This document shows positions 1 to 39,792 of a stretch of 39,792 nt of DNA, piece by piece (within the stretch, counting starts at the first letter, position 1; the number at the start of each line of letters is the position of its first letter). The DNA comes from a virus, in IMG/VR virus record IMGVR_UViG_3300043409_002136, positions 1 through 39,792 of that record; one strand, given 5' to 3'. The translations under genes and the position numbers were made by a program. The notes beneath the pieces are model-generated. The model was not told where the DNA came from. It made no database searches and saw only the letters and a list, made by a program, of their open reading frames with translations.

Positions 1-101
1 CATGTCAAGTTTTATTAAAACATCATTTTGATTTGTTTGGTCTAATTGGGGAAGGGCTTGCTGTCGATATTAACACGCTGTCGGTTCAGAATGACGGCTA
101 A
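1..101 (+). pseudogene. 3' fragment of a second copy of the 36359-36802 gene
   Basis: The first 126 bases match 36702-36827 exactly, so this is the last 33 codons of that gene, with its stop codon TAA inside R''. The fragment is cut by the contig end rather than by an evident mutation. After base 126 the sequence departs from the other copy, entering a different attC centre. It may be a second cassette copy or an assembly branch representing an alternative array order. Confidence 0.7.
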
Positions 102-231
102 CGTCTCGTGGCTTTGTGATGTTGCCTAAAAAATAAGACATAATCTTTAAATTAAAAAACAGAAAATGAAAACACAAACTGAAAATCAAATTGATAACCA
201 AAACGGCAATAAGTCAAAACCACTGTTAGCG
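96..231 (+). repeat. attC site 1
   Basis: R'' GGCTAAC at 96-102 and R' GTTAGCG at 225-231. The left arm GTGGCTTTG..GTTGCC pairs with GGCAATAAG..AACCAC on the right. The centre holds the start codon of the next gene (166). Length 136 bp. Confidence 0.85.
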
Positions 232-492
232 GCAGTTATTCTTCAATTAACTGGGCGTGGTTTTTCAAATAAAAATAGAGATAAAGTAAATGACGATAGG
301 TTAGGTATTAAATTGTCTTTTACGAATGAATTTGGTAAATACGTTGAAATTTATGAAGAAGATACTTATTGGCATATTTTACATTATGGATTTGATGGTA
401 AATATCTACCTATTGGATTTGATATTTTGTTTATTAAAGATATTCGAGAGTACGGAGTTTTTTTAGACGGTATTTTGGCTAATTGCCACTAA
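166..492 (+). CDS. Cassette protein of unknown function with attC-encoded N-terminus
   Basis: A 108-residue protein not recognised as a known family. It starts inside the preceding attC; the first 20 residues (with NGNKSKPLLA at about 14-23) are translated from the attC right arm and R', and the cassette-specific part follows. The crossover G^TTA falls exactly between codons 20 and 21. The stop TAA lies inside its own R'' (CACTAAC), so the mobile unit is open from end to end. The body is rich in acidic and aromatic residues (EIYEEDTYWHILHYGFDGKY), suggesting a small soluble beta-rich protein. A second copy begins at 39669 at the contig end. Confidence 0.65.
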   Translation: MKTQTENQIDNQNGNKSKPLLAAVILQLTGRGFSNKNRDKVNDDRLGIKLSFTNEFGKYVEIYEEDTYWHILHYGFDGKYLPIGFDILFIKDIREYGVFLDGILANCH

Positions 493-620
493 CGTTTTGC
501 CGTTTTGAGATGGTGGGGAAAAATAAATAACCTGCCCTCGGTTATACCGATAGTAGAAAAATACAAACTGATGTTACAGTTTATGACAGAACCCCCACTA
601 TATCAAAACGGCTGTTAGCG
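487..620 (+). repeat. attC site 2
   Basis: R'' CACTAAC at 487-493, R' GTTAGCG at 614-620. The left arm GCCGTTTTGAGATGGTGGGG pairs with CCCCACTATATCAAAACGGC on the right. Length 134 bp. Confidence 0.9.
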
Positions 621-700
621 GTTCGGCTTTTTAAATATTAAATTTTCGGTTACGCTTCCGCACCGTTTTTAAGTCGGAAACAATTTTAAAAATATTTATT
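621..700 (+). promoter_or_regulatory. Conserved cassette 5' segment with TTCCG/CGGAA hairpin
   Basis: The segment from about 648 (ttcggttacgcttccgcacc, then tttttaagtcggaa) to the ATG at 701 recurs almost unchanged at 35620-35672 and 38203-38253, each time between R' and a short hydrophobic plus-strand ORF. It contains a short TTCCG..CGGAA inverted repeat. It could be a leader for the plus-strand peptide or a terminator for the opposing minus-strand gene; the sequence alone does not decide. Confidence 0.45.
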
Positions 701-898
701 ATGAAACTTACTTTAAATAAAGAAAATTTTACTCAAGTAATGTGTTTTCTTCAAATTATTGCTTTTTTACTATTACTTGTTTCTTATATTCATTTATTGA
801 GTCTTTATAACGAGCAATGTCAGATTTCAGAAGATAACTTTCTTCTTTCAAAGCAACTTTTTCAAGATTTAAGAAATAATTCAGTAAACCAAAAGTAA
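701..898 (+). CDS. Small single-pass membrane protein (antisense to 756-956)
   Basis: A 65-residue ORF with one strong hydrophobic segment at about residues 13-35 (VMCFLQIIAFLLLLVSYIHL) and a polar helical tail. It begins directly after the conserved leader shared with two other cassettes that also open with short membrane peptides. It overlaps almost entirely an equally plausible minus-strand membrane protein (756-956), so one of the two may be an antisense shadow. No known family recognised. Confidence 0.4.
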   Translation: MKLTLNKENFTQVMCFLQIIAFLLLLVSYIHLLSLYNEQCQISEDNFLLSKQLFQDLRNNSVNQK

Positions 899-956
899 TG
901 GCTGTAATTAATGACAAAGCAGTTATTAATAATTGCATAGTTTGGAATAGAGACAT
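756..956 (-). CDS. Small membrane protein with coiled-coil tail
   Basis: 66 residues: a hydrophobic segment at about 6-30 (LLITALSLITAITFGLLNYF) followed by a charged, heptad-like helix (ALKEESYLLKSDIARYKDSI). The purine-rich aaagaagaaaaaaag before the ATG is a good Bacteroidota-type start context. It lies 42 bp downstream of 999-1205 on the same strand and is likely co-transcribed with it. It opposes the plus-strand ORF 701-898. The architecture (TM plus coiled coil) resembles many small phage membrane proteins; function unknown. Confidence 0.55.
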   Translation of the reverse strand: MSLFQTMQLLITALSLITAITFGLLNYFLNLEKVALKEESYLLKSDIARYKDSINEYKKQVIVKKQ

Positions 957-998
957 CTTTTTTTCTTCTTTTTCTAGTTTGGAAAAAGTTGTAAAATT

Positions 999-1205
999 TC
1001 ATCCTTTTTCTGTTAATCTAAAACTTTCCTTTGACGTTCGTTCTAAAAGCAAAAAATCTTTTTCTAATGAATATATAACCTTTTCAGCTGAATTATTGTC
1101 AGGTAAAAGATGTAATAAATCCATACCTGGCACAATCTTAATTTTTCCTGATTTTTTAAAGAAATCTATTACTTTTTCCGCAAGTTCTTTTTGTTTTTGA
1201 TTCAT
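999..1205 (-). CDS. Small winged-helix-like protein
   Basis: 68 residues beginning NQKQKELAEKVIDFFKKSG and ending ERTSKESFRLTEKG. The pattern of helices, then a short strand pair with LLLERTSKESFRLTEKG, is typical of winged-helix 'effector-like' domains of phage and Bacteroidota proteins, where the last segment is the wing. This is a shape-based suggestion only. It is the first gene of a minus-strand pair inside a cassette whose attC points the other way, which is uncommon in integron cassettes. Confidence 0.55.
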   Translation of the reverse strand: MNQKQKELAEKVIDFFKKSGKIKIVPGMDLLHLLPDNNSAEKVIYSLEKDFLLLERTSKESFRLTEKG

Positions 1206-1241
1206 TTTTTAGTTTTTTTGAGTGCGGTTCTTCAAGCTGAC

Positions 1242-1373
1242 CGCTAACGTTCTGCGTGTATAAGAAGTGGCGGATTAAGGAAGCCAAGACTTTCAGCAAG
1301 CACAGAACTTAATTAGAATTACAAAACTTTAAATTAACCGAAAACCCGCCATTTTTTATACACGCTGTTAGTG
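1242..1373 (+). repeat. attC site 3
   Basis: R'' CGCTAAC at 1242-1248, R' GTTAGTG at 1367-1373. The arms GCGTGTATAAGAAGTGGCGG and CCGCCATTTTTTATACACGC pair nearly perfectly. Length 132 bp. Confidence 0.92.
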
Positions 1374-1400
1374 GATGGGGTTTTCACAAAAACTGATAAA

Positions 1401-1625
1401 ATGAAAACATATTTAATCACATTTTCAACCAACTTTGAAGAAGCTGGTTTAATTATTACAACCGACAAAGGTATTGAATACGCAAAATCAAGAGCAGAAT
1501 ATTTAGGAGCTTGGGATGGCTATTCAATAGAAGAAATTAACACGACGGAAGAAGGTGTATATTGTTCTGTCAATTTTGGTAACGGATATTTCGGGAAGTT
1601 GAATGACAAGGGCGAGTGTTCATAG
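1401..1625 (+). CDS. Small cassette protein, unknown function
   Basis: 74 residues from the ATG preceded by aactgataaa; a GTG at 1371 inside R' is in frame but less likely. The sequence (MKTYLITFSTNFEEAGLIIT, then IEYAKSRAEYLGAWDGYSIEEI) suggests a compact alpha/beta domain of the kind often annotated only as hypothetical in Bacteroidota phages. It is the only gene of its cassette (1367-1638). No catalytic motif is visible. Confidence 0.65.
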   Translation: MKTYLITFSTNFEEAGLIITTDKGIEYAKSRAEYLGAWDGYSIEEINTTEEGVYCSVNFGNGYFGKLNDKGECS

Positions 1626-1631
1626 CCTTGC

Positions 1632-1762
1632 CACTAACGTATGGTGCTATACGAAGGAGGCGATTATTAGCACTAAAATTGATGCGGAGTACAAATGTTT
1701 GTTTAATCACAAATGTTTCTGCGGAGTACCGAACCGCCTCTTTTGTATAGCACGTGTTGTAT
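1632..1762 (+). repeat. attC site 4
   Basis: R'' CACTAAC at 1632-1638, R' GTTGTAT at 1756-1762. Arms GTGCTATACGAAGGAGGCG and CGCCTCTTTTGTATAGCAC pair. The next cassette's R'' ATACAAC is the exact complement of this R'. Confidence 0.92.
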
Positions 1763-1823
1763 GCTGGTGCGGTTTTGAAGCACTAATTTTAAATCAATAA
1801 CTAAAGCAATAATTAAATAAAAT

Positions 1824-2108
1824 ATGAAAAACTTTTTAGAATCAATAGATAATATTAAAGAAAATAAAGGTGCTATTTTTGAAAACAAAACTTACGAAGA
1901 ATTACAAAATGAAACGTTGGAAGTTAAAAAACTCACTCCAATAGAGCGAATAGGATATATAATTGATATGTATGAAAAAGAACGAGAAAGATTAATGCTT
2001 ATTCTTAAACCACACTATCAAAAACAAGAGTATGCAAAATCTAAGGAATACCAAGATAGATTAAACCATATTAGTGAATTTATAGCACAATTAAAAATAA
2101 TAAAATGA
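1824..2108 (+). CDS. Helical cassette protein, unknown
   Basis: 94 residues, strongly charged and predicted helical (ERIGYIIDMYEKERERLML, EYQDRLNHISEFIAQLKIIK). First of four closely packed genes in one cassette (1756-2686); its stop overlaps the start of the next gene by the ATGA-type arrangement, so translation is probably coupled. No family recognised. The four-gene operon layout inside a single cassette is larger than usual. Confidence 0.65.
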   Translation: MKNFLESIDNIKENKGAIFENKTYEELQNETLEVKKLTPIERIGYIIDMYEKERERLMLILKPHYQKQEYAKSKEYQDRLNHISEFIAQLKIIK

Positions 2109-2323
2109 AAACAGCAGTAGAGTATTTAGAAGAACGATTGAATTTATCTTTGGGTAATGAGTTAAAATCGTTACGAGGGCTTTTTGTCATTGCCAAAGAA
2201 ATGGAAAAATCCCAAATTGAGGAAGCAATAGAGAATGGTTATGCTGGGTGTTGTGGTAAAAAAACAACAGTAAAGTTGAAAGGTAATTTTTGGGAAAGAG
2301 AAGAAAATTGGAGTAAAAAATGA
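2105..2323 (+). CDS. Small phage-type accessory protein
   Basis: 72 residues starting MKTAVEYLEERLN and containing FVIAKEMEKSQIEEAIENGY. This pattern (a short N-terminal helix followed by 'AKEMEKSQI..A...G') is familiar from uncharacterised small proteins of Bacteroidota phages. It overlaps both neighbours by ATGA junctions. Function unknown; the similarity supports a phage accessory origin of the cassette. Confidence 0.65.
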   Translation: MKTAVEYLEERLNLSLGNELKSLRGLFVIAKEMEKSQIEEAIENGYAGCCGKKTTVKLKGNFWEREENWSKK

Positions 2324-2439
2324 AAAATTTCATAAACAAGGCGAATGAACTTAAAATTAGTTATTCAATGCTTTACAAAATGATTTTATCAAAAGAAATT
2401 AATTTTATAATAGTTTGTGGTAGATATTATTTTGATTAA
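2320..2439 (+). CDS. HTH-like micro-protein
   Basis: 39 residues (beginning MKNFINKANELKISYSMLYK) with the layout of an excisionase or HTH_17-type DNA-binding helix-turn-helix: helix, turn with SYSML, recognition helix, then a short 'IIVCGRYYFD' wing. Starts in the ATGA overlap with 2105-2323 and is followed 6 bp later by 2446-2661. It is short, so the DNA-binding call is tentative. Confidence 0.5.
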   Translation: MKNFINKANELKISYSMLYKMILSKEINFIIVCGRYYFD

Positions 2440-2445
2440 AAAGAT

Positions 2446-2661
2446 ATGGAGAATATTTTAAATTTAAAACTACCTTATTTAGGTATTAAAATAAATAAGG
2501 TAACAGATATTCCAAGAGTAGAATATTGTAACTTTCATTTTTGTGGCAGTTGGCTTACAATAAGTGGCAAAACTGAATTAATTGATATTAGTTGGCAAAA
2601 TTCAAAAACTGGAGAATTAATATCAAATGAAGTTTTTATTAATAGATTTTTTCAGTTATAG
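2446..2661 (+). CDS. Small cassette protein, unknown
   Basis: 71 residues, fourth gene of the four-gene cassette. It has aromatic and cysteine residues (YCNFHFCGSWLTISGKTELI) but no spaced metal-binding motif that I would defend. It ends 18 bp before R''. Probably translated from the same transcript as 1824-2439. Confidence 0.55.
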   Translation: MENILNLKLPYLGIKINKVTDIPRVEYCNFHFCGSWLTISGKTELIDISWQNSKTGELISNEVFINRFFQL

Positions 2662-2679
2662 CACTTTCGTAGCACTTGC

Positions 2680-2773
2680 ATACAACGTTATCGGGCTTGG
2701 CGAAGTGCCGCTACTCGAAACTTAAATTTTAGCACTAATTGTCCTGCGGCATTTTGCCAAACCCGTGTTATGG
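2680..2773 (+). repeat. attC site 5
   Basis: R'' ATACAAC at 2680-2686, R' GTTATGG at 2767-2773. Arms GGGCTTGGCGAAGTGCCGC and GCGGCATTTTGCCAAACCC pair. Shorter class, 94 bp. Confidence 0.92.
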
Positions 2774-2822
2774 GATAGTTTTAAAAACCTTTTAGGGTGG
2801 GCATTTAAACGATAAATTAAAA

Positions 2823-3239
2823 ATGAAAGCAACAGTAAAAATTGAAAAAGAAGTTGAATTGAAAACTTTAGTAGTAAAAGCAGGTGTACGCTATTACGAA
2901 GATGCAACCGTTAATGGTGTTGAAGATACGGAAGGCGATTTAATACCTTGTAAGCAGGGCGAATTATGGTGTCCGATTATTGATATTGATAGCGGTGTAA
3001 TTACCAATTGGAAACAAGGTGTAAAAGCCGAAGTACATTATAAAGTTTGCGATGCAGGTAGTTACTACTTACAAGATGCAGAAGGCAATACCGTTTTGTC
3101 AATTGAACAGGACTATGTGCCTAAAATGATGTGTCCAAAAGAAAGCGGTTACGGAGATTATATCATTATGGATATTGATGAAAACGGTAAAATCGCAAAC
3201 TTTAGACAAACACTTGACGGATTTGTTGATGAGGATTAA
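2823..3239 (+). CDS. Cassette protein, unknown (138 aa)
   Basis: 138 residues, acidic and beta-rich (YYEDATVNGVEDTEGDLIP, DSGVITNWKQGVKAEVHYK). Ends IANFRQTLDGFVDED. It resembles hypothetical proteins common in Bacteroidota genomes and phages but I cannot name the family. Its GC content appears higher than that of neighbouring genes, consistent with an independent origin. Single gene of cassette 2767-3277. Confidence 0.7.
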   Translation: MKATVKIEKEVELKTLVVKAGVRYYEDATVNGVEDTEGDLIPCKQGELWCPIIDIDSGVITNWKQGVKAEVHYKVCDAGSYYLQDAEGNTVLSIEQDYVPKMMCPKESGYGDYIIMDIDENGKIANFRQTLDGFVDED

Positions 3240-3270
3240 CGGTGCGGTGGGAAAAGGTTTTTAAAATTTC

Positions 3271-3346
3271 CCATAACGTTAAAACTACACGCTGGTTGCC
3301 TATTTATTCCAATGCTTCGGCAACTAGCTTGTAGTGATTGTTATAT
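3271..3346 (+). repeat. attC site 6 (short class)
   Basis: R'' CCATAAC at 3271-3277 (complement of GTTATGG that opens the cassette), R' GTTATAT at 3340-3346. Arms ACTACACGCTGGTTGCC and GGCAACTAGCTTGTAGT pair. 76 bp. Confidence 0.9.
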
Positions 3347-3390
3347 TCTCGGCTTTTTTTCACACAATTATTAATCAATAAAATACAAAT

Positions 3391-3624
3391 ATGACACTAA
3401 AAGAAAAATTTGAAGAAGTAGAAATTATGTTTGAAAACCAAACAGGTAAATTAAAATACGATGAATTATGCGAAGCACCAAATGAATGTGTAAAAATAGC
3501 CAAAGACTATGTTAATGAACAAATTGAAAAAATATGCGATTCAGACAACCTTTCTAAAATTATCTATTCAAAATCATTTGCGGAAGCAAGGAGAATAATT
3601 AGAACTTTATTACAGCAAGAGTAG
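3391..3624 (+). CDS. Helical cassette protein, unknown
   Basis: 77 residues, acidic and helical, beginning MTLKEKFEEVEIMFENQTGK and ending RIIRTLLQQE. It resembles small helical accessory proteins of Bacteroidota phages in size and composition. It is the last gene of the array; its cassette ends at the orphan R'' (3654-3660). Confidence 0.6.
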   Translation: MTLKEKFEEVEIMFENQTGKLKYDELCEAPNECVKIAKDYVNEQIEKICDSDNLSKIIYSKSFAEARRIIRTLLQQE

Positions 3625-3653
3625 CTTTGGTTACAAAGTTGCTCGAAGCTGGA

Positions 3654-3660
3654 ATATAAC
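3654..3660 (+). repeat. Orphan R'' at the array's distal end
   Basis: ATATAAC at 3654-3660, preceded by GGA, is complementary to the cassette's own 5' end (GTTATATTC at 3340). No arms or R' follow; the sequence passes into phage backbone. The last attC therefore appears truncated. Confidence 0.6.
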
Positions 3661-3691
3661 TAATGGCTACAACTTAAAAATGTATTACAAA

Positions 3692-3874
3692 ATGGCTAAG
3701 ATACTTGTAAAAACAAAGGTTATACGTATAACTCAAATACAACACGATACTTTAAAAAAGATGAAAAGTTATAAAGTTGACGTGGGGCATTTTATAAGAC
3801 AAGCAATAGCTGAGAAAATAAAAAGAGATTATAAAGATTTGATTCCTAAACAAAAAAATGAATGTACTTTTTAA
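3692..3874 (+). CDS. Ribbon-helix-helix-like DNA-binding protein
   Basis: 60 residues from the ATG at 3692 (an in-frame ATG lies four codons upstream at 3680). The pattern RITQIQHDTLKKMKSYKVDV followed by GHFIRQAIAEKIKRDY matches the RHH fold: a beta strand, a helix, a turn with a small residue, and a helix beginning 'FIRxAI'. Such proteins repress by binding operators as dimers. It lies directly between the array end and the terminator at 3877, transcribed in the array direction. Similar small proteins are encoded at 30411 and 32200. Target unknown. Confidence 0.6.
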   Translation: MAKILVKTKVIRITQIQHDTLKKMKSYKVDVGHFIRQAIAEKIKRDYKDLIPKQKNECTF

Positions 3875-3876
3875 AT

Positions 3877-3907
3877 AAAAAAACGCTCCAATTAAGAGCG
3901 TTTTTTT
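3877..3907. terminator. Bidirectional intrinsic terminator
   Basis: Perfect inverted repeat with 12-base arms: seven A, CGCTC, a seven-base loop, GAGCG, seven T. It serves both the plus-strand gene ending at 3874 and the minus-strand late operon ending at 3892, and marks the boundary between array and phage backbone. Confidence 0.92.
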
Positions 3908-4065
3908 ATTTTAACACCTAAGTCATTCTTTAGTTTATTTACTTTCTTAATCCATCTTAAAACACGTCCAAATAATGTTGTAGGCGGCTTATTGCTAATT
4001 AATTCGGTAGCTAAATCAATAATTGTATCTGTATCTATTTTTTCTTTATATTGTTTATTAATCAT
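3892..4065 (-). CDS. Small basic protein at the end of the late operon
   Basis: 57 residues (begins MINKQYKEKIDTDTIIDLA) with a basic amphipathic C-terminal half (FGRVLRWIKKVNKLKNDLG). Starts 3 bp after the stop of 4068-4634 and its stop codon overlaps the terminator stem. Unknown function; position at the end of the tail/lysis operon suggests a minor structural or late accessory protein. Confidence 0.65.
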   Translation of the reverse strand: MINKQYKEKIDTDTIIDLATELISNKPPTTLFGRVLRWIKKVNKLKNDLGVKIKKRS

Positions 4066-4067
4066 TT

Positions 4068-4634
4068 TTAATTTAAAGTTTCAATTATCATTACACTTCC
4101 AGCATTAATTTGAGCTGACGTAGAAGCAACTTCGCTCGCAAATTGCAATTGAAATACTCCACTTGTTAAGCAGTCAAAAATTAATTCACCAAAAAAATAA
4201 TGGGGGCTATTTATTACAGAAACTCCCGATGATGTTATAAAACTTCCAGCAGTTGAATTAATTGAGTTAATAGCTCTTATAGTTGTTGTTAAATCAGTAG
4301 CCACAACCGATTGAGATATTGACATTGTTACAAAACCTTTTATATTTCCTGTTCCTGATGCTAGAACAAAGCCAATACTGCCCCCAGTGGTAACAACCCC
4401 TGTTTGATAGTCACCAATTAAAGATATTTTATATTTTTTGCCCACCGTAACTAAAAAACTCATACCTGTTACATTTGCACGAGTTACAGACGTAAAAGAG
4501 AAATTTGAAGCTAAAGTAATAACCTGTCTTGTTGAAACGCCACCGCTAAATAAAGATACTATATCTTGTACTGTAACTTTGCCCCCAATACCTAAACGTT
4601 CCGCATATAGTATATCAGTAAGTTGCGCGCCCAT
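4068..4634 (-). CDS. Probable tail appendage protein
   Basis: 188 residues, poor in cysteine and rich in Ser, Thr, Gly and Val with alternating beta-strand patterns (VTVGKKYKISLIGDYQTGVV), as in phage tail-fibre or receptor-binding modules. The N-terminus (QLTDILYAERLGIGGKVTVQ) resembles that of the next upstream gene (NTDLFLVERAGVQYKMTSDQ), implying a shared attachment segment. Start overlaps the stop of 4634-5182. Specific role inferred from composition and position. Confidence 0.6.
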   Translation of the reverse strand: MGAQLTDILYAERLGIGGKVTVQDIVSLFSGGVSTRQVITLASNFSFTSVTRANVTGMSFLVTVGKKYKISLIGDYQTGVVTTGGSIGFVLASGTGNIKGFVTMSISQSVVATDLTTTIRAINSINSTAGSFITSSGVSVINSPHYFFGELIFDCLTSGVFQLQFASEVASTSAQINAGSVMIIETLN

Positions 4635-5182
4635 TAAGGTAATGCGGTTAATTGCGTAATACCGAAAGTAATAGATTGAGTAGTTACATTGACATTCACT
4701 GGATTAGATGCGGTAGTTAGTCCAGATACAGCCTTAACGTGTTCGTTTGAAAACATTGACGGACTTGCTAATCCAGCTAACGTGGAAGAAGCCAATGGAA
4801 TTATAGCGTCAGTTCCATTGTCGCTTGTTATAGTTACACTAGACCCTGATACAATAGTGCCCAAATTTGTAGATGAGGTTATAATTAAATCCATGCTTTC
4901 CTGCTCTTGTATCTTATCCACAACAATAGGAGATATGGAAGAAACTCTGTAAATAGCCCAACCCGAAGAAACCGTAGTATCTCCAGTAGCATTAGATATA
5001 AATACCCTGTCGCCAACTTTTGCGGTTGCGCCCCCTACAAAAGTCCCATCTAACATATTAGCGTATGTAGTAGCTGTAATATCTTTAACCGCTCCTACAA
5101 AAATAGCTAATTGATCTGATGTCATTTTGTACTGAACACCTGCCCTTTCTACTAAAAATAAATCTGTGTTTAATAATGCCAT
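4634..5182 (-). CDS. Probable tail appendage protein
   Basis: 182 residues. The N-terminal segment (LLNTDLFLVERAGVQYKMTS) is of a type seen at the start of many phage fibre proteins, followed by a Ser/Thr/Val-rich beta region and an 'ASSTLAGLASPSMFSNEHVK' segment typical of fibre shafts. It shares N-terminal features with 4068-4634. Likely part of the adsorption apparatus. Confidence 0.65.
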   Translation of the reverse strand: MALLNTDLFLVERAGVQYKMTSDQLAIFVGAVKDITATTYANMLDGTFVGGATAKVGDRVFISNATGDTTVSSGWAIYRVSSISPIVVDKIQEQESMDLIITSSTNLGTIVSGSSVTITSDNGTDAIIPLASSTLAGLASPSMFSNEHVKAVSGLTTASNPVNVNVTTQSITFGITQLTALP

Positions 5183-5208
5183 TTTTTTTATTTTATTTAA
5201 GTTTATAT

Positions 5209-5382
5209 TTATGGTAAGCCTGGCAAGTCCATCAAAAAAGGAAAAATGCCATCCTCTCCCTTGTCTCCCTTGTCTCCTTTTAATCCTTTCAAGCCTATAT
5301 CAGAAACGTTAATGTTTACTACATTAGTAGTTTCATCAACTGTTAATTCTATTTGTTGCAATATTGGTATAACGTCAATCAT
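5209..5382 (-). CDS. Short collagen-like protein
   Basis: 57 residues from the ATG that overlaps the upstream stop (ATGA). It contains four to five Gly-X-Y triplets (GLKGLKGDKGDKGEDG) near the C-terminus, then FPFLMDLPGLP. Short collagen-like tracts are common in phage fibres and baseplate proteins as trimerising linkers. An alternative start 13 codons upstream is possible but would overlap the preceding gene. Confidence 0.65.
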   Translation of the reverse strand: MIDVIPILQQIELTVDETTNVVNINVSDIGLKGLKGDKGDKGEDGIFPFLMDLPGLP

Positions 5383-5723
5383 ATATTCGGCACTGTTATA
5401 TCTTGAATTACTTTTAAACAACCTTTCATATAAGATTCGCTAGTCCCGTCTTCAAAATCAATTTGTAAGTCATAAACGTAGTTACCCGCCAATGGATTAA
5501 ATTTATTAACTTGGTTTAAAACAACCTCACCATTTAATGCGTCAATTGTTGTAATATTTAATCCTGTTTTCCATTCGTGAATAATTTTAGGGCATTGTAT
5601 GCTTTTAACCTGACATATAATAGTTGCCCCTGTAATTTCAAAATTAAACTTTATATGCAAAGGATGTAAAGTAGACCCCTTATAATGATCCTCTAAGTTG
5701 TAAATTGCTGGTATCAAACTCAT
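5379..5723 (-). CDS. Baseplate/appendage protein resembling the BppU N-terminal fold
   Basis: 114 residues. The pattern 'DHYKGSTLHPLHIKFNFEITGATIICQVKSIQ' to 'LAGNYVYDLQIDFEDGTSES' follows the beta-sandwich layout seen in BppU-like baseplate N-terminal domains (a Gly-A-polar strand, then 'G.Y.YDi...dg...t...G...v'). This is a pattern judgment. It overlaps the lysozyme gene by ATGA and precedes the collagen-like protein, so these probably form a receptor-binding module. Confidence 0.6.
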   Translation of the reverse strand: MSLIPAIYNLEDHYKGSTLHPLHIKFNFEITGATIICQVKSIQCPKIIHEWKTGLNITTIDALNGEVVLNQVNKFNPLAGNYVYDLQIDFEDGTSESYMKGCLKVIQDITVPNI

Positions 5724-6211
5724 TTGTTATACAGTTTAAATTCTGCTTTTCTTCTTTTTAAAAGTCCTTTCAATTGCTTGCCCGCTACTGTTATATATTT
5801 ATTTTCAAACCATTTTTTTATATCTTCAATAGGAGCTTTTTTATTTATTAAATTAAACAACTTATCACTACCTCCTGTATTATATGTATGACTAACTAAA
5901 GCATCAAACTGATTTTGTTTTAAAACAATTTTTATTTTTTTTATAACAATATTTTCATAAGCTTTTAAATCCTTCTCTAGTAATTTCTCAGCTTGCAACT
6001 CGTCTTTTACAATAGAGTATTTATATGCTTTTTCTTTATTTTCAACACCTTTCAAAAAAACCCCTTTTTCATTCCTGATAGCGTGACCATATCCTTCAGT
6101 CCAAATTCCAGCGGGACACATTTTAGGTTGTAATCCTATTTTTTTTAAATCCCCGTCGTGAATGCTCTCGAAAAACTTAATTAAATCAATTCCTATTTTT
6201 GTCGTTTTCAT
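5720..6211 (-). CDS. Endolysin, GH24 phage-lysozyme family
   Basis: 163 residues, standard length for a T4-type/GH24 muramidase that cleaves the MurNAc-GlcNAc bond of peptidoglycan at lysis. Visible motifs: Glu15 in FFES (general acid), the CPAGIWTEGYGHA block at about 32-44 with Thr38 and His43, and FDALVSHTYNTG in the second lobe. No signal peptide is seen, so release should depend on a holin; three small membrane proteins lie directly upstream in the same operon. Confidence 0.93.
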   Translation of the reverse strand: MKTTKIGIDLIKFFESIHDGDLKKIGLQPKMCPAGIWTEGYGHAIRNEKGVFLKGVENKEKAYKYSIVKDELQAEKLLEKDLKAYENIVIKKIKIVLKQNQFDALVSHTYNTGGSDKLFNLINKKAPIEDIKKWFENKYITVAGKQLKGLLKRRKAEFKLYNK

Positions 6212-6491
6212 TTTTCCAAGATTTTAAAAAAGCATCGCGTTCTCTTTCATTATTTTTTATTTTCTTTAATTTAAGCTCCTCTTTTTTTATTTCTATTTCT
6301 AATAAGTTGTGGTTTTTTTCTTTTTTATATTTTAAAAACTCGCTTTTTATTTTAAAAATTAACAAGGTTATTGTTAAAAACCATAGTATAGTGCTTTTGA
6401 TGTTTTCTATACCAAAATATTGCAAAGCCGCATTTAAGCTTACTAGTATGATAGTCAATCTATCCGCTATATATTCTTTTATCTCTCCCAT
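6186..6491 (-). CDS. Membrane protein of the lysis block (holin- or spanin-like)
   Basis: 101 residues: one or two hydrophobic segments at about 12-48 (LTIILVSLNAALQYFG, ILWFLTITLLIF) then a long lysine/glutamate-rich helix (about 50-100). Overlaps the start of the lysozyme gene and the end of 6479-6790. The TM-plus-charged-helix arrangement fits a holin-associated or inner-membrane spanin-like protein; the role is inferred from position. Confidence 0.65.
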   Translation of the reverse strand: MGEIKEYIADRLTIILVSLNAALQYFGIENIKSTILWFLTITLLIFKIKSEFLKYKKEKNHNLLEIEIKKEELKLKKIKNNERERDAFLKSWKNENDKNRN

Positions 6492-6790
6492 TTACTTAAT
6501 ACAAAAAATAATAATAATATTATAAAAAAAGGAATAAAAGAATATTCTTTTTCAACTTTAAAATTAGTAAAAAATTTTAATATAGAAAAAAGGAATAAAG
6601 ATATAGAAAAAATCATACCTATAAATCTAATAATTCTACTTCTATGATTCTTAAACAAAAAGAAAATAATAAAATAGTTAAAACAAAAAAACATACCATT
6701 CCATAAATTGATTTCGTTGTTGCCTATAATCAAATAGACAATCATAAAAACAAAGTACATTATAAACGGTATGTCTTTATTTTTTACCAT
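6479..6790 (-). CDS. Multi-pass membrane protein of the lysis block
   Basis: 103 residues with three or four hydrophobic segments (IMYFVFMIVYLII, MFFCFNYFIIFFLF, FIGMIFSISLFLFS, FIPFFIILLLFFVL) and very little soluble sequence. It lies between two other membrane proteins, upstream of the lysozyme. A holin or antiholin role is plausible but not shown by any family motif. Confidence 0.65.
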   Translation of the reverse strand: MVKNKDIPFIMYFVFMIVYLIIGNNEINLWNGMFFCFNYFIIFFLFKNHRSRIIRFIGMIFSISLFLFSILKFFTNFKVEKEYSFIPFFIILLLFFVLSKWER

Positions 6791-7020
6791 TACAAAGCCT
6801 TATTAGGTATAATAGCTCCTCCTGATTTTGTTCTATGATTTTGTTCGTTTTTGCTTTTATCTTTGGCAAAATATCCTATTAAGAACAGTCCTATTGATAT
6901 AAGCAACTGTTTTCCTGTTTTGCCATCAAAATACCCTAGCAAATAAGCGTCAATTAACGCATCAATAGACAATATAAAAGCTGGTACAAATCCCGAAATT
7001 GTTGTTTTAAAATCTTTCAT
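6790..7020 (-). CDS. Holin-like membrane protein
   Basis: 76 residues with two hydrophobic segments (about 9-29 and 38-51: FVPAFILSIDALIDAYLLGY, LISIGLFLIGYFAKD) and a polar, basic C-terminus. The size and layout match small phage holins of Bacteroidota phages. Stop and next start abut at 6790. First gene of the lysis block after the fibre gene. Confidence 0.75.
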   Translation of the reverse strand: MKDFKTTISGFVPAFILSIDALIDAYLLGYFDGKTGKQLLISIGLFLIGYFAKDKSKNEQNHRTKSGGAIIPNKAL

Positions 7021-7048
7021 TTTTATTTATTGTTTTTAAGTTTATTAT

Positions 7049-8761
7049 TTAAGAAACGACCCAGTTTGTTCCATTAAAAAAAACAGGGCAAATAGTTGAA
7101 CCACCACCGACTACTACATCCAAGTAAATAGGATTTAAGGCATCTGTTACATAAAACCTTTGTCCAAAGGTAGAGTTAGGCAATGTGTTTACAATAAGTG
7201 AATTTTGACCAACCGAATTAATAAAACTGTTTCCTTGAAAAAATGAATCTATTTTGTTATATCCAAATTCATCCACGAAGTTGTCTGTAAAAAAACTAGA
7301 TATTTCGTTATTATAAAACTCATTAAATATATTATTTCTAGTAAAACGATACCCTATTGTATTGCCAAAAAATGAATCCCCTATTGTGTTGTCAGTAAAG
7401 GAAGCACCTATTGTGTTGTCATAAAAATCATTACCTATTGTGTTGCCTTGAAAACCATCCGCTATTGTGTTGTATTGCAAATAAGTCCCTATTGTGTTGC
7501 CAGTAAATGAAGTACATATTTTGTTGTATTGAAAATTATCCCCTATTGTGTTAATCCTAAAATCATACTCTATTGTGTTATTACTAAAATTATACTCTAT
7601 TGTGTTGCCTATAAAACTATCCCCTATTGTGTTAGAATAAAAAGTGCCTATTATTGTGTTGACAGTAAAAGTATCCCCTATTTTGTTATGTTGAAAAGCC
7701 GCAGATATTGTGTTGTCATAACAATAATCCCCTATTGTGTTGCTAGTAAAATTACCTATTATTGTGTTGTTCTTAAAATCATTACCTATTGTGTTGTTAA
7801 AAATATTATCCCCTATTGTGTTGTCATTAAAATTATTGCCTATTGTGTTGCCACTAAATACTCCAAGAGCAACACTGTTAAATAATTTGTATGTTTTAAT
7901 AACATTATCATAACACCCATTATCTCCATTAGAGAAAAATAATTTCTGATACCCTGCACGTTCATATCTAATATGTCGCCAATCTGTGCCTATGTCATTA
8001 TTTTTATCCGTATCAATTCTTCTGTATATTTTGCCTTTTGAAAAACCCTCAGTATTATTATTATCTCTAGTTAGTCCGTTAAAAGTATAGTAAACAATAT
8101 CTTGTTTATAAAGAGCGGAGTAACATATATTCCTAAACTCGCTATTATTTACAGCCGTTAAATACAAAGGCTCAATAACATCGCTAGATTTTAAAATATT
8201 AGTTATTGGTTGTATATATGTAGTCATATAATCGGTTAATAAATAAACCTGTCCTTTTATCAAAAGACTATCGGCAACTAAGTCCTGTAATTCTGCATAG
8301 GTTTTTTCTATAACACCCCCGCCACCTGCGCCTGTGCTAATATTTGAAATTATAAAATCGATTTCCGCCTTTGAATAAACTTCAGAGTATGTAGTCCATT
8401 CAACACCTGTCCATTGCCATAATTGATAAGGCGATTCATCAAACGGCTCTAGCTCCATATAGAAATCAGCATAGTTATAATAAGGAGGAGGAACGTCATT
8501 TGGATTATTGTATCCTGTAAACAATTGAACTCCGTTATTATTTATGTTTTCAAGATCTATTTTTAACGAATTAATAGAATCCACAACGCTATTATTTTCC
8601 GTAGTCGTTAGATTTTCCAAATTACCGATACTGCTATTTGAAAAATCAGCAATTAAACGCAATATAGGATTTAAAACATTTGCCGTTATTTCGTTGTTTC
8701 CGTTAGCTATAATAAATGAGTTAATCTGATTTATTACCGTTAAATAATTAGGAATAGGCAT
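7049..8761 (-). CDS. Tail fibre protein with 9-residue NTIG repeats
   Basis: 570 residues. Residues 1-150 form an N-terminal attachment region ending in a glycine stretch (GAGGGG at about 144-149). Residues 150-300 form a middle domain. Residues about 305-512 hold roughly 23 tandem 9-residue units of the form N-T/K-I-G-x-x-F-x-x, predicted to stack into a beta-solenoid. The last 50 residues (ending NGTNWVVS) form a cap like those that close phage fibres. At DNA level the repeats appear as 27-bp units with the core ctattgtgttg. Probable host-recognition fibre. Confidence 0.82.
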   Translation of the reverse strand: MPIPNYLTVINQINSFIIANGNNEITANVLNPILRLIADFSNSSIGNLENLTTTENNSVVDSINSLKIDLENINNNGVQLFTGYNNPNDVPPPYYNYADFYMELEPFDESPYQLWQWTGVEWTTYSEVYSKAEIDFIISNISTGAGGGGVIEKTYAELQDLVADSLLIKGQVYLLTDYMTTYIQPITNILKSSDVIEPLYLTAVNNSEFRNICYSALYKQDIVYYTFNGLTRDNNNTEGFSKGKIYRRIDTDKNNDIGTDWRHIRYERAGYQKLFFSNGDNGCYDNVIKTYKLFNSVALGVFSGNTIGNNFNDNTIGDNIFNNTIGNDFKNNTIIGNFTSNTIGDYCYDNTISAAFQHNKIGDTFTVNTIIGTFYSNTIGDSFIGNTIEYNFSNNTIEYDFRINTIGDNFQYNKICTSFTGNTIGTYLQYNTIADGFQGNTIGNDFYDNTIGASFTDNTIGDSFFGNTIGYRFTRNNIFNEFYNNEISSFFTDNFVDEFGYNKIDSFFQGNSFINSVGQNSLIVNTLPNSTFGQRFYVTDALNPIYLDVVVGGGSTICPVFFNGTNWVVS

Positions 8762-8763
8762 AT

Positions 8764-9387
8764 TTAATAATTGTTAAAATCGTTACTAAAATCGTTGTTA
8801 AAATCGCCATTAGGCAAAAAAACTATATTCTCAAATAAATTGTCAAAATCGGATGGACTACCATCGTATATAAAAGGCAATTCGTCTTCTAAAGCATCAT
8901 TCATTGATTTAAGCTTTATTACCCCCCCACCTTCGGCATTCATAGGATCATAAGTATAATTATCGGTTGTCATTCCAAACTCAAAGCCATAAACCTCAAC
9001 AGTGCCATCATATAACTGTAAAGCAACAAAGTAATCAGAGTAATCTAATTGTTTTAAAATACATTTTACATTTTCTGACACTCCTAAAACTAAAATAGTA
9101 ACCGAATGTAAATACTGAGGATTGCCTTGTACAATTGATTTTTCAACAACCCCAAAAATACTGCTTGAATTTTCAGAAGCTGAAAAAAAAAAGCCTTTTT
9201 TATTTTCTTTTAAATTAAACGAAACTCTATGCCTACAAGTATGTATATCGTTTAAAGATACATAACTAGTTAAAATTTGTTTGTTTAAAATATCGCTTCT
9301 GTTTACTAATATTGCCTGTTGATAATATTGTTTTTGAATATTCCCACAACGCAAATCTAATCCAAAGGTTATTTTTTCGCAACTCAT
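8764..9387 (-). CDS. Tail-tube-like protein, paralogue of 11660-12277
   Basis: 207 residues. Aligns over most of its length with the 205-residue product of 11660-12277: QQAILVNRSDI with QQAVFINISDI, LQLYDGTVEVYGFEFGM with YQLYDGTVEVYGITNGL, NYTYDP with DYTYDI, and a following GGG and 'SM..A.E...P..Y' segment. The 'DGT..VYG...G' strand pattern is typical of phage tail-tube proteins of Bacteroidota phages. C-terminus carries an Asn/Asp/Phe-rich tail (NGDFNNDFSNDFNNY). Lies between the connector and fibre genes. Confidence 0.65.
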   Translation of the reverse strand: MSCEKITFGLDLRCGNIQKQYYQQAILVNRSDILNKQILTSYVSLNDIHTCRHRVSFNLKENKKGFFFSASENSSSIFGVVEKSIVQGNPQYLHSVTILVLGVSENVKCILKQLDYSDYFVALQLYDGTVEVYGFEFGMTTDNYTYDPMNAEGGGVIKLKSMNDALEDELPFIYDGSPSDFDNLFENIVFLPNGDFNNDFSNDFNNY

Positions 9388-9977
9388 TTGCTTATATTTC
9401 TTGTTTTAAATCCATAGCCTTTTGCCTTTGTAGTTCCGCATTCATCGGAATTACAACCGCAAGTATCCTCCGAGCATTTATAGTAATCAAAAATATCTTT
9501 ATTTGCGCATAGGTATTTTAAAGTTCTTTCAAAAGATATTTTCCCCATATTTCTATATTTGTCAGAAAATAACTCTAGTTCTTTTAGAGTTTTTGGAATT
9601 GAAAATTCATTTGTCTTTGTTACAATACCGTTTGCAGTATCATTAAATCCGTTAATTACAATGTATCTTGAATAAGAATAGTAAGCCATTATTTTATAAA
9701 TGCCCTCGAATCGTCGTTGTTTATTTGAACAATCTACATAATAACCTCCATTTAAAAGCAAGTTTTTCTCATTATAATATTCAGGTTTTTGATTGTCAGG
9801 ATTTGATATATAGTCTTGAACCTCTTTTATTATATTTTCAATTTCAATCCAAACATCACAAAAAAGCTCCGCTAAATCAAAATTTAAAGCCTCTGTTTCT
9901 GCAATACATAGCTTTGACAAATCACAATGCTTTGCCAATATGCCAATACAATTATAATGGTGTGGTAATAGTTTCAT
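9384..9977 (-). CDS. Probable head-tail connector protein
   Basis: 197 residues, helical. The central FEGIYKIMAYYSYSRYIVING and 'TKTNEFSIPKTLKELELFSDKYRNMGKISFE' patterns match connector-like proteins of Bacteroidota phages that sit directly after the portal. Cysteine-rich C-terminus (CSEDTCGCNSDECG). Overlaps the portal gene end by 26 bp and the next gene start by ATGA. Confidence 0.65.
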   Translation of the reverse strand: MKLLPHHYNCIGILAKHCDLSKLCIAETEALNFDLAELFCDVWIEIENIIKEVQDYISNPDNQKPEYYNEKNLLLNGGYYVDCSNKQRRFEGIYKIMAYYSYSRYIVINGFNDTANGIVTKTNEFSIPKTLKELELFSDKYRNMGKISFERTLKYLCANKDIFDYYKCSEDTCGCNSDECGTTKAKGYGFKTRNISK

Positions 9978-11184
9978 TTGTTGTTATTTGTTCAGGGTTT
10001 CCGAGCAAAGCATCGGCGATATTGTCGACGTTAATAATTGGAATTATTTTGCATTCAAATCCTAAATAAGTCAAAGTATTTTCTAATTCCGTGCGTTCAT
10101 CAAGTGTTTGCTCAGTATAGAATTTCTTCATTTCTACATAAGTATCCGCACTTGTGCCAAATAGCGTGTTATCAGACTTAATTAACTGCTCAGGAATGTT
10201 ATTTGCGGCTGCGTAAATGTTTGATTTTACTGTATTCTTTGTTTCTGTAAAAATCTTTTCGTCAATCTCAGCTTTTATTTGTCCAACTTTAAAAACTTTT
10301 TCAATGTCATCAGTAGCACCAATTGAAAGGTGATAAGTTCCGCCTACGTTTTCAGAGCCTAGCCATAGCTTAATATCCTCCTGTACTTGTTCTTCCTCTT
10401 CTGTGTCCAATCCAGCCGTAACTACATAAGTTTTTCCTAAAAAACCTGTCCTTACTTGCCTATTAGTGTACATTGATATTCTGCTTTCTGTGTCTAAATC
10501 ATTATAAACTGCATCGAAAGGAGAAAGTGCATATTTAAACTCAGGTGTCATATTAAGATAATACACCTGTCCTCTATAATAAGGTAACATTACAGACAAG
10601 TCTACATTAATATCTTTTGCACCACTTAAAATGTAATCGTTTTTTATTTGCTCTAAAATTACATTTTTTTTATTAGAAAATGGATAATAGAAAGTGCAAT
10701 CGTTTTTATCTTTTCCAAATGAAAAAGATTTTGTTTTTGAGTAGTCTTTAAACCAGTATTTTGTGATATTATCATTATCGTCCTCTTTGCCTATTCTAGT
10801 TTTGGTATATTCTAAAACATCCAAAACGGGGACTAATTGTAATTTGTCGTCTAGTTTTTGACCTATATGAAAGAAAACACCGTTTTGTCTTGCAATATCA
10901 TTAGATGCTAACTTTACTATTTTAGAAATATTGTAATTTTTTTCGTAATTAACAACAAAGTCATTTACTACGCCTTTTCCTGAAATAAATTTAGCCATCA
11001 TTTTAGAGGCATTTTTTCCTGATGGCGAATTTAAAATAGCTAATTCAATTTCGTTTGGATAAAGATTGTTTTCACCATTATAAAAAACAGAATCATCTTT
11101 ATCTCCCTCTTGTTTTATTATGCGAGAATAAAGCTCTATAAACTTAGCTCTTGCTTTTACTAAAACATTTTTTGAATCTGACAT
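9952..11184 (-). CDS. Portal protein
   Basis: 410 residues, within the normal portal range. Contains ENNLYPNEIELAILNSPSGK near the N-terminus, a Gly/Tyr-rich wing region, and the characteristic C-terminal part 'SNIYAAANNIPEQLI..NTLFGTSADTYVEMKKFYTEQTLDERTELE', as in portals that end with a long stem helix. The portal forms the dodecameric DNA channel at one capsid vertex. It is placed downstream of the capsid gene rather than directly after the terminase. Confidence 0.82.
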   Translation of the reverse strand: MSDSKNVLVKARAKFIELYSRIIKQEGDKDDSVFYNGENNLYPNEIELAILNSPSGKNASKMMAKFISGKGVVNDFVVNYEKNYNISKIVKLASNDIARQNGVFFHIGQKLDDKLQLVPVLDVLEYTKTRIGKEDDNDNITKYWFKDYSKTKSFSFGKDKNDCTFYYPFSNKKNVILEQIKNDYILSGAKDINVDLSVMLPYYRGQVYYLNMTPEFKYALSPFDAVYNDLDTESRISMYTNRQVRTGFLGKTYVVTAGLDTEEEEQVQEDIKLWLGSENVGGTYHLSIGATDDIEKVFKVGQIKAEIDEKIFTETKNTVKSNIYAAANNIPEQLIKSDNTLFGTSADTYVEMKKFYTEQTLDERTELENTLTYLGFECKIIPIINVDNIADALLGNPEQITTNETITTPL

Positions 11185-11190
11185 TATTTT

Positions 11191-11655
11191 CTATTTTTTA
11201 TTTCTTTTTTTATGGTTTTTTTGCAAAGCAAAAACTGTATCGGATTCTTTTACTTCTGACAATTCGAATGGAATTTTATTATCAGGTAAGTTAAAAAGTT
11301 TTTTTCTTTCTTCTAAAACATCATCACTCCCGTTTTTTAAATATTCCTCTATAAAATTTGGCGTTAAAATATTGTCATAAAGTCTAAATGTTTTACCGTC
11401 TTTTTTATAAGATAGTATTTTCCCTTGTATTTTTTTTATAGAAATATTCATAGTTTTTTTTTGTGAATTTAACCCTTTTACTTCTTTGTTTGAATAAAAA
11501 GAAACTAATTTTTGCCAATCAGTAGCAAAAGAACAAGCAGTACAATTAGGCTTGTAATTATAAGCTTCTTGAAAATAACGCAAATATAAAGACATAAGGC
11601 TAGAATCCCTTCTAACCTTATTTTTGTCTAATAATATTAATTCATTAACAGTCAT
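11191..11655 (-). CDS. Structural-region protein, unknown
   Basis: 154 residues. Begins TVNELILLDKNKVRRDSSLM, has a CTAC pair at about 38-41, and ends in a basic tail (KNHKKRNKK). It lies between the tail-tube-like gene and the portal, where Bacteroidota phages often encode a small head-completion or portal-associated protein. No family named with confidence. Confidence 0.6.
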   Translation of the reverse strand: MTVNELILLDKNKVRRDSSLMSLYLRYFQEAYNYKPNCTACSFATDWQKLVSFYSNKEVKGLNSQKKTMNISIKKIQGKILSYKKDGKTFRLYDNILTPNFIEEYLKNGSDDVLEERKKLFNLPDNKIPFELSEVKESDTVFALQKNHKKRNKK

Positions 11656-11659
11656 TTAT

Positions 11660-12277
11660 CTATACAGGTAATGGAAAATTTGCAAAATTAGAATCGAAAT
11701 CGGCATTTTCTCCACCCACTACATTAGATTTATAAACTAAAGGAATATAATTCTCAGGGGCATTTTCCATACTAGAAAGAACAATAGCTGTACCACCGCC
11801 CCCCTCCTGAATATCATAAGTATAATCCCCAGCAGATAAGCCGTTTGTGATTCCGTAAACCTCAACTGTGCCATCGTAAAGTTGATAAACCGCAACAAAT
11901 TTACCCTTACCTAGAGAATCTAGTATGCACTTTGCCTGCTCGTTAGAGCCTACTATCAAAATTTGAGCGTTGTGTTTATACTGAACATATCCTAAATCTG
12001 ATACTGTTTTTTCAAAATATCCTTTATAAGTGCTCCCGCTTTCCGATCCTACAAATCTGATTCCAGTTTTGCCTTCTTTTAAAGAAAAATTTACGCGATA
12101 AGGACAAATAGGATTTTCGGGATCAGGGTTGTTATCGGGTACAGATATTTGAATAGAGTTTTTTTCTATATCAGATATGTTAATAAAGACAGCTTGCTGA
12201 TAAAATTTACGAACGGGTGCGGTGCAAGATGCATCTTGTCCGTTTTTTAAAATTCCGCATATACTTGTAATTGCCAT
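11660..12277 (-). CDS. Tail-tube-like protein, paralogue of 8764-9387
   Basis: 205 residues. Shares with 8764-9387 the blocks QQAVFINISDI, FVAVYQLYDGTVEVYG and GLSAGDYTYD followed by a GGGG turn. The ordered beta pattern and 'DGT.EVYG' hairpin suggest a tail-tube or tube-initiator fold. It sits directly after the major capsid gene. A capsid-decoration role is the main alternative. Confidence 0.65.
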   Translation of the reverse strand: MAITSICGILKNGQDASCTAPVRKFYQQAVFINISDIEKNSIQISVPDNNPDPENPICPYRVNFSLKEGKTGIRFVGSESGSTYKGYFEKTVSDLGYVQYKHNAQILIVGSNEQAKCILDSLGKGKFVAVYQLYDGTVEVYGITNGLSAGDYTYDIQEGGGGTAIVLSSMENAPENYIPLVYKSNVVGGENADFDSNFANFPLPV

Positions 12278-12305
12278 ATTATTTTGTTTTTTAAATTATT
12301 ACCTG

Positions 12306-13379
12306 TTATAAGCTTTCAGAGCCTATATATACATACTCATTTGTAACCAATGCAGCACCTACATTAGCACCTCCTTTTATATAGATCATATCATCATCTT
12401 TTGAATACCAAATATCAAATGATGGCAATTGATCCAGTTCAGAAGTTCCAATTAATATATTAGTATTAGCAGTTAAAATAGCTCTATAAGGATTTCCTAA
12501 ATTTAAAGCAGAAATAACTCCATCAAATTCCTTATGTACATAAATAGGTATTCCAAATATTGTCATAACATTATTAGTGGAAAATGTTCTTTGAGATGTT
12601 ACTCCATCAGCGGAATAACAATCGCAATTATACATAGATCTGTCACTCAAAGAGTTAAGCCAAGATGCTAAAACAGAAGCCATAGCTTGCGTCATTTCAA
12701 ACCGAACCGTTGTAGTGTCGAACCATGGCAATACGCTTGCTTTTTTGTATGCGTTGTCTAAGTAAGCATACACAGCCTCTCCTGTCATACCTGCACCTAA
12801 AACGTTTTCTGAAACCACTATTTTTATTCCGTCCATTGCTTCGGCTTGCGTGAATATTCCGTCAGAGCTTCTAAGCAACTGATAGTTAATATCCGCACTT
12901 GAGATGCTAGTGTCCCCAAAGAATGCTACTCTCCATAAAGCCGCCTCTAAGTTTTTTTGGAATTTAGAAACTACAAACTGCATTAGTGCACTTTCTAAAT
13001 TTTCATCACCGAAAACTCTTTTATTTGTATTCCAAAACAAAAGAAAATCCTCTGAAAAGTTATTTATACAAATTGGTATTTTACAGGCTATCATACCCAT
13101 TACCCACGGCTTTGCAGTAAAGCCTAAATCTAAATCACATACTGGAATGTTGCAGTCTGAGGGATTCTTATAAGGAAAAGAATCGTATTGCGGTGAATTT
13201 GAAAGAATAGGTATTATGTTACCGTTTCTTACTCCAGTAATTACAGTGTGATTATCTGCAAGTTTTCCAATTTCAAATGCGCTTTCAAATACCGCATTTG
13301 CAAGCAGAACTTTGTCAGCAGAAACTAAATCGTTAACTAAAGATAATATTGCATTTGAAAAGTTTGTTGTTATAGCCAT
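12306..13379 (-). CDS. Major capsid protein
   Basis: 357 residues from the ATG at 13379 (start MAITTNFSNAILSLV). A longer in-frame reading to 13445 runs back into the protease gene and is unlikely. Position directly after the protease-scaffold gene, length, and the 'NLEAALWRVAFFGDT' and 'GIPIYVHKEFDGVISAL' blocks typical of HK97-fold capsids in Bacteroidota phages support the call. Starts 5 bp after the upstream stop, so abundant co-expression is expected. Confidence 0.82.
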   Translation of the reverse strand: MAITTNFSNAILSLVNDLVSADKVLLANAVFESAFEIGKLADNHTVITGVRNGNIIPILSNSPQYDSFPYKNPSDCNIPVCDLDLGFTAKPWVMGMIACKIPICINNFSEDFLLFWNTNKRVFGDENLESALMQFVVSKFQKNLEAALWRVAFFGDTSISSADINYQLLRSSDGIFTQAEAMDGIKIVVSENVLGAGMTGEAVYAYLDNAYKKASVLPWFDTTTVRFEMTQAMASVLASWLNSLSDRSMYNCDCYSADGVTSQRTFSTNNVMTIFGIPIYVHKEFDGVISALNLGNPYRAILTANTNILIGTSELDQLPSFDIWYSKDDDMIYIKGGANVGAALVTNEYVYIGSESL

Positions 13380-13383
13380 TTTA

Positions 13384-14454
13384 TTATTTTGTTTTAAATT
13401 TATTAAAGTTCGAAACTGCCAATGATGCGTTTGTTTGTTTTTCAATATTTGACTTTGGCGATTCTTTTTCTTGTTTTGGAATAGCCTTAGAACTAGCTTT
13501 GAAGTTTGATATTAAAACATCTTTTGATTTATTTTGCAAATCCAACTCAACTGCTTTGTTTGTAATTGCTTCTAATTGCTGAGTTAATGCTAATATTTCA
13601 GCCTTTGCATCATCTATTGTCATTTCCTCCTCTGATGGTATTATTTCAGTAAGTTCACCGCCGACAAAAACGTATGTTTCTCCACTTAACATTATGAAGC
13701 TACCCTCGGCATCATTTCCGTCAAAGGTCGCTTTTACTCCTAATTCAATAACTCCCGAATCTTCGAGTTCGAAAAAATCCAATTCTTTTCCGTCTGCCGT
13801 TTCTACAACTTTATTAGAAAATCCTTTTAAAAATTGCATTGCTTTATTTAGCAATGTTTGAGTTTTTTTATTCATTATTACTTCTTTTTTGTTAATATTA
13901 AATCTTTTTAACGCCACAGGTCTTAACACTTCTTCTATTGACGTAGCAAATCGCATTTTTACGGCTTCTTCAGCACTTATTGAAGTTTCATTTTGCATTA
14001 ACGCTAAAGATTCTTCTTTTGTTAAATCTGTATGTAAAGCGTAATGTTCGGCTATGTTTTTGTTCCAATTATCTAATTCGTTAGCAACTCTAAGTAGTTT
14101 TTTAGAATCCCCTTCAGAATAAGTCCAAGCGTTATGAACGAAGGGCTCAGTATGACCAGTTAAAATTCGTTCATCACCAGCAAGAAATATAACTGTTGCA
14201 ATAGACGCTACCTGCCCTTCTCCTAAAATTTTTATTTTAGCGTTGTTGTCTTTTGCATACCTCCTTAATTCGTTGTATATTGAAAACCCTGTTTCTACAT
14301 CCCCTCCGAAAGATCGCAACCTAACAAATATGTCTTTGCCCTCAGCTTTTGATAATTGATTTTGAACGCTAGAAAGGTTTACATAACCACCTTGTTCAAT
14401 AATCCAGTCCTCTTCAAAAGGCACAATCTCGCCATATATCTTAATTTCGTGCAT
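13384..14454 (-). CDS. Prohead protease (ClpP/S14 type) fused to scaffold
   Basis: 356 residues. Residues 1-170 follow the ClpP-like phage protease fold: RLRSFGGDVETGFSIYNEL (the 'SPGGDV..G..IYN.L' motif), GEGQVASIATVIFLAG with probable nucleophile Ser84, and VHNAW with His107. Residues about 190-356 form a different region with an acidic coiled segment (EEMTIDDAKAEILALTQQLE) typical of scaffolding domains. It should assemble and then cleave itself inside the prohead. Upstream of it lies the inserted lipoprotein/sRNA region. Confidence 0.88.
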   Translation of the reverse strand: MHEIKIYGEIVPFEEDWIIEQGGYVNLSSVQNQLSKAEGKDIFVRLRSFGGDVETGFSIYNELRRYAKDNNAKIKILGEGQVASIATVIFLAGDERILTGHTEPFVHNAWTYSEGDSKKLLRVANELDNWNKNIAEHYALHTDLTKEESLALMQNETSISAEEAVKMRFATSIEEVLRPVALKRFNINKKEVIMNKKTQTLLNKAMQFLKGFSNKVVETADGKELDFFELEDSGVIELGVKATFDGNDAEGSFIMLSGETYVFVGGELTEIIPSEEEMTIDDAKAEILALTQQLEAITNKAVELDLQNKSKDVLISNFKASSKAIPKQEKESPKSNIEKQTNASLAVSNFNKFKTK

Positions 14455-14520
14455 TCTTTTGATTTTTTTATAAAATTATACTATGTTATGTTAAAAAAAA
14501 TATTTTTTTTTGCTAAAATG

Positions 14521-14551
14521 TTTGCAAATAAAAAAAATAGGTTTAGATTTG
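14521..14551 (+). promoter_or_regulatory. Bacteroidota-type promoter
   Basis: TTTG at 14521-14524, 19 bases, then TAGATTTG at 14544-14551, matching the TTTG/TAnnTTTG consensus. It points right, against the surrounding operon, toward the small-RNA candidate and lipoprotein gene. Confidence 0.75.
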
Positions 14552-14557
14552 TATTGA

Positions 14558-14623
14558 ATTATCGTATAAAGTAATACGAAACTTTACAAAACTAAGAGAC
14601 CTGCAAAAAAACAGGTCTCTTTT
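14558..14623 (+). ncRNA. Candidate small RNA ending in an intrinsic terminator
   Basis: About seven bases after the promoter a region of roughly 65 nt begins that lacks an ORF. It holds two hairpins: TCGTAT/ATACGA (14562-14579) and AGAGACCTG/CAGGTCTCT (14595-14620) with an eight-base A-rich loop and T-run. The second is a good rho-independent terminator. The arrangement fits a discrete short RNA, or an attenuator leader for the lipoprotein gene that starts at 14638. Confidence 0.5.
14595..14623 (+). terminator. Intrinsic terminator/attenuator before the lipoprotein gene
   Basis: Nine-base perfect stem AGAGACCTG/CAGGTCTCT followed by TTT. It lies between the promoter at 14521 and the ATG at 14638, so read-through would be needed to express the gene from that promoter. 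On the minus strand the hairpin is followed by TTAG, a weaker terminator. Confidence 0.75.
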
Positions 14624-14637
14624 AATTTAAATTAATT

Positions 14638-14862
14638 ATGAAAAAAATTTTATTTATTGCATCGTTTGTATTATTTGGATGTTCAGAAGATGAGCCGATT
14701 GTTGACACTTGTAAAACAGTTACAGATAAAAAAATAATTTATGAGTCAATAGGCGTAAACTTATACGCTCCTGTTTATTATTTTTTTTTAGATGGCACGA
14801 AAAAAGAAGTCACTAAAGACACTTATGCTAATTATTTAATAAAAGATAAATACTGTAAGTAA
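14638..14862 (+). CDS. Small lipoprotein (possible phage moron)
   Basis: 74 residues with a type II signal: MKKILFIASFVLFGC, lipobox LFGC with Cys15 as the acylated residue, then SEDEPIVDTC. The mature part of about 60 residues has two further cysteines (at about 25 and 73) that could form a disulphide. It is the only backbone gene on the plus strand between the array borders. Lone phage lipoproteins with their own promoter often alter the lysogen or infected-cell surface, for example blocking superinfection; that role here is inference. It ends 3 bp before the convergent gene 14866-15096. Confidence 0.8.
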   Translation: MKKILFIASFVLFGCSEDEPIVDTCKTVTDKKIIYESIGVNLYAPVYYFFLDGTKKEVTKDTYANYLIKDKYCK

Positions 14863-14865
14863 AAA

Positions 14866-15096
14866 CTATAATTTATTTTCCATAGCCGAGACCGCTCTCC
14901 TGACAGTAGCGACTGAACACTTAAATTTTTTAGCTACAATTAAATATTTTTTCATTTGATACGGTTCGCTTAAAATTGATTTGTAATACATATATATATC
15001 ATAATCTGTCATTGTAGACAGGGGCATTCTTCCTATCTTTACAAGTGTTTTTATTACCTGCATATTCATTTCAATATAATCAACTACTCTATCCAT
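14866..15096 (-). CDS. Small HTH-like protein
   Basis: 76 residues ending YLIVAKKFKCSVATVRRAVS, the form of a helix-turn-helix (hydrophobic helix, Cys-Ser turn, 'ATVRRAV' recognition helix). It overlaps the upstream gene by 13 bp. A transcription-regulator or packaging role in the structural operon is possible. Family not identified. Confidence 0.6.
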   Translation of the reverse strand: MDRVVDYIEMNMQVIKTLVKIGRMPLSTMTDYDIYMYYKSILSEPYQMKKYLIVAKKFKCSVATVRRAVSAMENKL

Positions 15097-15398
15097 TTAT
15101 TGCATTTTTTTTTAGATTGGCGTAATTTATAGGATAACGTGCAAAAACACTCGCCACACATTTTACTAGTTAATTCATTTATTCTTTCATCATTAACTTT
15201 AAAAAAATCAATAGGCTCATCTTCGTAATAATTGCACAATATGCAAATTTTTTTTCTTTCATTTGCTAACAATTCCACTTCTTTATCTATATTTTCAAAA
15301 TTAAATTTACCCTCTAAAAGAGGGGTAATACCTTTATCAGCGAAAGAAAATGCCTTTCCTTTCGCGCTTAGGAGTTTTTTATTAAAACTTTGCATCAT
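15084..15398 (-). CDS. Small cysteine-cluster protein
   Basis: 104 residues. Two CxxC pairs, CILC at about 50-53 and CGEC at about 80-83, plus a later cysteine (KKKCNKW), could bind one zinc ion. Overlaps the tape-measure gene end by 17 bp and the next start by 13 bp. In this position (after the tape measure) an accessory tail or regulatory role is possible; no family named. Confidence 0.65.
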   Translation of the reverse strand: MMQSFNKKLLSAKGKAFSFADKGITPLLEGKFNFENIDKEVELLANERKKICILCNYYEDEPIDFFKVNDERINELTSKMCGECFCTLSYKLRQSKKKCNKWIE

Positions 15399-18213
15399 TC
15401 ATTATTTTGCGATTTTCACTTAAACCTATAATACCTTTTTGACTACCCTTTGACGTACCTTGTTCTGCACCAATCGCCACTGCCTCCGCTATCATTTGAA
15501 CCATTTGGGAATTGTTAACGTTTTGATTAATTTCATTTTGATTTAGAATGTTTGACGCGCCATTTAATCCTACCCCCCCACCTGCTTGATTTATAATTCC
15601 TAATTCCTTGGCAAACATTGAAGTTGATCTTGCATTTATTACACTTTCTCCTGCGCTTAAACTAGCACTAATACTATCGCTTTCGCCAAAACCCGTTCCT
15701 CGTAGTCCAATAACCCCACTCGCAAACTTTGAGGGCTTTCCTGTATTAGGTTGCTTTGTAGATGTTATTTTTTTAACAGAATCGAATCCTGACTTTGCAA
15801 CTATTACGGTAGAAAGTATTTTTTGCCCAGTTGCAAGTGGTTCGGGTAAAGTTGATGCCGTTGACCATACTTTGTTTATTCCTGAATAGGTATCTATCGT
15901 TGCCTGTGCAATCGCCGCTGCTTTACCAGCTTTTGAATTTTCACCTAGTATAGTTGCTAATTGTCCAAACGTTTGACTAGCTAAGTTCAATTTATTTTGC
16001 ATCACCACGCTATCTATGTCTTTGTCCATTTGGGCGTACTTATCCTTTATAAGTTGCGTATCCGCGCCTGTTTTCTCGGCATTGTCTAATTCTTGTTGTA
16101 GCTTAATTGCATTTCTTTCCTTTTCAAGTTCTCCCTGAGCAATAAAGTTTTCTTCTTCAATTATTTTTTTATTTTCTAAATCAATTAATTGTTTTTCTTT
16201 TTCTGCTACTTCGTTCTGAATATTCAACTCGTCTGCTTTTTCTTTGCTTTCATTTTTTATTTTAGCAATATTATCATCATATTGTTTTTGATTTATATCG
16301 CCGTTTACTAAACGAACTAGTTCGTAGTCGGTATCCGCTTTTAATTGATCTGCAATAGCTTTTTGTTTAATCTTTAATTGCTCATCTGAAAGGTATTGGT
16401 CGTTTTCCAAAATCTTATTGTTTTTTTCAGTTTGAGCATCCAATTCTAGCTGAGCGTTTTCAATTGTTAATGACGCATTTTTTGACATATTTTCGTTTTG
16501 CAACGTTTTTAACTGCGCATCAAATTGTTCTTGTGTAATTTTTTTGTTTTCTAATTGTAATTTTAAATCTACAAGTTCTTTGTCATATAATTGATTATTC
16601 AACTTAATTTCTTCTTCTATACTTTTCTTTTTAAACCCTTGGCTGGCTATAAATAAATCTATTTCAGATCTTGATTTACTCAAAGCACTATCAACGGATT
16701 GCGAATCTAATTCTTTTTTCTTGTCTGCGGATTCTTTTCTTAAAGAATTTAAATTCGCTAACTGCTCAGATTCTTGTCCCGTGATACGCTCTTTAATATC
16801 CGATATATTTTTTTCAGCCTCTGCCCTCGCGTTTAACGAATCGGTTGTCTTCCCCTCTGCTAATATTTTTAAATTTGCTACCTGCAACTGCTTGTTTGCT
16901 ATTTCAAGCTCAGAAGCCGATTGTTTTTGTAAGACCCCTCCCAACTGATTATTTATTCTTATTCTTTCTGAAATTGACTTTGTTTCGTCATCTCTTTGTT
17001 GCCTTAGTTTTTCAGCTTGCCTTTGATAGTCTAGCTGAATTTTAGCGCCATTTCTTTGTTTGGATTGCAATTCCCCCTCGGCTTTTGCTAAATTAGCAGA
17101 AGCAATGGATGATTGTTTTACCTCATTAGTAATATTTCTAATTCCCTTTGCTGCGCTTTCCGCCCCTACAAATTCCAAAACATTAGCAAGTCCATTAGAT
17201 ACTTTTTCGGCTACAGTACCAACGTTTTCTAACGTTTTAATAAATACCTCCGCAAAGAACATCCCCAAAGGCTTTATTATTTTAAACAAGCCGTTAAAAA
17301 CCCCTGTTATAGCTCCTGTAATCACTGCTAATCTTTGAGTCCCTTCCTCTGTGCTTTGCATTGAGGCTTTTGCCAATTTAAAAGCACCAACAACTGCACC
17401 CACAGAAACAGCTAAAACACCAATAACCGCCCCTATTGGTGTTGCAATAAACGCAAGCCCTGCCTTTAAAGCTCCTAATATTCCAATACGAATAGCTGAA
17501 AATGCGTTACCTAACAAAGCCCCAGCTCCCCCTGCATCTGAGGATTTTTTAATAAATCCAAGAAGCCCGCCGTTAAACAATTCTTGGCTTTTCAAAGCCT
17601 CTTCTATGTCCGCCGTATAGTTTCCTATGTTCATAGCCTGTTGAGTAGTTGCGCTTGAATTAGCTCTTACAAAAGATGTATTGTCATCTATTCTACTGTT
17701 TAGTTGTTGCATTAATTGCGCTTCTTCTTCAATGTTAGGATTAAGCTGGCTAACTATTCTATTCAACTCCTGACTTGACGATCTTGCATCATTCCTATTG
17801 TTTATTTGCCGACGCAAAGCATTATTTCCTAATTCGATCAATGAGGTAGTTCTCCCCTCAGCATTTTGATACGCCGTTAATTGGGTAGTTGTTTGGCTTA
17901 TTTCAGTTCTAACCCTGCTTACAGAGCTAGCCAAATTTAACTCTGCTTTTTGCGCTTCTCTTTGCAATCTTATCAAAGATTCTATTTCTTTCCTATTAGC
18001 CTCGATGGCATCGGAGTTGTCTCCCGCGCTATCAGATAACGCATCATTGGCTTTTTCTAGCAAATCTATTTGTTTAGCCGTTTCTTTTACTTGATCGGAG
18101 TACGATTTTTGCTCTTTTTTTAAATCCAAATAACTATCCTGCAAATCGCTTAAACTCTTTTGAAGTCTGTCTGTGTCAAGATTAAATGTTGCTAAATTTA
18201 TAACCTCTGCCAT
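15382..18213 (-). CDS. Tail tape measure protein
   Basis: 943 residues. Residues 1-190 form a long coiled coil (TDRLQKSLSDLQDSYLDLKK). Residues about 215-330 are hydrophobic and Gly/Ala-rich (ALKAGLAFIATPIGAVIGVL, SVGAVVGAFKLAKASM) with a second segment ITGAITGVFNGLFKIIKPLG. Residues about 380-740 form a very long charged coiled coil. The C-terminus is Gly/Ser-rich. This layout, and being one of the longest genes of the genome, identifies the protein that sets tail length. It starts 1 bp before the previous stop region in an unbroken tail operon. Confidence 0.9.
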   Translation of the reverse strand: MAEVINLATFNLDTDRLQKSLSDLQDSYLDLKKEQKSYSDQVKETAKQIDLLEKANDALSDSAGDNSDAIEANRKEIESLIRLQREAQKAELNLASSVSRVRTEISQTTTQLTAYQNAEGRTTSLIELGNNALRRQINNRNDARSSSQELNRIVSQLNPNIEEEAQLMQQLNSRIDDNTSFVRANSSATTQQAMNIGNYTADIEEALKSQELFNGGLLGFIKKSSDAGGAGALLGNAFSAIRIGILGALKAGLAFIATPIGAVIGVLAVSVGAVVGAFKLAKASMQSTEEGTQRLAVITGAITGVFNGLFKIIKPLGMFFAEVFIKTLENVGTVAEKVSNGLANVLEFVGAESAAKGIRNITNEVKQSSIASANLAKAEGELQSKQRNGAKIQLDYQRQAEKLRQQRDDETKSISERIRINNQLGGVLQKQSASELEIANKQLQVANLKILAEGKTTDSLNARAEAEKNISDIKERITGQESEQLANLNSLRKESADKKKELDSQSVDSALSKSRSEIDLFIASQGFKKKSIEEEIKLNNQLYDKELVDLKLQLENKKITQEQFDAQLKTLQNENMSKNASLTIENAQLELDAQTEKNNKILENDQYLSDEQLKIKQKAIADQLKADTDYELVRLVNGDINQKQYDDNIAKIKNESKEKADELNIQNEVAEKEKQLIDLENKKIIEEENFIAQGELEKERNAIKLQQELDNAEKTGADTQLIKDKYAQMDKDIDSVVMQNKLNLASQTFGQLATILGENSKAGKAAAIAQATIDTYSGINKVWSTASTLPEPLATGQKILSTVIVAKSGFDSVKKITSTKQPNTGKPSKFASGVIGLRGTGFGESDSISASLSAGESVINARSTSMFAKELGIINQAGGGVGLNGASNILNQNEINQNVNNSQMVQMIAEAVAIGAEQGTSKGSQKGIIGLSENRKIMNDAKF

Positions 18214-18214
18214 T

Positions 18215-20125
18215 TTATAATTTGTTTATTTTGATAAATTCCCCTGATGATTTTTCGCCCTCTTCAAATGATATTTTATTACAAATATAATAAGCGTTTT
18301 CTTGCCTAAAATAAAAGGGTTTTGTTAAATCAGCAGATATAAAATCATTTATATTCATTGCAAGATCAATTTTATGTATTCTAAAATTCGTGAATATCTT
18401 TTGATACATAGTATAGTTTTTATAAATAGCCTCATCAAATAAAGTATCGTTATTTATAGCTATTGGGAATTCATAAACTGTTCCGTTATCAACTAACTGC
18501 TCAGAAATCAAATTTAATTGTGCTTGTTCAATATTTTTTCGTAAAAAATAAAACCTACCAGACAATCCTTTGTAAGTTATTTCAGCAACTCCGTTATTGT
18601 CCTTTATTTCTGAATCCCAAATCTTATACTGATTTGTGCTAAAACCAAAAAAAGGAGTATTTACAGTATTATCAGGCGCATATATTTTTGATTGAGCTAG
18701 TGTTTTTTCTGCGTTCAAATTTACATTAGGTACATAAATATATCCGTCACCAGTTAAGTCTGTTTCTATATTTTTTTTTAATTTAAAAGCGTTTTTTTGA
18801 GCATAGTCACTTTGATAAGCCTCCCCTGTTCTTTTTATAAAGCAATGAGAAAAGTCTTGGCTGTTATTAAAATCTAAACGACTATCTAATGTTATAAAAT
18901 CAACTGTGTTTGTTGTTTGATTTAATACTGGCGTTAACCCTGTCCTCCAAAGAATTTCCTTTATAAAATCTTTAATAGATAAATCTTTTAACTCATTTTC
19001 TAAATTTGCAGCACCTAAATTTGTTTTGTATATTTTAAAAACTGTTGATTTATGAAACCATCGTTCAGCATAGTGATATAAGTTATTAAAATCTAATCTG
19101 CTCGGGGCAAAAATATCTATAAATATAAAATCCCCCTCCTTACAAGCTAAATTAAAAGATACATTTTTTTCCCCACCAGCATCTGAGTTTGAAGTAAATG
19201 GACTGCCTATTATTGCAGTTACAATACCGTTTACATAAACATGAACGGCTATATCTACTTTTCTTGAAAATTTCTTTTTTCTCCTGTAAGTAACATACAT
19301 ATCTATTGTTAAATCAAAAAAATAAGCCCCGTTCTCGTTTATTACAAAACCCCAGCCGTTTGTTGTTATAATGGCCCCACTTACTGATACTTGATCCCAA
19401 AAGTAATTAGGAGTAGGTCTTGTATACCCACCCGATGCCGTTCTATTAGTGTTTTCGTAAGGATATTTAATGAAAGTAGCCATTAAATCTTTTGTTGTTG
19501 TTTCCGATATTGATTTAGGGTATGTTATATATAACCCATTCAAATAATTAAGTTCAGAATAATTACAAACAAAACCAAAAGTTTTAAAGATTAAATCCCA
19601 TAATTCTCTTACAGAAAAACAAGGCGTTAAATAGTCTATATTTACCTTGTTATTATATATGTTTTTGCCCCCGTAATCTGCTATAATATAATTATAGTAT
19701 TGATTGTTAAAACTATCAATCACGCTCTGCATTGTTTTTTCGTGATTAAAATCTTCAAGATTCAAATCTTTTCCTAAAGTTTTGTTTTCAATAGCTTTAA
19801 AGAAATCAATCATTCCATCAATTATGCGCGCTTTATAGGAATCCTCTGTTTCTAAAATATCGAACCACCCTTTTGAGATTAAATCAAATCCATCTACTTT
19901 TAAGACCGCTTTGTTTTTTTGGTATGGAATATAAGAACCGTCACCACTTATTCCAAGATTTTGCATAGCATGAGAGTTAAACGGTGTTTTTTGAAATTCA
20001 AATGAATTTGTAAAAGAACAAGATACACTTGCAATATCAAAAATATCTTCAATCTGCTTAGTGTATTTTATAGAAGTTTTTTTATCTAATTCTATTGGAA
20101 TATTGTTTATTATCAATTCTACCAT
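18215..20125 (-). CDS. Tail protein (distal tail/baseplate hub candidate)
   Basis: 636 residues. The N-terminus (VELIINNIPIELDKKTSIKY) and the following 'FDIASVSCSFTNSFEFQKTPFN' block recur in baseplate proteins of Bacteroidota siphoviruses that follow the tail-tip gene. Beta-rich, no transmembrane segment. Its start overlaps the end of 20119-20976. It lies directly before the tape measure in transcription order. Hub or distal-tail identity is inferred. Confidence 0.65.
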   Translation of the reverse strand: MVELIINNIPIELDKKTSIKYTKQIEDIFDIASVSCSFTNSFEFQKTPFNSHAMQNLGISGDGSYIPYQKNKAVLKVDGFDLISKGWFDILETEDSYKARIIDGMIDFFKAIENKTLGKDLNLEDFNHEKTMQSVIDSFNNQYYNYIIADYGGKNIYNNKVNIDYLTPCFSVRELWDLIFKTFGFVCNYSELNYLNGLYITYPKSISETTTKDLMATFIKYPYENTNRTASGGYTRPTPNYFWDQVSVSGAIITTNGWGFVINENGAYFFDLTIDMYVTYRRKKKFSRKVDIAVHVYVNGIVTAIIGSPFTSNSDAGGEKNVSFNLACKEGDFIFIDIFAPSRLDFNNLYHYAERWFHKSTVFKIYKTNLGAANLENELKDLSIKDFIKEILWRTGLTPVLNQTTNTVDFITLDSRLDFNNSQDFSHCFIKRTGEAYQSDYAQKNAFKLKKNIETDLTGDGYIYVPNVNLNAEKTLAQSKIYAPDNTVNTPFFGFSTNQYKIWDSEIKDNNGVAEITYKGLSGRFYFLRKNIEQAQLNLISEQLVDNGTVYEFPIAINNDTLFDEAIYKNYTMYQKIFTNFRIHKIDLAMNINDFISADLTKPFYFRQENAYYICNKISFEEGEKSSGEFIKINKL

Positions 20126-20976
20126 ATCAATGAGGGATTAAAACGATAGTTTATGTCAAGATTTAACGTAGTAGAATATACTTTCTTTATATTGTCAAAT
20201 TCGTAAGAGTTGCTCTTCATAAATAGTTTTTTCCAAACGCCATTTTGATATGCGTAAACGTCAGGGCTTACAATTAAATCTTTTACGTAATCTCTATATT
20301 CTCTGGGTATCTTTGAATATATTTGAAAATCTGTTTTGCTAAGGTTGCCTAAGTCAATTAAGTTATTGGTTTTTGAATGCACTACATAACCAAGATTAGT
20401 ATTTTGTTCTTTTTCAGAATAGCTTTCAAATAACCAATAAGAATAACCCCCTTTTTGATTAAGAAATTTTATGTAAACATTATTACACCCTTTTACACGT
20501 CTGTAATCAATGTTAGATATTTCAAATAATGATTTTTCTTCAATTAAAAAAGAATCAGAAAGGAAATAATCATAAACGGGGAACCCACTCCATACGGGTA
20601 TATTTTCCGAAATCCTAATGGATTTATTTGGGGGTGTAGTTTGATTTGTTTCATTTGTCCTTTTACCGCCTCTTATAAAATCTTTTATAAAAAACATATT
20701 AGTTCCATCAGGGGCGTTTATTACTATTTTAATTTTACAACTATTGTTTGTATTCCCGTTTGGAACATCAAAAAGGCTTTTAACTATTGATTGTATATTT
20801 ATAAAAACTTTATTGCTTAAATCAGTGTATGATGTAAAAACAGAGCTTATCTTAGAATTAGAAAGGTTGGTAAAAACAAAAGTAAAGTAATTAACTGGTA
20901 AATTAGAGGTCACTTCCATCCAAATTTCATTATTTGTAAAATAACCATTACTATTAAGATTGTGCGAAATTGTCAT
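20119..20976 (-). CDS. Tail protein, unknown specific role
   Basis: 285 residues, beta-rich and Asn/Ser/Phe-rich (NLPVNYFTFVFTNLSNSKIS; WSGFPVYDYFLSDSF). It contains a 'RVKGCNNVYIKFLNQKGGYSYWLFES' segment seen in tail proteins of Bacteroidota phages. It overlaps both neighbours and lies in the tail block between tail-completion and baseplate genes. Confidence 0.6.
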   Translation of the reverse strand: MTISHNLNSNGYFTNNEIWMEVTSNLPVNYFTFVFTNLSNSKISSVFTSYTDLSNKVFINIQSIVKSLFDVPNGNTNNSCKIKIVINAPDGTNMFFIKDFIRGGKRTNETNQTTPPNKSIRISENIPVWSGFPVYDYFLSDSFLIEEKSLFEISNIDYRRVKGCNNVYIKFLNQKGGYSYWLFESYSEKEQNTNLGYVVHSKTNNLIDLGNLSKTDFQIYSKIPREYRDYVKDLIVSPDVYAYQNGVWKKLFMKSNSYEFDNIKKVYSTTLNLDINYRFNPSLIW

Positions 20977-21418
20977 TTAGTTGTTTTATTAAAATTTGAT
21001 TTATTTCTACGGTTAAGCCTTCTTTTATTTTAGAATAAACATAGTCTAATACCTCCTTTGACTGTAACACCTCTAATAAGTCAGTGCCCTGAGGATAATA
21101 ATTAGTGCCCTCGTTTTCTATTTTTTTAGAAACGGCAAAAGCTACCGATATAGCTTCCGCCCCTCTTATTCCTAGTTTTGCATTTACCCACGGTATTAAA
21201 ACGCTTACTGGAGGTTTTTTACCTGGCGATCGCCCATTTGCTAGCCAATAAGTGTAATTCATTCCCCATATTTCGCCATTACCATTATTTACTCTAGCCT
21301 CCAAAGAATCTAGCCATTTTCCTGTGGCATTCATACCTAAAGAAATGAATTTAGGTTTTAAGAAGTTATTTATAACTCCTTGAATAGCTTCAATAATTAG
21401 CGTTTCAGGGATTTTCAT
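20954..21418 (-). CDS. Tail-completion protein, HK97 gp10-like
   Basis: 154 residues. The core 'WGMNYTYWLANGRSPGKKPPVSVLIPWVNAKLGIRG' is characteristic of gp10-like tail terminator/completion proteins, in which a 'Y..W.e.GR.PGk.PP...i..Wi..k' motif follows a short beta strand. These cap the tail or join it to the head. Ends 23 bp inside the next gene. Confidence 0.72.
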   Translation of the reverse strand: MKIPETLIIEAIQGVINNFLKPKFISLGMNATGKWLDSLEARVNNGNGEIWGMNYTYWLANGRSPGKKPPVSVLIPWVNAKLGIRGAEAISVAFAVSKKIENEGTNYYPQGTDLLEVLQSKEVLDYVYSKIKEGLTVEINQILIKQLNDNFAQS

Positions 21419-21431
21419 TATTTTTTATAAT

Positions 21432-21923
21432 CTATGTTATTTCAGAAAAAATATAGTTAATCTTCCAACCGTTATAGTTTTCATCTAAATAATTATGAAT
21501 CAATTGCGCATCTCCGTTTTGCGCGATTTGTATTTCTTTACCTAAAATAACACAAGTGTCTAAGATATTATCGCATCCTAAACAATTTATTAAAGGATAA
21601 AAAATAGTTTCCCATTTTGATTCTTCAATTGAATGCCCTTTTATTTCATTATAGTTATTAACACCTAAATTTTCTTTTAATACAGCATATAATGAAAAAC
21701 TCCAGATACATTTTTTATACTCAGTAAGTCCCGTTAAAAAATTTGTTTTTCTCTCTTCTCTAAATTTAACATCCGTTAAAAATATCTTTACACAACAATT
21801 TTCATTCTGAAAAATATTTATTTGACTAGAAACTAAGGGTGCTGAAAACTCCCAACAAAAGCCACATTTGTGTTGTTCATTCCATAAATTTACTTGCTCA
21901 TTCCAAAAAGATACTATATTCAT
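21432..21923 (-). CDS. Structural-region protein, unknown
   Basis: 163 residues with several cysteines (KCGFCWEFSAP; NCLGCDNILDTC). It contains 'FLTDVKFREERKTNFLTGLTEYKKCIWSFSLYAVL', a beta-rich pattern of a tail or head-tail protein. It lies between the terminase large subunit block and the tail-completion gene. No defined family. Confidence 0.55.
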   Translation of the reverse strand: MNIVSFWNEQVNLWNEQHKCGFCWEFSAPLVSSQINIFQNENCCVKIFLTDVKFREERKTNFLTGLTEYKKCIWSFSLYAVLKENLGVNNYNEIKGHSIEESKWETIFYPLINCLGCDNILDTCVILGKEIQIAQNGDAQLIHNYLDENYNGWKINYIFSEIT

Positions 21924-21924
21924 T

Positions 21925-22458
21925 TTACTTAATTTTACTTAATTTTTTTTCGATTTGACTCTTTGTAATATCAAAATATTGTTTGTCAAAAATTACATTA
22001 TAAGCAATGTTTTTAATTAAATCATATTTTAAAATATCCCCCTTTGCTAAATTGTCGATCATATTTAAGTATCCAAATTTATTTAAGTTGTTAATTCCTG
22101 ATTGAATCATTTTAATATCAGGGTCACTTGTTAAATATTTACTTTCTAATTCGTTAATTATTTTTATTTCATCAATTATCCAAAGAATAAAAGATATAGC
22201 TTTATCTATTGCAATATTTTGAATATCTGAAATAAAATAGTTGTGTCCCCTGTCTTTTAAAATTAAAAAAAATAAAGTTTCAAAATCGTTCTTTAAAAAT
22301 AGCTCGGGTAAAGTTTCTTTTACAAATCCCCATTTGCAATAAATAAGACTTTCAAAGTCAAAATTAAGTAAAATACTTGAGCGTTTACCATTTTTGACTA
22401 AAAAATTAAAATCATCTTGAGAAATTAGTTGTAATTGTTTATTAATTGATATATCCAC
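21925..22458 (-). CDS. Structural-region protein, unknown
   Basis: 177 residues, mostly helical (FETLFFLILKDRGHNYFISD; FILWIIDEIKIINELESKYL). Overlaps the end of the terminase gene by 17 bp, so is translated with it. Probably head-tail joining or assembly protein by position; the sequence does not name it. Confidence 0.55.
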   Translation of the reverse strand: MDISINKQLQLISQDDFNFLVKNGKRSSILLNFDFESLIYCKWGFVKETLPELFLKNDFETLFFLILKDRGHNYFISDIQNIAIDKAISFILWIIDEIKIINELESKYLTSDPDIKMIQSGINNLNKFGYLNMIDNLAKGDILKYDLIKNIAYNVIFDKQYFDITKSQIEKKLSKIK

Positions 22459-23653
22459 CGCCTGTGCGTTTTAATTTAGGTTTTCCTACTAAATCCCAAA
22501 AAACATACCCTATGGGGTCAAGATGATGGTTATAATCATCTATTGGGGTTTGACTTTTTTTGTCGTGCCAAACATAATTATTCAATTCTTTTATAATATT
22601 TATGCTTGAAGGATCAACTATTATTTCCCAATCTTGCATCAATGCTATACGATCAATTATTTTTGGCTTCTCAATTCCTTTGATAATTAAACCCCTTGAT
22701 TTCAATTCTGAAATTAGTCGAGGCTCAGCACTATCGGCAACAATTAAACTTTTCCCTGCGTAAATTTTATTATAGTCAAATATCTGGGAGGTTGTTAAAC
22801 CTGACTGGTGTAAAAATTCTTTTACAAAAATACGCTTATTTTTAGAATCAATTGAAACTTTATCTAAAGTCGTGGGGTCAATGCTGAATCCGTAATCCTG
22901 ACCAAAAACAGAAACTGAATGCTCTTCAAAATCTGCAATTCGCCAATTAGTAAAAACAACTCCTTCGGCTTTGTTCAGCCATCCCCCTAGTATTTGATGT
23001 TTATATTTTTCAGGGTTTTTGATTTGCATTTTCTCAACCTCATTGATAAATGATTGGTCAATATTTTCTATATTGTCAAGGTAAGTTGTATGAATGTAGG
23101 TGACATCATCTTTAGTGCCGTTAAATCCCTCTTGAACGCCTTTGTCTTCAAAGAACTTTTTATAAATCCAATGCTCTTTTGTTGTTGGGTTAAGTATTAG
23201 AATAATACGGTTTTGTTTGCCTTTTTGCCTTATTGAAAGATTTATTTTGTCGAAAGTAGTTTCATCTGTAAGCTCCTCGGCTTCGTCTAAAACCCACGTT
23301 GTAACCCCCTGCAATGATTTTAAATTTGCAGTTTGATCTCCTGAAGATGTTTTAATTCCTTTGAATATAATTTCGCTTCCTGAATCAATATTTAAAATAT
23401 CTGATTTGTTTATTTGAAATGAAGTATTGATATTTAACAAATCAATTTTTTGCTTAAACTCTGGAATGATTGAAAGATGGGCACTTGTCATTGTTTGCCT
23501 TGTGAATAAAATTTTATGCCCACTTTCAAAAGATAAAAGGCTGGTAAATCTACCAACCTCAAATGATTTTCCACTGCCTCTGCCACCTGTTAAAATAAAA
23601 TATCTAGTATTATTACCTAGATTATTCCAAACTTTGCTGTGTTTCTTTATCAT
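22442..23653 (-). CDS. terL: Terminase large subunit
   Basis: 403 residues. N-terminal ATPase: Walker A GGRGSGKS at 23-30, Walker B TWVLDEAEELT at about 113-123, and a coupling segment ILILNPT. C-terminal RNase H-like nuclease: FGQDYGFSIDPTTL, IVADSAEP, and the terminal 'DDYNHHLDPIGYVFWDL' carrying the last catalytic Asp. Drives DNA into the prohead and cuts the concatemer. Length is at the short end of the PBSX/Terminase_3 group. Its start overlaps the small-subunit gene by 32 bp. Confidence 0.93.
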   Translation of the reverse strand: MIKKHSKVWNNLGNNTRYFILTGGRGSGKSFEVGRFTSLLSFESGHKILFTRQTMTSAHLSIIPEFKQKIDLLNINTSFQINKSDILNIDSGSEIIFKGIKTSSGDQTANLKSLQGVTTWVLDEAEELTDETTFDKINLSIRQKGKQNRIILILNPTTKEHWIYKKFFEDKGVQEGFNGTKDDVTYIHTTYLDNIENIDQSFINEVEKMQIKNPEKYKHQILGGWLNKAEGVVFTNWRIADFEEHSVSVFGQDYGFSIDPTTLDKVSIDSKNKRIFVKEFLHQSGLTTSQIFDYNKIYAGKSLIVADSAEPRLISELKSRGLIIKGIEKPKIIDRIALMQDWEIIVDPSSINIIKELNNYVWHDKKSQTPIDDYNHHLDPIGYVFWDLVGKPKLKRTGGGYIN

Positions 23654-24005
23654 ACAATTTAGTGATATCGAAATTCTTATTAGTATTTACATTTTCACTA
23701 TCTACAAAAGTCTGACTTAATCGTTTATGCTCTTCGGGGTTTGCTATCAATTTCATTAAACCCATTTGCAAAGTTGCATTATCGGAATCATACCATTTTT
23801 TACGCATTGAAGTTTTAAGGCTTATTTTATTGTCTTCTATTAACTTCTTTAGTTCGTCCATTTCGTCAGAACCAATAGGGTAAAATTCATACAAAGTTTG
23901 TTTTGATATTCCAATAAACGATGCAACCTCTTCAACAAAGATTAATCTCTTTGAAACGATTTGTTCCTTTGCTTTATCGAATAAAATTTGTTTATTGTAT
24001 GCCAT
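23622..24005 (-). CDS. terS: Terminase small subunit
   Basis: 127 residues directly upstream of and overlapping the large subunit. N-terminal helix-turn-helix (FVEEVASFIGISKQTLYEFY) would bind the packaging site; the remainder is helical for oligomerisation. The middle segment 'LKTSMRKKWYDSDNATLQMGLMKLIANPEEHKRLSQ' is typical of Bacteroidota phage TerS proteins. The call rests on position and HTH. Confidence 0.8.
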   Translation of the reverse strand: MAYNKQILFDKAKEQIVSKRLIFVEEVASFIGISKQTLYEFYPIGSDEMDELKKLIEDNKISLKTSMRKKWYDSDNATLQMGLMKLIANPEEHKRLSQTFVDSENVNTNKNFDITKLYDKETQQSLE

Positions 24006-24187
24006 TATCTATGCGACATTTCGTAAAAGCAAGAAGGTGCTTTTGTTGTTGGTTTATATTCTTTTGGTAACGCTTTACAATCTTTTATAAACTGCTCGGC
24101 TTGGTCTCTTGTATCTAATATTTTACAATCGATAATCTGTTCTTTGCCTTTTGAATTTAGTTGAGTGATTGTGATTTTATATTTCAT
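24005..24187 (-). CDS. Small protein upstream of terminase, unknown
   Basis: 60 residues (MKYKITITQLNSKGKEQIID), with a 'DTRDQAEQFIKDCKALP' helix. First gene after the promoter at 24287; its stop touches the terS start. Unknown function. Confidence 0.6.
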   Translation of the reverse strand: MKYKITITQLNSKGKEQIIDCKILDTRDQAEQFIKDCKALPKEYKPTTKAPSCFYEMSHR

Positions 24188-24286
24188 AATGTAAATTTAT
24201 GGATAATTAACAAATAAATTTAAAACTTACCGTTATTCTTTGCTTTTAAAAAATTTGTTTTTTTATTTTTTCTATTTGCATAAAAA

Positions 24287-24294
24287 CAAAAGTA
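24287..24294 (-). promoter_or_regulatory. Candidate late promoter
   Basis: On the minus strand TACTTTTG (TAnnTTTG). It lies in a 118-bp AT-rich gap with no ORF, about 100 bp before the gene that leads the terminase/tail/head/lysis operon. No convincing TTTG at -33, so strength is uncertain; a phage activator could supply it. Confidence 0.5.
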
Positions 24295-24305
24295 CAAATT
24301 ATTTT

Positions 24306-24509
24306 TTAATTATTATTCATTTTACTTTCAAACTTTAAAAACTCAATTTTTCCTTCAAAGTATAGAATTTTCGCTATTAACAATTGCTGATTTTTGTCGA
24401 GGTGTCTGATAGGTAAACGTCTGGGTATTATTTTTTCTTTTCTTATAACAGAATCTATCGCGTCATATGTAACGCCACAGATTTTAGCGAATTCAGATAT
24501 TTTCAGCAT
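24306..24509 (-). CDS. MerR/excisionase-like HTH protein
   Basis: 67 residues. N-terminal FAKICGVTYDAIDSVIRKEK followed by RRLPIRHLDKNQQLLIAKIL matches a winged HTH of the MerR or excisionase type: helix, turn with GVTYDAI, recognition helix, wing. Last gene of the early operon, directly before the late promoter, so could control the early-to-late switch; this is inference. Confidence 0.65.
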   Translation of the reverse strand: MLKISEFAKICGVTYDAIDSVIRKEKIIPRRLPIRHLDKNQQLLIAKILYFEGKIEFLKFESKMNNN

Positions 24510-24712
24510 TTCAAAAGTGATTTAATAATATTAGTTTTTTCTTTAGTTCCGTATGTTTTAAATTCAATAACACAATCGTTATATATTTGGTCTAGGAAGT
24601 CGTGCATTTTAATTGATTGACTGCCTTTAAAAATTGTGCCATCAAGGAATTTGTGTTCTATTTCGTTACGATGCTTAGATTTGTATGCTTTTATGTGGTC
24701 TATTAGTTTCAT
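24503..24712 (-). CDS. Small early protein, unknown
   Basis: 69 residues (MKLIDHIKAYKSKHRNEIEH), helical with a short 'DGTIFKGSQSIKMHDF' hairpin. Overlaps the following HTH gene by 7 bp. No family recognised. Confidence 0.55.
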   Translation of the reverse strand: MKLIDHIKAYKSKHRNEIEHKFLDGTIFKGSQSIKMHDFLDQIYNDCVIEFKTYGTKEKTNIIKSLLKC

Positions 24713-24714
24713 AA

Positions 24715-25203
24715 TTAAAATAAATAAGTTGATTCAAAATTATCCCACCAATCAATAAAGTCGTCAAAATTTTTAACGATTAAGTAAATACCTCCAGCTT
24801 TAGTAATTGATTGTTCGTATTTGATTTGCGCTTCACTTTGTCTATCTTTTTGCCATTTTATTTCAATTTTAACCGACCTGCCTTTAATAGTTGCACTAAT
24901 ATCTGCCGTGCCGTTTGTTCCTGTTCCTTTTGTCCAAACACCAGACCCTATTATTCTTTGCCTCCCGATGCAATCAACAAATTTTATTTTATTATCTCGA
25001 TACGTTCCTGTGTTGCTAATTCTTTCGGATTGCCCATTGTTAAACTCAATCCATTTAATCACTAATTTAGTAAGTGCGTTTGCTCCATTTTCTTTGAGTT
25101 CAGGTTCAGGGATGCAGTTCTCACGACCGATAAAAGATGGATAGTTTTCTAGTTTGTTTTTTATATACAAATCTTTAAATCTTTTTTTGTTTTCTTTGTT
25201 CAT
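24715..25203 (-). CDS. VRR-NUC domain nuclease
   Basis: 162 residues from ATG 25203; an in-frame TTG 13 codons upstream lies in the palindrome region and is unlikely. Motifs of the VRR-NUC (PD-(D/E)xK-type) fold: GTNGTADISATIKGRSV with the Asp, VKIEIKWQKDRQSEAQ with the E-x-K pair, and a following 'Q..YEQSITKAGGIYLIVKN' helix-strand. Such phage enzymes act on branched DNA or resolve recombination intermediates. Positioned next to the helicase gene in the replication block. Confidence 0.85.
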   Translation of the reverse strand: MNKENKKRFKDLYIKNKLENYPSFIGRENCIPEPELKENGANALTKLVIKWIEFNNGQSERISNTGTYRDNKIKFVDCIGRQRIIGSGVWTKGTGTNGTADISATIKGRSVKIEIKWQKDRQSEAQIKYEQSITKAGGIYLIVKNFDDFIDWWDNFESTYLF

Positions 25204-25352
25204 AATTGGTTTGTTTAAAATTGGTGCAGTAGTGTGGTGCAAACGTCTATCTATATATAGACGTTTGCACCATTACACCAGTGCAAGGTGTAAATTAGTG
25301 GTGTAACAATGTTTGCACCAATAATTAATAATATTTTTATTACATTTTATCA
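25204..25352. promoter_or_regulatory. Palindrome cluster: candidate replication origin or operator
   Basis: A 16-base perfect inverted repeat (25235-25250 and 25257-25272, core GGTGCAAACGTCTAT) with a six-base spacer is nested inside an outer repeat ATTGGTGCA (25220-25228)/TGCACCAAT (25314-25322). TTACACC (25273-25279), GGTGTAA (25287-25293) and GGTGTAA (25300-25306) add further related copies. The gap separates the helicase gene from the nuclease gene. Such dense symmetry suits an origin, an operator or a terminator; no T-run follows the main stem. Confidence 0.6.
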
Positions 25353-26435
25353 TTAAAATATCTCATTTTGTGTGTCAATTGCAGTACCTAAATAATATTT
25401 GTTATCTGTTTGACTTTTAACAATATACGATGTTTCAATTAAACATTTAATATAATCTTTTGAAGTTCTTTCACAAACACTTTCACTACATTTAGACAAG
25501 TATGATCTTTTAAAGTGGTCAATTAATTGACCGTAACCTATACCTAAATCTGTTGAAGTGGAGAAAATATCCAAAACGATTTTGATTTTAAAAGATTCAA
25601 ATAGTTCTTTTTTGCTCATTCTTTTAATTGGCTTGGTGTACATTTGAAAGTCAGAAATATAAGGCACTCCATTATCGTCAATTTCAAAAGCAAAGGTTTC
25701 AGGGTTTATGTTTCTGCATTGTTCAGCAGTTACTACTGAAATCATATCGTTATCACTTAACTTAGAAACAGAAAGTACAGTTTCTGACTTGTTTATCAAT
25801 TCGCTACCAATATGTCCTCTTGCGTTATTATCTCCTTTATTTTGATGCAAAACAGTAGTTATAAGAATGTTTTTTTCTTCACTCCATTTCATTAACTTAG
25901 AAATAATCATAGTAGCCTGTTCCTCGTCATTAATCGAAGTGATTAGGTCTTTTATTCCGTCGATAAAAACTATTCCAATATTCGGGGTGTTGTAAATTGC
26001 ATATTCGATTAATTCTGCACGCTCTATTGGGTTTAATGCTCGAAGTCCGTAAACTTTTAAGTTTTTAGGTTCATCAACTCCAACTAACTTACAAATCCTT
26101 TTAAGTGCTAATTGGACGTGATATTTACCCTGCTCGGTGTCAAAGTATAAAACATTGCTTTGATTTTTAGGCAGTTCGTTTTTAAATAAATTGAAAATAG
26201 TATCTTTTGATATTGAAACAGCGATAGCCATTGCAATAAAAAAAGATTTTCGGCTTTTAGCTTTTCCGATAATTGATAAAATATTTCCAAGCGTTCCGAT
26301 AATAGCATCACCTATTTTAAGAGCAACTTCGGGAGGTGGTATTTTATCGCTAGCTTTAATTTCGTATTGCACCAACTTATCGCTAAGGTTTACAATCGGT
26401 TTTTCAGTTGGTATTAGTTGAATCGGTTCAAACAT
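25353..26435 (-). CDS. RepA/AAA_25-like replicative helicase
   Basis: 360 residues. RecA-fold ATPase: Walker A GKAKSRKS at 57-64, NVLYFDTEQG for the beta strand with Glu, Walker B IGIVFIDGIKDL at about 153-164, and LITTVLHQNKGDNNARGHIG as motif 3/sensor. The C-terminal 90 residues form a winged-helix-like extension (SLCSESVCERTSKDYIKCLI-type region near 320-345). RepA-type hexameric helicases unwind origins in plasmids and phages. Its stop lies next to the palindrome cluster. Confidence 0.85.
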   Translation of the reverse strand: MFEPIQLIPTEKPIVNLSDKLVQYEIKASDKIPPPEVALKIGDAIIGTLGNILSIIGKAKSRKSFFIAMAIAVSISKDTIFNLFKNELPKNQSNVLYFDTEQGKYHVQLALKRICKLVGVDEPKNLKVYGLRALNPIERAELIEYAIYNTPNIGIVFIDGIKDLITSINDEEQATMIISKLMKWSEEKNILITTVLHQNKGDNNARGHIGSELINKSETVLSVSKLSDNDMISVVTAEQCRNINPETFAFEIDDNGVPYISDFQMYTKPIKRMSKKELFESFKIKIVLDIFSTSTDLGIGYGQLIDHFKRSYLSKCSESVCERTSKDYIKCLIETSYIVKSQTDNKYYLGTAIDTQNEIF

Positions 26436-26934
26436 TGTTTTTGAAGTTTTGTATTGATAGATTAATGCTCGATTCTAAGTTATAAATTACAGACTCATTA
26501 CTCCAATTGTTGCAAACTTTTACGAACTCCATAGGGTCAAGTTGTGGCAATTTATATAAGTATCTTTCGTGAATTTCTTCTAATTCCTTAAATGTTTTAG
26601 TTTTTAAAAATGGGTCAAGAATTTTCTTTTGTGCAAAGTAATTTTTTAACTCCATTGTTCGAATAGATAAATATAATTTTTCGATGCAAATAGGTTCTTT
26701 TAGTACCTTGTTTAATTCTTTGTTTGCAAAATCTAAATCGCTGTAATAAGTTAGCAACTCGGACAATGTAAATGCGTATAACTTAGCAAATAAAAGATTA
26801 TCTTGAATGATGTCTTTTTGATGTAATGCAAAGTACTTGCCTATTTCATTAAATGCTTCTATGTCTGTCTTATTAGGCTTATTTTGCTTTGTAAGAGTAA
26901 ATCTCAAACGATCAAAAGATTCTTTTAATTTCAT
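26428..26934 (-). CDS. Early protein, unknown (168 aa)
   Basis: 168 residues, helical, no catalytic motif. Contains FALHQKDIIQDNLLFAKLYA and 'LYLSIRTMELKNYFAQKKILDPF'. It overlaps the HTH gene (ATGA at its start) and the helicase gene by 8 bp. A helicase-loader-like role would suit its position before the helicase, but the sequence does not show it. Confidence 0.6.
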   Translation of the reverse strand: MKLKESFDRLRFTLTKQNKPNKTDIEAFNEIGKYFALHQKDIIQDNLLFAKLYAFTLSELLTYYSDLDFANKELNKVLKEPICIEKLYLSIRTMELKNYFAQKKILDPFLKTKTFKELEEIHERYLYKLPQLDPMEFVKVCNNWSNESVIYNLESSINLSIQNFKNNV

Positions 26935-27089
26935 AACAATATCGATTTTAAACGTTGCTCTGTCGAATAAGGCATTTCTCTTTTAGAATTTAAGTACATT
27001 GATAAAGTTGGCTGGCTGATTCCTAATTGTTCAGCTATCCAGCTTATTTTCAATCCCTTTTGTTTAATTAGTGATTTGTATTTTTTCAT
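26931..27089 (-). CDS. Small HTH DNA-binding protein
   Basis: 52 residues: MKKYKSLIKQKGLKISWIAE then QLGISQPTLSMYLNSKREMP, the classic XRE-type helix-turn-helix (IAEQLGISQPTLSMYL). Too short for a dimerisation domain. It follows the terminator at 27119, so may begin a separate transcript, and its stop overlaps the next start (ATGA). Probable regulator of the replication genes. Confidence 0.8.
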   Translation of the reverse strand: MKKYKSLIKQKGLKISWIAEQLGISQPTLSMYLNSKREMPYSTEQRLKSILL

Positions 27090-27118
27090 TTGTTATAAAA
27101 TTATTACACTTTTTTGGT

Positions 27119-27148
27119 AAAAAACCCCGATATTTATTTCGGGTTTTC
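27119..27148 (-). terminator. Intrinsic terminator after the SSB gene
   Basis: On the minus strand AAAACCC, a loop with an internal CGA/TCG pair, GGGTTTTTT. It lies 50 bp after the SSB stop codon, separating the first early operon from the HTH-helicase operon. Confidence 0.75.
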
Positions 27149-27196
27149 AAATATACAAAAAATAGCACGCAAAATTAATCACGTGCCTTTTTTGTT

Positions 27197-27568
27197 TTAG
27201 AACGGTAAATCTCCTGGTTCTTCTTTGTTTGTTGGCGTTGCTGGTGCAAATTCTGCATGATGTTCAACTGGTGCAGTACTTTGTTTTGATGTGTCTTGTT
27301 TGCTAATCCTCCAGCCTTGAATAGTATTGAAATAAACAGCTTCGCCTTGTGGGTTTGTCCATTCACGACCTCTTAAATTAATGTCTATTTTTACAGCTTC
27401 ACTGACTTTGTACGAATTTATCAAGTCGCATTTATCTTGCACAAACTGTACTAGAATATCCTGCGGATATTGTTCGTCTGTTGTAACAACTATGTCACGT
27501 TTTTTGAATCCTGAACTACCTACTTCTTGGATTGTTCCAATCATTTTAATTTTTCCTTGAATTTCCAT
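27197..27568 (-). CDS. ssb: Single-stranded DNA-binding protein, DUF3127-like
   Basis: 123 residues. N-terminal OB-like strands 'MEIQGKIKMIGTIQEVGSSGFKKRDIVVTTDEQYPQDILVQFVQDK' match DUF3127 proteins, the SSB type of Bacteroidota phages. The C-terminus is disordered and ends in an acidic tip EEPGDLPF, the SSB interaction tail. Directly downstream of the Sak4-like ATPase, forming an annealing/recombination pair. Confidence 0.88.
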   Translation of the reverse strand: MEIQGKIKMIGTIQEVGSSGFKKRDIVVTTDEQYPQDILVQFVQDKCDLINSYKVSEAVKIDINLRGREWTNPQGEAVYFNTIQGWRISKQDTSKQSTAPVEHHAEFAPATPTNKEEPGDLPF

Positions 27569-28428
27569 TATATTTGTGGCTTTAAAGTTTCATAATAAAT
27601 ATTTAATTGTGTTACTTGTTCTTTTGTCAATTCTAAATATCCTTGTTCTAAATTGTCAATATATAATTCAACTGTTGAAATATCTTTAGTTAACAAAAGC
27701 TTAAACTGATTGGCGGTTAAAGTAGGTATTTTTTTAATAGGCTCTATTCCATTTTCACACCAATTTAATAATAGTTTGCCCGTTTCTTCTGTTGGTATAA
27801 AATCAGGTTTACCAACAAATAAACCAGTACGGTCTTTTGATACGGTTGCATTGTGGTTAGTGTCTAATTCTAAATTAACGGTTAATTCATACTCAAAACC
27901 CTCTCTAGTCACTTCTTTTAAACCTACTTTTTGAGGGACTAATTTACCACTGGAGTTGGTTGTCATTTCGTAATCTTGTTTACGCCTTACTGTTGTAATA
28001 ACGTGAGCTTTGCATTGTAGAATTTTATCAATAAAAGACTGATGTCTAGGTGTAAGTTTAGCCCAATTAGTATAACTATTCCCAACCATTGAATTACTAA
28101 TCTCTAAAATACCACCTTTACCGTCCCATTCGTGAGTAATGCTATCAATTACAATTACCTCCATTCCTGCATTTTCACAAGCTGTAATAGCTTCAATGTA
28201 ACGCTCTGGAGTGTAAGGTGCGTCTAAAGTAATTACATTGTAATCACCTAAATTGGCATACAAATCACCGCTCCCATTTTCGGTATCTATTAATGCGATT
28301 TTGTCCATAGAAGTCGCCAAACCTTTAGCTATTAAAATTGACGAATAAGTTTTTCCCCCACCACTTACTGATGAAAGACCTAATCTGATTTTTGCTTTTT
28401 GGCGTGTTGCCTTTCTTAATTGTAGCAT
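27568..28428 (-). CDS. RecA-fold ATPase, Sak4/AAA_24-like
   Basis: 286 residues from ATG 28428 (a start 8 codons upstream reads through the regulatory gap). Walker A GLSSVSGGGKTYSS with GGGKT at about 23-27, IALIDTEN, Walker B VIVIDSITHEWDGKGG, and ITTVRRKQDYE as sensor. These are the marks of phage Sak4-type single-strand annealing/recombination ATPases. C-terminal 60 residues form a helical tail. Pairs with the SSB encoded immediately downstream. Confidence 0.85.
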   Translation of the reverse strand: MLQLRKATRQKAKIRLGLSSVSGGGKTYSSILIAKGLATSMDKIALIDTENGSGDLYANLGDYNVITLDAPYTPERYIEAITACENAGMEVIVIDSITHEWDGKGGILEISNSMVGNSYTNWAKLTPRHQSFIDKILQCKAHVITTVRRKQDYEMTTNSSGKLVPQKVGLKEVTREGFEYELTVNLELDTNHNATVSKDRTGLFVGKPDFIPTEETGKLLLNWCENGIEPIKKIPTLTANQFKLLLTKDISTVELYIDNLEQGYLELTKEQVTQLNIYYETLKPQI

Positions 28429-28449
28429 AATTATTAAATTTAAAAACCC

Positions 28450-28525
28450 CATCTAATTACGGCTTGGTCAGAAGTCGGTCAGATGAGGTTTAATTATTTT
28501 TTTGTTAGATACTCTGACCAGTATC
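28450..28525. promoter_or_regulatory. Operator-like repeats TGGTCAGA
   Basis: Direct copies TGGTCAGA (28465-28472) and CGGTCAGA (28476-28483) face an inverted copy TCTGACCA (28513-28520). An additional imperfect stem AACCCCATCT/AGATGAGGTT (28446-28490) encloses them. The segment is the gap between the 82-residue gene and the ATPase gene; it may be an operator or an attenuating leader. Confidence 0.45.
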
Positions 28526-28544
28526 GAATTGTAAAAGTACTAAA

Positions 28545-28793
28545 TTACATTTGATTATCAAAAGATTTTCGCATTAAAGTATCAATTTTATACGTTATTT
28601 CTTGAAAGTACGTTGTATTTTGCAGGGTATTAGTTCCTGCGCATTCATCGTTTAGCAGCGTACAAAACTCGTCTAAGGTATCTTTTAGCTTTTGCATTCT
28701 TGGTTTTGTTACTTTTAGATCATCTAAGTTCCATTGTAGTATTACCATAAGTGCATAAAACTTGTGAAGATTAACGCTCTTTTTTTTGCTCAT
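28545..28793 (-). CDS. Small early protein, unknown
   Basis: 82 residues, helical (KFYALMVILQWNLDDLKVTK; MQKLKDTLDEFCTLLNDE). ATGA-type overlap with the Gp157-like gene. Looks like a small phage accessory protein; no family named. Confidence 0.55.
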   Translation of the reverse strand: MSKKKSVNLHKFYALMVILQWNLDDLKVTKPRMQKLKDTLDEFCTLLNDECAGTNTLQNTTYFQEITYKIDTLMRKSFDNQM

Positions 28794-29278
28794 TTTACTT
28801 GAATATTACGGTTAATTTTTAATGTAGCTCCTAAAACGTGCTTACCTGCTTTGATAGCATCTTTTATCAATGCTTTGTTTGGTGTTTTTGTTGTTCTAAT
28901 ATTGCAATAATCATCCGAGATAATTTGCTCATCAACCTCAACACTTTCAGACTTTCTAAAATTAATCTTCAAAGTAGTTGTTTTGATTTCCTCGATTTCG
29001 TACAATTCCATCGCTGCTTTTACCGTTTCTTTTAGTTTGTCGATAGTCTTTACCCTGCTAGCTTTTAACAATCTTAAACGCTCTATTTCAGCATCAATAG
29101 CATCTAAATCAGTTTCAAGTGACTTCGTGACAAAAATGTATGCCACTGCCTTTTGTTGCAATTCGACTTTGTTTATAGCCAAAGAAGTTTCCAATTCAGG
29201 CGAAAGTTCACCTCCGTTTTCAATCAGTTCATTTGTAATAGATATGTAATCCTGTTTAATTTGATATATTGTATTCAT
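28790..29278 (-). CDS. Siphovirus Gp157-like protein
   Basis: 162 residues. An N-terminal helical and coiled-coil half (LETDLDAIDAEIERLRLLKA) is followed by 'KTTTLKINFRKSESVEVDEQII' and 'KTPNKALIKDAIKAGKHVLGATLKINRNIQVK', the two blocks of the Gp157 family (helical stalk, then 'i.t....l......v....i......P.K..IKkaikaG..v.Ga.l....'). In other phages this family has been linked to resistance to host nucleases. Placed in the recombination block before the ATPase and SSB. Confidence 0.82.
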   Translation of the reverse strand: MNTIYQIKQDYISITNELIENGGELSPELETSLAINKVELQQKAVAYIFVTKSLETDLDAIDAEIERLRLLKASRVKTIDKLKETVKAAMELYEIEEIKTTTLKINFRKSESVEVDEQIISDDYCNIRTTKTPNKALIKDAIKAGKHVLGATLKINRNIQVK

Positions 29279-29463
29279 TTTTTAGGTGTATAAATATGTA
29301 AATCATCGCTTTTATAACAGTTTCTTATGCCATTTTCCCACTGAACTATAATAGGATTTCCCCACTCTTTTTTTGATACTACAACTCCGATACTTTTGGT
29401 AGGATTGTATTTGTCTTTACTGTAACGAGTTGGTTTCAAAATAACTTTAGTATTTAATTGCAT
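29275..29463 (-). CDS. Small beta-barrel (SH3/KOW-like) protein
   Basis: 62 residues: LNTKVILKPTRYSKDKYNPT, SIGVVVSKKEWGNPIIVQWE, NGIRNCYKSDDLHIY. The 'G.V......W..P..V.W..G....Y...DL' pattern fits a five-strand SH3-like barrel. Overlaps its neighbours. Unknown partner. Confidence 0.6.
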   Translation of the reverse strand: MQLNTKVILKPTRYSKDKYNPTKSIGVVVSKKEWGNPIIVQWENGIRNCYKSDDLHIYTPKK

Positions 29464-29653
29464 TTTGTTTAATTTTTTGGGCTAGTTTGTAGTTTGCATT
29501 TTGCATTTCTTTTATAGACTTTTCTAAAGTATCGTTTGCATTTCTTAGATGCTCTATTTCATCTTGTTTGCTTATTATTGCGTTGCATAGAAAATAAAAA
29601 AAATACACCAAAAGTATAAAAGCTATGCTTATAATTGTAATAATCGTCTCCAT
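29447..29653 (-). CDS. Membrane-anchored coiled-coil protein
   Basis: 68 residues: a hydrophobic segment at about 4-28 (IITIISIAFILLVYFFYFLC) and then a continuous coiled coil (DEIEHLRNANDTLEKSIKEM). Overlaps both neighbours. Small membrane proteins of this design occur among early genes of many phages, but function is not known. Confidence 0.6.
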   Translation of the reverse strand: METIITIISIAFILLVYFFYFLCNAIISKQDEIEHLRNANDTLEKSIKEMQNANYKLAQKIKQNAIKY

Positions 29654-29847
29654 AATGTTTTTGTTTTTATAATTTCGTAGTCTATGACTTCAATGTTTTT
29701 TATTTTTTCATTCTTTGTTAAAAAAACATAGTTATTTTTTTTATCTATTTTACTTCTTTTTATTTCTTTTTCAGGATCTTTTTTTATGCTAACTAACATA
29801 CTAACTAGCCTACTATCACAATCCCATCTCCCATTTACTACTTTCAT
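29629..29847 (-). CDS. Small basic protein, unknown
   Basis: 72 residues (MKVVNGRWDCDSRLVSMLVS), lysine-rich. Start overlaps the stop of the preceding 31-residue membrane peptide (ATGA), supporting coupled translation. No family recognised. Confidence 0.5.
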   Translation of the reverse strand: MKVVNGRWDCDSRLVSMLVSIKKDPEKEIKRSKIDKKNNYVFLTKNEKIKNIEVIDYEIIKTKTLWRRLLQL

Positions 29848-29939
29848 ATTAAATTTATTAAAAATTCAAATATATTTAATAACGCTATTGCTAGCGTTAT
29901 TAAAATTACAATTCCTATTTTTTCTTTACAATTTGACAT
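29844..29939 (-). CDS. 31-residue membrane micro-protein
   Basis: Reads MSNCKEKIGIVILITLA then a further hydrophobic stretch ending FEFLINLI: a single transmembrane helix. Linked by ATGA to the next gene and 3 bp from the previous one. Within it lies a perfect 10-base stem with TTGC loop (29878-29901, AATAACGCTA/TAGCGTTATT). Confidence 0.5.
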   Translation of the reverse strand: MSNCKEKIGIVILITLAIALLNIFEFLINLI

Positions 29940-29941
29940 TT

Positions 29942-30235
29942 TTAATAAATGCTATTGTTAAGAAGCATTCTTCTAATTTCTAAAAGTTTTTCTCTAATAA
30001 GAATGTTTTCTGTATCAAAGTTCAAACAAAAATCAATATTTTCAACTGCTTTTATTTTTATTTTTTCTACATTATATATTGCTGATTCTAAAGGTTCAAA
30101 ATCGCAATAATCTTTTGCATAGTTCATACATTCCTGTAAATTTTCACTTTCAAAAACTTCTTGTTCTATTTCTACACGGTTAGCAGGATGATCTTCATTC
30201 CCTAATCCTAATACATAATAATCGTAGTCGCTCAT
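29942..30235 (-). CDS. First early protein, unknown
   Basis: 97 residues, acidic (SDYDYYVLGLGNEDHPANRV; EVFESENLQECMNYAKDYCD). Nearest gene to the early promoter at 30271, so probably among the first expressed after infection. Such proteins often act on host functions, but nothing specific is visible. Confidence 0.6.
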   Translation of the reverse strand: MSDYDYYVLGLGNEDHPANRVEIEQEVFESENLQECMNYAKDYCDFEPLESAIYNVEKIKIKAVENIDFCLNFDTENILIREKLLEIRRMLLNNSIY

Positions 30236-30270
30236 TTTTTTTATTTTTTAAGTTGTTAATTATTTTTTAA

Positions 30271-30300
30271 CAAATATACGTATTTAATTTAATTATGCAA
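30271..30300 (-). promoter_or_regulatory. Early leftward promoter
   Basis: On the minus strand TTG (30298-30300), exactly 19 bases, then TATATTTG (30278-30271): a good match to the Bacteroidota promoter. It points into the whole minus-strand operon starting with 29942-30235. Confidence 0.75.
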
Positions 30301-30309
30301 TATAAAAAG

Positions 30310-30342
30310 TTAATTTAAAATTAATTTAAAATGAATTTAAAA
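30310..30342. repeat. Three tandem 11-bp repeats in a divergent promoter gap
   Basis: TTAATTTAAAA at 30310-30320 and 30321-30331, then TGAATTTAAAA at 30332-30342, perfectly spaced at one helical turn. They lie between the leftward promoter (30271) and the rightward one (30377). Spacing suits cooperative binding of a small regulator such as the adjacent 30411 product. Confidence 0.6.
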
Positions 30343-30376
30343 AGCGCGTTAATTTTTTTTATTCGATTTTTATTAT

Positions 30377-30384
30377 TACTTTTG
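30377..30384 (+). promoter_or_regulatory. Rightward promoter -7 element
   Basis: TACTTTTG (TAnnTTTG) 27 bp before the ATG at 30411; the -33 position holds only a T-run. Would transcribe the regulator gene and, by read-through, the beginning of the cassette array. Confidence 0.55.
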
Positions 30385-30410
30385 TACAATAAATTTTAAA
30401 AAATAATAAA

Positions 30411-30575
30411 ATGGGAAGGCATCCAGTATCAAAAGAAAAAAAGAAAATATTAATAGGAGCTAGTGTTGAAAAGCAAATTGTGGACGAGCTTGGTATTTTA
30501 ATATGTAAGCAAATTGCAGAAAACGCGGTAAATAAACAATTTTTAAAGAATTGTAAAAATAAGGTAAAAGTTTAA
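30411..30575 (+). CDS. RHH-like small regulator next to the array
   Basis: 54 residues. KKKILIGASVEKQIVDELGI then ICKQIAENAVNKQFLKN resembles a ribbon-helix-helix core (beta strand KKILIGASV, two helices). Short N-terminal basic tail. It lies between the divergent promoter region with tandem repeats and the array's half-site, so may repress both. A similar protein is encoded at the other array border (3692-3874). DNA binding is inferred from the pattern. Confidence 0.55.
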   Translation: MGRHPVSKEKKKILIGASVEKQIVDELGILICKQIAENAVNKQFLKNCKNKVKV

Positions 30576-30616
30576 TATTTAAAAACTAGAATAGAGTAAT
30601 AAATAGTTTGATCTAT

Positions 30617-30985
30617 ATGAATAAACTTTCAAAAAATACCAAATTGCCCCAATGCGACAAAACCGCTGTTAGCAAATCGTTCTTGCTTTCGGGTAAATGT
30701 CAGCAGGATTTTTACGATTATTGCGTAGAAAATAAAGATAGAATGTTTGGAAGATTATTAGGAGATGAAGAAGATGTTTTAGATGAATTGAGTTATTTAT
30801 TTTCAATTTCTGTTTATCCCTTAATGATTCAGTTTTTAGACACAAAACAATATAAAGGCGAACCTTTATATTCAATGTGTTTCAGTTATTTTTATAAATT
30901 CAAAATTCAAAGTCAAAGTCAATTTGATATTTGGATTCAATCAATTGAAAAAGCAAATGAACTTTATAACGATAACGCTTTTTAG
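30617..30985 (+). CDS. First cassette protein, unknown
   Basis: 122 residues from ATG 30617 (a TTG three codons upstream is also in frame). The first 18 residues are encoded by the half-site, so the start codon lies outside the mobile part. The body is helical and acidic (QQDFYDYCVENKDRMFGRLL; EDVLDELSYLFSISVYPLM). No family recognised. As the first cassette it could be transcribed from the promoter at 30377. Confidence 0.6.
   Translation: MNKLSKNTKLPQCDKTAVSKSFLLSGKCQQDFYDYCVENKDRMFGRLLGDEEDVLDELSYLFSISVYPLMIQFLDTKQYKGEPLYSMCFSYFYKFKIQSQSQFDIWIQSIEKANELYNDNAF
30644..30674 (+). repeat. attC right half-site (array entry, attI-like position)
   Basis: TTGCCCCAATGCGACAAAAC, CGCT and R' GTTAGCA (30668-30674) match the right arm of other sites (for example 34145-34175) but no left arm or R'' is found in the 70 bp upstream. 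It is either a truncated attC or the array's primary insertion site. Confidence 0.65.
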
Positions 30986-30991
30986 AATGTT

Positions 30992-31127
30992 TGCTAACGT
31001 TTCGTGGCTTTGTCTTGTTGCCTAAAAAATAAGACATAATCTTTAAATTAAAAAACAGAAAATGAAAACACAAAATGAAAATCAAATTGATGACCAAAAC
31101 GGCAATAAATCAAAACCAATGTTAGTG
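30992..31127 (+). repeat. attC site 7
   Basis: R'' TGCTAAC at 30992-30998, R' GTTAGTG at 31121-31127. Arms GTGGCTTTGTCTTGTTGCC and GGCAATAAATCAAAACCAA pair. Start codon of the next gene lies in the centre (31062). 136 bp. Confidence 0.9.
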
Positions 31128-31436
31128 GCAGGTTTTTTGACTTCCAATAAAATTTATAGAAAATATATGTTTATGTATGGAATATTGTCGGTTTTATACG
31201 TTCTTGAATATTTCGAGTTTGAAGAAAATTACGAGGAATGCCAAAAGATTATTGATGCTATAAAAGAGCAAGAAAAAGCACTTAATACTACTTTATTTTC
31301 AACGATAACAACCGAAACTATAAAAGAAGTAGTTGAGAGTTATAAAAAATTCAATCTTACTGGTAAAAATGCAATTGAGAATAGTAAATATTATTCAACT
31401 TTAATTCTGAAAGAGATTGAATGCACTTTCGTTTAA
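31062..31436 (+). CDS. Cassette protein with attC-encoded N-terminus, unknown
   Basis: 124 residues. Residues 1-20 (with NGNKSKPML) come from the attC and resemble the leaders at 166 and 33307; the crossover falls between codons 20 and 21. The body begins LVAGFLTSNKIYRKYMFMYG and is helical (EECQKIIDAIKEQEKALNTT). No known family. The cassette's own 5' part has no start codon near the boundary, so the leader is probably the real start. Confidence 0.6.
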   Translation: MKTQNENQIDDQNGNKSKPMLVAGFLTSNKIYRKYMFMYGILSVLYVLEYFEFEENYEECQKIIDAIKEQEKALNTTLFSTITTETIKEVVESYKKFNLTGKNAIENSKYYSTLILKEIECTFV

Positions 31437-31442
31437 ACTTGC

Positions 31443-31558
31443 TTGTAACGTCCTAGTGATTGGCGAAGAAGCGGATAAATAAGCCTAAATTTTAAAGACA
31501 CAAAACAAATTATTGAATTAATAAACTAACCCGCTTTTTTGCCAAACACTTGTTATAG
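31443..31558 (+). repeat. attC site 8
   Basis: R'' TTGTAAC at 31443-31449, R' GTTATAG at 31552-31558. Arms GTGATTGGCGAAGAAGCGG and CCGCTTTTTTGCCAAACAC pair. 116 bp. Confidence 0.88.
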
Positions 31559-31589
31559 GCAGGATGGGTTTTTAAAACGAAAAATTATT

Positions 31590-31949
31590 ATGGGATTAGA
31601 CACTTCACACAATTGTTGGCACGGACGTTATTCATTTTTTAACAGATTTAGATATTCTTTAGGTCATCAAATAGGAATTGATTTAGATGATTATTATGGA
31701 TATGGTAAAACAGGAGTAAAAGATTTAACAAAAATTGAACACGAATTAATGCCTTTATTTAATCATTCAGATTGCGATGGAATATTAACAGTTGAAGAAT
31801 CAAAAAAAATTGTAATCGGTTTGAATAAGGTTTTACAAAACTTTAATGATAAAATAGAATATCATTATGATTTTAAAGAAAATATAATTCAATTTCGAGA
31901 TGGTTGTTTAGATGCTATTGAACGAAATGAGGAAGTAGATTTTCATTAA
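31590..31949 (+). CDS. Cassette protein, unknown (119 aa)
   Basis: 119 residues from the ATG after aaaattatt; a longer reading from 31539 begins in the attC and is less likely. Starts MGLDTSHNCWHGRYSFFNRF and contains 'HELMPLFNHSDCDGILTVEESKKI', a pattern like small proteins in Bacteroidota phages that carry an H-S-D-C-D-G segment. Function unknown. It shares its cassette (31552-32353) with two very small genes that have their own promoter. Confidence 0.65.
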   Translation: MGLDTSHNCWHGRYSFFNRFRYSLGHQIGIDLDDYYGYGKTGVKDLTKIEHELMPLFNHSDCDGILTVEESKKIVIGLNKVLQNFNDKIEYHYDFKENIIQFRDGCLDAIERNEEVDFH

Positions 31950-32045
31950 TAACGTAAATTTAGCCGTATTTGTTTGATTATCAATGAAAAGTAAAATAAT
32001 TTAAAAATAAATCACTTTTTATTTTAATATATCATATATATAGTA

Positions 32046-32053
32046 TATCTTTA
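32046..32053 (+). promoter_or_regulatory. Internal cassette promoter
   Basis: TATCTTTA followed by CC, close to TAnnTTTG and nearly identical to the element at 37409 (TATCTTTAC). It precedes the 32087 gene by 34 bp. The -33 element is not clear. Confidence 0.5.
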
Positions 32054-32086
32054 CCTCATGATTAATAACAAATAAAACATACGATT

Positions 32087-32200
32087 ATGAAAACTTTAAC
32101 AATTGAACAAAAAGAGCAAGAATTAAGAAATATTAATTTTTTCGTTGGTGGTTTAACTGATGAAGCAATTGAATACTATTATAACAAGTTAATTGCATAA
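32087..32200 (+). CDS. 37-residue micro-protein
   Basis: MKTLTIEQKEQELRNINFFV then GGLTDEAIEYYYNKLIA. Overlaps the next start by TAATG, so the two are probably translated together. Preceded by its own promoter. No family recognised. Confidence 0.5.
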   Translation: MKTLTIEQKEQELRNINFFVGGLTDEAIEYYYNKLIA

Positions 32201-32340
32201 TGAAAAAAATAATAGATATACCAAACGAAATACTTCAAGAACTAAAAATACTTGCAGTAAAATCTAACAAAGACCTTAAAAACTTTATTCAAGACGAACT
32301 TAAAAAAATTGTCGAAAACTCTCAATCGAAGCAGTCTTAA
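32200..32340 (+). CDS. RHH-like micro-protein
   Basis: 46 residues: MKKIIDIPNEILQELKILAV, SNKDLKNFIQDELKKIVEN. This fits the RHH fold (strand 'KKIIDIP', helix, 'NKDLKNFI' turn-helix) of antitoxin-type regulators. Forms a two-gene unit with 32087-32200, an arrangement common for toxin-antitoxin or autoregulated pairs in cassettes; no toxin motif is visible in the partner. Confidence 0.6.
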   Translation: MKKIIDIPNEILQELKILAVKSNKDLKNFIQDELKKIVENSQSKQS

Positions 32341-32346
32341 TATGGC

Positions 32347-32469
32347 TTATAACGTTGGGTGCTTGGCGAAGTGGCTGAACCGAATGTTGAATATAATTAC
32401 TAAACTTAATAATTAAAACGAATGTCAATAGTAGTACAAAACGGCAATATTGCCAATACCGTGTTATCG
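32347..32469 (+). repeat. attC site 9
   Basis: R'' TTATAAC at 32347-32353, R' GTTATCG at 32463-32469. Arms GGTGCTTGGCGAAGTGGC and GCAATATTGCCAATACC pair. Start codon of the cREC gene is inside (32422). 123 bp. Confidence 0.85.
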
Positions 32470-32871
32470 GATGTTTTTCTTTTTCTCGATGATATTCGTG
32501 AACCTGAACACGCCTTTGAATACACAAAACAAGAAATGTTCCTAAAACAAAAATGGCAAGTTGTAAGGAATTTTGATGAGTTCAAAAGTCATATTGAAAC
32601 AAACGGAATGCCTATTTTTATTTCGTTTGACCACGACTTAGCCGATACTCACTACACGCCCGAACACTTATGGACTGATTATGATAAATCAAAAGAATGG
32701 CAAGATAAACAAGTCCATAAAGAAAAGACTGGTTATGAATGTGCAATGTGGTTAGTAGATTTTTGCATAGACAATAATTTGCAATTACCTAAATACTATT
32801 GTCATTCAATGAACCCTGTCGGTAAAGATAAAATTGTCAGTTTATTACGGTCTTTCCAAAATAGCCACTAA
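32422..32871 (+). CDS. Cyclic-phosphate-processing receiver-like (cREC) domain protein
   Basis: 149 residues. After an attC-encoded leader of 14 residues the domain reads VFLFLDDIREP, WQVVRNFDEFKSHIETNGMP, IFISFDHDLADTHY, TGYECAMWLVDFCIDNNLQLP and HSMNPVGKDKI. These are the conserved blocks of the cREC domain, a receiver-like fold proposed to process cyclic nucleotide or cyclic phosphate ligands, with paired aspartates in LDD and DHD. Complete. The stop lies in its own degenerate R''. A signalling or anti-defence role in a phage cassette is inference. Confidence 0.8.
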   Translation: MSIVVQNGNIANTVLSDVFLFLDDIREPEHAFEYTKQEMFLKQKWQVVRNFDEFKSHIETNGMPIFISFDHDLADTHYTPEHLWTDYDKSKEWQDKQVHKEKTGYECAMWLVDFCIDNNLQLPKYYCHSMNPVGKDKIVSLLRSFQNSH

Positions 32872-32998
32872 AGTTTCGCAGCTTTGAGATGGTGGGGAAA
32901 AATAAAACCTAGTCTTTCGGTTGAACACGAAATTGAAAGATACAAAAAAAACATTGAATTAAACCTAATCTAGCAATAGCGTGTAATTGCTGTTATAA
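32866..32998 (+). repeat. attC site 10, degenerate and mosaic
   Basis: R'' position reads CACTAAA (32866-32872) instead of AAC, R' GTTATAA at 32992-32998. The left arm GCTTTGAGATGGTGGGG is the type of site 2, but the right arm (GCAATAGCGTGTAATTGCTG) is that of another type, so they do not pair. Probably inactive. Confidence 0.65.
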
Positions 32999-33022
32999 GC
33001 TGTGTTTTCAGCACTAAATATT

Positions 33023-33235
33023 ATGAAAATTCAAGTAAAATTAGATTACAACGACAAAATTTATTTATCAAATACAACAGAATGCAATCAAAATGATGTT
33101 TCAGAAGCTAAAAATTTAATGGAACAAATTGCTCAAGGTAAAATAACATATTTATCAATTCAAAGTGGTTTTGAAGAATATTACTTTACAAAAGAAGTTT
33201 TAGAAAAATCAATTATAACGGTTATCGTAACATAG
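33023..33235 (+). CDS. Small cassette protein, unknown
   Basis: 70 residues from ATG 33023. MKIQVKLDYNDKIYLSNTTE, then helix SEAKNLMEQIAQGKI, then YLSIQSGFEEYYFTKEVLEK and SIITVIVT. The ending resembles small beta-alpha-beta proteins of Bacteroidota phages with 'F.S......YYF.kevl..SIi.v.v'. Function unknown. Confidence 0.6.
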   Translation: MKIQVKLDYNDKIYLSNTTECNQNDVSEAKNLMEQIAQGKITYLSIQSGFEEYYFTKEVLEKSIITVIVT

Positions 33236-33236
33236 A

Positions 33237-33372
33237 CACTAACGGTTCCCTGTCTTTGTCTTGTTGCCGATAAAATAAGACCTAATCTTTAAATTTAAAA
33301 CAGAAAATGAAAAGTACAAAACAATCATCAAATAAAGCCGAAAACGGGAATAAATCAAAACCACTGTTAGCC
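33237..33372 (+). repeat. attC site 11
   Basis: R'' CACTAAC at 33237-33243, R' GTTAGCC at 33366-33372. Left arm CTGTCTTTGTCTTGTTGCC faces GGGAATAAATCAAAACCAC. Start codon of the next gene inside (33307). 136 bp. Confidence 0.88.
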
Positions 33373-33621
33373 GTAGTTATTGTAGATAAAACAGGCAGTC
33401 AATTGAATAATGGGGATATAATTAATCTTCATCAAAAGGTTAATGGGGAAAACTTATTTGTTGTTTTAGACGTTTATAATTTAGATGTGAGATATGCTCA
33501 TAATTTAGCATACAAATATCAATATGATATGTTTGAATTATTATCTCCTTCAAAATTAAACGGAGATATTGATTTTGAAATAGTTGGTAATTTATATCCG
33601 CATTTGGAAAATTACCGCTAA
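33307..33621 (+). CDS. Cassette protein with attC-encoded N-terminus, unknown
   Basis: 104 residues; the first 20 come from the attC (NGNKSKPLL just before the crossover). The body, VVIVDKTGSQLNNGDIINLH then KVNGENLFVVLDVYNLDVRY, looks like a small beta-rich domain with an 'L..GDIi..' opening such as YopX or KOW-like folds have. Stop codon lies in its R'' (CGCTAAC). Function unknown. Confidence 0.62.
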   Translation: MKSTKQSSNKAENGNKSKPLLAVVIVDKTGSQLNNGDIINLHQKVNGENLFVVLDVYNLDVRYAHNLAYKYQYDMFELLSPSKLNGDIDFEIVGNLYPHLENYR

Positions 33622-33692
33622 CGTTTCGCCGCTTTGTACTGCCACCTATGCGGTTTAGTGGATTCGGCGGTAGTTCAAGACTGCTGTTAGTA
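33616..33692 (+). repeat. attC site 12 (short class)
   Basis: R'' CGCTAAC at 33616-33622, R' GTTAGTA at 33686-33692. Arms GCCGCTTTGTACTGCCACC and GGCGGTAGTTCAAGACTGC pair. 77 bp. Confidence 0.88.
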
Positions 33693-33693
33693 G

Positions 33694-33807
33694 ATGGACG
33701 GGTTGCTAAAGATAAAACATAGTGAAGTTAAGGCATGTGACATTCCGAAACCGTATCGACCTTTACGGCTATGTTTTTTAAAATATAAATTAATTTATAA
33801 AAACTAA
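33694..33807 (+). CDS. Possible 37-residue ORF at the cassette start
   Basis: ATG two bases after R', reading MDGLLKIKHSEVKACDIPKP and ending KYKLIYKN, stop 5 bp before the next ATG. It could be a short leader coupled to 33813-34070. No independent support; may be chance. Confidence 0.25.
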   Translation: MDGLLKIKHSEVKACDIPKPYRPLRLCFLKYKLIYKN

Positions 33808-33812
33808 ATAAA

Positions 33813-34070
33813 ATGAAAAACAAAGAATTAAAAACATTATGGAAAGTTGCAAAATCATTTTGGATCAGCGCTACATTGGTTTGGATTGTTGAAACTACAA
33901 TTTTTCTAATTATTGAAGGATGGCATTTAAAAGCCACGCATCCAGTAGAAATATGGATTGATAAATTGGTTGGTGATATGTGGAATTTTGCAAGATGGAT
34001 AACAGTATTGATTTGTATTCATTATATTATCAAATTGAATATGAAAGGGTCTAAAGAAACGGAATCGTAG
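33813..34070 (+). CDS. Two-pass membrane protein, unknown
   Basis: 85 residues with hydrophobic segments at about 17-36 (FWISATLVWIVETTIFLIIE) and 59-75 (FARWITVLICIHYIIKL), Trp-rich, with a charged tail. Only clear gene of its cassette (33686-34083). The small size and membrane character match other cassettes here. No family recognised. Confidence 0.65.
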   Translation: MKNKELKTLWKVAKSFWISATLVWIVETTIFLIIEGWHLKATHPVEIWIDKLVGDMWNFARWITVLICIHYIIKLNMKGSKETES

Positions 34071-34076
34071 TCTTGC

Positions 34077-34175
34077 TACTAACGTTTTTCGGCTTTGTGT
34101 CTGTTTGCCCCTTGCACAAAGTTTCAAGTTACCACAAATGTTGATGGGGCAAATAGCACAAAACCGATGTTATAC
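34077..34175 (+). repeat. attC site 13
   Basis: R'' TACTAAC at 34077-34083 (complement of GTTAGTA that opens the cassette), R' GTTATAC at 34169-34175. Arms CGGCTTTGTGTCTGTTTGCC and GGCAAATAGCACAAAACCG pair very well. 99 bp. Confidence 0.92.
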
Positions 34176-34214
34176 GCTGGGCGGATTATCAGCAGAATTT
34201 AAAAAAGGAAAAAA

Positions 34215-34577
34215 ATGAGTTTAGATGTTTATTTAACACGAAAAAAATGGGTAAGCTACGATGAAGGTAAAACCCACACAGAAGAAAACGAAGAAGTTTA
34301 TTGGGCAAACATTACCCATAACTTATGTAAAATGGCAGGTGAAGCAGGAATTTACGAAGCACTTTGGCGACCAGAAGAAATTGGTAAAACAAAGGCAAGT
34401 GAAATTGTGAAATTACTTGAAAAAGGATTATTTGATTTAAAAGCAAGACCTGAACATTTTGAAACTTTTAATTCACTCAATGGTTGGGGAATGTATCAAC
34501 ATTTTGTTCCTTTTGTCGAAAAGTATTTAGAAGCCTGTAAAGAATATCCTGATTCTGTTATCGAAGTGTCAAGGTAG
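34215..34577 (+). CDS. Widespread phage/bacterial protein of unknown function
   Basis: 120 residues: MSLDVYLTRKKWVSYDEGKT, then 'YWANITHNLCKMAGEAGIYEALWRPEEIG', 'KASEIVKLLEKGLFDLKARPEHFETFN', 'GWGMYQHFVPFVEKYLEACKEYPDSVIEVSR'. I recognise this as a conserved hypothetical family found in many phages and bacteria ('NITHNL.KMA..AGIY..LWRPEE'), without known activity. The purine-rich aaaaaggaaaaaa precedes the ATG. Complete. Confidence 0.8.
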   Translation: MSLDVYLTRKKWVSYDEGKTHTEENEEVYWANITHNLCKMAGEAGIYEALWRPEEIGKTKASEIVKLLEKGLFDLKARPEHFETFNSLNGWGMYQHFVPFVEKYLEACKEYPDSVIEVSR

Positions 34578-34583
34578 CCTTGC

Positions 34584-34714
34584 AGGTAACGTTTGTCAGC
34601 CTTATTTATTATGGGATTATGAAAACGAAACTTTAAATTAAGACAAAATGAAATTAGAAAAACTAAACTTTGATTTATACGAAATGCCTAGCTTGAATAT
34701 AACCGATGTTATAA
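34584..34714 (+). repeat. attC site 14 (arms degenerate)
   Basis: R'' AGGTAAC at 34584-34590, R' GTTATAA at 34708-34714. Arms pair only partly. Start codon of the next gene at 34648 lies inside. 131 bp. Confidence 0.7.
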
Positions 34715-34947
34715 GCTTTTTTATTTCGGAGCAACAAAAAAAGGAGGAAGAAATTTTCACTTCTGCTTTGCGAATAATGGCAGAACCGCCAATTAAAGGC
34801 GATATTACAAAAGGTAAAGTAAGGTGGAGAGGAATAAGAATTGTGAAATATGACGATGGCTTTAAATATACAAAATGGTTAGAGCAGAGAGGAAATCAAA
34901 TTAGCCCGAAAATTGTCTTTACTGCCATTATCGGAAATGGCTTATAA
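34648..34947 (+). CDS. Cassette protein with attC-encoded N-terminus, unknown
   Basis: 99 residues; the first 20 (MKLEKLNFDLYEMPSLNITD) come from the attC. The body is helical then basic (VRWRGIRIVKYDDGFKYTKW; LEQRGNQISPKIVF). Stop codon lies in its R'' (TTATAAC). The crossover is in a different codon phase from the 166/31062/33307 group. Function unknown. Confidence 0.6.
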   Translation: MKLEKLNFDLYEMPSLNITDVISFFISEQQKKEEEIFTSALRIMAEPPIKGDITKGKVRWRGIRIVKYDDGFKYTKWLEQRGNQISPKIVFTAIIGNGL

Positions 34948-35074
34948 CGTTTGCGTGTATGGGAAGTGGCGGAGAGTTTGCCGAATACCTCCAAGTACAA
35001 ACTGATTTTTAAATTAATAAACCAAACTCAAAAACACAAAACTAACCCGCCATTTCTTATACACGTTGTTAGTG
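34942..35074 (+). repeat. attC site 15
   Basis: R'' TTATAAC at 34942-34948 (exact complement of the cassette's opening GTTATAA), R' GTTAGTG at 35068-35074. Arms GCGTGTATGGGAAGTGGCGG and CCGCCATTTCTTATACACG pair. 133 bp. Confidence 0.93.
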
Positions 35075-35095
35075 GATGGCTTTATATTCGGAATT

Positions 35096-35221
35096 ATGAT
35101 AAAAGTATTAAAATCAACTGCAACTAATTTTAAGGAATTAGAAAAATTAAATGTTTTTTTAGAAAAAAGTAAAATTGAACTACACCAAACAGTTTTACAT
35201 CCAAAACGGATGGGTAGGTAA
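35096..35221 (+). CDS. 41-residue ORF overlapping 35175-35438
   Basis: MIKVLKSTATNFKELEKLNV, helical, ending PKRMGR. It starts 22 bp after R' and overlaps the next ORF by 47 bp in another frame. It may be a coupled leader, or the two may be one gene broken by a frameshift. Confidence 0.4.
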   Translation: MIKVLKSTATNFKELEKLNVFLEKSKIELHQTVLHPKRMGR

Positions 35222-35438
35222 TGCAATTCTTTGGTGGGGAATTGACAGTAAAGGTTACACCACCGAAATTGATAAGGCTGGGCGATATACCTATGAAGAA
35301 GCCAAAAAAATTATTCAGCGACCAGAAGATAAGGCTTGGGAGTGTAAGCACGTTGATGAGTGTTTGAAAGCCCACAAAAGAATTATTGATGGGCAGTATT
35401 TGGATAGTAAAAAATGTCTGAAAGGACGGAGAATGTAG
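35175..35438 (+). CDS. Conserved phage-type protein, TTG start or frameshifted
   Basis: 87 residues from TTG 35175 (no ATG available). 'KQFYIQNGWVGNAILWWGIDSKGYTTEIDKAGRYTYEEAKKII' and 'DKAWECKHVDECLKAHKRIID' match a small hypothetical family familiar from phages ('YIQNG..GNailWW..dskGYtt.i..A..yt.eeA..i'). The N-terminus looks natural just at the TTG, so the domain is complete. Translation probably depends on the overlapping ORF upstream. Confidence 0.65.
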   Translation: MNYTKQFYIQNGWVGNAILWWGIDSKGYTTEIDKAGRYTYEEAKKIIQRPEDKAWECKHVDECLKAHKRIIDGQYLDSKKCLKGRRM

Positions 35439-35445
35439 CAATGAC

Positions 35446-35579
35446 TGCTAACGTTTCGCAGCTACACGAGGTTTGGGAAAAAGTACGCCTTAATTTTCGG
35501 TTGAAGACTGAACTTTAAAATACAAAACCAAGTTTCAGTTAAAGACCGAAACCCAAATCTCGTGTAACTGCTGTTAGCC
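35446..35579 (+). repeat. attC site 16
   Basis: R'' TGCTAAC at 35446-35452, R' GTTAGCC at 35573-35579. Arms GCAGCTACACGAGGTTTGGG and CCCAAATCTCGTGTAACTGC pair. 134 bp. Confidence 0.93.
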
Positions 35580-35672
35580 GTTCGGTTTTTTATTTATTAC
35601 AATTTTCACGTTTCATTTTTCGGTTACGCTTCCGCACCGCTTTTAAGTCGGAAGTATTTTAAATTAATTATT

Positions 35673-35780
35673 ATGTACGTTTCAACATTATTATTCGTTT
35701 TTACTATCGTTTCTTTCTGCAATCTCGCTTTTATTGTTGGTTATATTCTTGGTGGTATTTATAGGAACAAAAGAAGATGA
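35673..35780 (+). CDS. 35-residue membrane peptide
   Basis: MYVSTLLFVFTIVSFCNLAF then IVGYILGGIYRNKRR: one transmembrane helix and a basic end. Preceded by the same conserved leader as 701 and 38254. It overlaps the 3' end of the minus-strand gene 35691-36146. The toxin-like look (short hydrophobic, basic tail, antisense partner) is suggestive only. Confidence 0.45.
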   Translation: MYVSTLLFVFTIVSFCNLAFIVGYILGGIYRNKRR

Positions 35781-36146
35781 TTTTTTTGTTTTTTCTATTA
35801 CAGAATAAACTTCAAAAGTTTTAGCCCAATACCCAATTCCAAAGCCAAAAATACAAAACCCAAATAAAATGCTAATTAATTCAAAATTATTTTTATCAGA
35901 TATGAAATTGTTATTTTTTATTTTTTTAGATCCGTTTACTTTTATAAAATCTTTTATTCTTTTAGCGTGTTCAGAAAACTTACCAGTACCTAATTGGTTT
36001 ATTTCAAAGGCAAGATTAGAATTTTCGGGTAAATGTAAATATGCAAAGTCCATAAACTCTAAAATATTATTTTTCTCTTCGTTTTTTAAATCACTAAAAA
36101 GTTCAATATATGAATCACATTTTTTTAAAATATCTTTTTTTTTCAT
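35691..36146 (-). CDS. Membrane-anchored helical protein in a reverse-oriented cassette
   Basis: 151 residues from ATG 36146. Soluble helical N-terminal part (KKKDILKKCDSYIELFSDLK; FAYLHLPENSNLAFEINQLG), one transmembrane segment at about 100-118 (ELISILFGFCIFGFGIGYWA), and a polar Ser/Asn/Thr tail. It shares a 5' leader (cagtttacagaaccgaaac) with the minus-strand genes at 38272 and 39424. Orientation is opposite to the attC sites. Unknown function. Confidence 0.65.
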   Translation of the reverse strand: MKKKDILKKCDSYIELFSDLKNEEKNNILEFMDFAYLHLPENSNLAFEINQLGTGKFSEHAKRIKDFIKVNGSKKIKNNNFISDKNNFELISILFGFCIFGFGIGYWAKTFEVYSVIEKTKKSSSFVPINTTKNITNNKSEIAERNDSKNE

Positions 36147-36170
36147 TTCGTTTCGGTTCTGTAAACTGAC

Positions 36171-36301
36171 AGCTAACGTTTTGTGGCTTGGCGAAGGCAA
36201 GGATTAGAAGTACAAATGCTTGTTTTATTCCAAATGCTCAATAGAGTACCAAATCTGAAAGTTAGCAATAAAGCCTTTCTTTCATAAAACCCTTGTTAGC
36301 C
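36171..36301 (+). repeat. attC site 17
   Basis: R'' AGCTAAC at 36171-36177, R' GTTAGCC at 36295-36301. Left arm GTGGCTTGGCGAAGGC; right arm GCCTTTCTTTCATAAAACCC pairs only partly. 131 bp. Confidence 0.75.
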
Positions 36302-36358
36302 GTTCGTTCTTTTTCGTTCGGTTTTAAAATTAAAATTATTAACAATTAAAATATAAAA

Positions 36359-36802
36359 ATGAAATTAGAAATTAGGCACTTAACACCTTACTTCCCTTAT
36401 GGGTTAGAATGTATGGTAAGCGATTATTACAATGGTTATAATGGCACAAATGAAACAAAAAAAGCCAAATTAAACGCTATTTGGTCTGATAATAGTTATT
36501 CTTTTTTTGATTTAGTGGAAAGCGAAAGAGGTTTTGAAAAGATAATGCCTATACTTCGTCCTTTATCTCAAATTAAAGAATATTTTGAGCCAATATTTGA
36601 AACAGACAAGGAAGTAAATGAGTTTTTGTCTTACGAAGCAACTACGCCTTTTTCTGTCGAAGAAATATTGAACTATAAGTTTGAATACTTGCCTTATGGA
36701 ACATGTCAAGTTTTATTAAAACATCATTTTGATTTGTTTGGTCTAATTGGGGAAGGGCTTGCTGTCGATATTAACACGCTGTCGGTTCAGAATGACGGCT
36801 AA
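36359..36802 (+). CDS. Conserved Bacteroidota phage protein, unknown
   Basis: 147 residues: MKLEIRHLTPYFPYGLECMV, 'LRPLSQI', 'YLPYGTCQVLLKHHFDLFGLIGEGLAVDINTL'. The opening 'I.HL.PYFPYGL' and the closing 'LPY...Q.LLKHHFD.FGLI..GLA.dIN' are recurrent in small proteins of phages and prophages of Flavobacteriia and Bacteroidia. Stop codon lies in R'' (GGCTAAC). A partial second copy opens the window (1-101). Confidence 0.78.
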   Translation: MKLEIRHLTPYFPYGLECMVSDYYNGYNGTNETKKAKLNAIWSDNSYSFFDLVESERGFEKIMPILRPLSQIKEYFEPIFETDKEVNEFLSYEATTPFSVEEILNYKFEYLPYGTCQVLLKHHFDLFGLIGEGLAVDINTLSVQNDG

Positions 36803-36931
36803 CGTCTCGTGGCTTTGTGATGTTGCCGAAAAAACACACACTAAACTTTAAATTTAAGACAAATGTTTGAGATACAAAACCAACTTTCAGTTAAGCCCGA
36901 AGTAGGCAATAGCACAAAACCGCTGTTATCT
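36797..36931 (+). repeat. attC site 18
   Basis: R'' GGCTAAC at 36797-36803 (complement of the cassette opening GTTAGCC), R' GTTATCT at 36925-36931. Left arm GTGGCTTTGTGATGTTGCC; right arm GGCAATAGCACAAAACCGC. Bases up to 36827 are repeated at 1-126. Confidence 0.9.
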
Positions 36932-37258
36932 TCTCGGCTTTTTAAATTTCGATTTTACGACACAACTTTAAAAAAAATGTGTTATAGAAATCCTTTAACT
37001 TATGATTTTTGTGTTAAAGATATAATCCCTATGCAATTTACAGGGTTATTAGACAAAAATGGAATTAAAATTTTTGAAGGCGATATAATAGAATATACGC
37101 AACATCATTTTAATACGGATATGATAAAAACAAAACGAAAAGTCGTTGAGTGGAAATATGATAAATGGGGCGTTTATGAAACTAATGCAGGAGAAAGTGA
37201 TATACAAATTTTAGGGAATATTTTTGAGAATGTGGATTTATTGCAAGACGTTCTTTAA
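36863..37258 (+). CDS. YopX family protein
   Basis: 131 residues. After an attC-encoded leader (about 21 residues) come FKFRFYDTTLKKMCYRNPLT, 'MQFTGLLDKNGIKIFEGDIIEYT', 'KRKVVEWKYDKWGVYE' and 'IQILGNIFENVDLLQ'. These are the YopX hallmarks: M-Q-[FY]-TGL-D-K-[NG]G..I-[YF]-EGDI, then V.W....G.., then I-GNI-[FY]-ENP-[ED]-LL. YopX-like proteins are common phage and prophage accessory proteins with no settled biochemical role. Crossover falls between codons 21 and 22. Confidence 0.88.
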   Translation: MFEIQNQLSVKPEVGNSTKPLLSSRLFKFRFYDTTLKKMCYRNPLTYDFCVKDIIPMQFTGLLDKNGIKIFEGDIIEYTQHHFNTDMIKTKRKVVEWKYDKWGVYETNAGESDIQILGNIFENVDLLQDVL

Positions 37259-37264
37259 GCTGGA

Positions 37265-37341
37265 ATATAACGTTCAAGCTACACGCTGGTTGCCTAGCAC
37301 GTTCGCTTAGTTTCGGCGGTAGGTTGTAGTGGTTGTTGCCT
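37265..37341 (+). repeat. attC site 19 (short class)
   Basis: R'' ATATAAC at 37265-37271, R' GTTGCCT at 37335-37341 (by alignment with site 6). Arms centred on GCTACACGCTGGTTGCC and CGGTAGGTTGTAGT. 77 bp. Confidence 0.8.
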
Positions 37342-37386
37342 GCTTTTATTTTTTTATAAATATTTTAAAAATAATTACATTTTTTC

Positions 37387-37416
37387 TTGTTTATATAAAA
37401 ATTAGTCGTATCTTTA
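37387..37416 (+). promoter_or_regulatory. Internal cassette promoter
   Basis: TTG (37387-37389), 19 bases, TATCTTTA (37409-37416); close to the Bacteroidota consensus. It lies 39 bp before the ATG at 37455, so the cassette carries its own expression signal. Confidence 0.7.
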
Positions 37417-37454
37417 CACCATAGAAACAAACAATAATCTAAAAAATAGAAATT

Positions 37455-37679
37455 ATGAAAGAAATTAACGAAATATTAAATACTCTAACAGGTAAAAAAA
37501 TGATAGCTAATTTATCAATGTGTAAAGACATGGATAAATCAAAACTGTCTGAAATGTTATGGATTGATGAATTGCCATTGCAACAACAAGAGTTGTTCGA
37601 TACAATATATCAATTAGTTGATATTACAAGACGTGATCTTGCTATTAGATTGATTAACAATAAGCCTATTGTAAAATAG
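37455..37679 (+). CDS. Cassette protein with own promoter, unknown
   Basis: 74 residues: MKEINEILNTLTGKKMIANL, 'CKDMDKSKLSEMLWIDELPLQQQELFDTIYQLVD', ending IRLINNKPIVK. Helical, possibly a small regulator. First gene of a cassette (37335-38047) that also holds a remnant reading frame and a 56-residue ORF. The cassette's promoter and multi-ORF content resemble toxin-antitoxin cassettes, but no family is evident. Confidence 0.6.
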   Translation: MKEINEILNTLTGKKMIANLSMCKDMDKSKLSEMLWIDELPLQQQELFDTIYQLVDITRRDLAIRLINNKPIVK

Positions 37680-37834
37680 GCTTTAAAAACTTAACAATTA
37701 AAAAAAAATTAAAAGCAGGCAACATAATTAAAATATTAAAATATCCTTTAAATATTAATATTCCTAATCAAACTATAACTAAAATTAAAGATAGTTATTT
37801 TTGGAGTGAAAACTTTAGCGGAGATAACTTATAA
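37673..37834 (+). pseudogene. Open frame without a standard start
   Basis: An open frame of about 50 codons overlapping the end of 37455-37679 contains LKAGNIIKILKYPLNINIPN then TKIKDSYFWSENFSGDNL. It has protein-like composition but no ATG, GTG or TTG near its beginning. It may be decayed, start at ATA/ATT, or be read by frameshifting from the upstream gene. Confidence 0.3.
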
Positions 37835-37868
37835 TAAATTTAATATCATATAGTTTTTATTTCATAAT

Positions 37869-38039
37869 ATGCAAAGACAATATATAATAATACTAATTAA
37901 ACCCTTTAGCGAACCAATAGCAAGGGGTAATTTTAAAAAGCTATGTGATCAATTCAATTTACCTTATCATAGCTTAAAGATGCTTAAATTTCCAATTAAG
38001 TACAAAGATTGGATTATTTACAAAGTCGAGTTTAAATAG
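37869..38039 (+). CDS. 56-residue ORF, unknown
   Basis: MQRQYIIILIKPFSEPIARG, 'NFKKLCDQFNLPYHSLKMLK', ending YKDWIIYKVEFK. The middle part resembles a helix-turn-helix (LCDQFNLPYHSLK) and the end a short strand pair, as in small phage DNA-binding proteins. Ends just before R'' (38041). Tentative. Confidence 0.5.
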   Translation: MQRQYIIILIKPFSEPIARGNFKKLCDQFNLPYHSLKMLKFPIKYKDWIIYKVEFK

Positions 38040-38040
38040 G

Positions 38041-38173
38041 CACTAACGTCCCGGTGCTTGACGAGGTTTGGGATAAAGTACGCCTTAATTTTCGGTTGAA
38101 GACTGAACTTTAAAACACAAAACCAACTTTAAATTAAGCCTAAAACCCAAATCTTGCCAAACACCTGTTATGC
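38041..38173 (+). repeat. attC site 20
   Basis: R'' CACTAAC at 38041-38047, R' GTTATGC at 38167-38173. Arms GGTGCTTGACGAGGTTTGGG and CCCAAATCTTGCCAAACACC pair. 133 bp. Confidence 0.93.
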
Positions 38174-38253
38174 CTTCGGTTTTTTTATTTATTTCAATTT
38201 TCGGTTACACTTCTGCACCGTTTAAGTCGGAAGTATTTTTAAATTAATAAGTT

Positions 38254-38346
38254 ATGAAAAGACGTTTAAAATTATTCTTTTTCATTTGCGCTTTTACTCT
38301 TGTTTTTGCTCTTATTTGCATAATATGTTTCAATTGCAAAAAATAA
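38254..38346 (+). CDS. 30-residue membrane peptide
   Basis: MKRRLKLFFFICAFTLVFAL then ICIICFNCKK: basic start, one hydrophobic helix, cysteines. Preceded by the conserved leader also seen before 701 and 35673, and overlapping the 3' end of the minus-strand gene 38272-38748. Resembles type I toxin peptides in form only. Confidence 0.45.
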   Translation: MKRRLKLFFFICAFTLVFALICIICFNCKK

Positions 38347-38748
38347 AGCAAAAGTGATTAAAGGAAAAAAGTAGATTACTAAAAACCAATAGAAATATAT
38401 GTAAATATTAAATAAAAAACCAAGCGAATAAACTGTAAAAATCAACAAAGAAAGCCAAGTACAAAGTAATGAAATAGAGTTAGAAAACAAATCAATAACA
38501 TACCAATCTTCTTCCGAATTATCTTTTACCTCCTCGTCTGCTTTATAAAACATTGCAGATGTTAAAACAGTAGATACAAGACTTAAAACTATGCACATTG
38601 CTAACATTATTAAATTGTCAGCAGATTTATAAAATTCATTATTGAAAAGATAAATAGCAACGTACCAAAAAGGAATTATAAAGATGTTTAAAACTATTGC
38701 TCTTAGAGAACTATGTAAATTGTTTATTTCGTCTATTATTGATGACAT
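38272..38748 (-). CDS. Four-pass membrane protein in a reverse-oriented cassette
   Basis: 158 residues from ATG 38748 (an in-frame extension into the attC is possible). Four hydrophobic segments: AIVLNIFIIPFWYVAIYLF, LIMLAMCIVLSLVSTVLTSA, SISLLCTWLSLLIFTVYSLG and FYWFLVIYFFPLITFALFFA, and a lysine-rich tail. The soluble loop VKDNSEEDWYVIDLFSN links TM2 and TM3. Shares its 5' leader with 35691 and 39424 genes. Unknown function; membrane effectors of defence systems have similar size, but there is no motif to claim this. Confidence 0.65.
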   Translation of the reverse strand: MSSIIDEINNLHSSLRAIVLNIFIIPFWYVAIYLFNNEFYKSADNLIMLAMCIVLSLVSTVLTSAMFYKADEEVKDNSEEDWYVIDLFSNSISLLCTWLSLLIFTVYSLGFLFNIYIYFYWFLVIYFFPLITFALFFAIETYYANKSKNKSKSANEKE

Positions 38749-38778
38749 ATTTTCGGTGTTTCGGTTTTCTAAACTGAG

Positions 38779-38911
38779 GCATAACGTTTCGCAGCTACAA
38801 GCAGGCTGGGGCAAAGGAATCCTAAAATTTCAGTTGATGACTGATTTTAAAAATAAAAACCAGGCTTTGAATTAAACCTAAATCCCAGCTTGCTTGTAAT
38901 TGCTGTTGGCA
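38779..38911 (+). repeat. attC site 21
   Basis: R'' GCATAAC at 38779-38785, exact complement of GTTATGC opening the cassette; R' GTTGGCA at 38905-38911. Arms CAGCTACAAGCAGGCTGGGG and CCCAGCTTGCTTGTAATTGC pair. 133 bp. Confidence 0.94.
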
Positions 38912-38973
38912 AATCGGTTTTCTTTTTTCCACCGAATTAAGCGAAAAAAATTAACTTTACAAAAACAATAATT

Positions 38974-39480
38974 ATGAATTCAATTGAAACAAAAAAACAT
39001 ACAAAATATTCTTTAGAATTAATTTTTAACGAGGCTGATAAAATGTCTACGGATTTATTAGGTTATATTTCTGAAAACGTTAACAAGTCTTTTATATTAT
39101 TGGCAATTTATTTTTCAGTTTTGTCATTTTCTTTTTTTAAAATTATAGAAAATTATAATTTTTTGTATTCTTTATTGATAATCGGAACTTTATTCGGATG
39201 TTATGTTTTGAGAAAAAATATTTTTCCAAACACAATCTGCCTAAAAGGAGCACTTCCAGAAAATATGATACAAGATTACTTTTCTTCTTTTACTGAAGAA
39301 GATTTAGACAAAGAATATTTAGCTACACAAATAGAATCGTATAACTATGCAATGATTGAAAACAAAAAAACTATTGAAAAAATGGTAAATAGATTTAAAA
39401 AATCTATTTACATAGTTCTATTTTCATTCCTTCTTTTTGGTTTTATTTCCGCTTTGTTCTTGTTTACTGAATGTCTGTAA
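38974..39480 (+). CDS. Membrane protein with three hydrophobic segments, unknown
   Basis: 168 residues. N-terminal amphipathic helix (KYSLELIFNEADKMSTDLLG), two transmembrane helices at about 38-76 (SFILLAIYFSVLSFSFF; LYSLLIIGTLFGCYVL), a soluble loop with LPENMIQDYFSSFTEEDLDK, and a C-terminal TM (SIYIVLFSFLLFGFISALFL). This plan of helix, TM pair, loop, TM is seen in several small membrane effectors of bacterial immune and phage-exclusion systems, but no family match is claimed. Its end overlaps a minus-strand gene. Confidence 0.65.
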   Translation: MNSIETKKHTKYSLELIFNEADKMSTDLLGYISENVNKSFILLAIYFSVLSFSFFKIIENYNFLYSLLIIGTLFGCYVLRKNIFPNTICLKGALPENMIQDYFSSFTEEDLDKEYLATQIESYNYAMIENKKTIEKMVNRFKKSIYIVLFSFLLFGFISALFLFTECL

Positions 39481-39567
39481 CCTTGAAGTTGTATTTGGTA
39501 TTTGTGTAGTAGTCGACGGCTTTTGGGTCTGTGGATTATTACTACTTTGTTCCTTTTCTTTACTCAT
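39424..39567 (-). CDS. Short Ser/Thr/Gln-rich disordered protein
   Basis: 47 residues from ATG 39567: MSKEKEQSSNNPQTQKPSTT, ending SGNKTKKKE. Low-complexity and probably disordered. It has the same 5' leader (cagtttagagaaccgaaata) as the other minus-strand cassette genes, which argues that it is expressed. Overlaps the end of 38974-39480 on the opposite strand by 57 bp. Confidence 0.45.
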   Translation of the reverse strand: MSKEKEQSSNNPQTQKPSTTTQIPNTTSRLQTFSKQEQSGNKTKKKE

Positions 39568-39600
39568 AATATTTTCGGTATTTCGGTTCTCTAAACTGTT

Positions 39601-39734
39601 TACCAACGTCCTGTGGCTTTGTCTTGTTGCCGATAAAATAAGACCTAATCTTTAAATTAAAAACTAAAATGAAAACACAAACTGAAAATCAAATTGATAA
39701 CCAAAACGGCAATAAGTCAAAACCACTGTTAGCG
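39601..39734 (+). repeat. attC site 22
   Basis: R'' TACCAAC at 39601-39607 (complement of the cassette opening GTTGGCA with one change), R' GTTAGCG at 39728-39734. From 39666 onward identical to 163-289. Confidence 0.9.
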
Positions 39735-39792
39735 GCAGTTATTCTTCAATTAACTGGGCGTGGTTTTTCAAATAAAAATAGAGATAAAGTAA
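39666..39792 (+). repeat. 127-bp exact terminal overlap with 163-289
   Basis: Every base from 39666 to 39792 equals 163-289; the base before differs (T versus G). Likewise 1-126 equals 36702-36827 and the following base differs. Exact overlaps of about 127 bases point to de Bruijn graph branch nodes at the contig ends. Confidence 0.85.
39669..39792 (+). CDS. 5' part of a second copy of the 166-492 gene (contig end)
   Basis: Identical to 166-289, giving the first 41 codons with the attC-encoded leader (NGNKSKPLLA) and the cassette start. Cut by the contig end. In a circular reading this is the same gene as 166-492. Confidence 0.7.
   Translation, partial: MKTQTENQIDNQNGNKSKPLLAAVILQLTGRGFSNKNRDKV

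Follow-up and report, generated by a model that had tools for sequence, protein, structure and literature searches.

Predicted gene starts inside the attC sites of an inverted, integron-like cassette array in a probable flavobacterial phage

The sequence is best explained as that of a flavobacterial phage carrying an integron-like array of attC + ORF units, in which many ORFs start within their own attC, crossover takes place at the outer box and the recombinase acts in trans. We assign this reading a probability of about 0.8. The translation start inside attC is itself predicted from the reading frames.

Each cassette would consist of an attC and, behind it, an ORF directed away from that attC and towards a fixed attI-like end of the array. 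In cassettes that lack a start codon behind the attC, the ATG and the first 13-23 codons would fall within that same attC, in its A-rich open centre and inner arm. Transcription presumably enters from the far end of the array and runs towards attI. Ribosomes would start in the loop and cross the inner TGTTA box, yielding a hydrophilic leader, common to several cassettes, joined to proteins that are otherwise unrelated, among them methyltransferases, YopX and cREC. The outer box, TAAC^G in the sense of the ORF and CG^TTA on the other strand, would serve for excision and insertion, and leader and gene would thus normally travel together, in frame. The recombinase supplied in trans is most likely a host integron-type integrase and, in some phages, probably a related integrase encoded beside attI. 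Placing the start within attC would save DNA and provide a place to start that has no Shine-Dalgarno sequence; a plausible reason is that a genome of limited size favours short cassettes.

The window phage and its cassette array

The window, meaning the whole stretch of DNA analyzed (virus record IMGVR_UViG_3300043409_002136, 39,792 nt), encodes a terminase, portal, head protease, tape measure and endolysin. The closest terminases are those of the Nonlabens phages P12024L/S (61 percent), so the host is probably a flavobacterium. On the minus strand, a 570-residue protein at 7049-8761 contains many short NTIGD/FxxN-type repeats and is probably a tail or fibre protein. The array and its features are as follows.

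30608..39792, + strand: upstream part of the cassette array, continuing at window 1-3660; the contig breaks off at both ends in forks that lie within the array
1..3660, + strand: attI-proximal part of the array, with attC at 99, 490, 1245, 1635, 2683 and 3274
3651..3670, + strand: putative attI-like array end, GGAATATAAC^TAATGGCTAC, towards which the ORFs read; assigned by analogy with the fixed site of the isolates
97..230, + strand: attC with in-frame leader, belonging to the ORF-166 cassette; outer (crossover) box TAACGTC on the left, inner TGTTAGC on the right
166..492, + strand: start-less ORF led by MKTQTENQIDNQNGNKSKP, with no other ATG
30617..30985, + strand: ORF from a half attC at the upstream end of the array; ATG 51 nt before the box, phase 1
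30994..31127, + strand: attC with leader; ATG at 31062, 59 nt before G
31062..31436, + strand: leader-started ORF, MKTQNENQIDDQNGNKSKP running into MLVAG
32348..32469, + strand: attC with leader; ATG at 32422, 41 nt before G
32422..32871, + strand: cREC_REC domain protein (PF20274, E 2.7e-21) with 13-residue leader MSIVVQNGNIANT; domain from residue 20
33239..33372, + strand: attC with leader; ATG at 33307
33307..33621, + strand: leader-started ORF, MKSTKQSSNKAENGNKSKP running into LLAVV
34586..34714, + strand: weak attC-like site with leader, phase 1; ATG at 34648, 60 nt before G; unscored by the finder
34648..34947, + strand: leader-started ORF, phase 1
36799..36931, + strand: attC with leader; ATG at 36863, 62 nt before G
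36863..37258, + strand: YopX protein (PF09643, E 2.8e-13), its native start apparently replaced by leader MFEIQNQLSVKPEVGNSTKP

An earlier note on this DNA had named seven ORFs with starts in attC, and all seven are found where it placed them, starting upstream of the TGTTA box and reading through it. The distance from ATG to the G of TGTTA is 59 nt for the ORFs at 166, 31062 and 33307, as that note had reported, and 51, 41, 60 and 62 nt for those at 30617, 32422, 34648 and 36863. Another 59-nt copy lies at 39669 and runs off the contig end. The G occupies codon position 3 in five of the seven ORFs, which confirms the codon boundary at G^TTA described for five, and position 1 in the other two. 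The site at 30617 is indeed only the right half of an attC.

The sites were scored with a finder written for this analysis, which combines paired outer and inner boxes with arm complementarity; most sites escape a search for strict complementarity, since their spacers are of unequal length. Five of the seven window sites are recovered (scores 23-39), and 18 attC-like hairpins reach a score of 25 in the window as against about 2.4 in its shuffles. In leader-type attC the stems are short, the ATG sits in a large A-rich loop, and folding is weak (z of -1 to +0.8); the single leaderless attC that was folded is strong (z of -6.4). Within the window, this is the difference between the leaderless site at 35445-35579 and the leader-type site at 36796-36931. 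A trade-off between coding and hairpin strength is possible.

Positions 1-126 of the window equal 36702-36827, and 163-289 equal 39666-39792, so that the contig terminates on both sides within attC, in assembly forks of about 127 bp. Two different neighbours precede the ORF166 cassette, and the attC of its first copy is chimeric; array variants thus seem to coexist in the sample.

Crossover site and mobile unit

Crossover was located in the arrays of 17 isolated virulent Flavobacterium phages of the genera Muminvirus, Lillamyvirus and Hattifnattvirus (PMC7077304). Of 78 distinct near-identity breakpoints, 48 fall at TAAC^G in the left box and 10 at TGTTA in the right box. The earlier note had taken the latter, which it called R', as the main crossover. 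That assignment does not hold, and the codon edge that it had tied to the crossover lies at the other, non-crossover box. In pairs that match on one flank, the break is at TAACGT^ when the upstream gene is common, and at T^GTTA in some pairs with a common downstream gene.

The clearest rearrangement separates lillamy9-6 from 9-7, whose aligned arrays are more than 99 percent identical. A 440-bp segment, delimited left box to left box, is relocated in 9-7: where it is absent, the exact empty site CATAACGTTAAAG is found, and it is reinserted at the array end (TTATAAC^TACAATATTACATGATAAAA) at the insertion point TAAC^TACAATATT. A cassette deletion from mumin9-1 to 6-3 has the same boundaries. All 14 isolates checked have the end site TAAC^TACAATATTACATG, next to different neighbours, and it behaves like an attI. 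The core common to the isolate junctions is only TAAC to TAACGTT, and the crossover base within TAAC is not assignable. Excision and insertion of units at this core are observed in related isolates and not in the window phage. The relocated lillamy cassette has its own ATG; no relocation of a leader-type cassette was caught within the isolate set. Among the viral contigs, whole leader cassettes are replaced behind an identical neighbour (L069-2486 versus L016-5303), and leader plus ORF are conserved behind different upstream neighbours (L059/L064 and L067/L068). Separately, genome lengths differ by exactly 129 bp in three sister pairs of isolates (MN812227/MN812228, MN812224/MN812226 and MN812209/MN812210), a difference not visible in the array stretches compared.

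The isolate breakpoints and the relocation at the left box indicate that the mobile unit is an attC together with the ORF that follows, which in turn would place the start codon in the gene's own attC. This bears on an alternative in which the arrays have classical polarity, crossover is at G^TTA, and a cassette lacking a start is fused on insertion to the leader of the preceding attC. It accounts for one methyltransferase ORF that carries three unrelated in-frame leaders with breaks exactly at T^GTTA, and for the 10 isolate breakpoints at the right box. It is unlikely in view of the 48 breakpoints at the left box and of the relocated unit, an attC with its downstream ORF. Among the pairs compared, none combines the same upstream gene and attC with a different downstream gene. 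Classical polarity also predicts that start-less ORFs will often stand behind a leaderless or wrong-phase attC, which is rarely seen.

The proposal in the earlier note that start-less ORFs are fused to an attC-encoded leader therefore survives in part. The in-frame leader encoded by attC stands; its supply by the attC of the previous cassette at each insertion does not, as the moving unit in close isolates is attC plus following ORF, with crossover at the opposite box. Exchange does occur at TGTTA but is narrow in range, seen in one other gene besides the methyltransferase family, whose three unrelated leaders are all in frame. Since the leader swap is seen for essentially one family, the idea of in-frame fusion at TGTTA survives as that of a rarer or older process.

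Mosaic boundaries could also arise through homologous recombination between similar attC repeats, with no site-specific recombination involved. The forked assembly end of the window, which lies inside attC and joins halves of different attC, fits such an origin. The isolates argue otherwise, with a core of only TAAC to TAACGTT and a segment that left an exact empty site when excised and reappears at a fixed site at the end of the array, and we regard this origin as quite improbable.

Leaders, reading frames and protein N-termini

The attC + ORF arrangement with an internal start extends well beyond the window. A degenerate pattern of the right arm matches 39 viral stretches and a second pattern 32; the first has 3 matches among 84,980 bacterial and archaeal genomes. 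In most of the 39 stretches with the same right arm the ATG lies at exactly 59 or 62 nt, and in most viral stretches it lies 44, 50, 59 or 62 nt before the G, with the frame continuing into the ORF. Roughly one in three of these viral cassettes lacks a start codon downstream of attC, as do seven ORFs in the window. The leaders have N-G/S-N-S/K-S/T-K-P as their last residues, and the proteins behind them are unrelated. They occur in three frame groups, each with ORFs in the matching frame: the ORFs behind a group shifted by one base (MIEVQNQLEIKPETAIAQNR running into CY) are open in that shifted frame, and the remaining frame is used by a third group. Leader lengths vary in steps of three within each group, partly by construction, as leaders are defined as in frame. 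No stop intervenes between the leader frame and the ORF, and the frames cross the box uninterrupted.

The earlier note had suggested checking phase conservation across related arrays. When attC were permuted among the ORFs of 164 distinct viral sites, each ORF being open for 45 codons, a strong in-phase bias was found for ORFs with a late first ATG. When no ATG occurs in the 30 codons after the box, 54 of 62 ORFs have an in-phase ATG leader, compared with 18.0 expected and at most 29 in any of 5000 permutations. Where an ATG comes early, such leaders are no commoner than by chance (11 of 42 ORFs, 10.4 expected). With increasing distance to the first internal ATG, from within 12 codons of the box in the lowest class to 30 or more in the highest, the phase match rises through 26, 49, 74 and 87 percent, against about 25-29 percent when permuted. 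Eight of the 62 late-ATG ORFs are without a matching leader, and some of these are probably false sites.

Conserved domains (Pfam) begin 4-12 residues past the box in Dcm, PAPS_reduct, YopX and cREC proteins. For example, Dcm starts at residue 25 both after a 20-residue leader (L010, profile position 3) and after a frame-2 leader of 17 residues (L021, profile position 4), and YopX starts at residue 25 after 16 leader residues (L062, profile position 2). Two PAPS_reduct domains (L014 and L044) start just after the box, near profile position 1, and the cREC_REC domain of the window starts at residue 20, profile position 3. In YopX cassettes of the leader type the next ATG lies inside the domain. 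One cassette (L009/L046) keeps its own start, MREIKFRAW, which we take to be the usual beginning of YopX-type proteins. The short distance from box to domain in the YopX, Dcm and PAPS-reductase proteins suggests that the leader replaces the native N-terminus. Furthermore, deposited isolate annotations include CDS that start inside attC (snusmum6-1 gp005; filifjonk9-1 gp007, gp009, gp010 and gp017).

No signal of purifying selection on the leader amino acids was detected (N/S ratio about 1.1). The leader peptide itself may be irrelevant; since its amino acids are apparently unconstrained, it probably serves to provide a start and an uninterrupted frame, the sequence being maintained by recombination. 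It is very improbable that the leaders are a gene-finder artefact, with an A-rich attC that merely happens to be open and translation really beginning at an ATG, GTG or TTG further on: unselected leader residues and chance-level leaders in early-ATG ORFs fit this, but the phase match reaches 87 percent where the first ATG is at least 30 codons off (29 percent permuted), the next ATG would cut conserved domains (YopX, Dcm, cREC), and leaders shifted by one base pair with shifted ORFs.

The start contexts contain 53 percent A and 5 percent G, and none of 114 has a Shine-Dalgarno-like motif, an absence expected for Bacteroidota. The Bacteroidota promoter motif TAnnTTTG was also sought upstream of the leader ATGs and was rejected, with 4 of 114 occurrences.

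Orientation, recombinases and known integrons

Viral ORFs read towards attI in 198 of 207 cases and isolate cassettes in 81 of 81; neither follows the classical layout, with attC at the 3' end of a gene that reads away from attI. Flavobacterium chromosomes contain attC of the same family with the ORFs the opposite way (45 of 47), in the classical order of attI, gene and attC. The box consensus AACGTTA / TAACA is common to phage and chromosomal sites, and complementary outer and inner boxes with a GTTR core are present, 15-fold over shuffles. Polaribacter P12002L has few, mixed attC-like sites and no leaders of the kind described here.

No integron integrase was found in the window phage or in the three isolates tested. 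A TIGR02249 search of Flavobacterium genomes identifies a tyrosine recombinase of 341-361 residues, sometimes about 580, with Phage_int_SAM_4 and Phage_integrase domains. The five tested score 180-222 bits, under the 265-bit cut-off, and their alignment has a gap over the stretch that carries the integron insert in IntI. Up to 12 attC lie within less than 20 kb beside this recombinase. The 347-residue class without the usual insert stands beside attC arrays in many chromosomes (L115-L134) and is a candidate lineage of integrons, one that stays under the cut-off of the standard integrase model. Four viral contigs encode a shorter relative just beyond an attI-like site (L021:10989-11828, L010:1743-2543, L058 and L023 (minus strand); 267-280 residues in the two measured). 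The site reads TAAC^TACTATATGTA in three of the four, L021 has about 19 attC, and the two viral recombinases scored fall below the TIGR02249 cut-off. These contigs are possible complete phage integrons.

We think it fairly likely that flavobacterial phages have an attC system in common with host chromosomal integrons but keep a separate, inverted cassette pool. Nearly all ORFs of this pool would read towards attI and often start in their own attC, so that attC would act as portable gene starts with an N-terminal leader common to unrelated proteins; the cassettes would be moved by host-type or phage-borne integrases without the classical IntI insert.

The phage arrays resemble phage CALINs (Qi et al. 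2023, PMC9892861), which likewise have paired-box attC, putative hairpins here, with a single small gene to each cassette, methyltransferase cargo, and clusters in virulent phages without an integrase. Here, unlike in phage CALINs, the ORF follows its own attC, reads towards attI and starts inside attC; the main text of PMC9892861 mentions neither Flavobacterium nor start codons. The parallel with ORF-11 of class 1 attI1 drawn in the earlier note is a weak one (PMC8876359). As with ORF-11, ORF-17 and ORF-18, a translation start in a recombination site aids a start-less cassette, but ORF-11 encodes a separate short peptide whose translation is coupled, whereas here the leader belongs to the cassette itself, lies in attC and continues in frame into the ORF; no separate peptide ended by a stop before the cassette was found. 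Fused class 1 cassettes likewise show read-through of attC remnants into the next gene, although they are reportedly rare and arise by attC loss (PMC4670013), while here attC is kept and the layout is systematic. Like those of Treponema integrons (PMC3607928), chromosomal intI genes of Flavobacterium are transcribed towards attI, in the direction of the cassettes; the phage arrays differ in that their cassette ORFs are inverted instead. In the literature searched, which excludes preprints and most subscription journals, we found no prior description of attC start codons, inverted cassettes or Flavobacterium integrons.

Integron theory takes a cassette gene to have its attC at the 3' end and to point away from attI, downstream of a platform promoter. 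The viral cassette pool would break both rules, with a recombination site that is coding sequence and start region at once, and it offers a testable reason for the segregation of orientation between phage and host cassettes. It may also be a route by which virulent phages swap anti-restriction genes; methyltransferase genes have been suspected in host range (Nilsson et al., PMC7077304). Isolates are available in which the movement of cassettes would be measurable.

Follow-up and report, generated by a model that had tools for sequence, protein, structure and literature searches.

The plus-strand unit that breaks into the late gene block of a Flavobacterium-type (Flavobacteriia-type) phage is best explained, with a probability of roughly 0.6, as a horizontally exchanged cargo gene, probably for a surface-exposed lipoprotein, which occupies a slot of variable content at the boundary of an operon and would be controlled by its own promoter and a cis-acting transcription attenuator. 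Comparison with related phages establishes the slot, its changing contents and a leader RNA selected for its structure, in which a first hairpin (P1), an A-rich linker, a terminator and a start codon follow each other in fixed order, usually behind a promoter motif.

The window, i.e. the whole stretch of DNA analysed, is the viral record IMGVR_UViG_3300043409_002136 with 39,792 bases. Its late block, comprising the genes for the large terminase, tail, head protease, capsid and portal, lies on the minus strand and is interrupted by the plus-strand unit at 14521-14862. This span was given correctly in the initial annotation, which had also described the insert as the only plus-strand unit of the backbone; by eye, its gene is indeed the sole listed plus-strand ORF between approximately 4068 and 30235 that is not antisense to a longer minus-strand gene. 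The features referred to below are the following:

9952-11184, minus strand: portal gene of the late block
13384-14454, minus strand: Clp-type head maturation protease gene, one border of the slot
14455-14865, no strand assigned: variable slot between the HTH-like 76-aa gene and the head protease gene, compared across related phages
14521-14551, plus strand: Bacteroidetes-type promoter TTTG-N19-TAGATTTG (motif match; positional enrichment in relatives)
14562-14579, plus strand: P1, the first hairpin of the leader of the window (here called type A), with 6 bp and the loop AAAGTA (folding; covariation)
14580-14593, plus strand: A-rich linker (sequence)
14594-14623, plus strand: terminator hairpin of 10 bp (14594-14621) with a short U-tract (terminator call; folding; covariation)
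14638-14862, plus strand: gene of a 74-aa lipoprotein, lipobox LFGC followed by SEDEP (ORF translation; homologues in the slots of L024 and L028)
14866-15096, minus strand: conserved 76-aa gene, HTH-like, the other border of the slot (weak HTH match under the Pfam cut-off)
22442-23653, minus strand: large terminase gene of the late block

The insert and its leader RNA

The promoter proposed previously was found at 14521-14551, with TTTG at 14521-14524, a spacer of 19 nt and TAGATTTG at 14544-14551. Given that the exact pattern TTTG-N19-TAnnTTTG matches once in the window and 0.69 matches are expected by chance, the motif on its own proves little. Its position in relatives supports the call as a putative promoter: in 14 of the 20 type A copies, a strict TAnnTTTG (-7 box) occurs in the 95 nt that precede the leader, compared to 9.8% of random positions. 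Some copies (L043, L046) show no visible promoter of their own and are preceded by a same-strand gene. Transcription may enter leaders from upstream in relatives; the upstream gene in the window lies on the opposite strand.

The two hairpins announced between promoter and gene are present (14562-14579 and 14594-14621), and the leader folds with an energy z-score of -6.5, a stability reached by none of 200 shuffles. The claim of a strong terminator was correct in part, as the U-tract is short and weak in the window (TTTTAATTT) in comparison to TTTTTT in most relatives. In addition, P1 of the window reads AUA, whereas AUG is found in 18 of the 20 type A copies. Both features suggest that the window copy may be leaky or decayed. 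We consider it very improbable that the leader works by translation of a tiny ORF in P1 (AUG AAG, then often a stop). AUG AAG is indeed present in those 18 copies and, by eye, is directly followed by a stop codon in seven of them, but the window and L031 copies carry AUA instead, the frame is lost through the linker, and the letters are also fixed by the stem.

In the window copy, 6 nt of the linker (ACTTTA) could pair with TAAAGT at the P1 loop, compared to at most 4 nt in the other 19 copies, and a pseudoknot of P1 loop and linker was therefore rejected as a family trait. P1 loop and terminator loop of the window can pair over at most 2 exact nt, and no loop-loop pairing over more than 4 exact nt was found in the 20 type A copies. 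Neither the window nor any of 12 related loci matched an Rfam family at its gathering score. Weak matches to the leader (best E 0.019, an enterobacterial sRNA) were far under their gathering scores and were dismissed, as was PreQ1-I (RF00522), which was suggested by the small hairpin and an ACTAA tail and scored 17 bits against a gathering score of 39.

A terminator-like site was called at the leader hairpin on both strands, and this bears on the possibility that the hairpin chiefly terminates the convergent minus-strand unit (gene 14866-15096) and that the leader has no regulatory role. The stops of the lipoprotein gene (14862) and the 76-aa gene (14866) are separated by 3 bases and no other terminator was called there, as such a function would suggest. 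However, AGTTTTG, which follows the hairpin on the minus strand, makes a poor U-tract, the leader is co-directional with its neighbours in L039, L042, L043 and L050, and P1 is conserved yet useless to such a terminator, which makes this explanation hardly probable.

The product of the ORF at 14638-14862 includes MKKILFIASFVLFGC-SEDEP and contains the lipobox LFGC that had been reported. Homologues were detected in L024 and L028 alone, with 35 and 38% identity, respectively, and a pairwise E of 2e-6 for L024; both genes occupy the same slot behind a promoter motif and lack a terminator leader. Neither 50,697 phage records nor viral contigs scanned with the single sequence yielded a relative, and a search with the three-row alignment recovered the L028 contig again and nothing further. 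The protein has no Pfam match near the cut-off and no PHROG match. AlphaFold predicts a small beta-sheet domain (mean pLDDT 76) without a significant fold match (best E 1.3 in the PDB and 0.022 among viral structures). According to a description of surface-exported lipoproteins, the export signals of this phylum are polar or basic, then acidic, such as SDDFE for F. johnsoniae and, for C. canimorsus, C-X-K-(D/E)2-X (PMC5080379). The lipobox cysteine is followed by SEDEP in the window and by SKDDD in L024 and L028, and the window lipoprotein thus shows the polar-then-acidic order of a putative, Flavobacteriia-like surface-export signal (LES type). These signals resemble the described ones, and it is plausible that the lipoprotein is located on the cell surface, where it could act on receptors as proposed in the initial annotation; that it blocks other phages or superinfection is a guess.

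Conservation of type A leaders and the case for attenuation

The first pattern scan of viral contigs yielded 15 contigs, every one with a full type A leader, and the family model was built from 16 type A copies. Of 33 records searched with this model, 17 showed a single strong copy each (E of at most 1.4e-10), and most of these are the sources of the training copies; five further records gave weak matches alone. A second pattern scan returned 27 contigs, 16 of them new. Three of these (L130, L133, L139) represent full leaders outside the training set with scores of 65-70 bits, two (L127, L128) carry P1 and a different terminator before an apparent portal gene, which probably follows a variant leader there, and 11 were discarded as coding or unrelated DNA. 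The first type A pattern had no match in 84,980 bacterial and archaeal genomes. Isolated phages searched with a hand-made consensus leader gave partial terminator-like matches alone (best E 0.004), which we took as chance.

In the 20-row alignment, fitted to the family model, the P1 helix is 99.2% paired, with both sides changed in two of six pairs, and the terminator helix is 99.4% paired, with both sides changed in six of nine pairs. None of 500 shuffles reached any of five covariation measures, and pairing fell to 33-64% when the partner was slid by one to three columns. An independent MAFFT alignment of 16 copies agrees with these values (99.0% for P1 and 95.8% for the terminator). The initial annotation had named hairpin conservation as a check and a lack of compensatory changes as its refutation; such changes are present in both stems across related phages. 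Judged by this comparison, the type A leaders form a family of structured phage RNAs that has no match in Rfam.

The start codon lies 8-15 nt past the U-tract in 18 of the 20 type A copies and at 29 nt in L048; none was found there in L031. Genes following type A leaders encode another lipoprotein (L020), a methylase-like protein (L039, by eye) and small proteins of no known kind. Between the two options offered previously, a stand-alone small RNA and attenuation of lipoprotein expression, attenuation fits better and a separate sRNA worse, because the ATG at 8-15 nt leaves no room for a separate promoter and because the leader precedes mostly unrelated genes. It is unlikely that the main product is a trans-acting phage small RNA of 65-70 nt, with leak-through alone for the downstream gene. 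The RNA would be short, stable and terminated, its P1 loop is conserved and a single strong copy occurs in each of the 17 records, all of which would suit this explanation, but the near-fixed short spacing in the 18 copies links the leader to the gene behind it. On comparative evidence the small RNA exists, and it most likely serves as a leader that acts in cis.

If the insert is controlled by attenuation, transcription would start at its own promoter, many transcripts would end at the terminator and give an RNA of 65-70 nt, and the lipoprotein gene would be expressed from read-through. Type A leaders showed no alternative fold that could serve as an antiterminator, so that read-through would have to depend on a phage or host antitermination factor bound to P1, on RNA polymerase changed during infection, or on plain, constant leakiness. 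No phage gene convincingly co-occurs with the type A leader in 17 records, several of which are partial. The best candidate, a 259-aa ORF of G010, is present in five of nine records with the leader and in none of eight without it, and is absent from the window.

The variable slot and type B leaders

Related phage contigs were gathered by portal and capsid-region searches. The slot set consists of 20 phages: the whole interval was read in 19 distinct phages and the protease side alone in L014, and the count leaves out L009, which is near-identical to L010, and the distant L034 and L038. Genes on the opposite strand occupy the slot in 12 of the 20 phages, and nine of these 12 inserts have a hairpin-linker-terminator leader between promoter and gene, which is of type A in five (window, L008, L010, L020, L030) and of type B in four (L014, L021, L029, L031). 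The remaining three opposite-strand genes (L024, L028, L032) have none, so that a slot gene does not need a leader. Small same-strand ORFs were found in four phages (L004, L011, L015, L019), and the slot is empty in four others (L006, L013, L022, L027). Lipoproteins recur in the slot (window, L020, L024, L028, plus the distant L034). The genes after slot leaders are mostly unrelated to one another, indicating that leader and gene are separate modules. In L020, a tRNA-Met(CAT) gene (L020:3698-3770, minus strand) is located between promoter and type A leader.

Type B leaders, recognised when reading the slots, have a first hairpin whose loop is exactly complementary to that of the terminator. 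We scanned 834,585 bases of related phage contigs for two such hairpins that share 6 or more exact loop-loop pairs and have a promoter motif at most 30 nt upstream and an ATG ORF at most 52 nt downstream. This gave 21 full units, compared with none in four nulls (three Markov models and the reversed sequence). Before the promoter and ORF filters there were 44 matches versus 11, 16, 8 and 14 in the nulls, which means that a sizeable share of the unfiltered matches is due to chance. The 23 matches that fail the promoter or start-codon filter stand outside the count of 21, and some may be real, e.g. the leader of a helicase gene in L089 with a promoter motif farther away. The 21 units contain 17 different loop sequences; AGTCGG is found in four units and GTGCAG in two. 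Four isolated Flavobacteriia phages were covered, and a full type B unit is present once in FL-1 (near position 18935) and absent from TCUEAP1, phi46:1 and 6H; no type B unit with promoter and ORF was detected in Bacillus phi105, or in Lactococcus phiQ1 and Cellulophaga phiST, both covered in part. One type B leader was assigned in the window:

28444-28525, minus strand: type B leader before the Sak4-like ATPase gene, which starts at 28428 (loop complementarity; terminator call)

Its P1 spans 28525-28508, and the P1 loop TGGTCAGA is the complement of TCTGACCA (28472-28465), which lies within the terminator loop (terminator hairpin at 28491-28444). Similar helicase genes in L112, L089, L083 and L101 each have a type B leader of their own; the loop CCACTAC is common to two of these four leaders, on different stems. 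Orthologous helicase genes thus retain a leader though its sequence differs. Another idea is that the leader is a recombination landmark, a stretch of shared homology for cargo swapping with a secondary role for the RNA fold. In several phage lineages, mostly unrelated genes follow the same leader, as would be expected of a landmark, but compensating stem changes preserve pairing, and type B loops vary between most units while their complementarity is kept, which shared homology would not yield. We therefore regard this explanation as distinctly improbable and keep to attenuation, which type B leaders would achieve by loop-loop pairing of P1 and terminator.

As judged from their sequences, the terminator leaders of related phages suggest a family of phage RNA switches. 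It is a rather improbable extension that Flavobacteriia phages use attenuators genome-wide on cargo and core replication genes, with the loop codes of type B providing trans feedback circuits on the own gene and type A as a code-less branch read by a factor. The short RNA released from a type B leader could then regulate chiefly its own gene in trans, so that one phage would have several independent circuits.

Several further observations were made in these genomes. Type B leaders directly precede NUMOD4/HNH homing endonuclease genes in two phages (L045:990-1570 and L051:994-1598, plus strand), and these genes run against the strand of the adjoining head-tail genes. A sub-family of type B has an extra small linker hairpin (e.g. 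TTAGTC...GACTAA) and a terminator loop of 8-11 nt; its members are:

L083:4794, minus strand: type B sub-family leader
L089:12361, minus strand: type B sub-family leader
L112:6795, minus strand: type B sub-family leader
L091:7019, minus strand: type B sub-family leader
L102:8287, plus strand: type B sub-family leader

Two consecutive terminator-like hairpins precede a small HTH gene (26931-27089) at 27192-27121 on the minus strand of the window, the nearer one 31 nt before its ATG; the pair may be another leader or just the end of the upstream unit. At positions 1-3660 and approximately 30570-39792, the window contains an integron-like cassette array of small ORFs separated by attC-like elements of the form TAACG...GTTA with imperfectly palindromic ends. 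Eight such elements were counted in the window, 12 in G005, five in G010, three in G023, one each in G017 and G025 and three in Flavobacterium phage 6H; the other 14 of 21 records scanned and shuffled sequence had none. Clusters of attC in phages have already been described (PMC9892861). Near-exact end repeats were seen by eye (1-126 equals 36703-36828, and 39669-39792 equals 167-290), which may be copies of one cassette or an assembly effect.

More widely, phages of the Flavobacteriia type have terminator leaders of two families in front of exchangeable as well as core genes. Terminators that separate many unrelated phage genes from their promoters point to a layer of control which is invisible to gene annotation and travels with exchangeable genes. 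If the leader works as an attenuator, it would help to explain how newly acquired phage genes are silenced until the time is right. Leaders with matching loops are compact RNA parts with natural variation, their pairing rule is directly testable, and the isolated phage FL-1 has one.

Comparison with known systems

No description of type A or type B leaders was found in the literature searched, whose coverage was incomplete and included few subscription journals. T5 Llp is a superinfection-exclusion lipoprotein of a phage. The window lipoprotein is likewise small and phage-encoded but, unlike exclusion lipoproteins, has no sequence match beyond its slot relatives and no significant fold match. 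A type III toxin-antitoxin system (ToxIN-like) was discarded, the leader having no repeats by eye and the gene no Pfam match near the cut-off or PHROG match. In the nut/boxB site of lambda, a small promoter-proximal hairpin with a GAAG-type loop stands before a terminator. The type A leader shares such a hairpin before its terminator but differs in having no box A; no N-like protein was identified and no phage gene co-occurs with it.

In the guanidine-IV riboswitch, a pseudoknot connects two hairpins, of which the 3' one is terminator-like, and the ligand raises expression (PMC9788692). Type B units have the same layout as this riboswitch and its Gd4v variant, with a loop-loop pseudoknot and a 3' terminator upstream of a gene, whereas the type A leader of the window does not. 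Unlike guanidine-IV, type B loops are mostly leader-specific and the genes behind them are phage genes of many kinds; as for the ligand site, there is no Rfam match at gathering score, in a release that may not include the family. From this comparison, the resemblance is one of layout, not of membership.

Phage morons carry their own promoter, are foreign to the surrounding operon and are present or absent among relatives. In contrast to a moron, the insert in the window has its terminator before the gene and none after it. Its putative promoter motif and its opposite strand are as in a moron, and so is its distribution: it is present in some relatives and absent in others, with four of the 20 slots empty and other genes in slots elsewhere.

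Follow-up and report, generated by a model that had tools for sequence, protein, structure and literature searches.

Integron-like cassette array and candidate docking site in a probably circular siphophage genome

The stretch of DNA analyzed here (the window), 39,792 bases long, is a virus record from IMG/VR. About a third of the genome is an array of cassettes, composed of attC-like hairpins and ORFs, that extends from ~30.6 kb through the contig ends to 3.66 kb; the integron-like nature of these cassettes is the point missing from the initial annotation. We read the evidence jointly as a circular siphophage carrying an integron-like array, with exchange at TAAC cores, a docking site, and a host recombinase that acts in trans, and we assign this reading a probability of roughly 0.75. 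Coordinates are on the + strand of the window unless marked (-).

Contig ends and genome structure

Maximal exact matching identified two repeat blocks that reach the first and last bases of the contig. Block A occurs at 36702–36827 (first copy) and at the contig start, 1–126 (second copy), with identity over 126 nt; block B occurs at 163–289 (first copy) and at the contig end, 39666–39792 (second copy), with identity over 127 nt. Block A at the contig start comprises the 3' end of a cassette gene and the left arm of a hairpin (the short-path hairpin, below), and block B at 163 comprises the right half of a hairpin and the start of the next cassette gene. The blocks are joined by a short path of 36 nt (127–162) and by a long path of 2,838 nt that contains four cassettes (36828–39665). 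Together with its flanks (120–178), the short path is identical to 31016–31074 over 59 nt. These repeat coordinates and this two-path graph had been given in the initial annotation, and both proved exact. Apart from these, the window contains just three exact direct repeats of at least 25 nt, with lengths of 59, 42, and 41 nt; all three fall within the array, and no exact inverted repeat of that minimum length was found in the window. A chance origin of the end repeats is ruled out by the length of the matches (126 and 127 nt), and a single terminal repeat is ruled out because the ends match internal blocks, not one another.

Repeats of 126 and 127 nt that reach the first and last base would be the branch footprint of a de Bruijn assembler with k of ~127. 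The assembler's path may be read as A, short path, B, backbone, A, long path, B, and then a stop, so that the contig would go once around a circularly mapping siphophage genome of ~39.5 kb, opened inside the array. Closing the end onto position 163 gives 39,503 bp, and the form with the short path would be 36,701 bp. The circle of about 39.5 kb proposed earlier is supported by inference from the sequence: joining 39665 to 163 restores an unbroken cassette and the 108-aa ORF to the right of the junction (166–492), which starts within a hairpin and is intact once the circle is closed, and the closed array would end at a boundary conserved in other phages. To the left of the junction, a 147-aa cassette gene (36359–36802) lies upstream of both paths.

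Based on PHROGs matches, the backbone encodes terminase, portal, head protease, tape measure, and endolysin families. The terminase large subunit (22442–23653, -) was assigned by PHROGs match and isolate comparison; among isolates, Nonlabens phages P12024L/S (Inhavirus) have the closest terminases, at 60.6% identity. The early region contains two AAA genes (Pfam AAA_24 and AAA_25). A large protein encoded at 7049–8761 (-) contains ~20 repeats of 27 nt (NTIGDNF-like) that are 60–77% alike, and it probably forms a repeat-fold tail fibre or spike.

Hairpin sites and cassette genes

The array occupies 30617–39792 and, after closure of the circle, continues at 1–3660. On the + strand, its hairpins have TAACG at the left foot and GTTA at the right foot. 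Candidate hairpins on this strand numbered 25 at a duplex energy of ≤-12 and 21 at ≤-15, compared with 2–9 and 0–3, respectively, in 10 shuffles; at -18, the array holds 20 of the 21 + strand sites and the backbone 1. The closed long form has 21 hairpin sites, including two weaker ones. With duplex values in parentheses, the sites ahead of the long path are site 1 at 30995–31125 (-22.7), site 2 at 31446–31556 (-32.7), site 3 at 32350–32467 (-22.2), site 4 at 32869–32996 (-11.2; weak, with an arm mismatch), site 5 at 33240–33370 (-18.0), site 6 at 33619–33690 (-20.6), site 7 at 34080–34173 (-30.5), site 8 at 34587–34712 (-13.0; weak), site 9 at 34945–35072 (-36.5), site 10 at 35449–35577 (-35.7), and site 11 at 36174–36299 (-18.7). 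Site 12 at 36800–36929 (-24.4) forms the left side of the long path and site 16 at 39604–39732 (-26.6) its right side, with site 13 at 37268–37327 (-21.1), site 14 at 38044–38171 (-26.1), and site 15 at 38782–38909 (-35.2) between them. Beyond the junction follow site 17 at 490–618 (-36.6), site 18 at 1245–1371 (-38.0), site 19 at 1635–1760 (-35.7), site 20 at 2683–2771 (-35.9), and site 21 at 3274–3344 (-30.3). The far end of the array, at 30617–30674, opens with the right arm of a hairpin and no left arm, and so looks cut off at the border with the phage.

Several hairpin sites in the same orientation with ORFs between them are what characterizes integron cassette arrays and clusters of attC sites lacking an integrase (CALINs), and the window shows this arrangement. 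Among 118 sites, less four on minority strands, the coding-strand form is more stable in 99 of 114 when judged by arms and in 91 of 114 as whole hairpins. Arm covariation was 0.64 for paired arms versus 0.46 for shuffled ones (77 of the 114 sites), a difference that is partly selection, as arm pairing was the criterion for choosing sites. Beside the core, the hairpins show a gap of 4–5 nt on one side only; the canonical attC layout has a two-sided spacer and extrahelical bases. A search of Rfam families returned 0 hits.

The array ORFs are small and mostly of unassigned function; the Pfam names over cut-off are cREC_REC (32422–32871) and YopX (36863–37258, with its start codon within hairpin 12). 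Starts inside hairpins also occur at, for example, 166, 31062, and 33307, and the genes concerned share an N-terminal GNKSKPLL-like stretch encoded by the hairpin arm. In an integron the gene lies 5' of its attC and is directed away from attI, whereas most ORFs in this array have the opposite direction. The segment at 37332–38097 shares 68% identity with a multi-gene cassette found in the Flavobacterium phages discussed below. A minority of cassettes carry the gene on the opposite strand; those at 35691–36200 (-), 38272–38814 (-), and near 39564–39606 have a common leader, CAGTTTAGARAACCGAAA, just inside the next core, which is perhaps a promoter. A different leader, TTTTCGGTTACGCTTCCGCACCG...AAGTCGGAA, lies behind the hairpin in three cassettes (629–689, 35603–35663, and ~38196–38246).

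Cassette movement in related isolates

Cultured Flavobacterium "Moomin" phages carry hairpins related to those of the window. We read 16 arrays out of 46 Moomin-group records (RefSeq duplicates included) and found whole-cassette differences between near-identical isolates: 439 bp of sniff9-1 are missing from sniff9-2, 506 bp of mumin6-2 are missing from mumin6-3, and in lillamy9-7 the 439-bp cassette, identical over 444 nt, is located at the far end of the array (the boundary) and not in the middle. Over all pairs, TAAC falls within the 5–15 nt overlap in 17 of 18 distinct junction contexts, which are not independent events, whereas random placing would give 0.49; in the remaining context, GTTAAC is adjacent. 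The array boundary accounts for 7 of the 18 contexts, with three distinct left neighbours. This movement was observed in the Moomin phages, not in the window's own phage. The suggestion in the initial annotation that the array is heterogeneous within the population is plausible, as single cassettes differ among near-identical isolates of related cultured phages.

The position of TAAC in 17 of the 18 contexts places the crossover at TAAC, in the left foot. The integron-type crossover AA/C (G/TT on the other strand; the slash marks the cut) is thus seen in related isolates, where overlaps of 5–15 nt locate TAAC and not a single bond, and the Moomin breakpoints rule out TAACG as an uncleaved hairpin end. 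According to the available part of PMC4792948, the integron integrase cleaves between A and C in the bottom-strand sequence 5'-AAC-3'. Combined with a crossover at the left foot, this cut makes the left foot the active core and most genes opposite in direction to those of ordinary cassettes. In the mechanism that we propose, the cassette unit would run C/G, hairpin, gene, TAA/C; and the hairpin would be an attC-like site cleaved at its 5' foot, so that the genes, which often begin within a hairpin, would face the opposite way from those of ordinary integrons. The array would gain and lose cassettes by site-specific exchange between TAAC cores and at an attI-like docking site beside the gene for phrog_25647.

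The ends of IS200/IS605 elements are hairpins with a fixed foot motif, a feature that the hairpins in the array resemble, and cassettes could instead be moved by an IS200/IS605-type single-strand transposase or by ordinary short-repeat recombination. Transposition of the IS200/IS605 kind involves a Y1 HUH transposase in cis and hairpins at both ends, and only one hairpin per cassette was observed. We consider either route quite unlikely: a single hairpin per cassette and a separate docking site suit attC and attI better than transposon ends, and homology of 5–7 nt is too short for RecA-type exchange, yet TAAC is found in 17 of the 18 contexts.

Array boundary and its gene

The end of the window's array, at 3657, reads TAACTAATGGC...ATGTATTAC, and next to it lies a gene for a 60-aa protein. 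This leader (3657–3688), a candidate attI-like docking site, consists of TAAC, 21 nt, and GTATTAC and is also found in other phages; the gene (3692–3874) belongs to phrog_25647, and its product is ribbon-helix-helix-like by prediction. The leader and the boundary gene also close the arrays of L049, L106, L102, L131, and L132; in L096 and L098 the leader is present and the boundary gene is broken. In Moomin phages, the boundary leader agrees only in part with those of the other phages, and cassette insertions occur at the equivalent boundary position. From this conservation and these insertions, the boundary is a candidate attI-like docking site at which new cassettes would enter.

A scan with the boundary protein matched 137 viral stretches; 80 were kept as boundary loci, and 72 of those have at least 1 kb of upstream sequence. 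Among these 72, a hairpin on the same strand as the boundary gene was found upstream in 68 and downstream in 5, and a hairpin on the opposite strand upstream in 14 and downstream in 3. The spacing TAAC-N21-GTATTAC is constant in 70 of 77 leaders. The same protein alignment, which does match virus records, gave 0 matches in 299 Flavobacteriaceae genomes, a search with no positive control from a cell genome. As to cargo, DNA methyltransferases are frequent, occurring in L133, L144, L146, and 19 of the 80 boundary loci.

All seven aligned boundary proteins match phrog_25647 (function unassigned), and five of the seven have a weak match to DUF6290. The structural model (pLDDT 77) has an extended start followed by two helices, a weak indication that the protein resembles ribbon-helix-helix proteins. 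In a test that did not start from this gene, with records of at least 20 kb picked by a hairpin pattern, the boundary gene was present in 18 of 36, three of which, directly or through relatives, had supplied rows of the alignment (G020, G016, and Moomin G648/G661), compared with 0 of 11 comparison phages. The boundary gene is thus common, not universal, in hairpin-bearing phages.

The short path

The initial annotation took the short path as a record of molecules that simply lack the cassettes in between. Such a clean loss would leave the entire hairpin of the downstream cassette, and a mosaic was found instead. The short-path hairpin (99–229; duplex value -21.8) follows site 12 up to base 126 (private bases included), site 1 over 120–178, and site 16 from 163; it therefore combines site 12's left arm and site 16's right arm with a loop that matches site 1 exactly over 59 nt. 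Its arms pair with each other at -21.8, whereas its left arm pairs with the right arm of site 12 at -26.1 and its right arm with the left arm of site 16 at -27.4. That the arms pair worse together than with the parental arms points to exchange inside hairpins.

Plain site-specific excision (attC12 × attC16) of four cassettes from the long form is an event of a kind present in Moomin phages. For the short path we regard it as very unlikely: long-form identity extends 22–23 nt beyond the TAACG core on the left and resumes 59 nt inside the right hairpin, and the left arm of site 16, which excision would keep as part of a whole site, is absent from the mosaic. The sequence is better accounted for by homologous recombination or strain mosaicism within the hairpin, or by a chimeric library molecule, than by clean excision. 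A chimera formed during library preparation or assembly between near-identical hairpins, with only the long form existing, would be in keeping with the likeness of sites 1, 5, 12, and 16 and with a three-part mosaic whose arms mismatch. It would, however, take two switches within ~60 nt; the overlap at each switch, 7 nt with site 12 and 16 nt between sites 1 and 16, falls far below the usual k, so that the assembler alone cannot have produced the mosaic; and a hairpin was exchanged with its gene retained between the Moomin phages snork9-1 and snork6-2. We rate a chimera as somewhat unlikely.

A third possibility, that the junction comes from another replicon (another phage, or a host array with two cassettes in common), draws on the fact that cassettes are common to different phages: L100 matches 98–491 at 73%, with the match ending at cores, and Moomin phages share 37332–38097 at 68%. 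Blocks A and B, unlike those shared cassettes, are 100% identical over 126 and 127 nt, and the contig continues directly into this phage's boundary and backbone, making another replicon an unlikely source. The exact pattern of the short junction had 0 matches in other viral contigs, a set that may miss near-identical records.

We infer that the short path is a real variant of the array, which would have arisen, or been altered later, by homologous exchange within near-identical hairpins rather than in a single clean excision. Single-strand annealing proteins occur among AAA_24 proteins, and the AAA_24 gene of the early region is a possible source of such exchange. In L139 (Moomin, 5' part), as in the snork9-1/snork6-2 pair, both hairpin arms are replaced jointly, with loop and gene unchanged; we know of no mechanism for such joint replacement.

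Recombinase

In the window, TIGR02249 and PF00589 each gave 0 matches, so that the integrase of a complete integron was not found there. No tyrosine recombinase was found in 20 of 30 array-bearing records, including the window and two complete Moomin genomes. Across 27 records, no phage-encoded integron integrase scored over the cut-off; the weak matches were Xer-like, and control genomes matched as well. A recombinase common to all array phages was also sought: among 12 genomes, the only family present in 12 of 12 was the boundary gene, whose presence is by construction in the nine genomes picked by it.

The recombinase would accordingly not be phage-encoded; it is probably a host tyrosine recombinase that acts in trans on single-stranded hairpins. 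TIGR02249 had no match at E ≤ 1e-40 in any of 199 genomes from the genus to which G021 (Flavobacterium succinicans) belongs, with the control also without a match at that cut-off. As these genomes have no canonical integron integrase by this search, Xer proteins are a candidate for the recombinase.

Distribution in viruses and cells

The hairpin pattern was found in 71 viral stretches versus 1 of 397 Flavobacteriaceae genomes, and a stricter pattern in 18 viral stretches versus 2 stretches of the genome collection; because the viral and cell collections differ in size and make-up, these counts show a tendency only. The sole contigs from cell genomes with the strict pattern are L107 (Flavobacterium succinicans) and L108 (a Patescibacteria MAG). 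In L107, a large ATPase/nuclease-like gene adjoins the hairpin pattern.

Relation to known systems

Integron cassettes in phages are already known. In the available part of Qi et al. 2023 (PMC9892861), CALINs are reported from virulent phages, and IntI1 used 5 of 6 tested phage attC sites. As in the window, these are attC-like arrays in lytic phages without an integrase, with methyltransferase cassettes, and one of the phages infects Bacteroidota (Polaribacter phage P12002L). In contrast, they are described there without a phage docking site, a linked gene, or movement between isolates, and no Flavobacterium phage is named in the available text (0 occurrences). The boundary gene is absent from P12002L, and it was not found in P12024L, one of the Inhavirus isolates with the closest terminase.

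Sedentary chromosomal integrons resemble the array in their many cassettes, related hairpins, AA/C (G/TT) crossover, and preferred docking at one end; they differ in that the window array has no intI, a different gene beside the docking site, and genes that run towards that site. The Moomin phages (Muminvirus and Lillamyvirus) have the same type of array, a homologous boundary gene (gp004), and a shared cassette, but a backbone unlike that of the window. The words "integron" and "attC" do not occur in the available part of Nilsson et al. 2020 (PMC7077304), which ties methyltransferase gene differences in Moomin phages to plating efficiency. CTXphi, as covered in the available part of PMC4792948, is likewise a phage without its own integrase and relies on host XerCD (tyrosine recombinases) acting on a folded single-stranded hairpin site; there, however, the whole phage integrates into dif, whereas here single cassettes move within phage genomes.

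In open-access journal articles on phages, integrons, attC, and Flavobacterium, we found no description of a docking site in a phage, of the gene beside it, of genes in reversed order, or of cassettes that moved between isolates; as far as this literature goes, these features are new.

Implications

Tentatively, and at less than even odds, these arrays may represent a viral gene-capture lineage equipped with a docking site of its own and with phrog_25647 as a small, dedicated DNA-binding protein. Its cassettes, frequently encoding DNA methyltransferases, would be inverted, with the hairpin in front, and would be shuffled by a recombinase taken from the host, possibly Xer. Such a lineage could be related to integrons as a viral sister group or as their ancestor. 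In the available part of Escudero et al. (PMC4792948), it is raised as speculation that integrons came from viruses, and a docking site confined to viruses, with a gene dedicated to it, makes that idea testable. In assemblies, arrays of this kind fragment contigs and conceal that a genome is circular. The exchange of single genes at a fixed site in lytic phages would account for their hypervariable regions and for fast change of anti-restriction genes.
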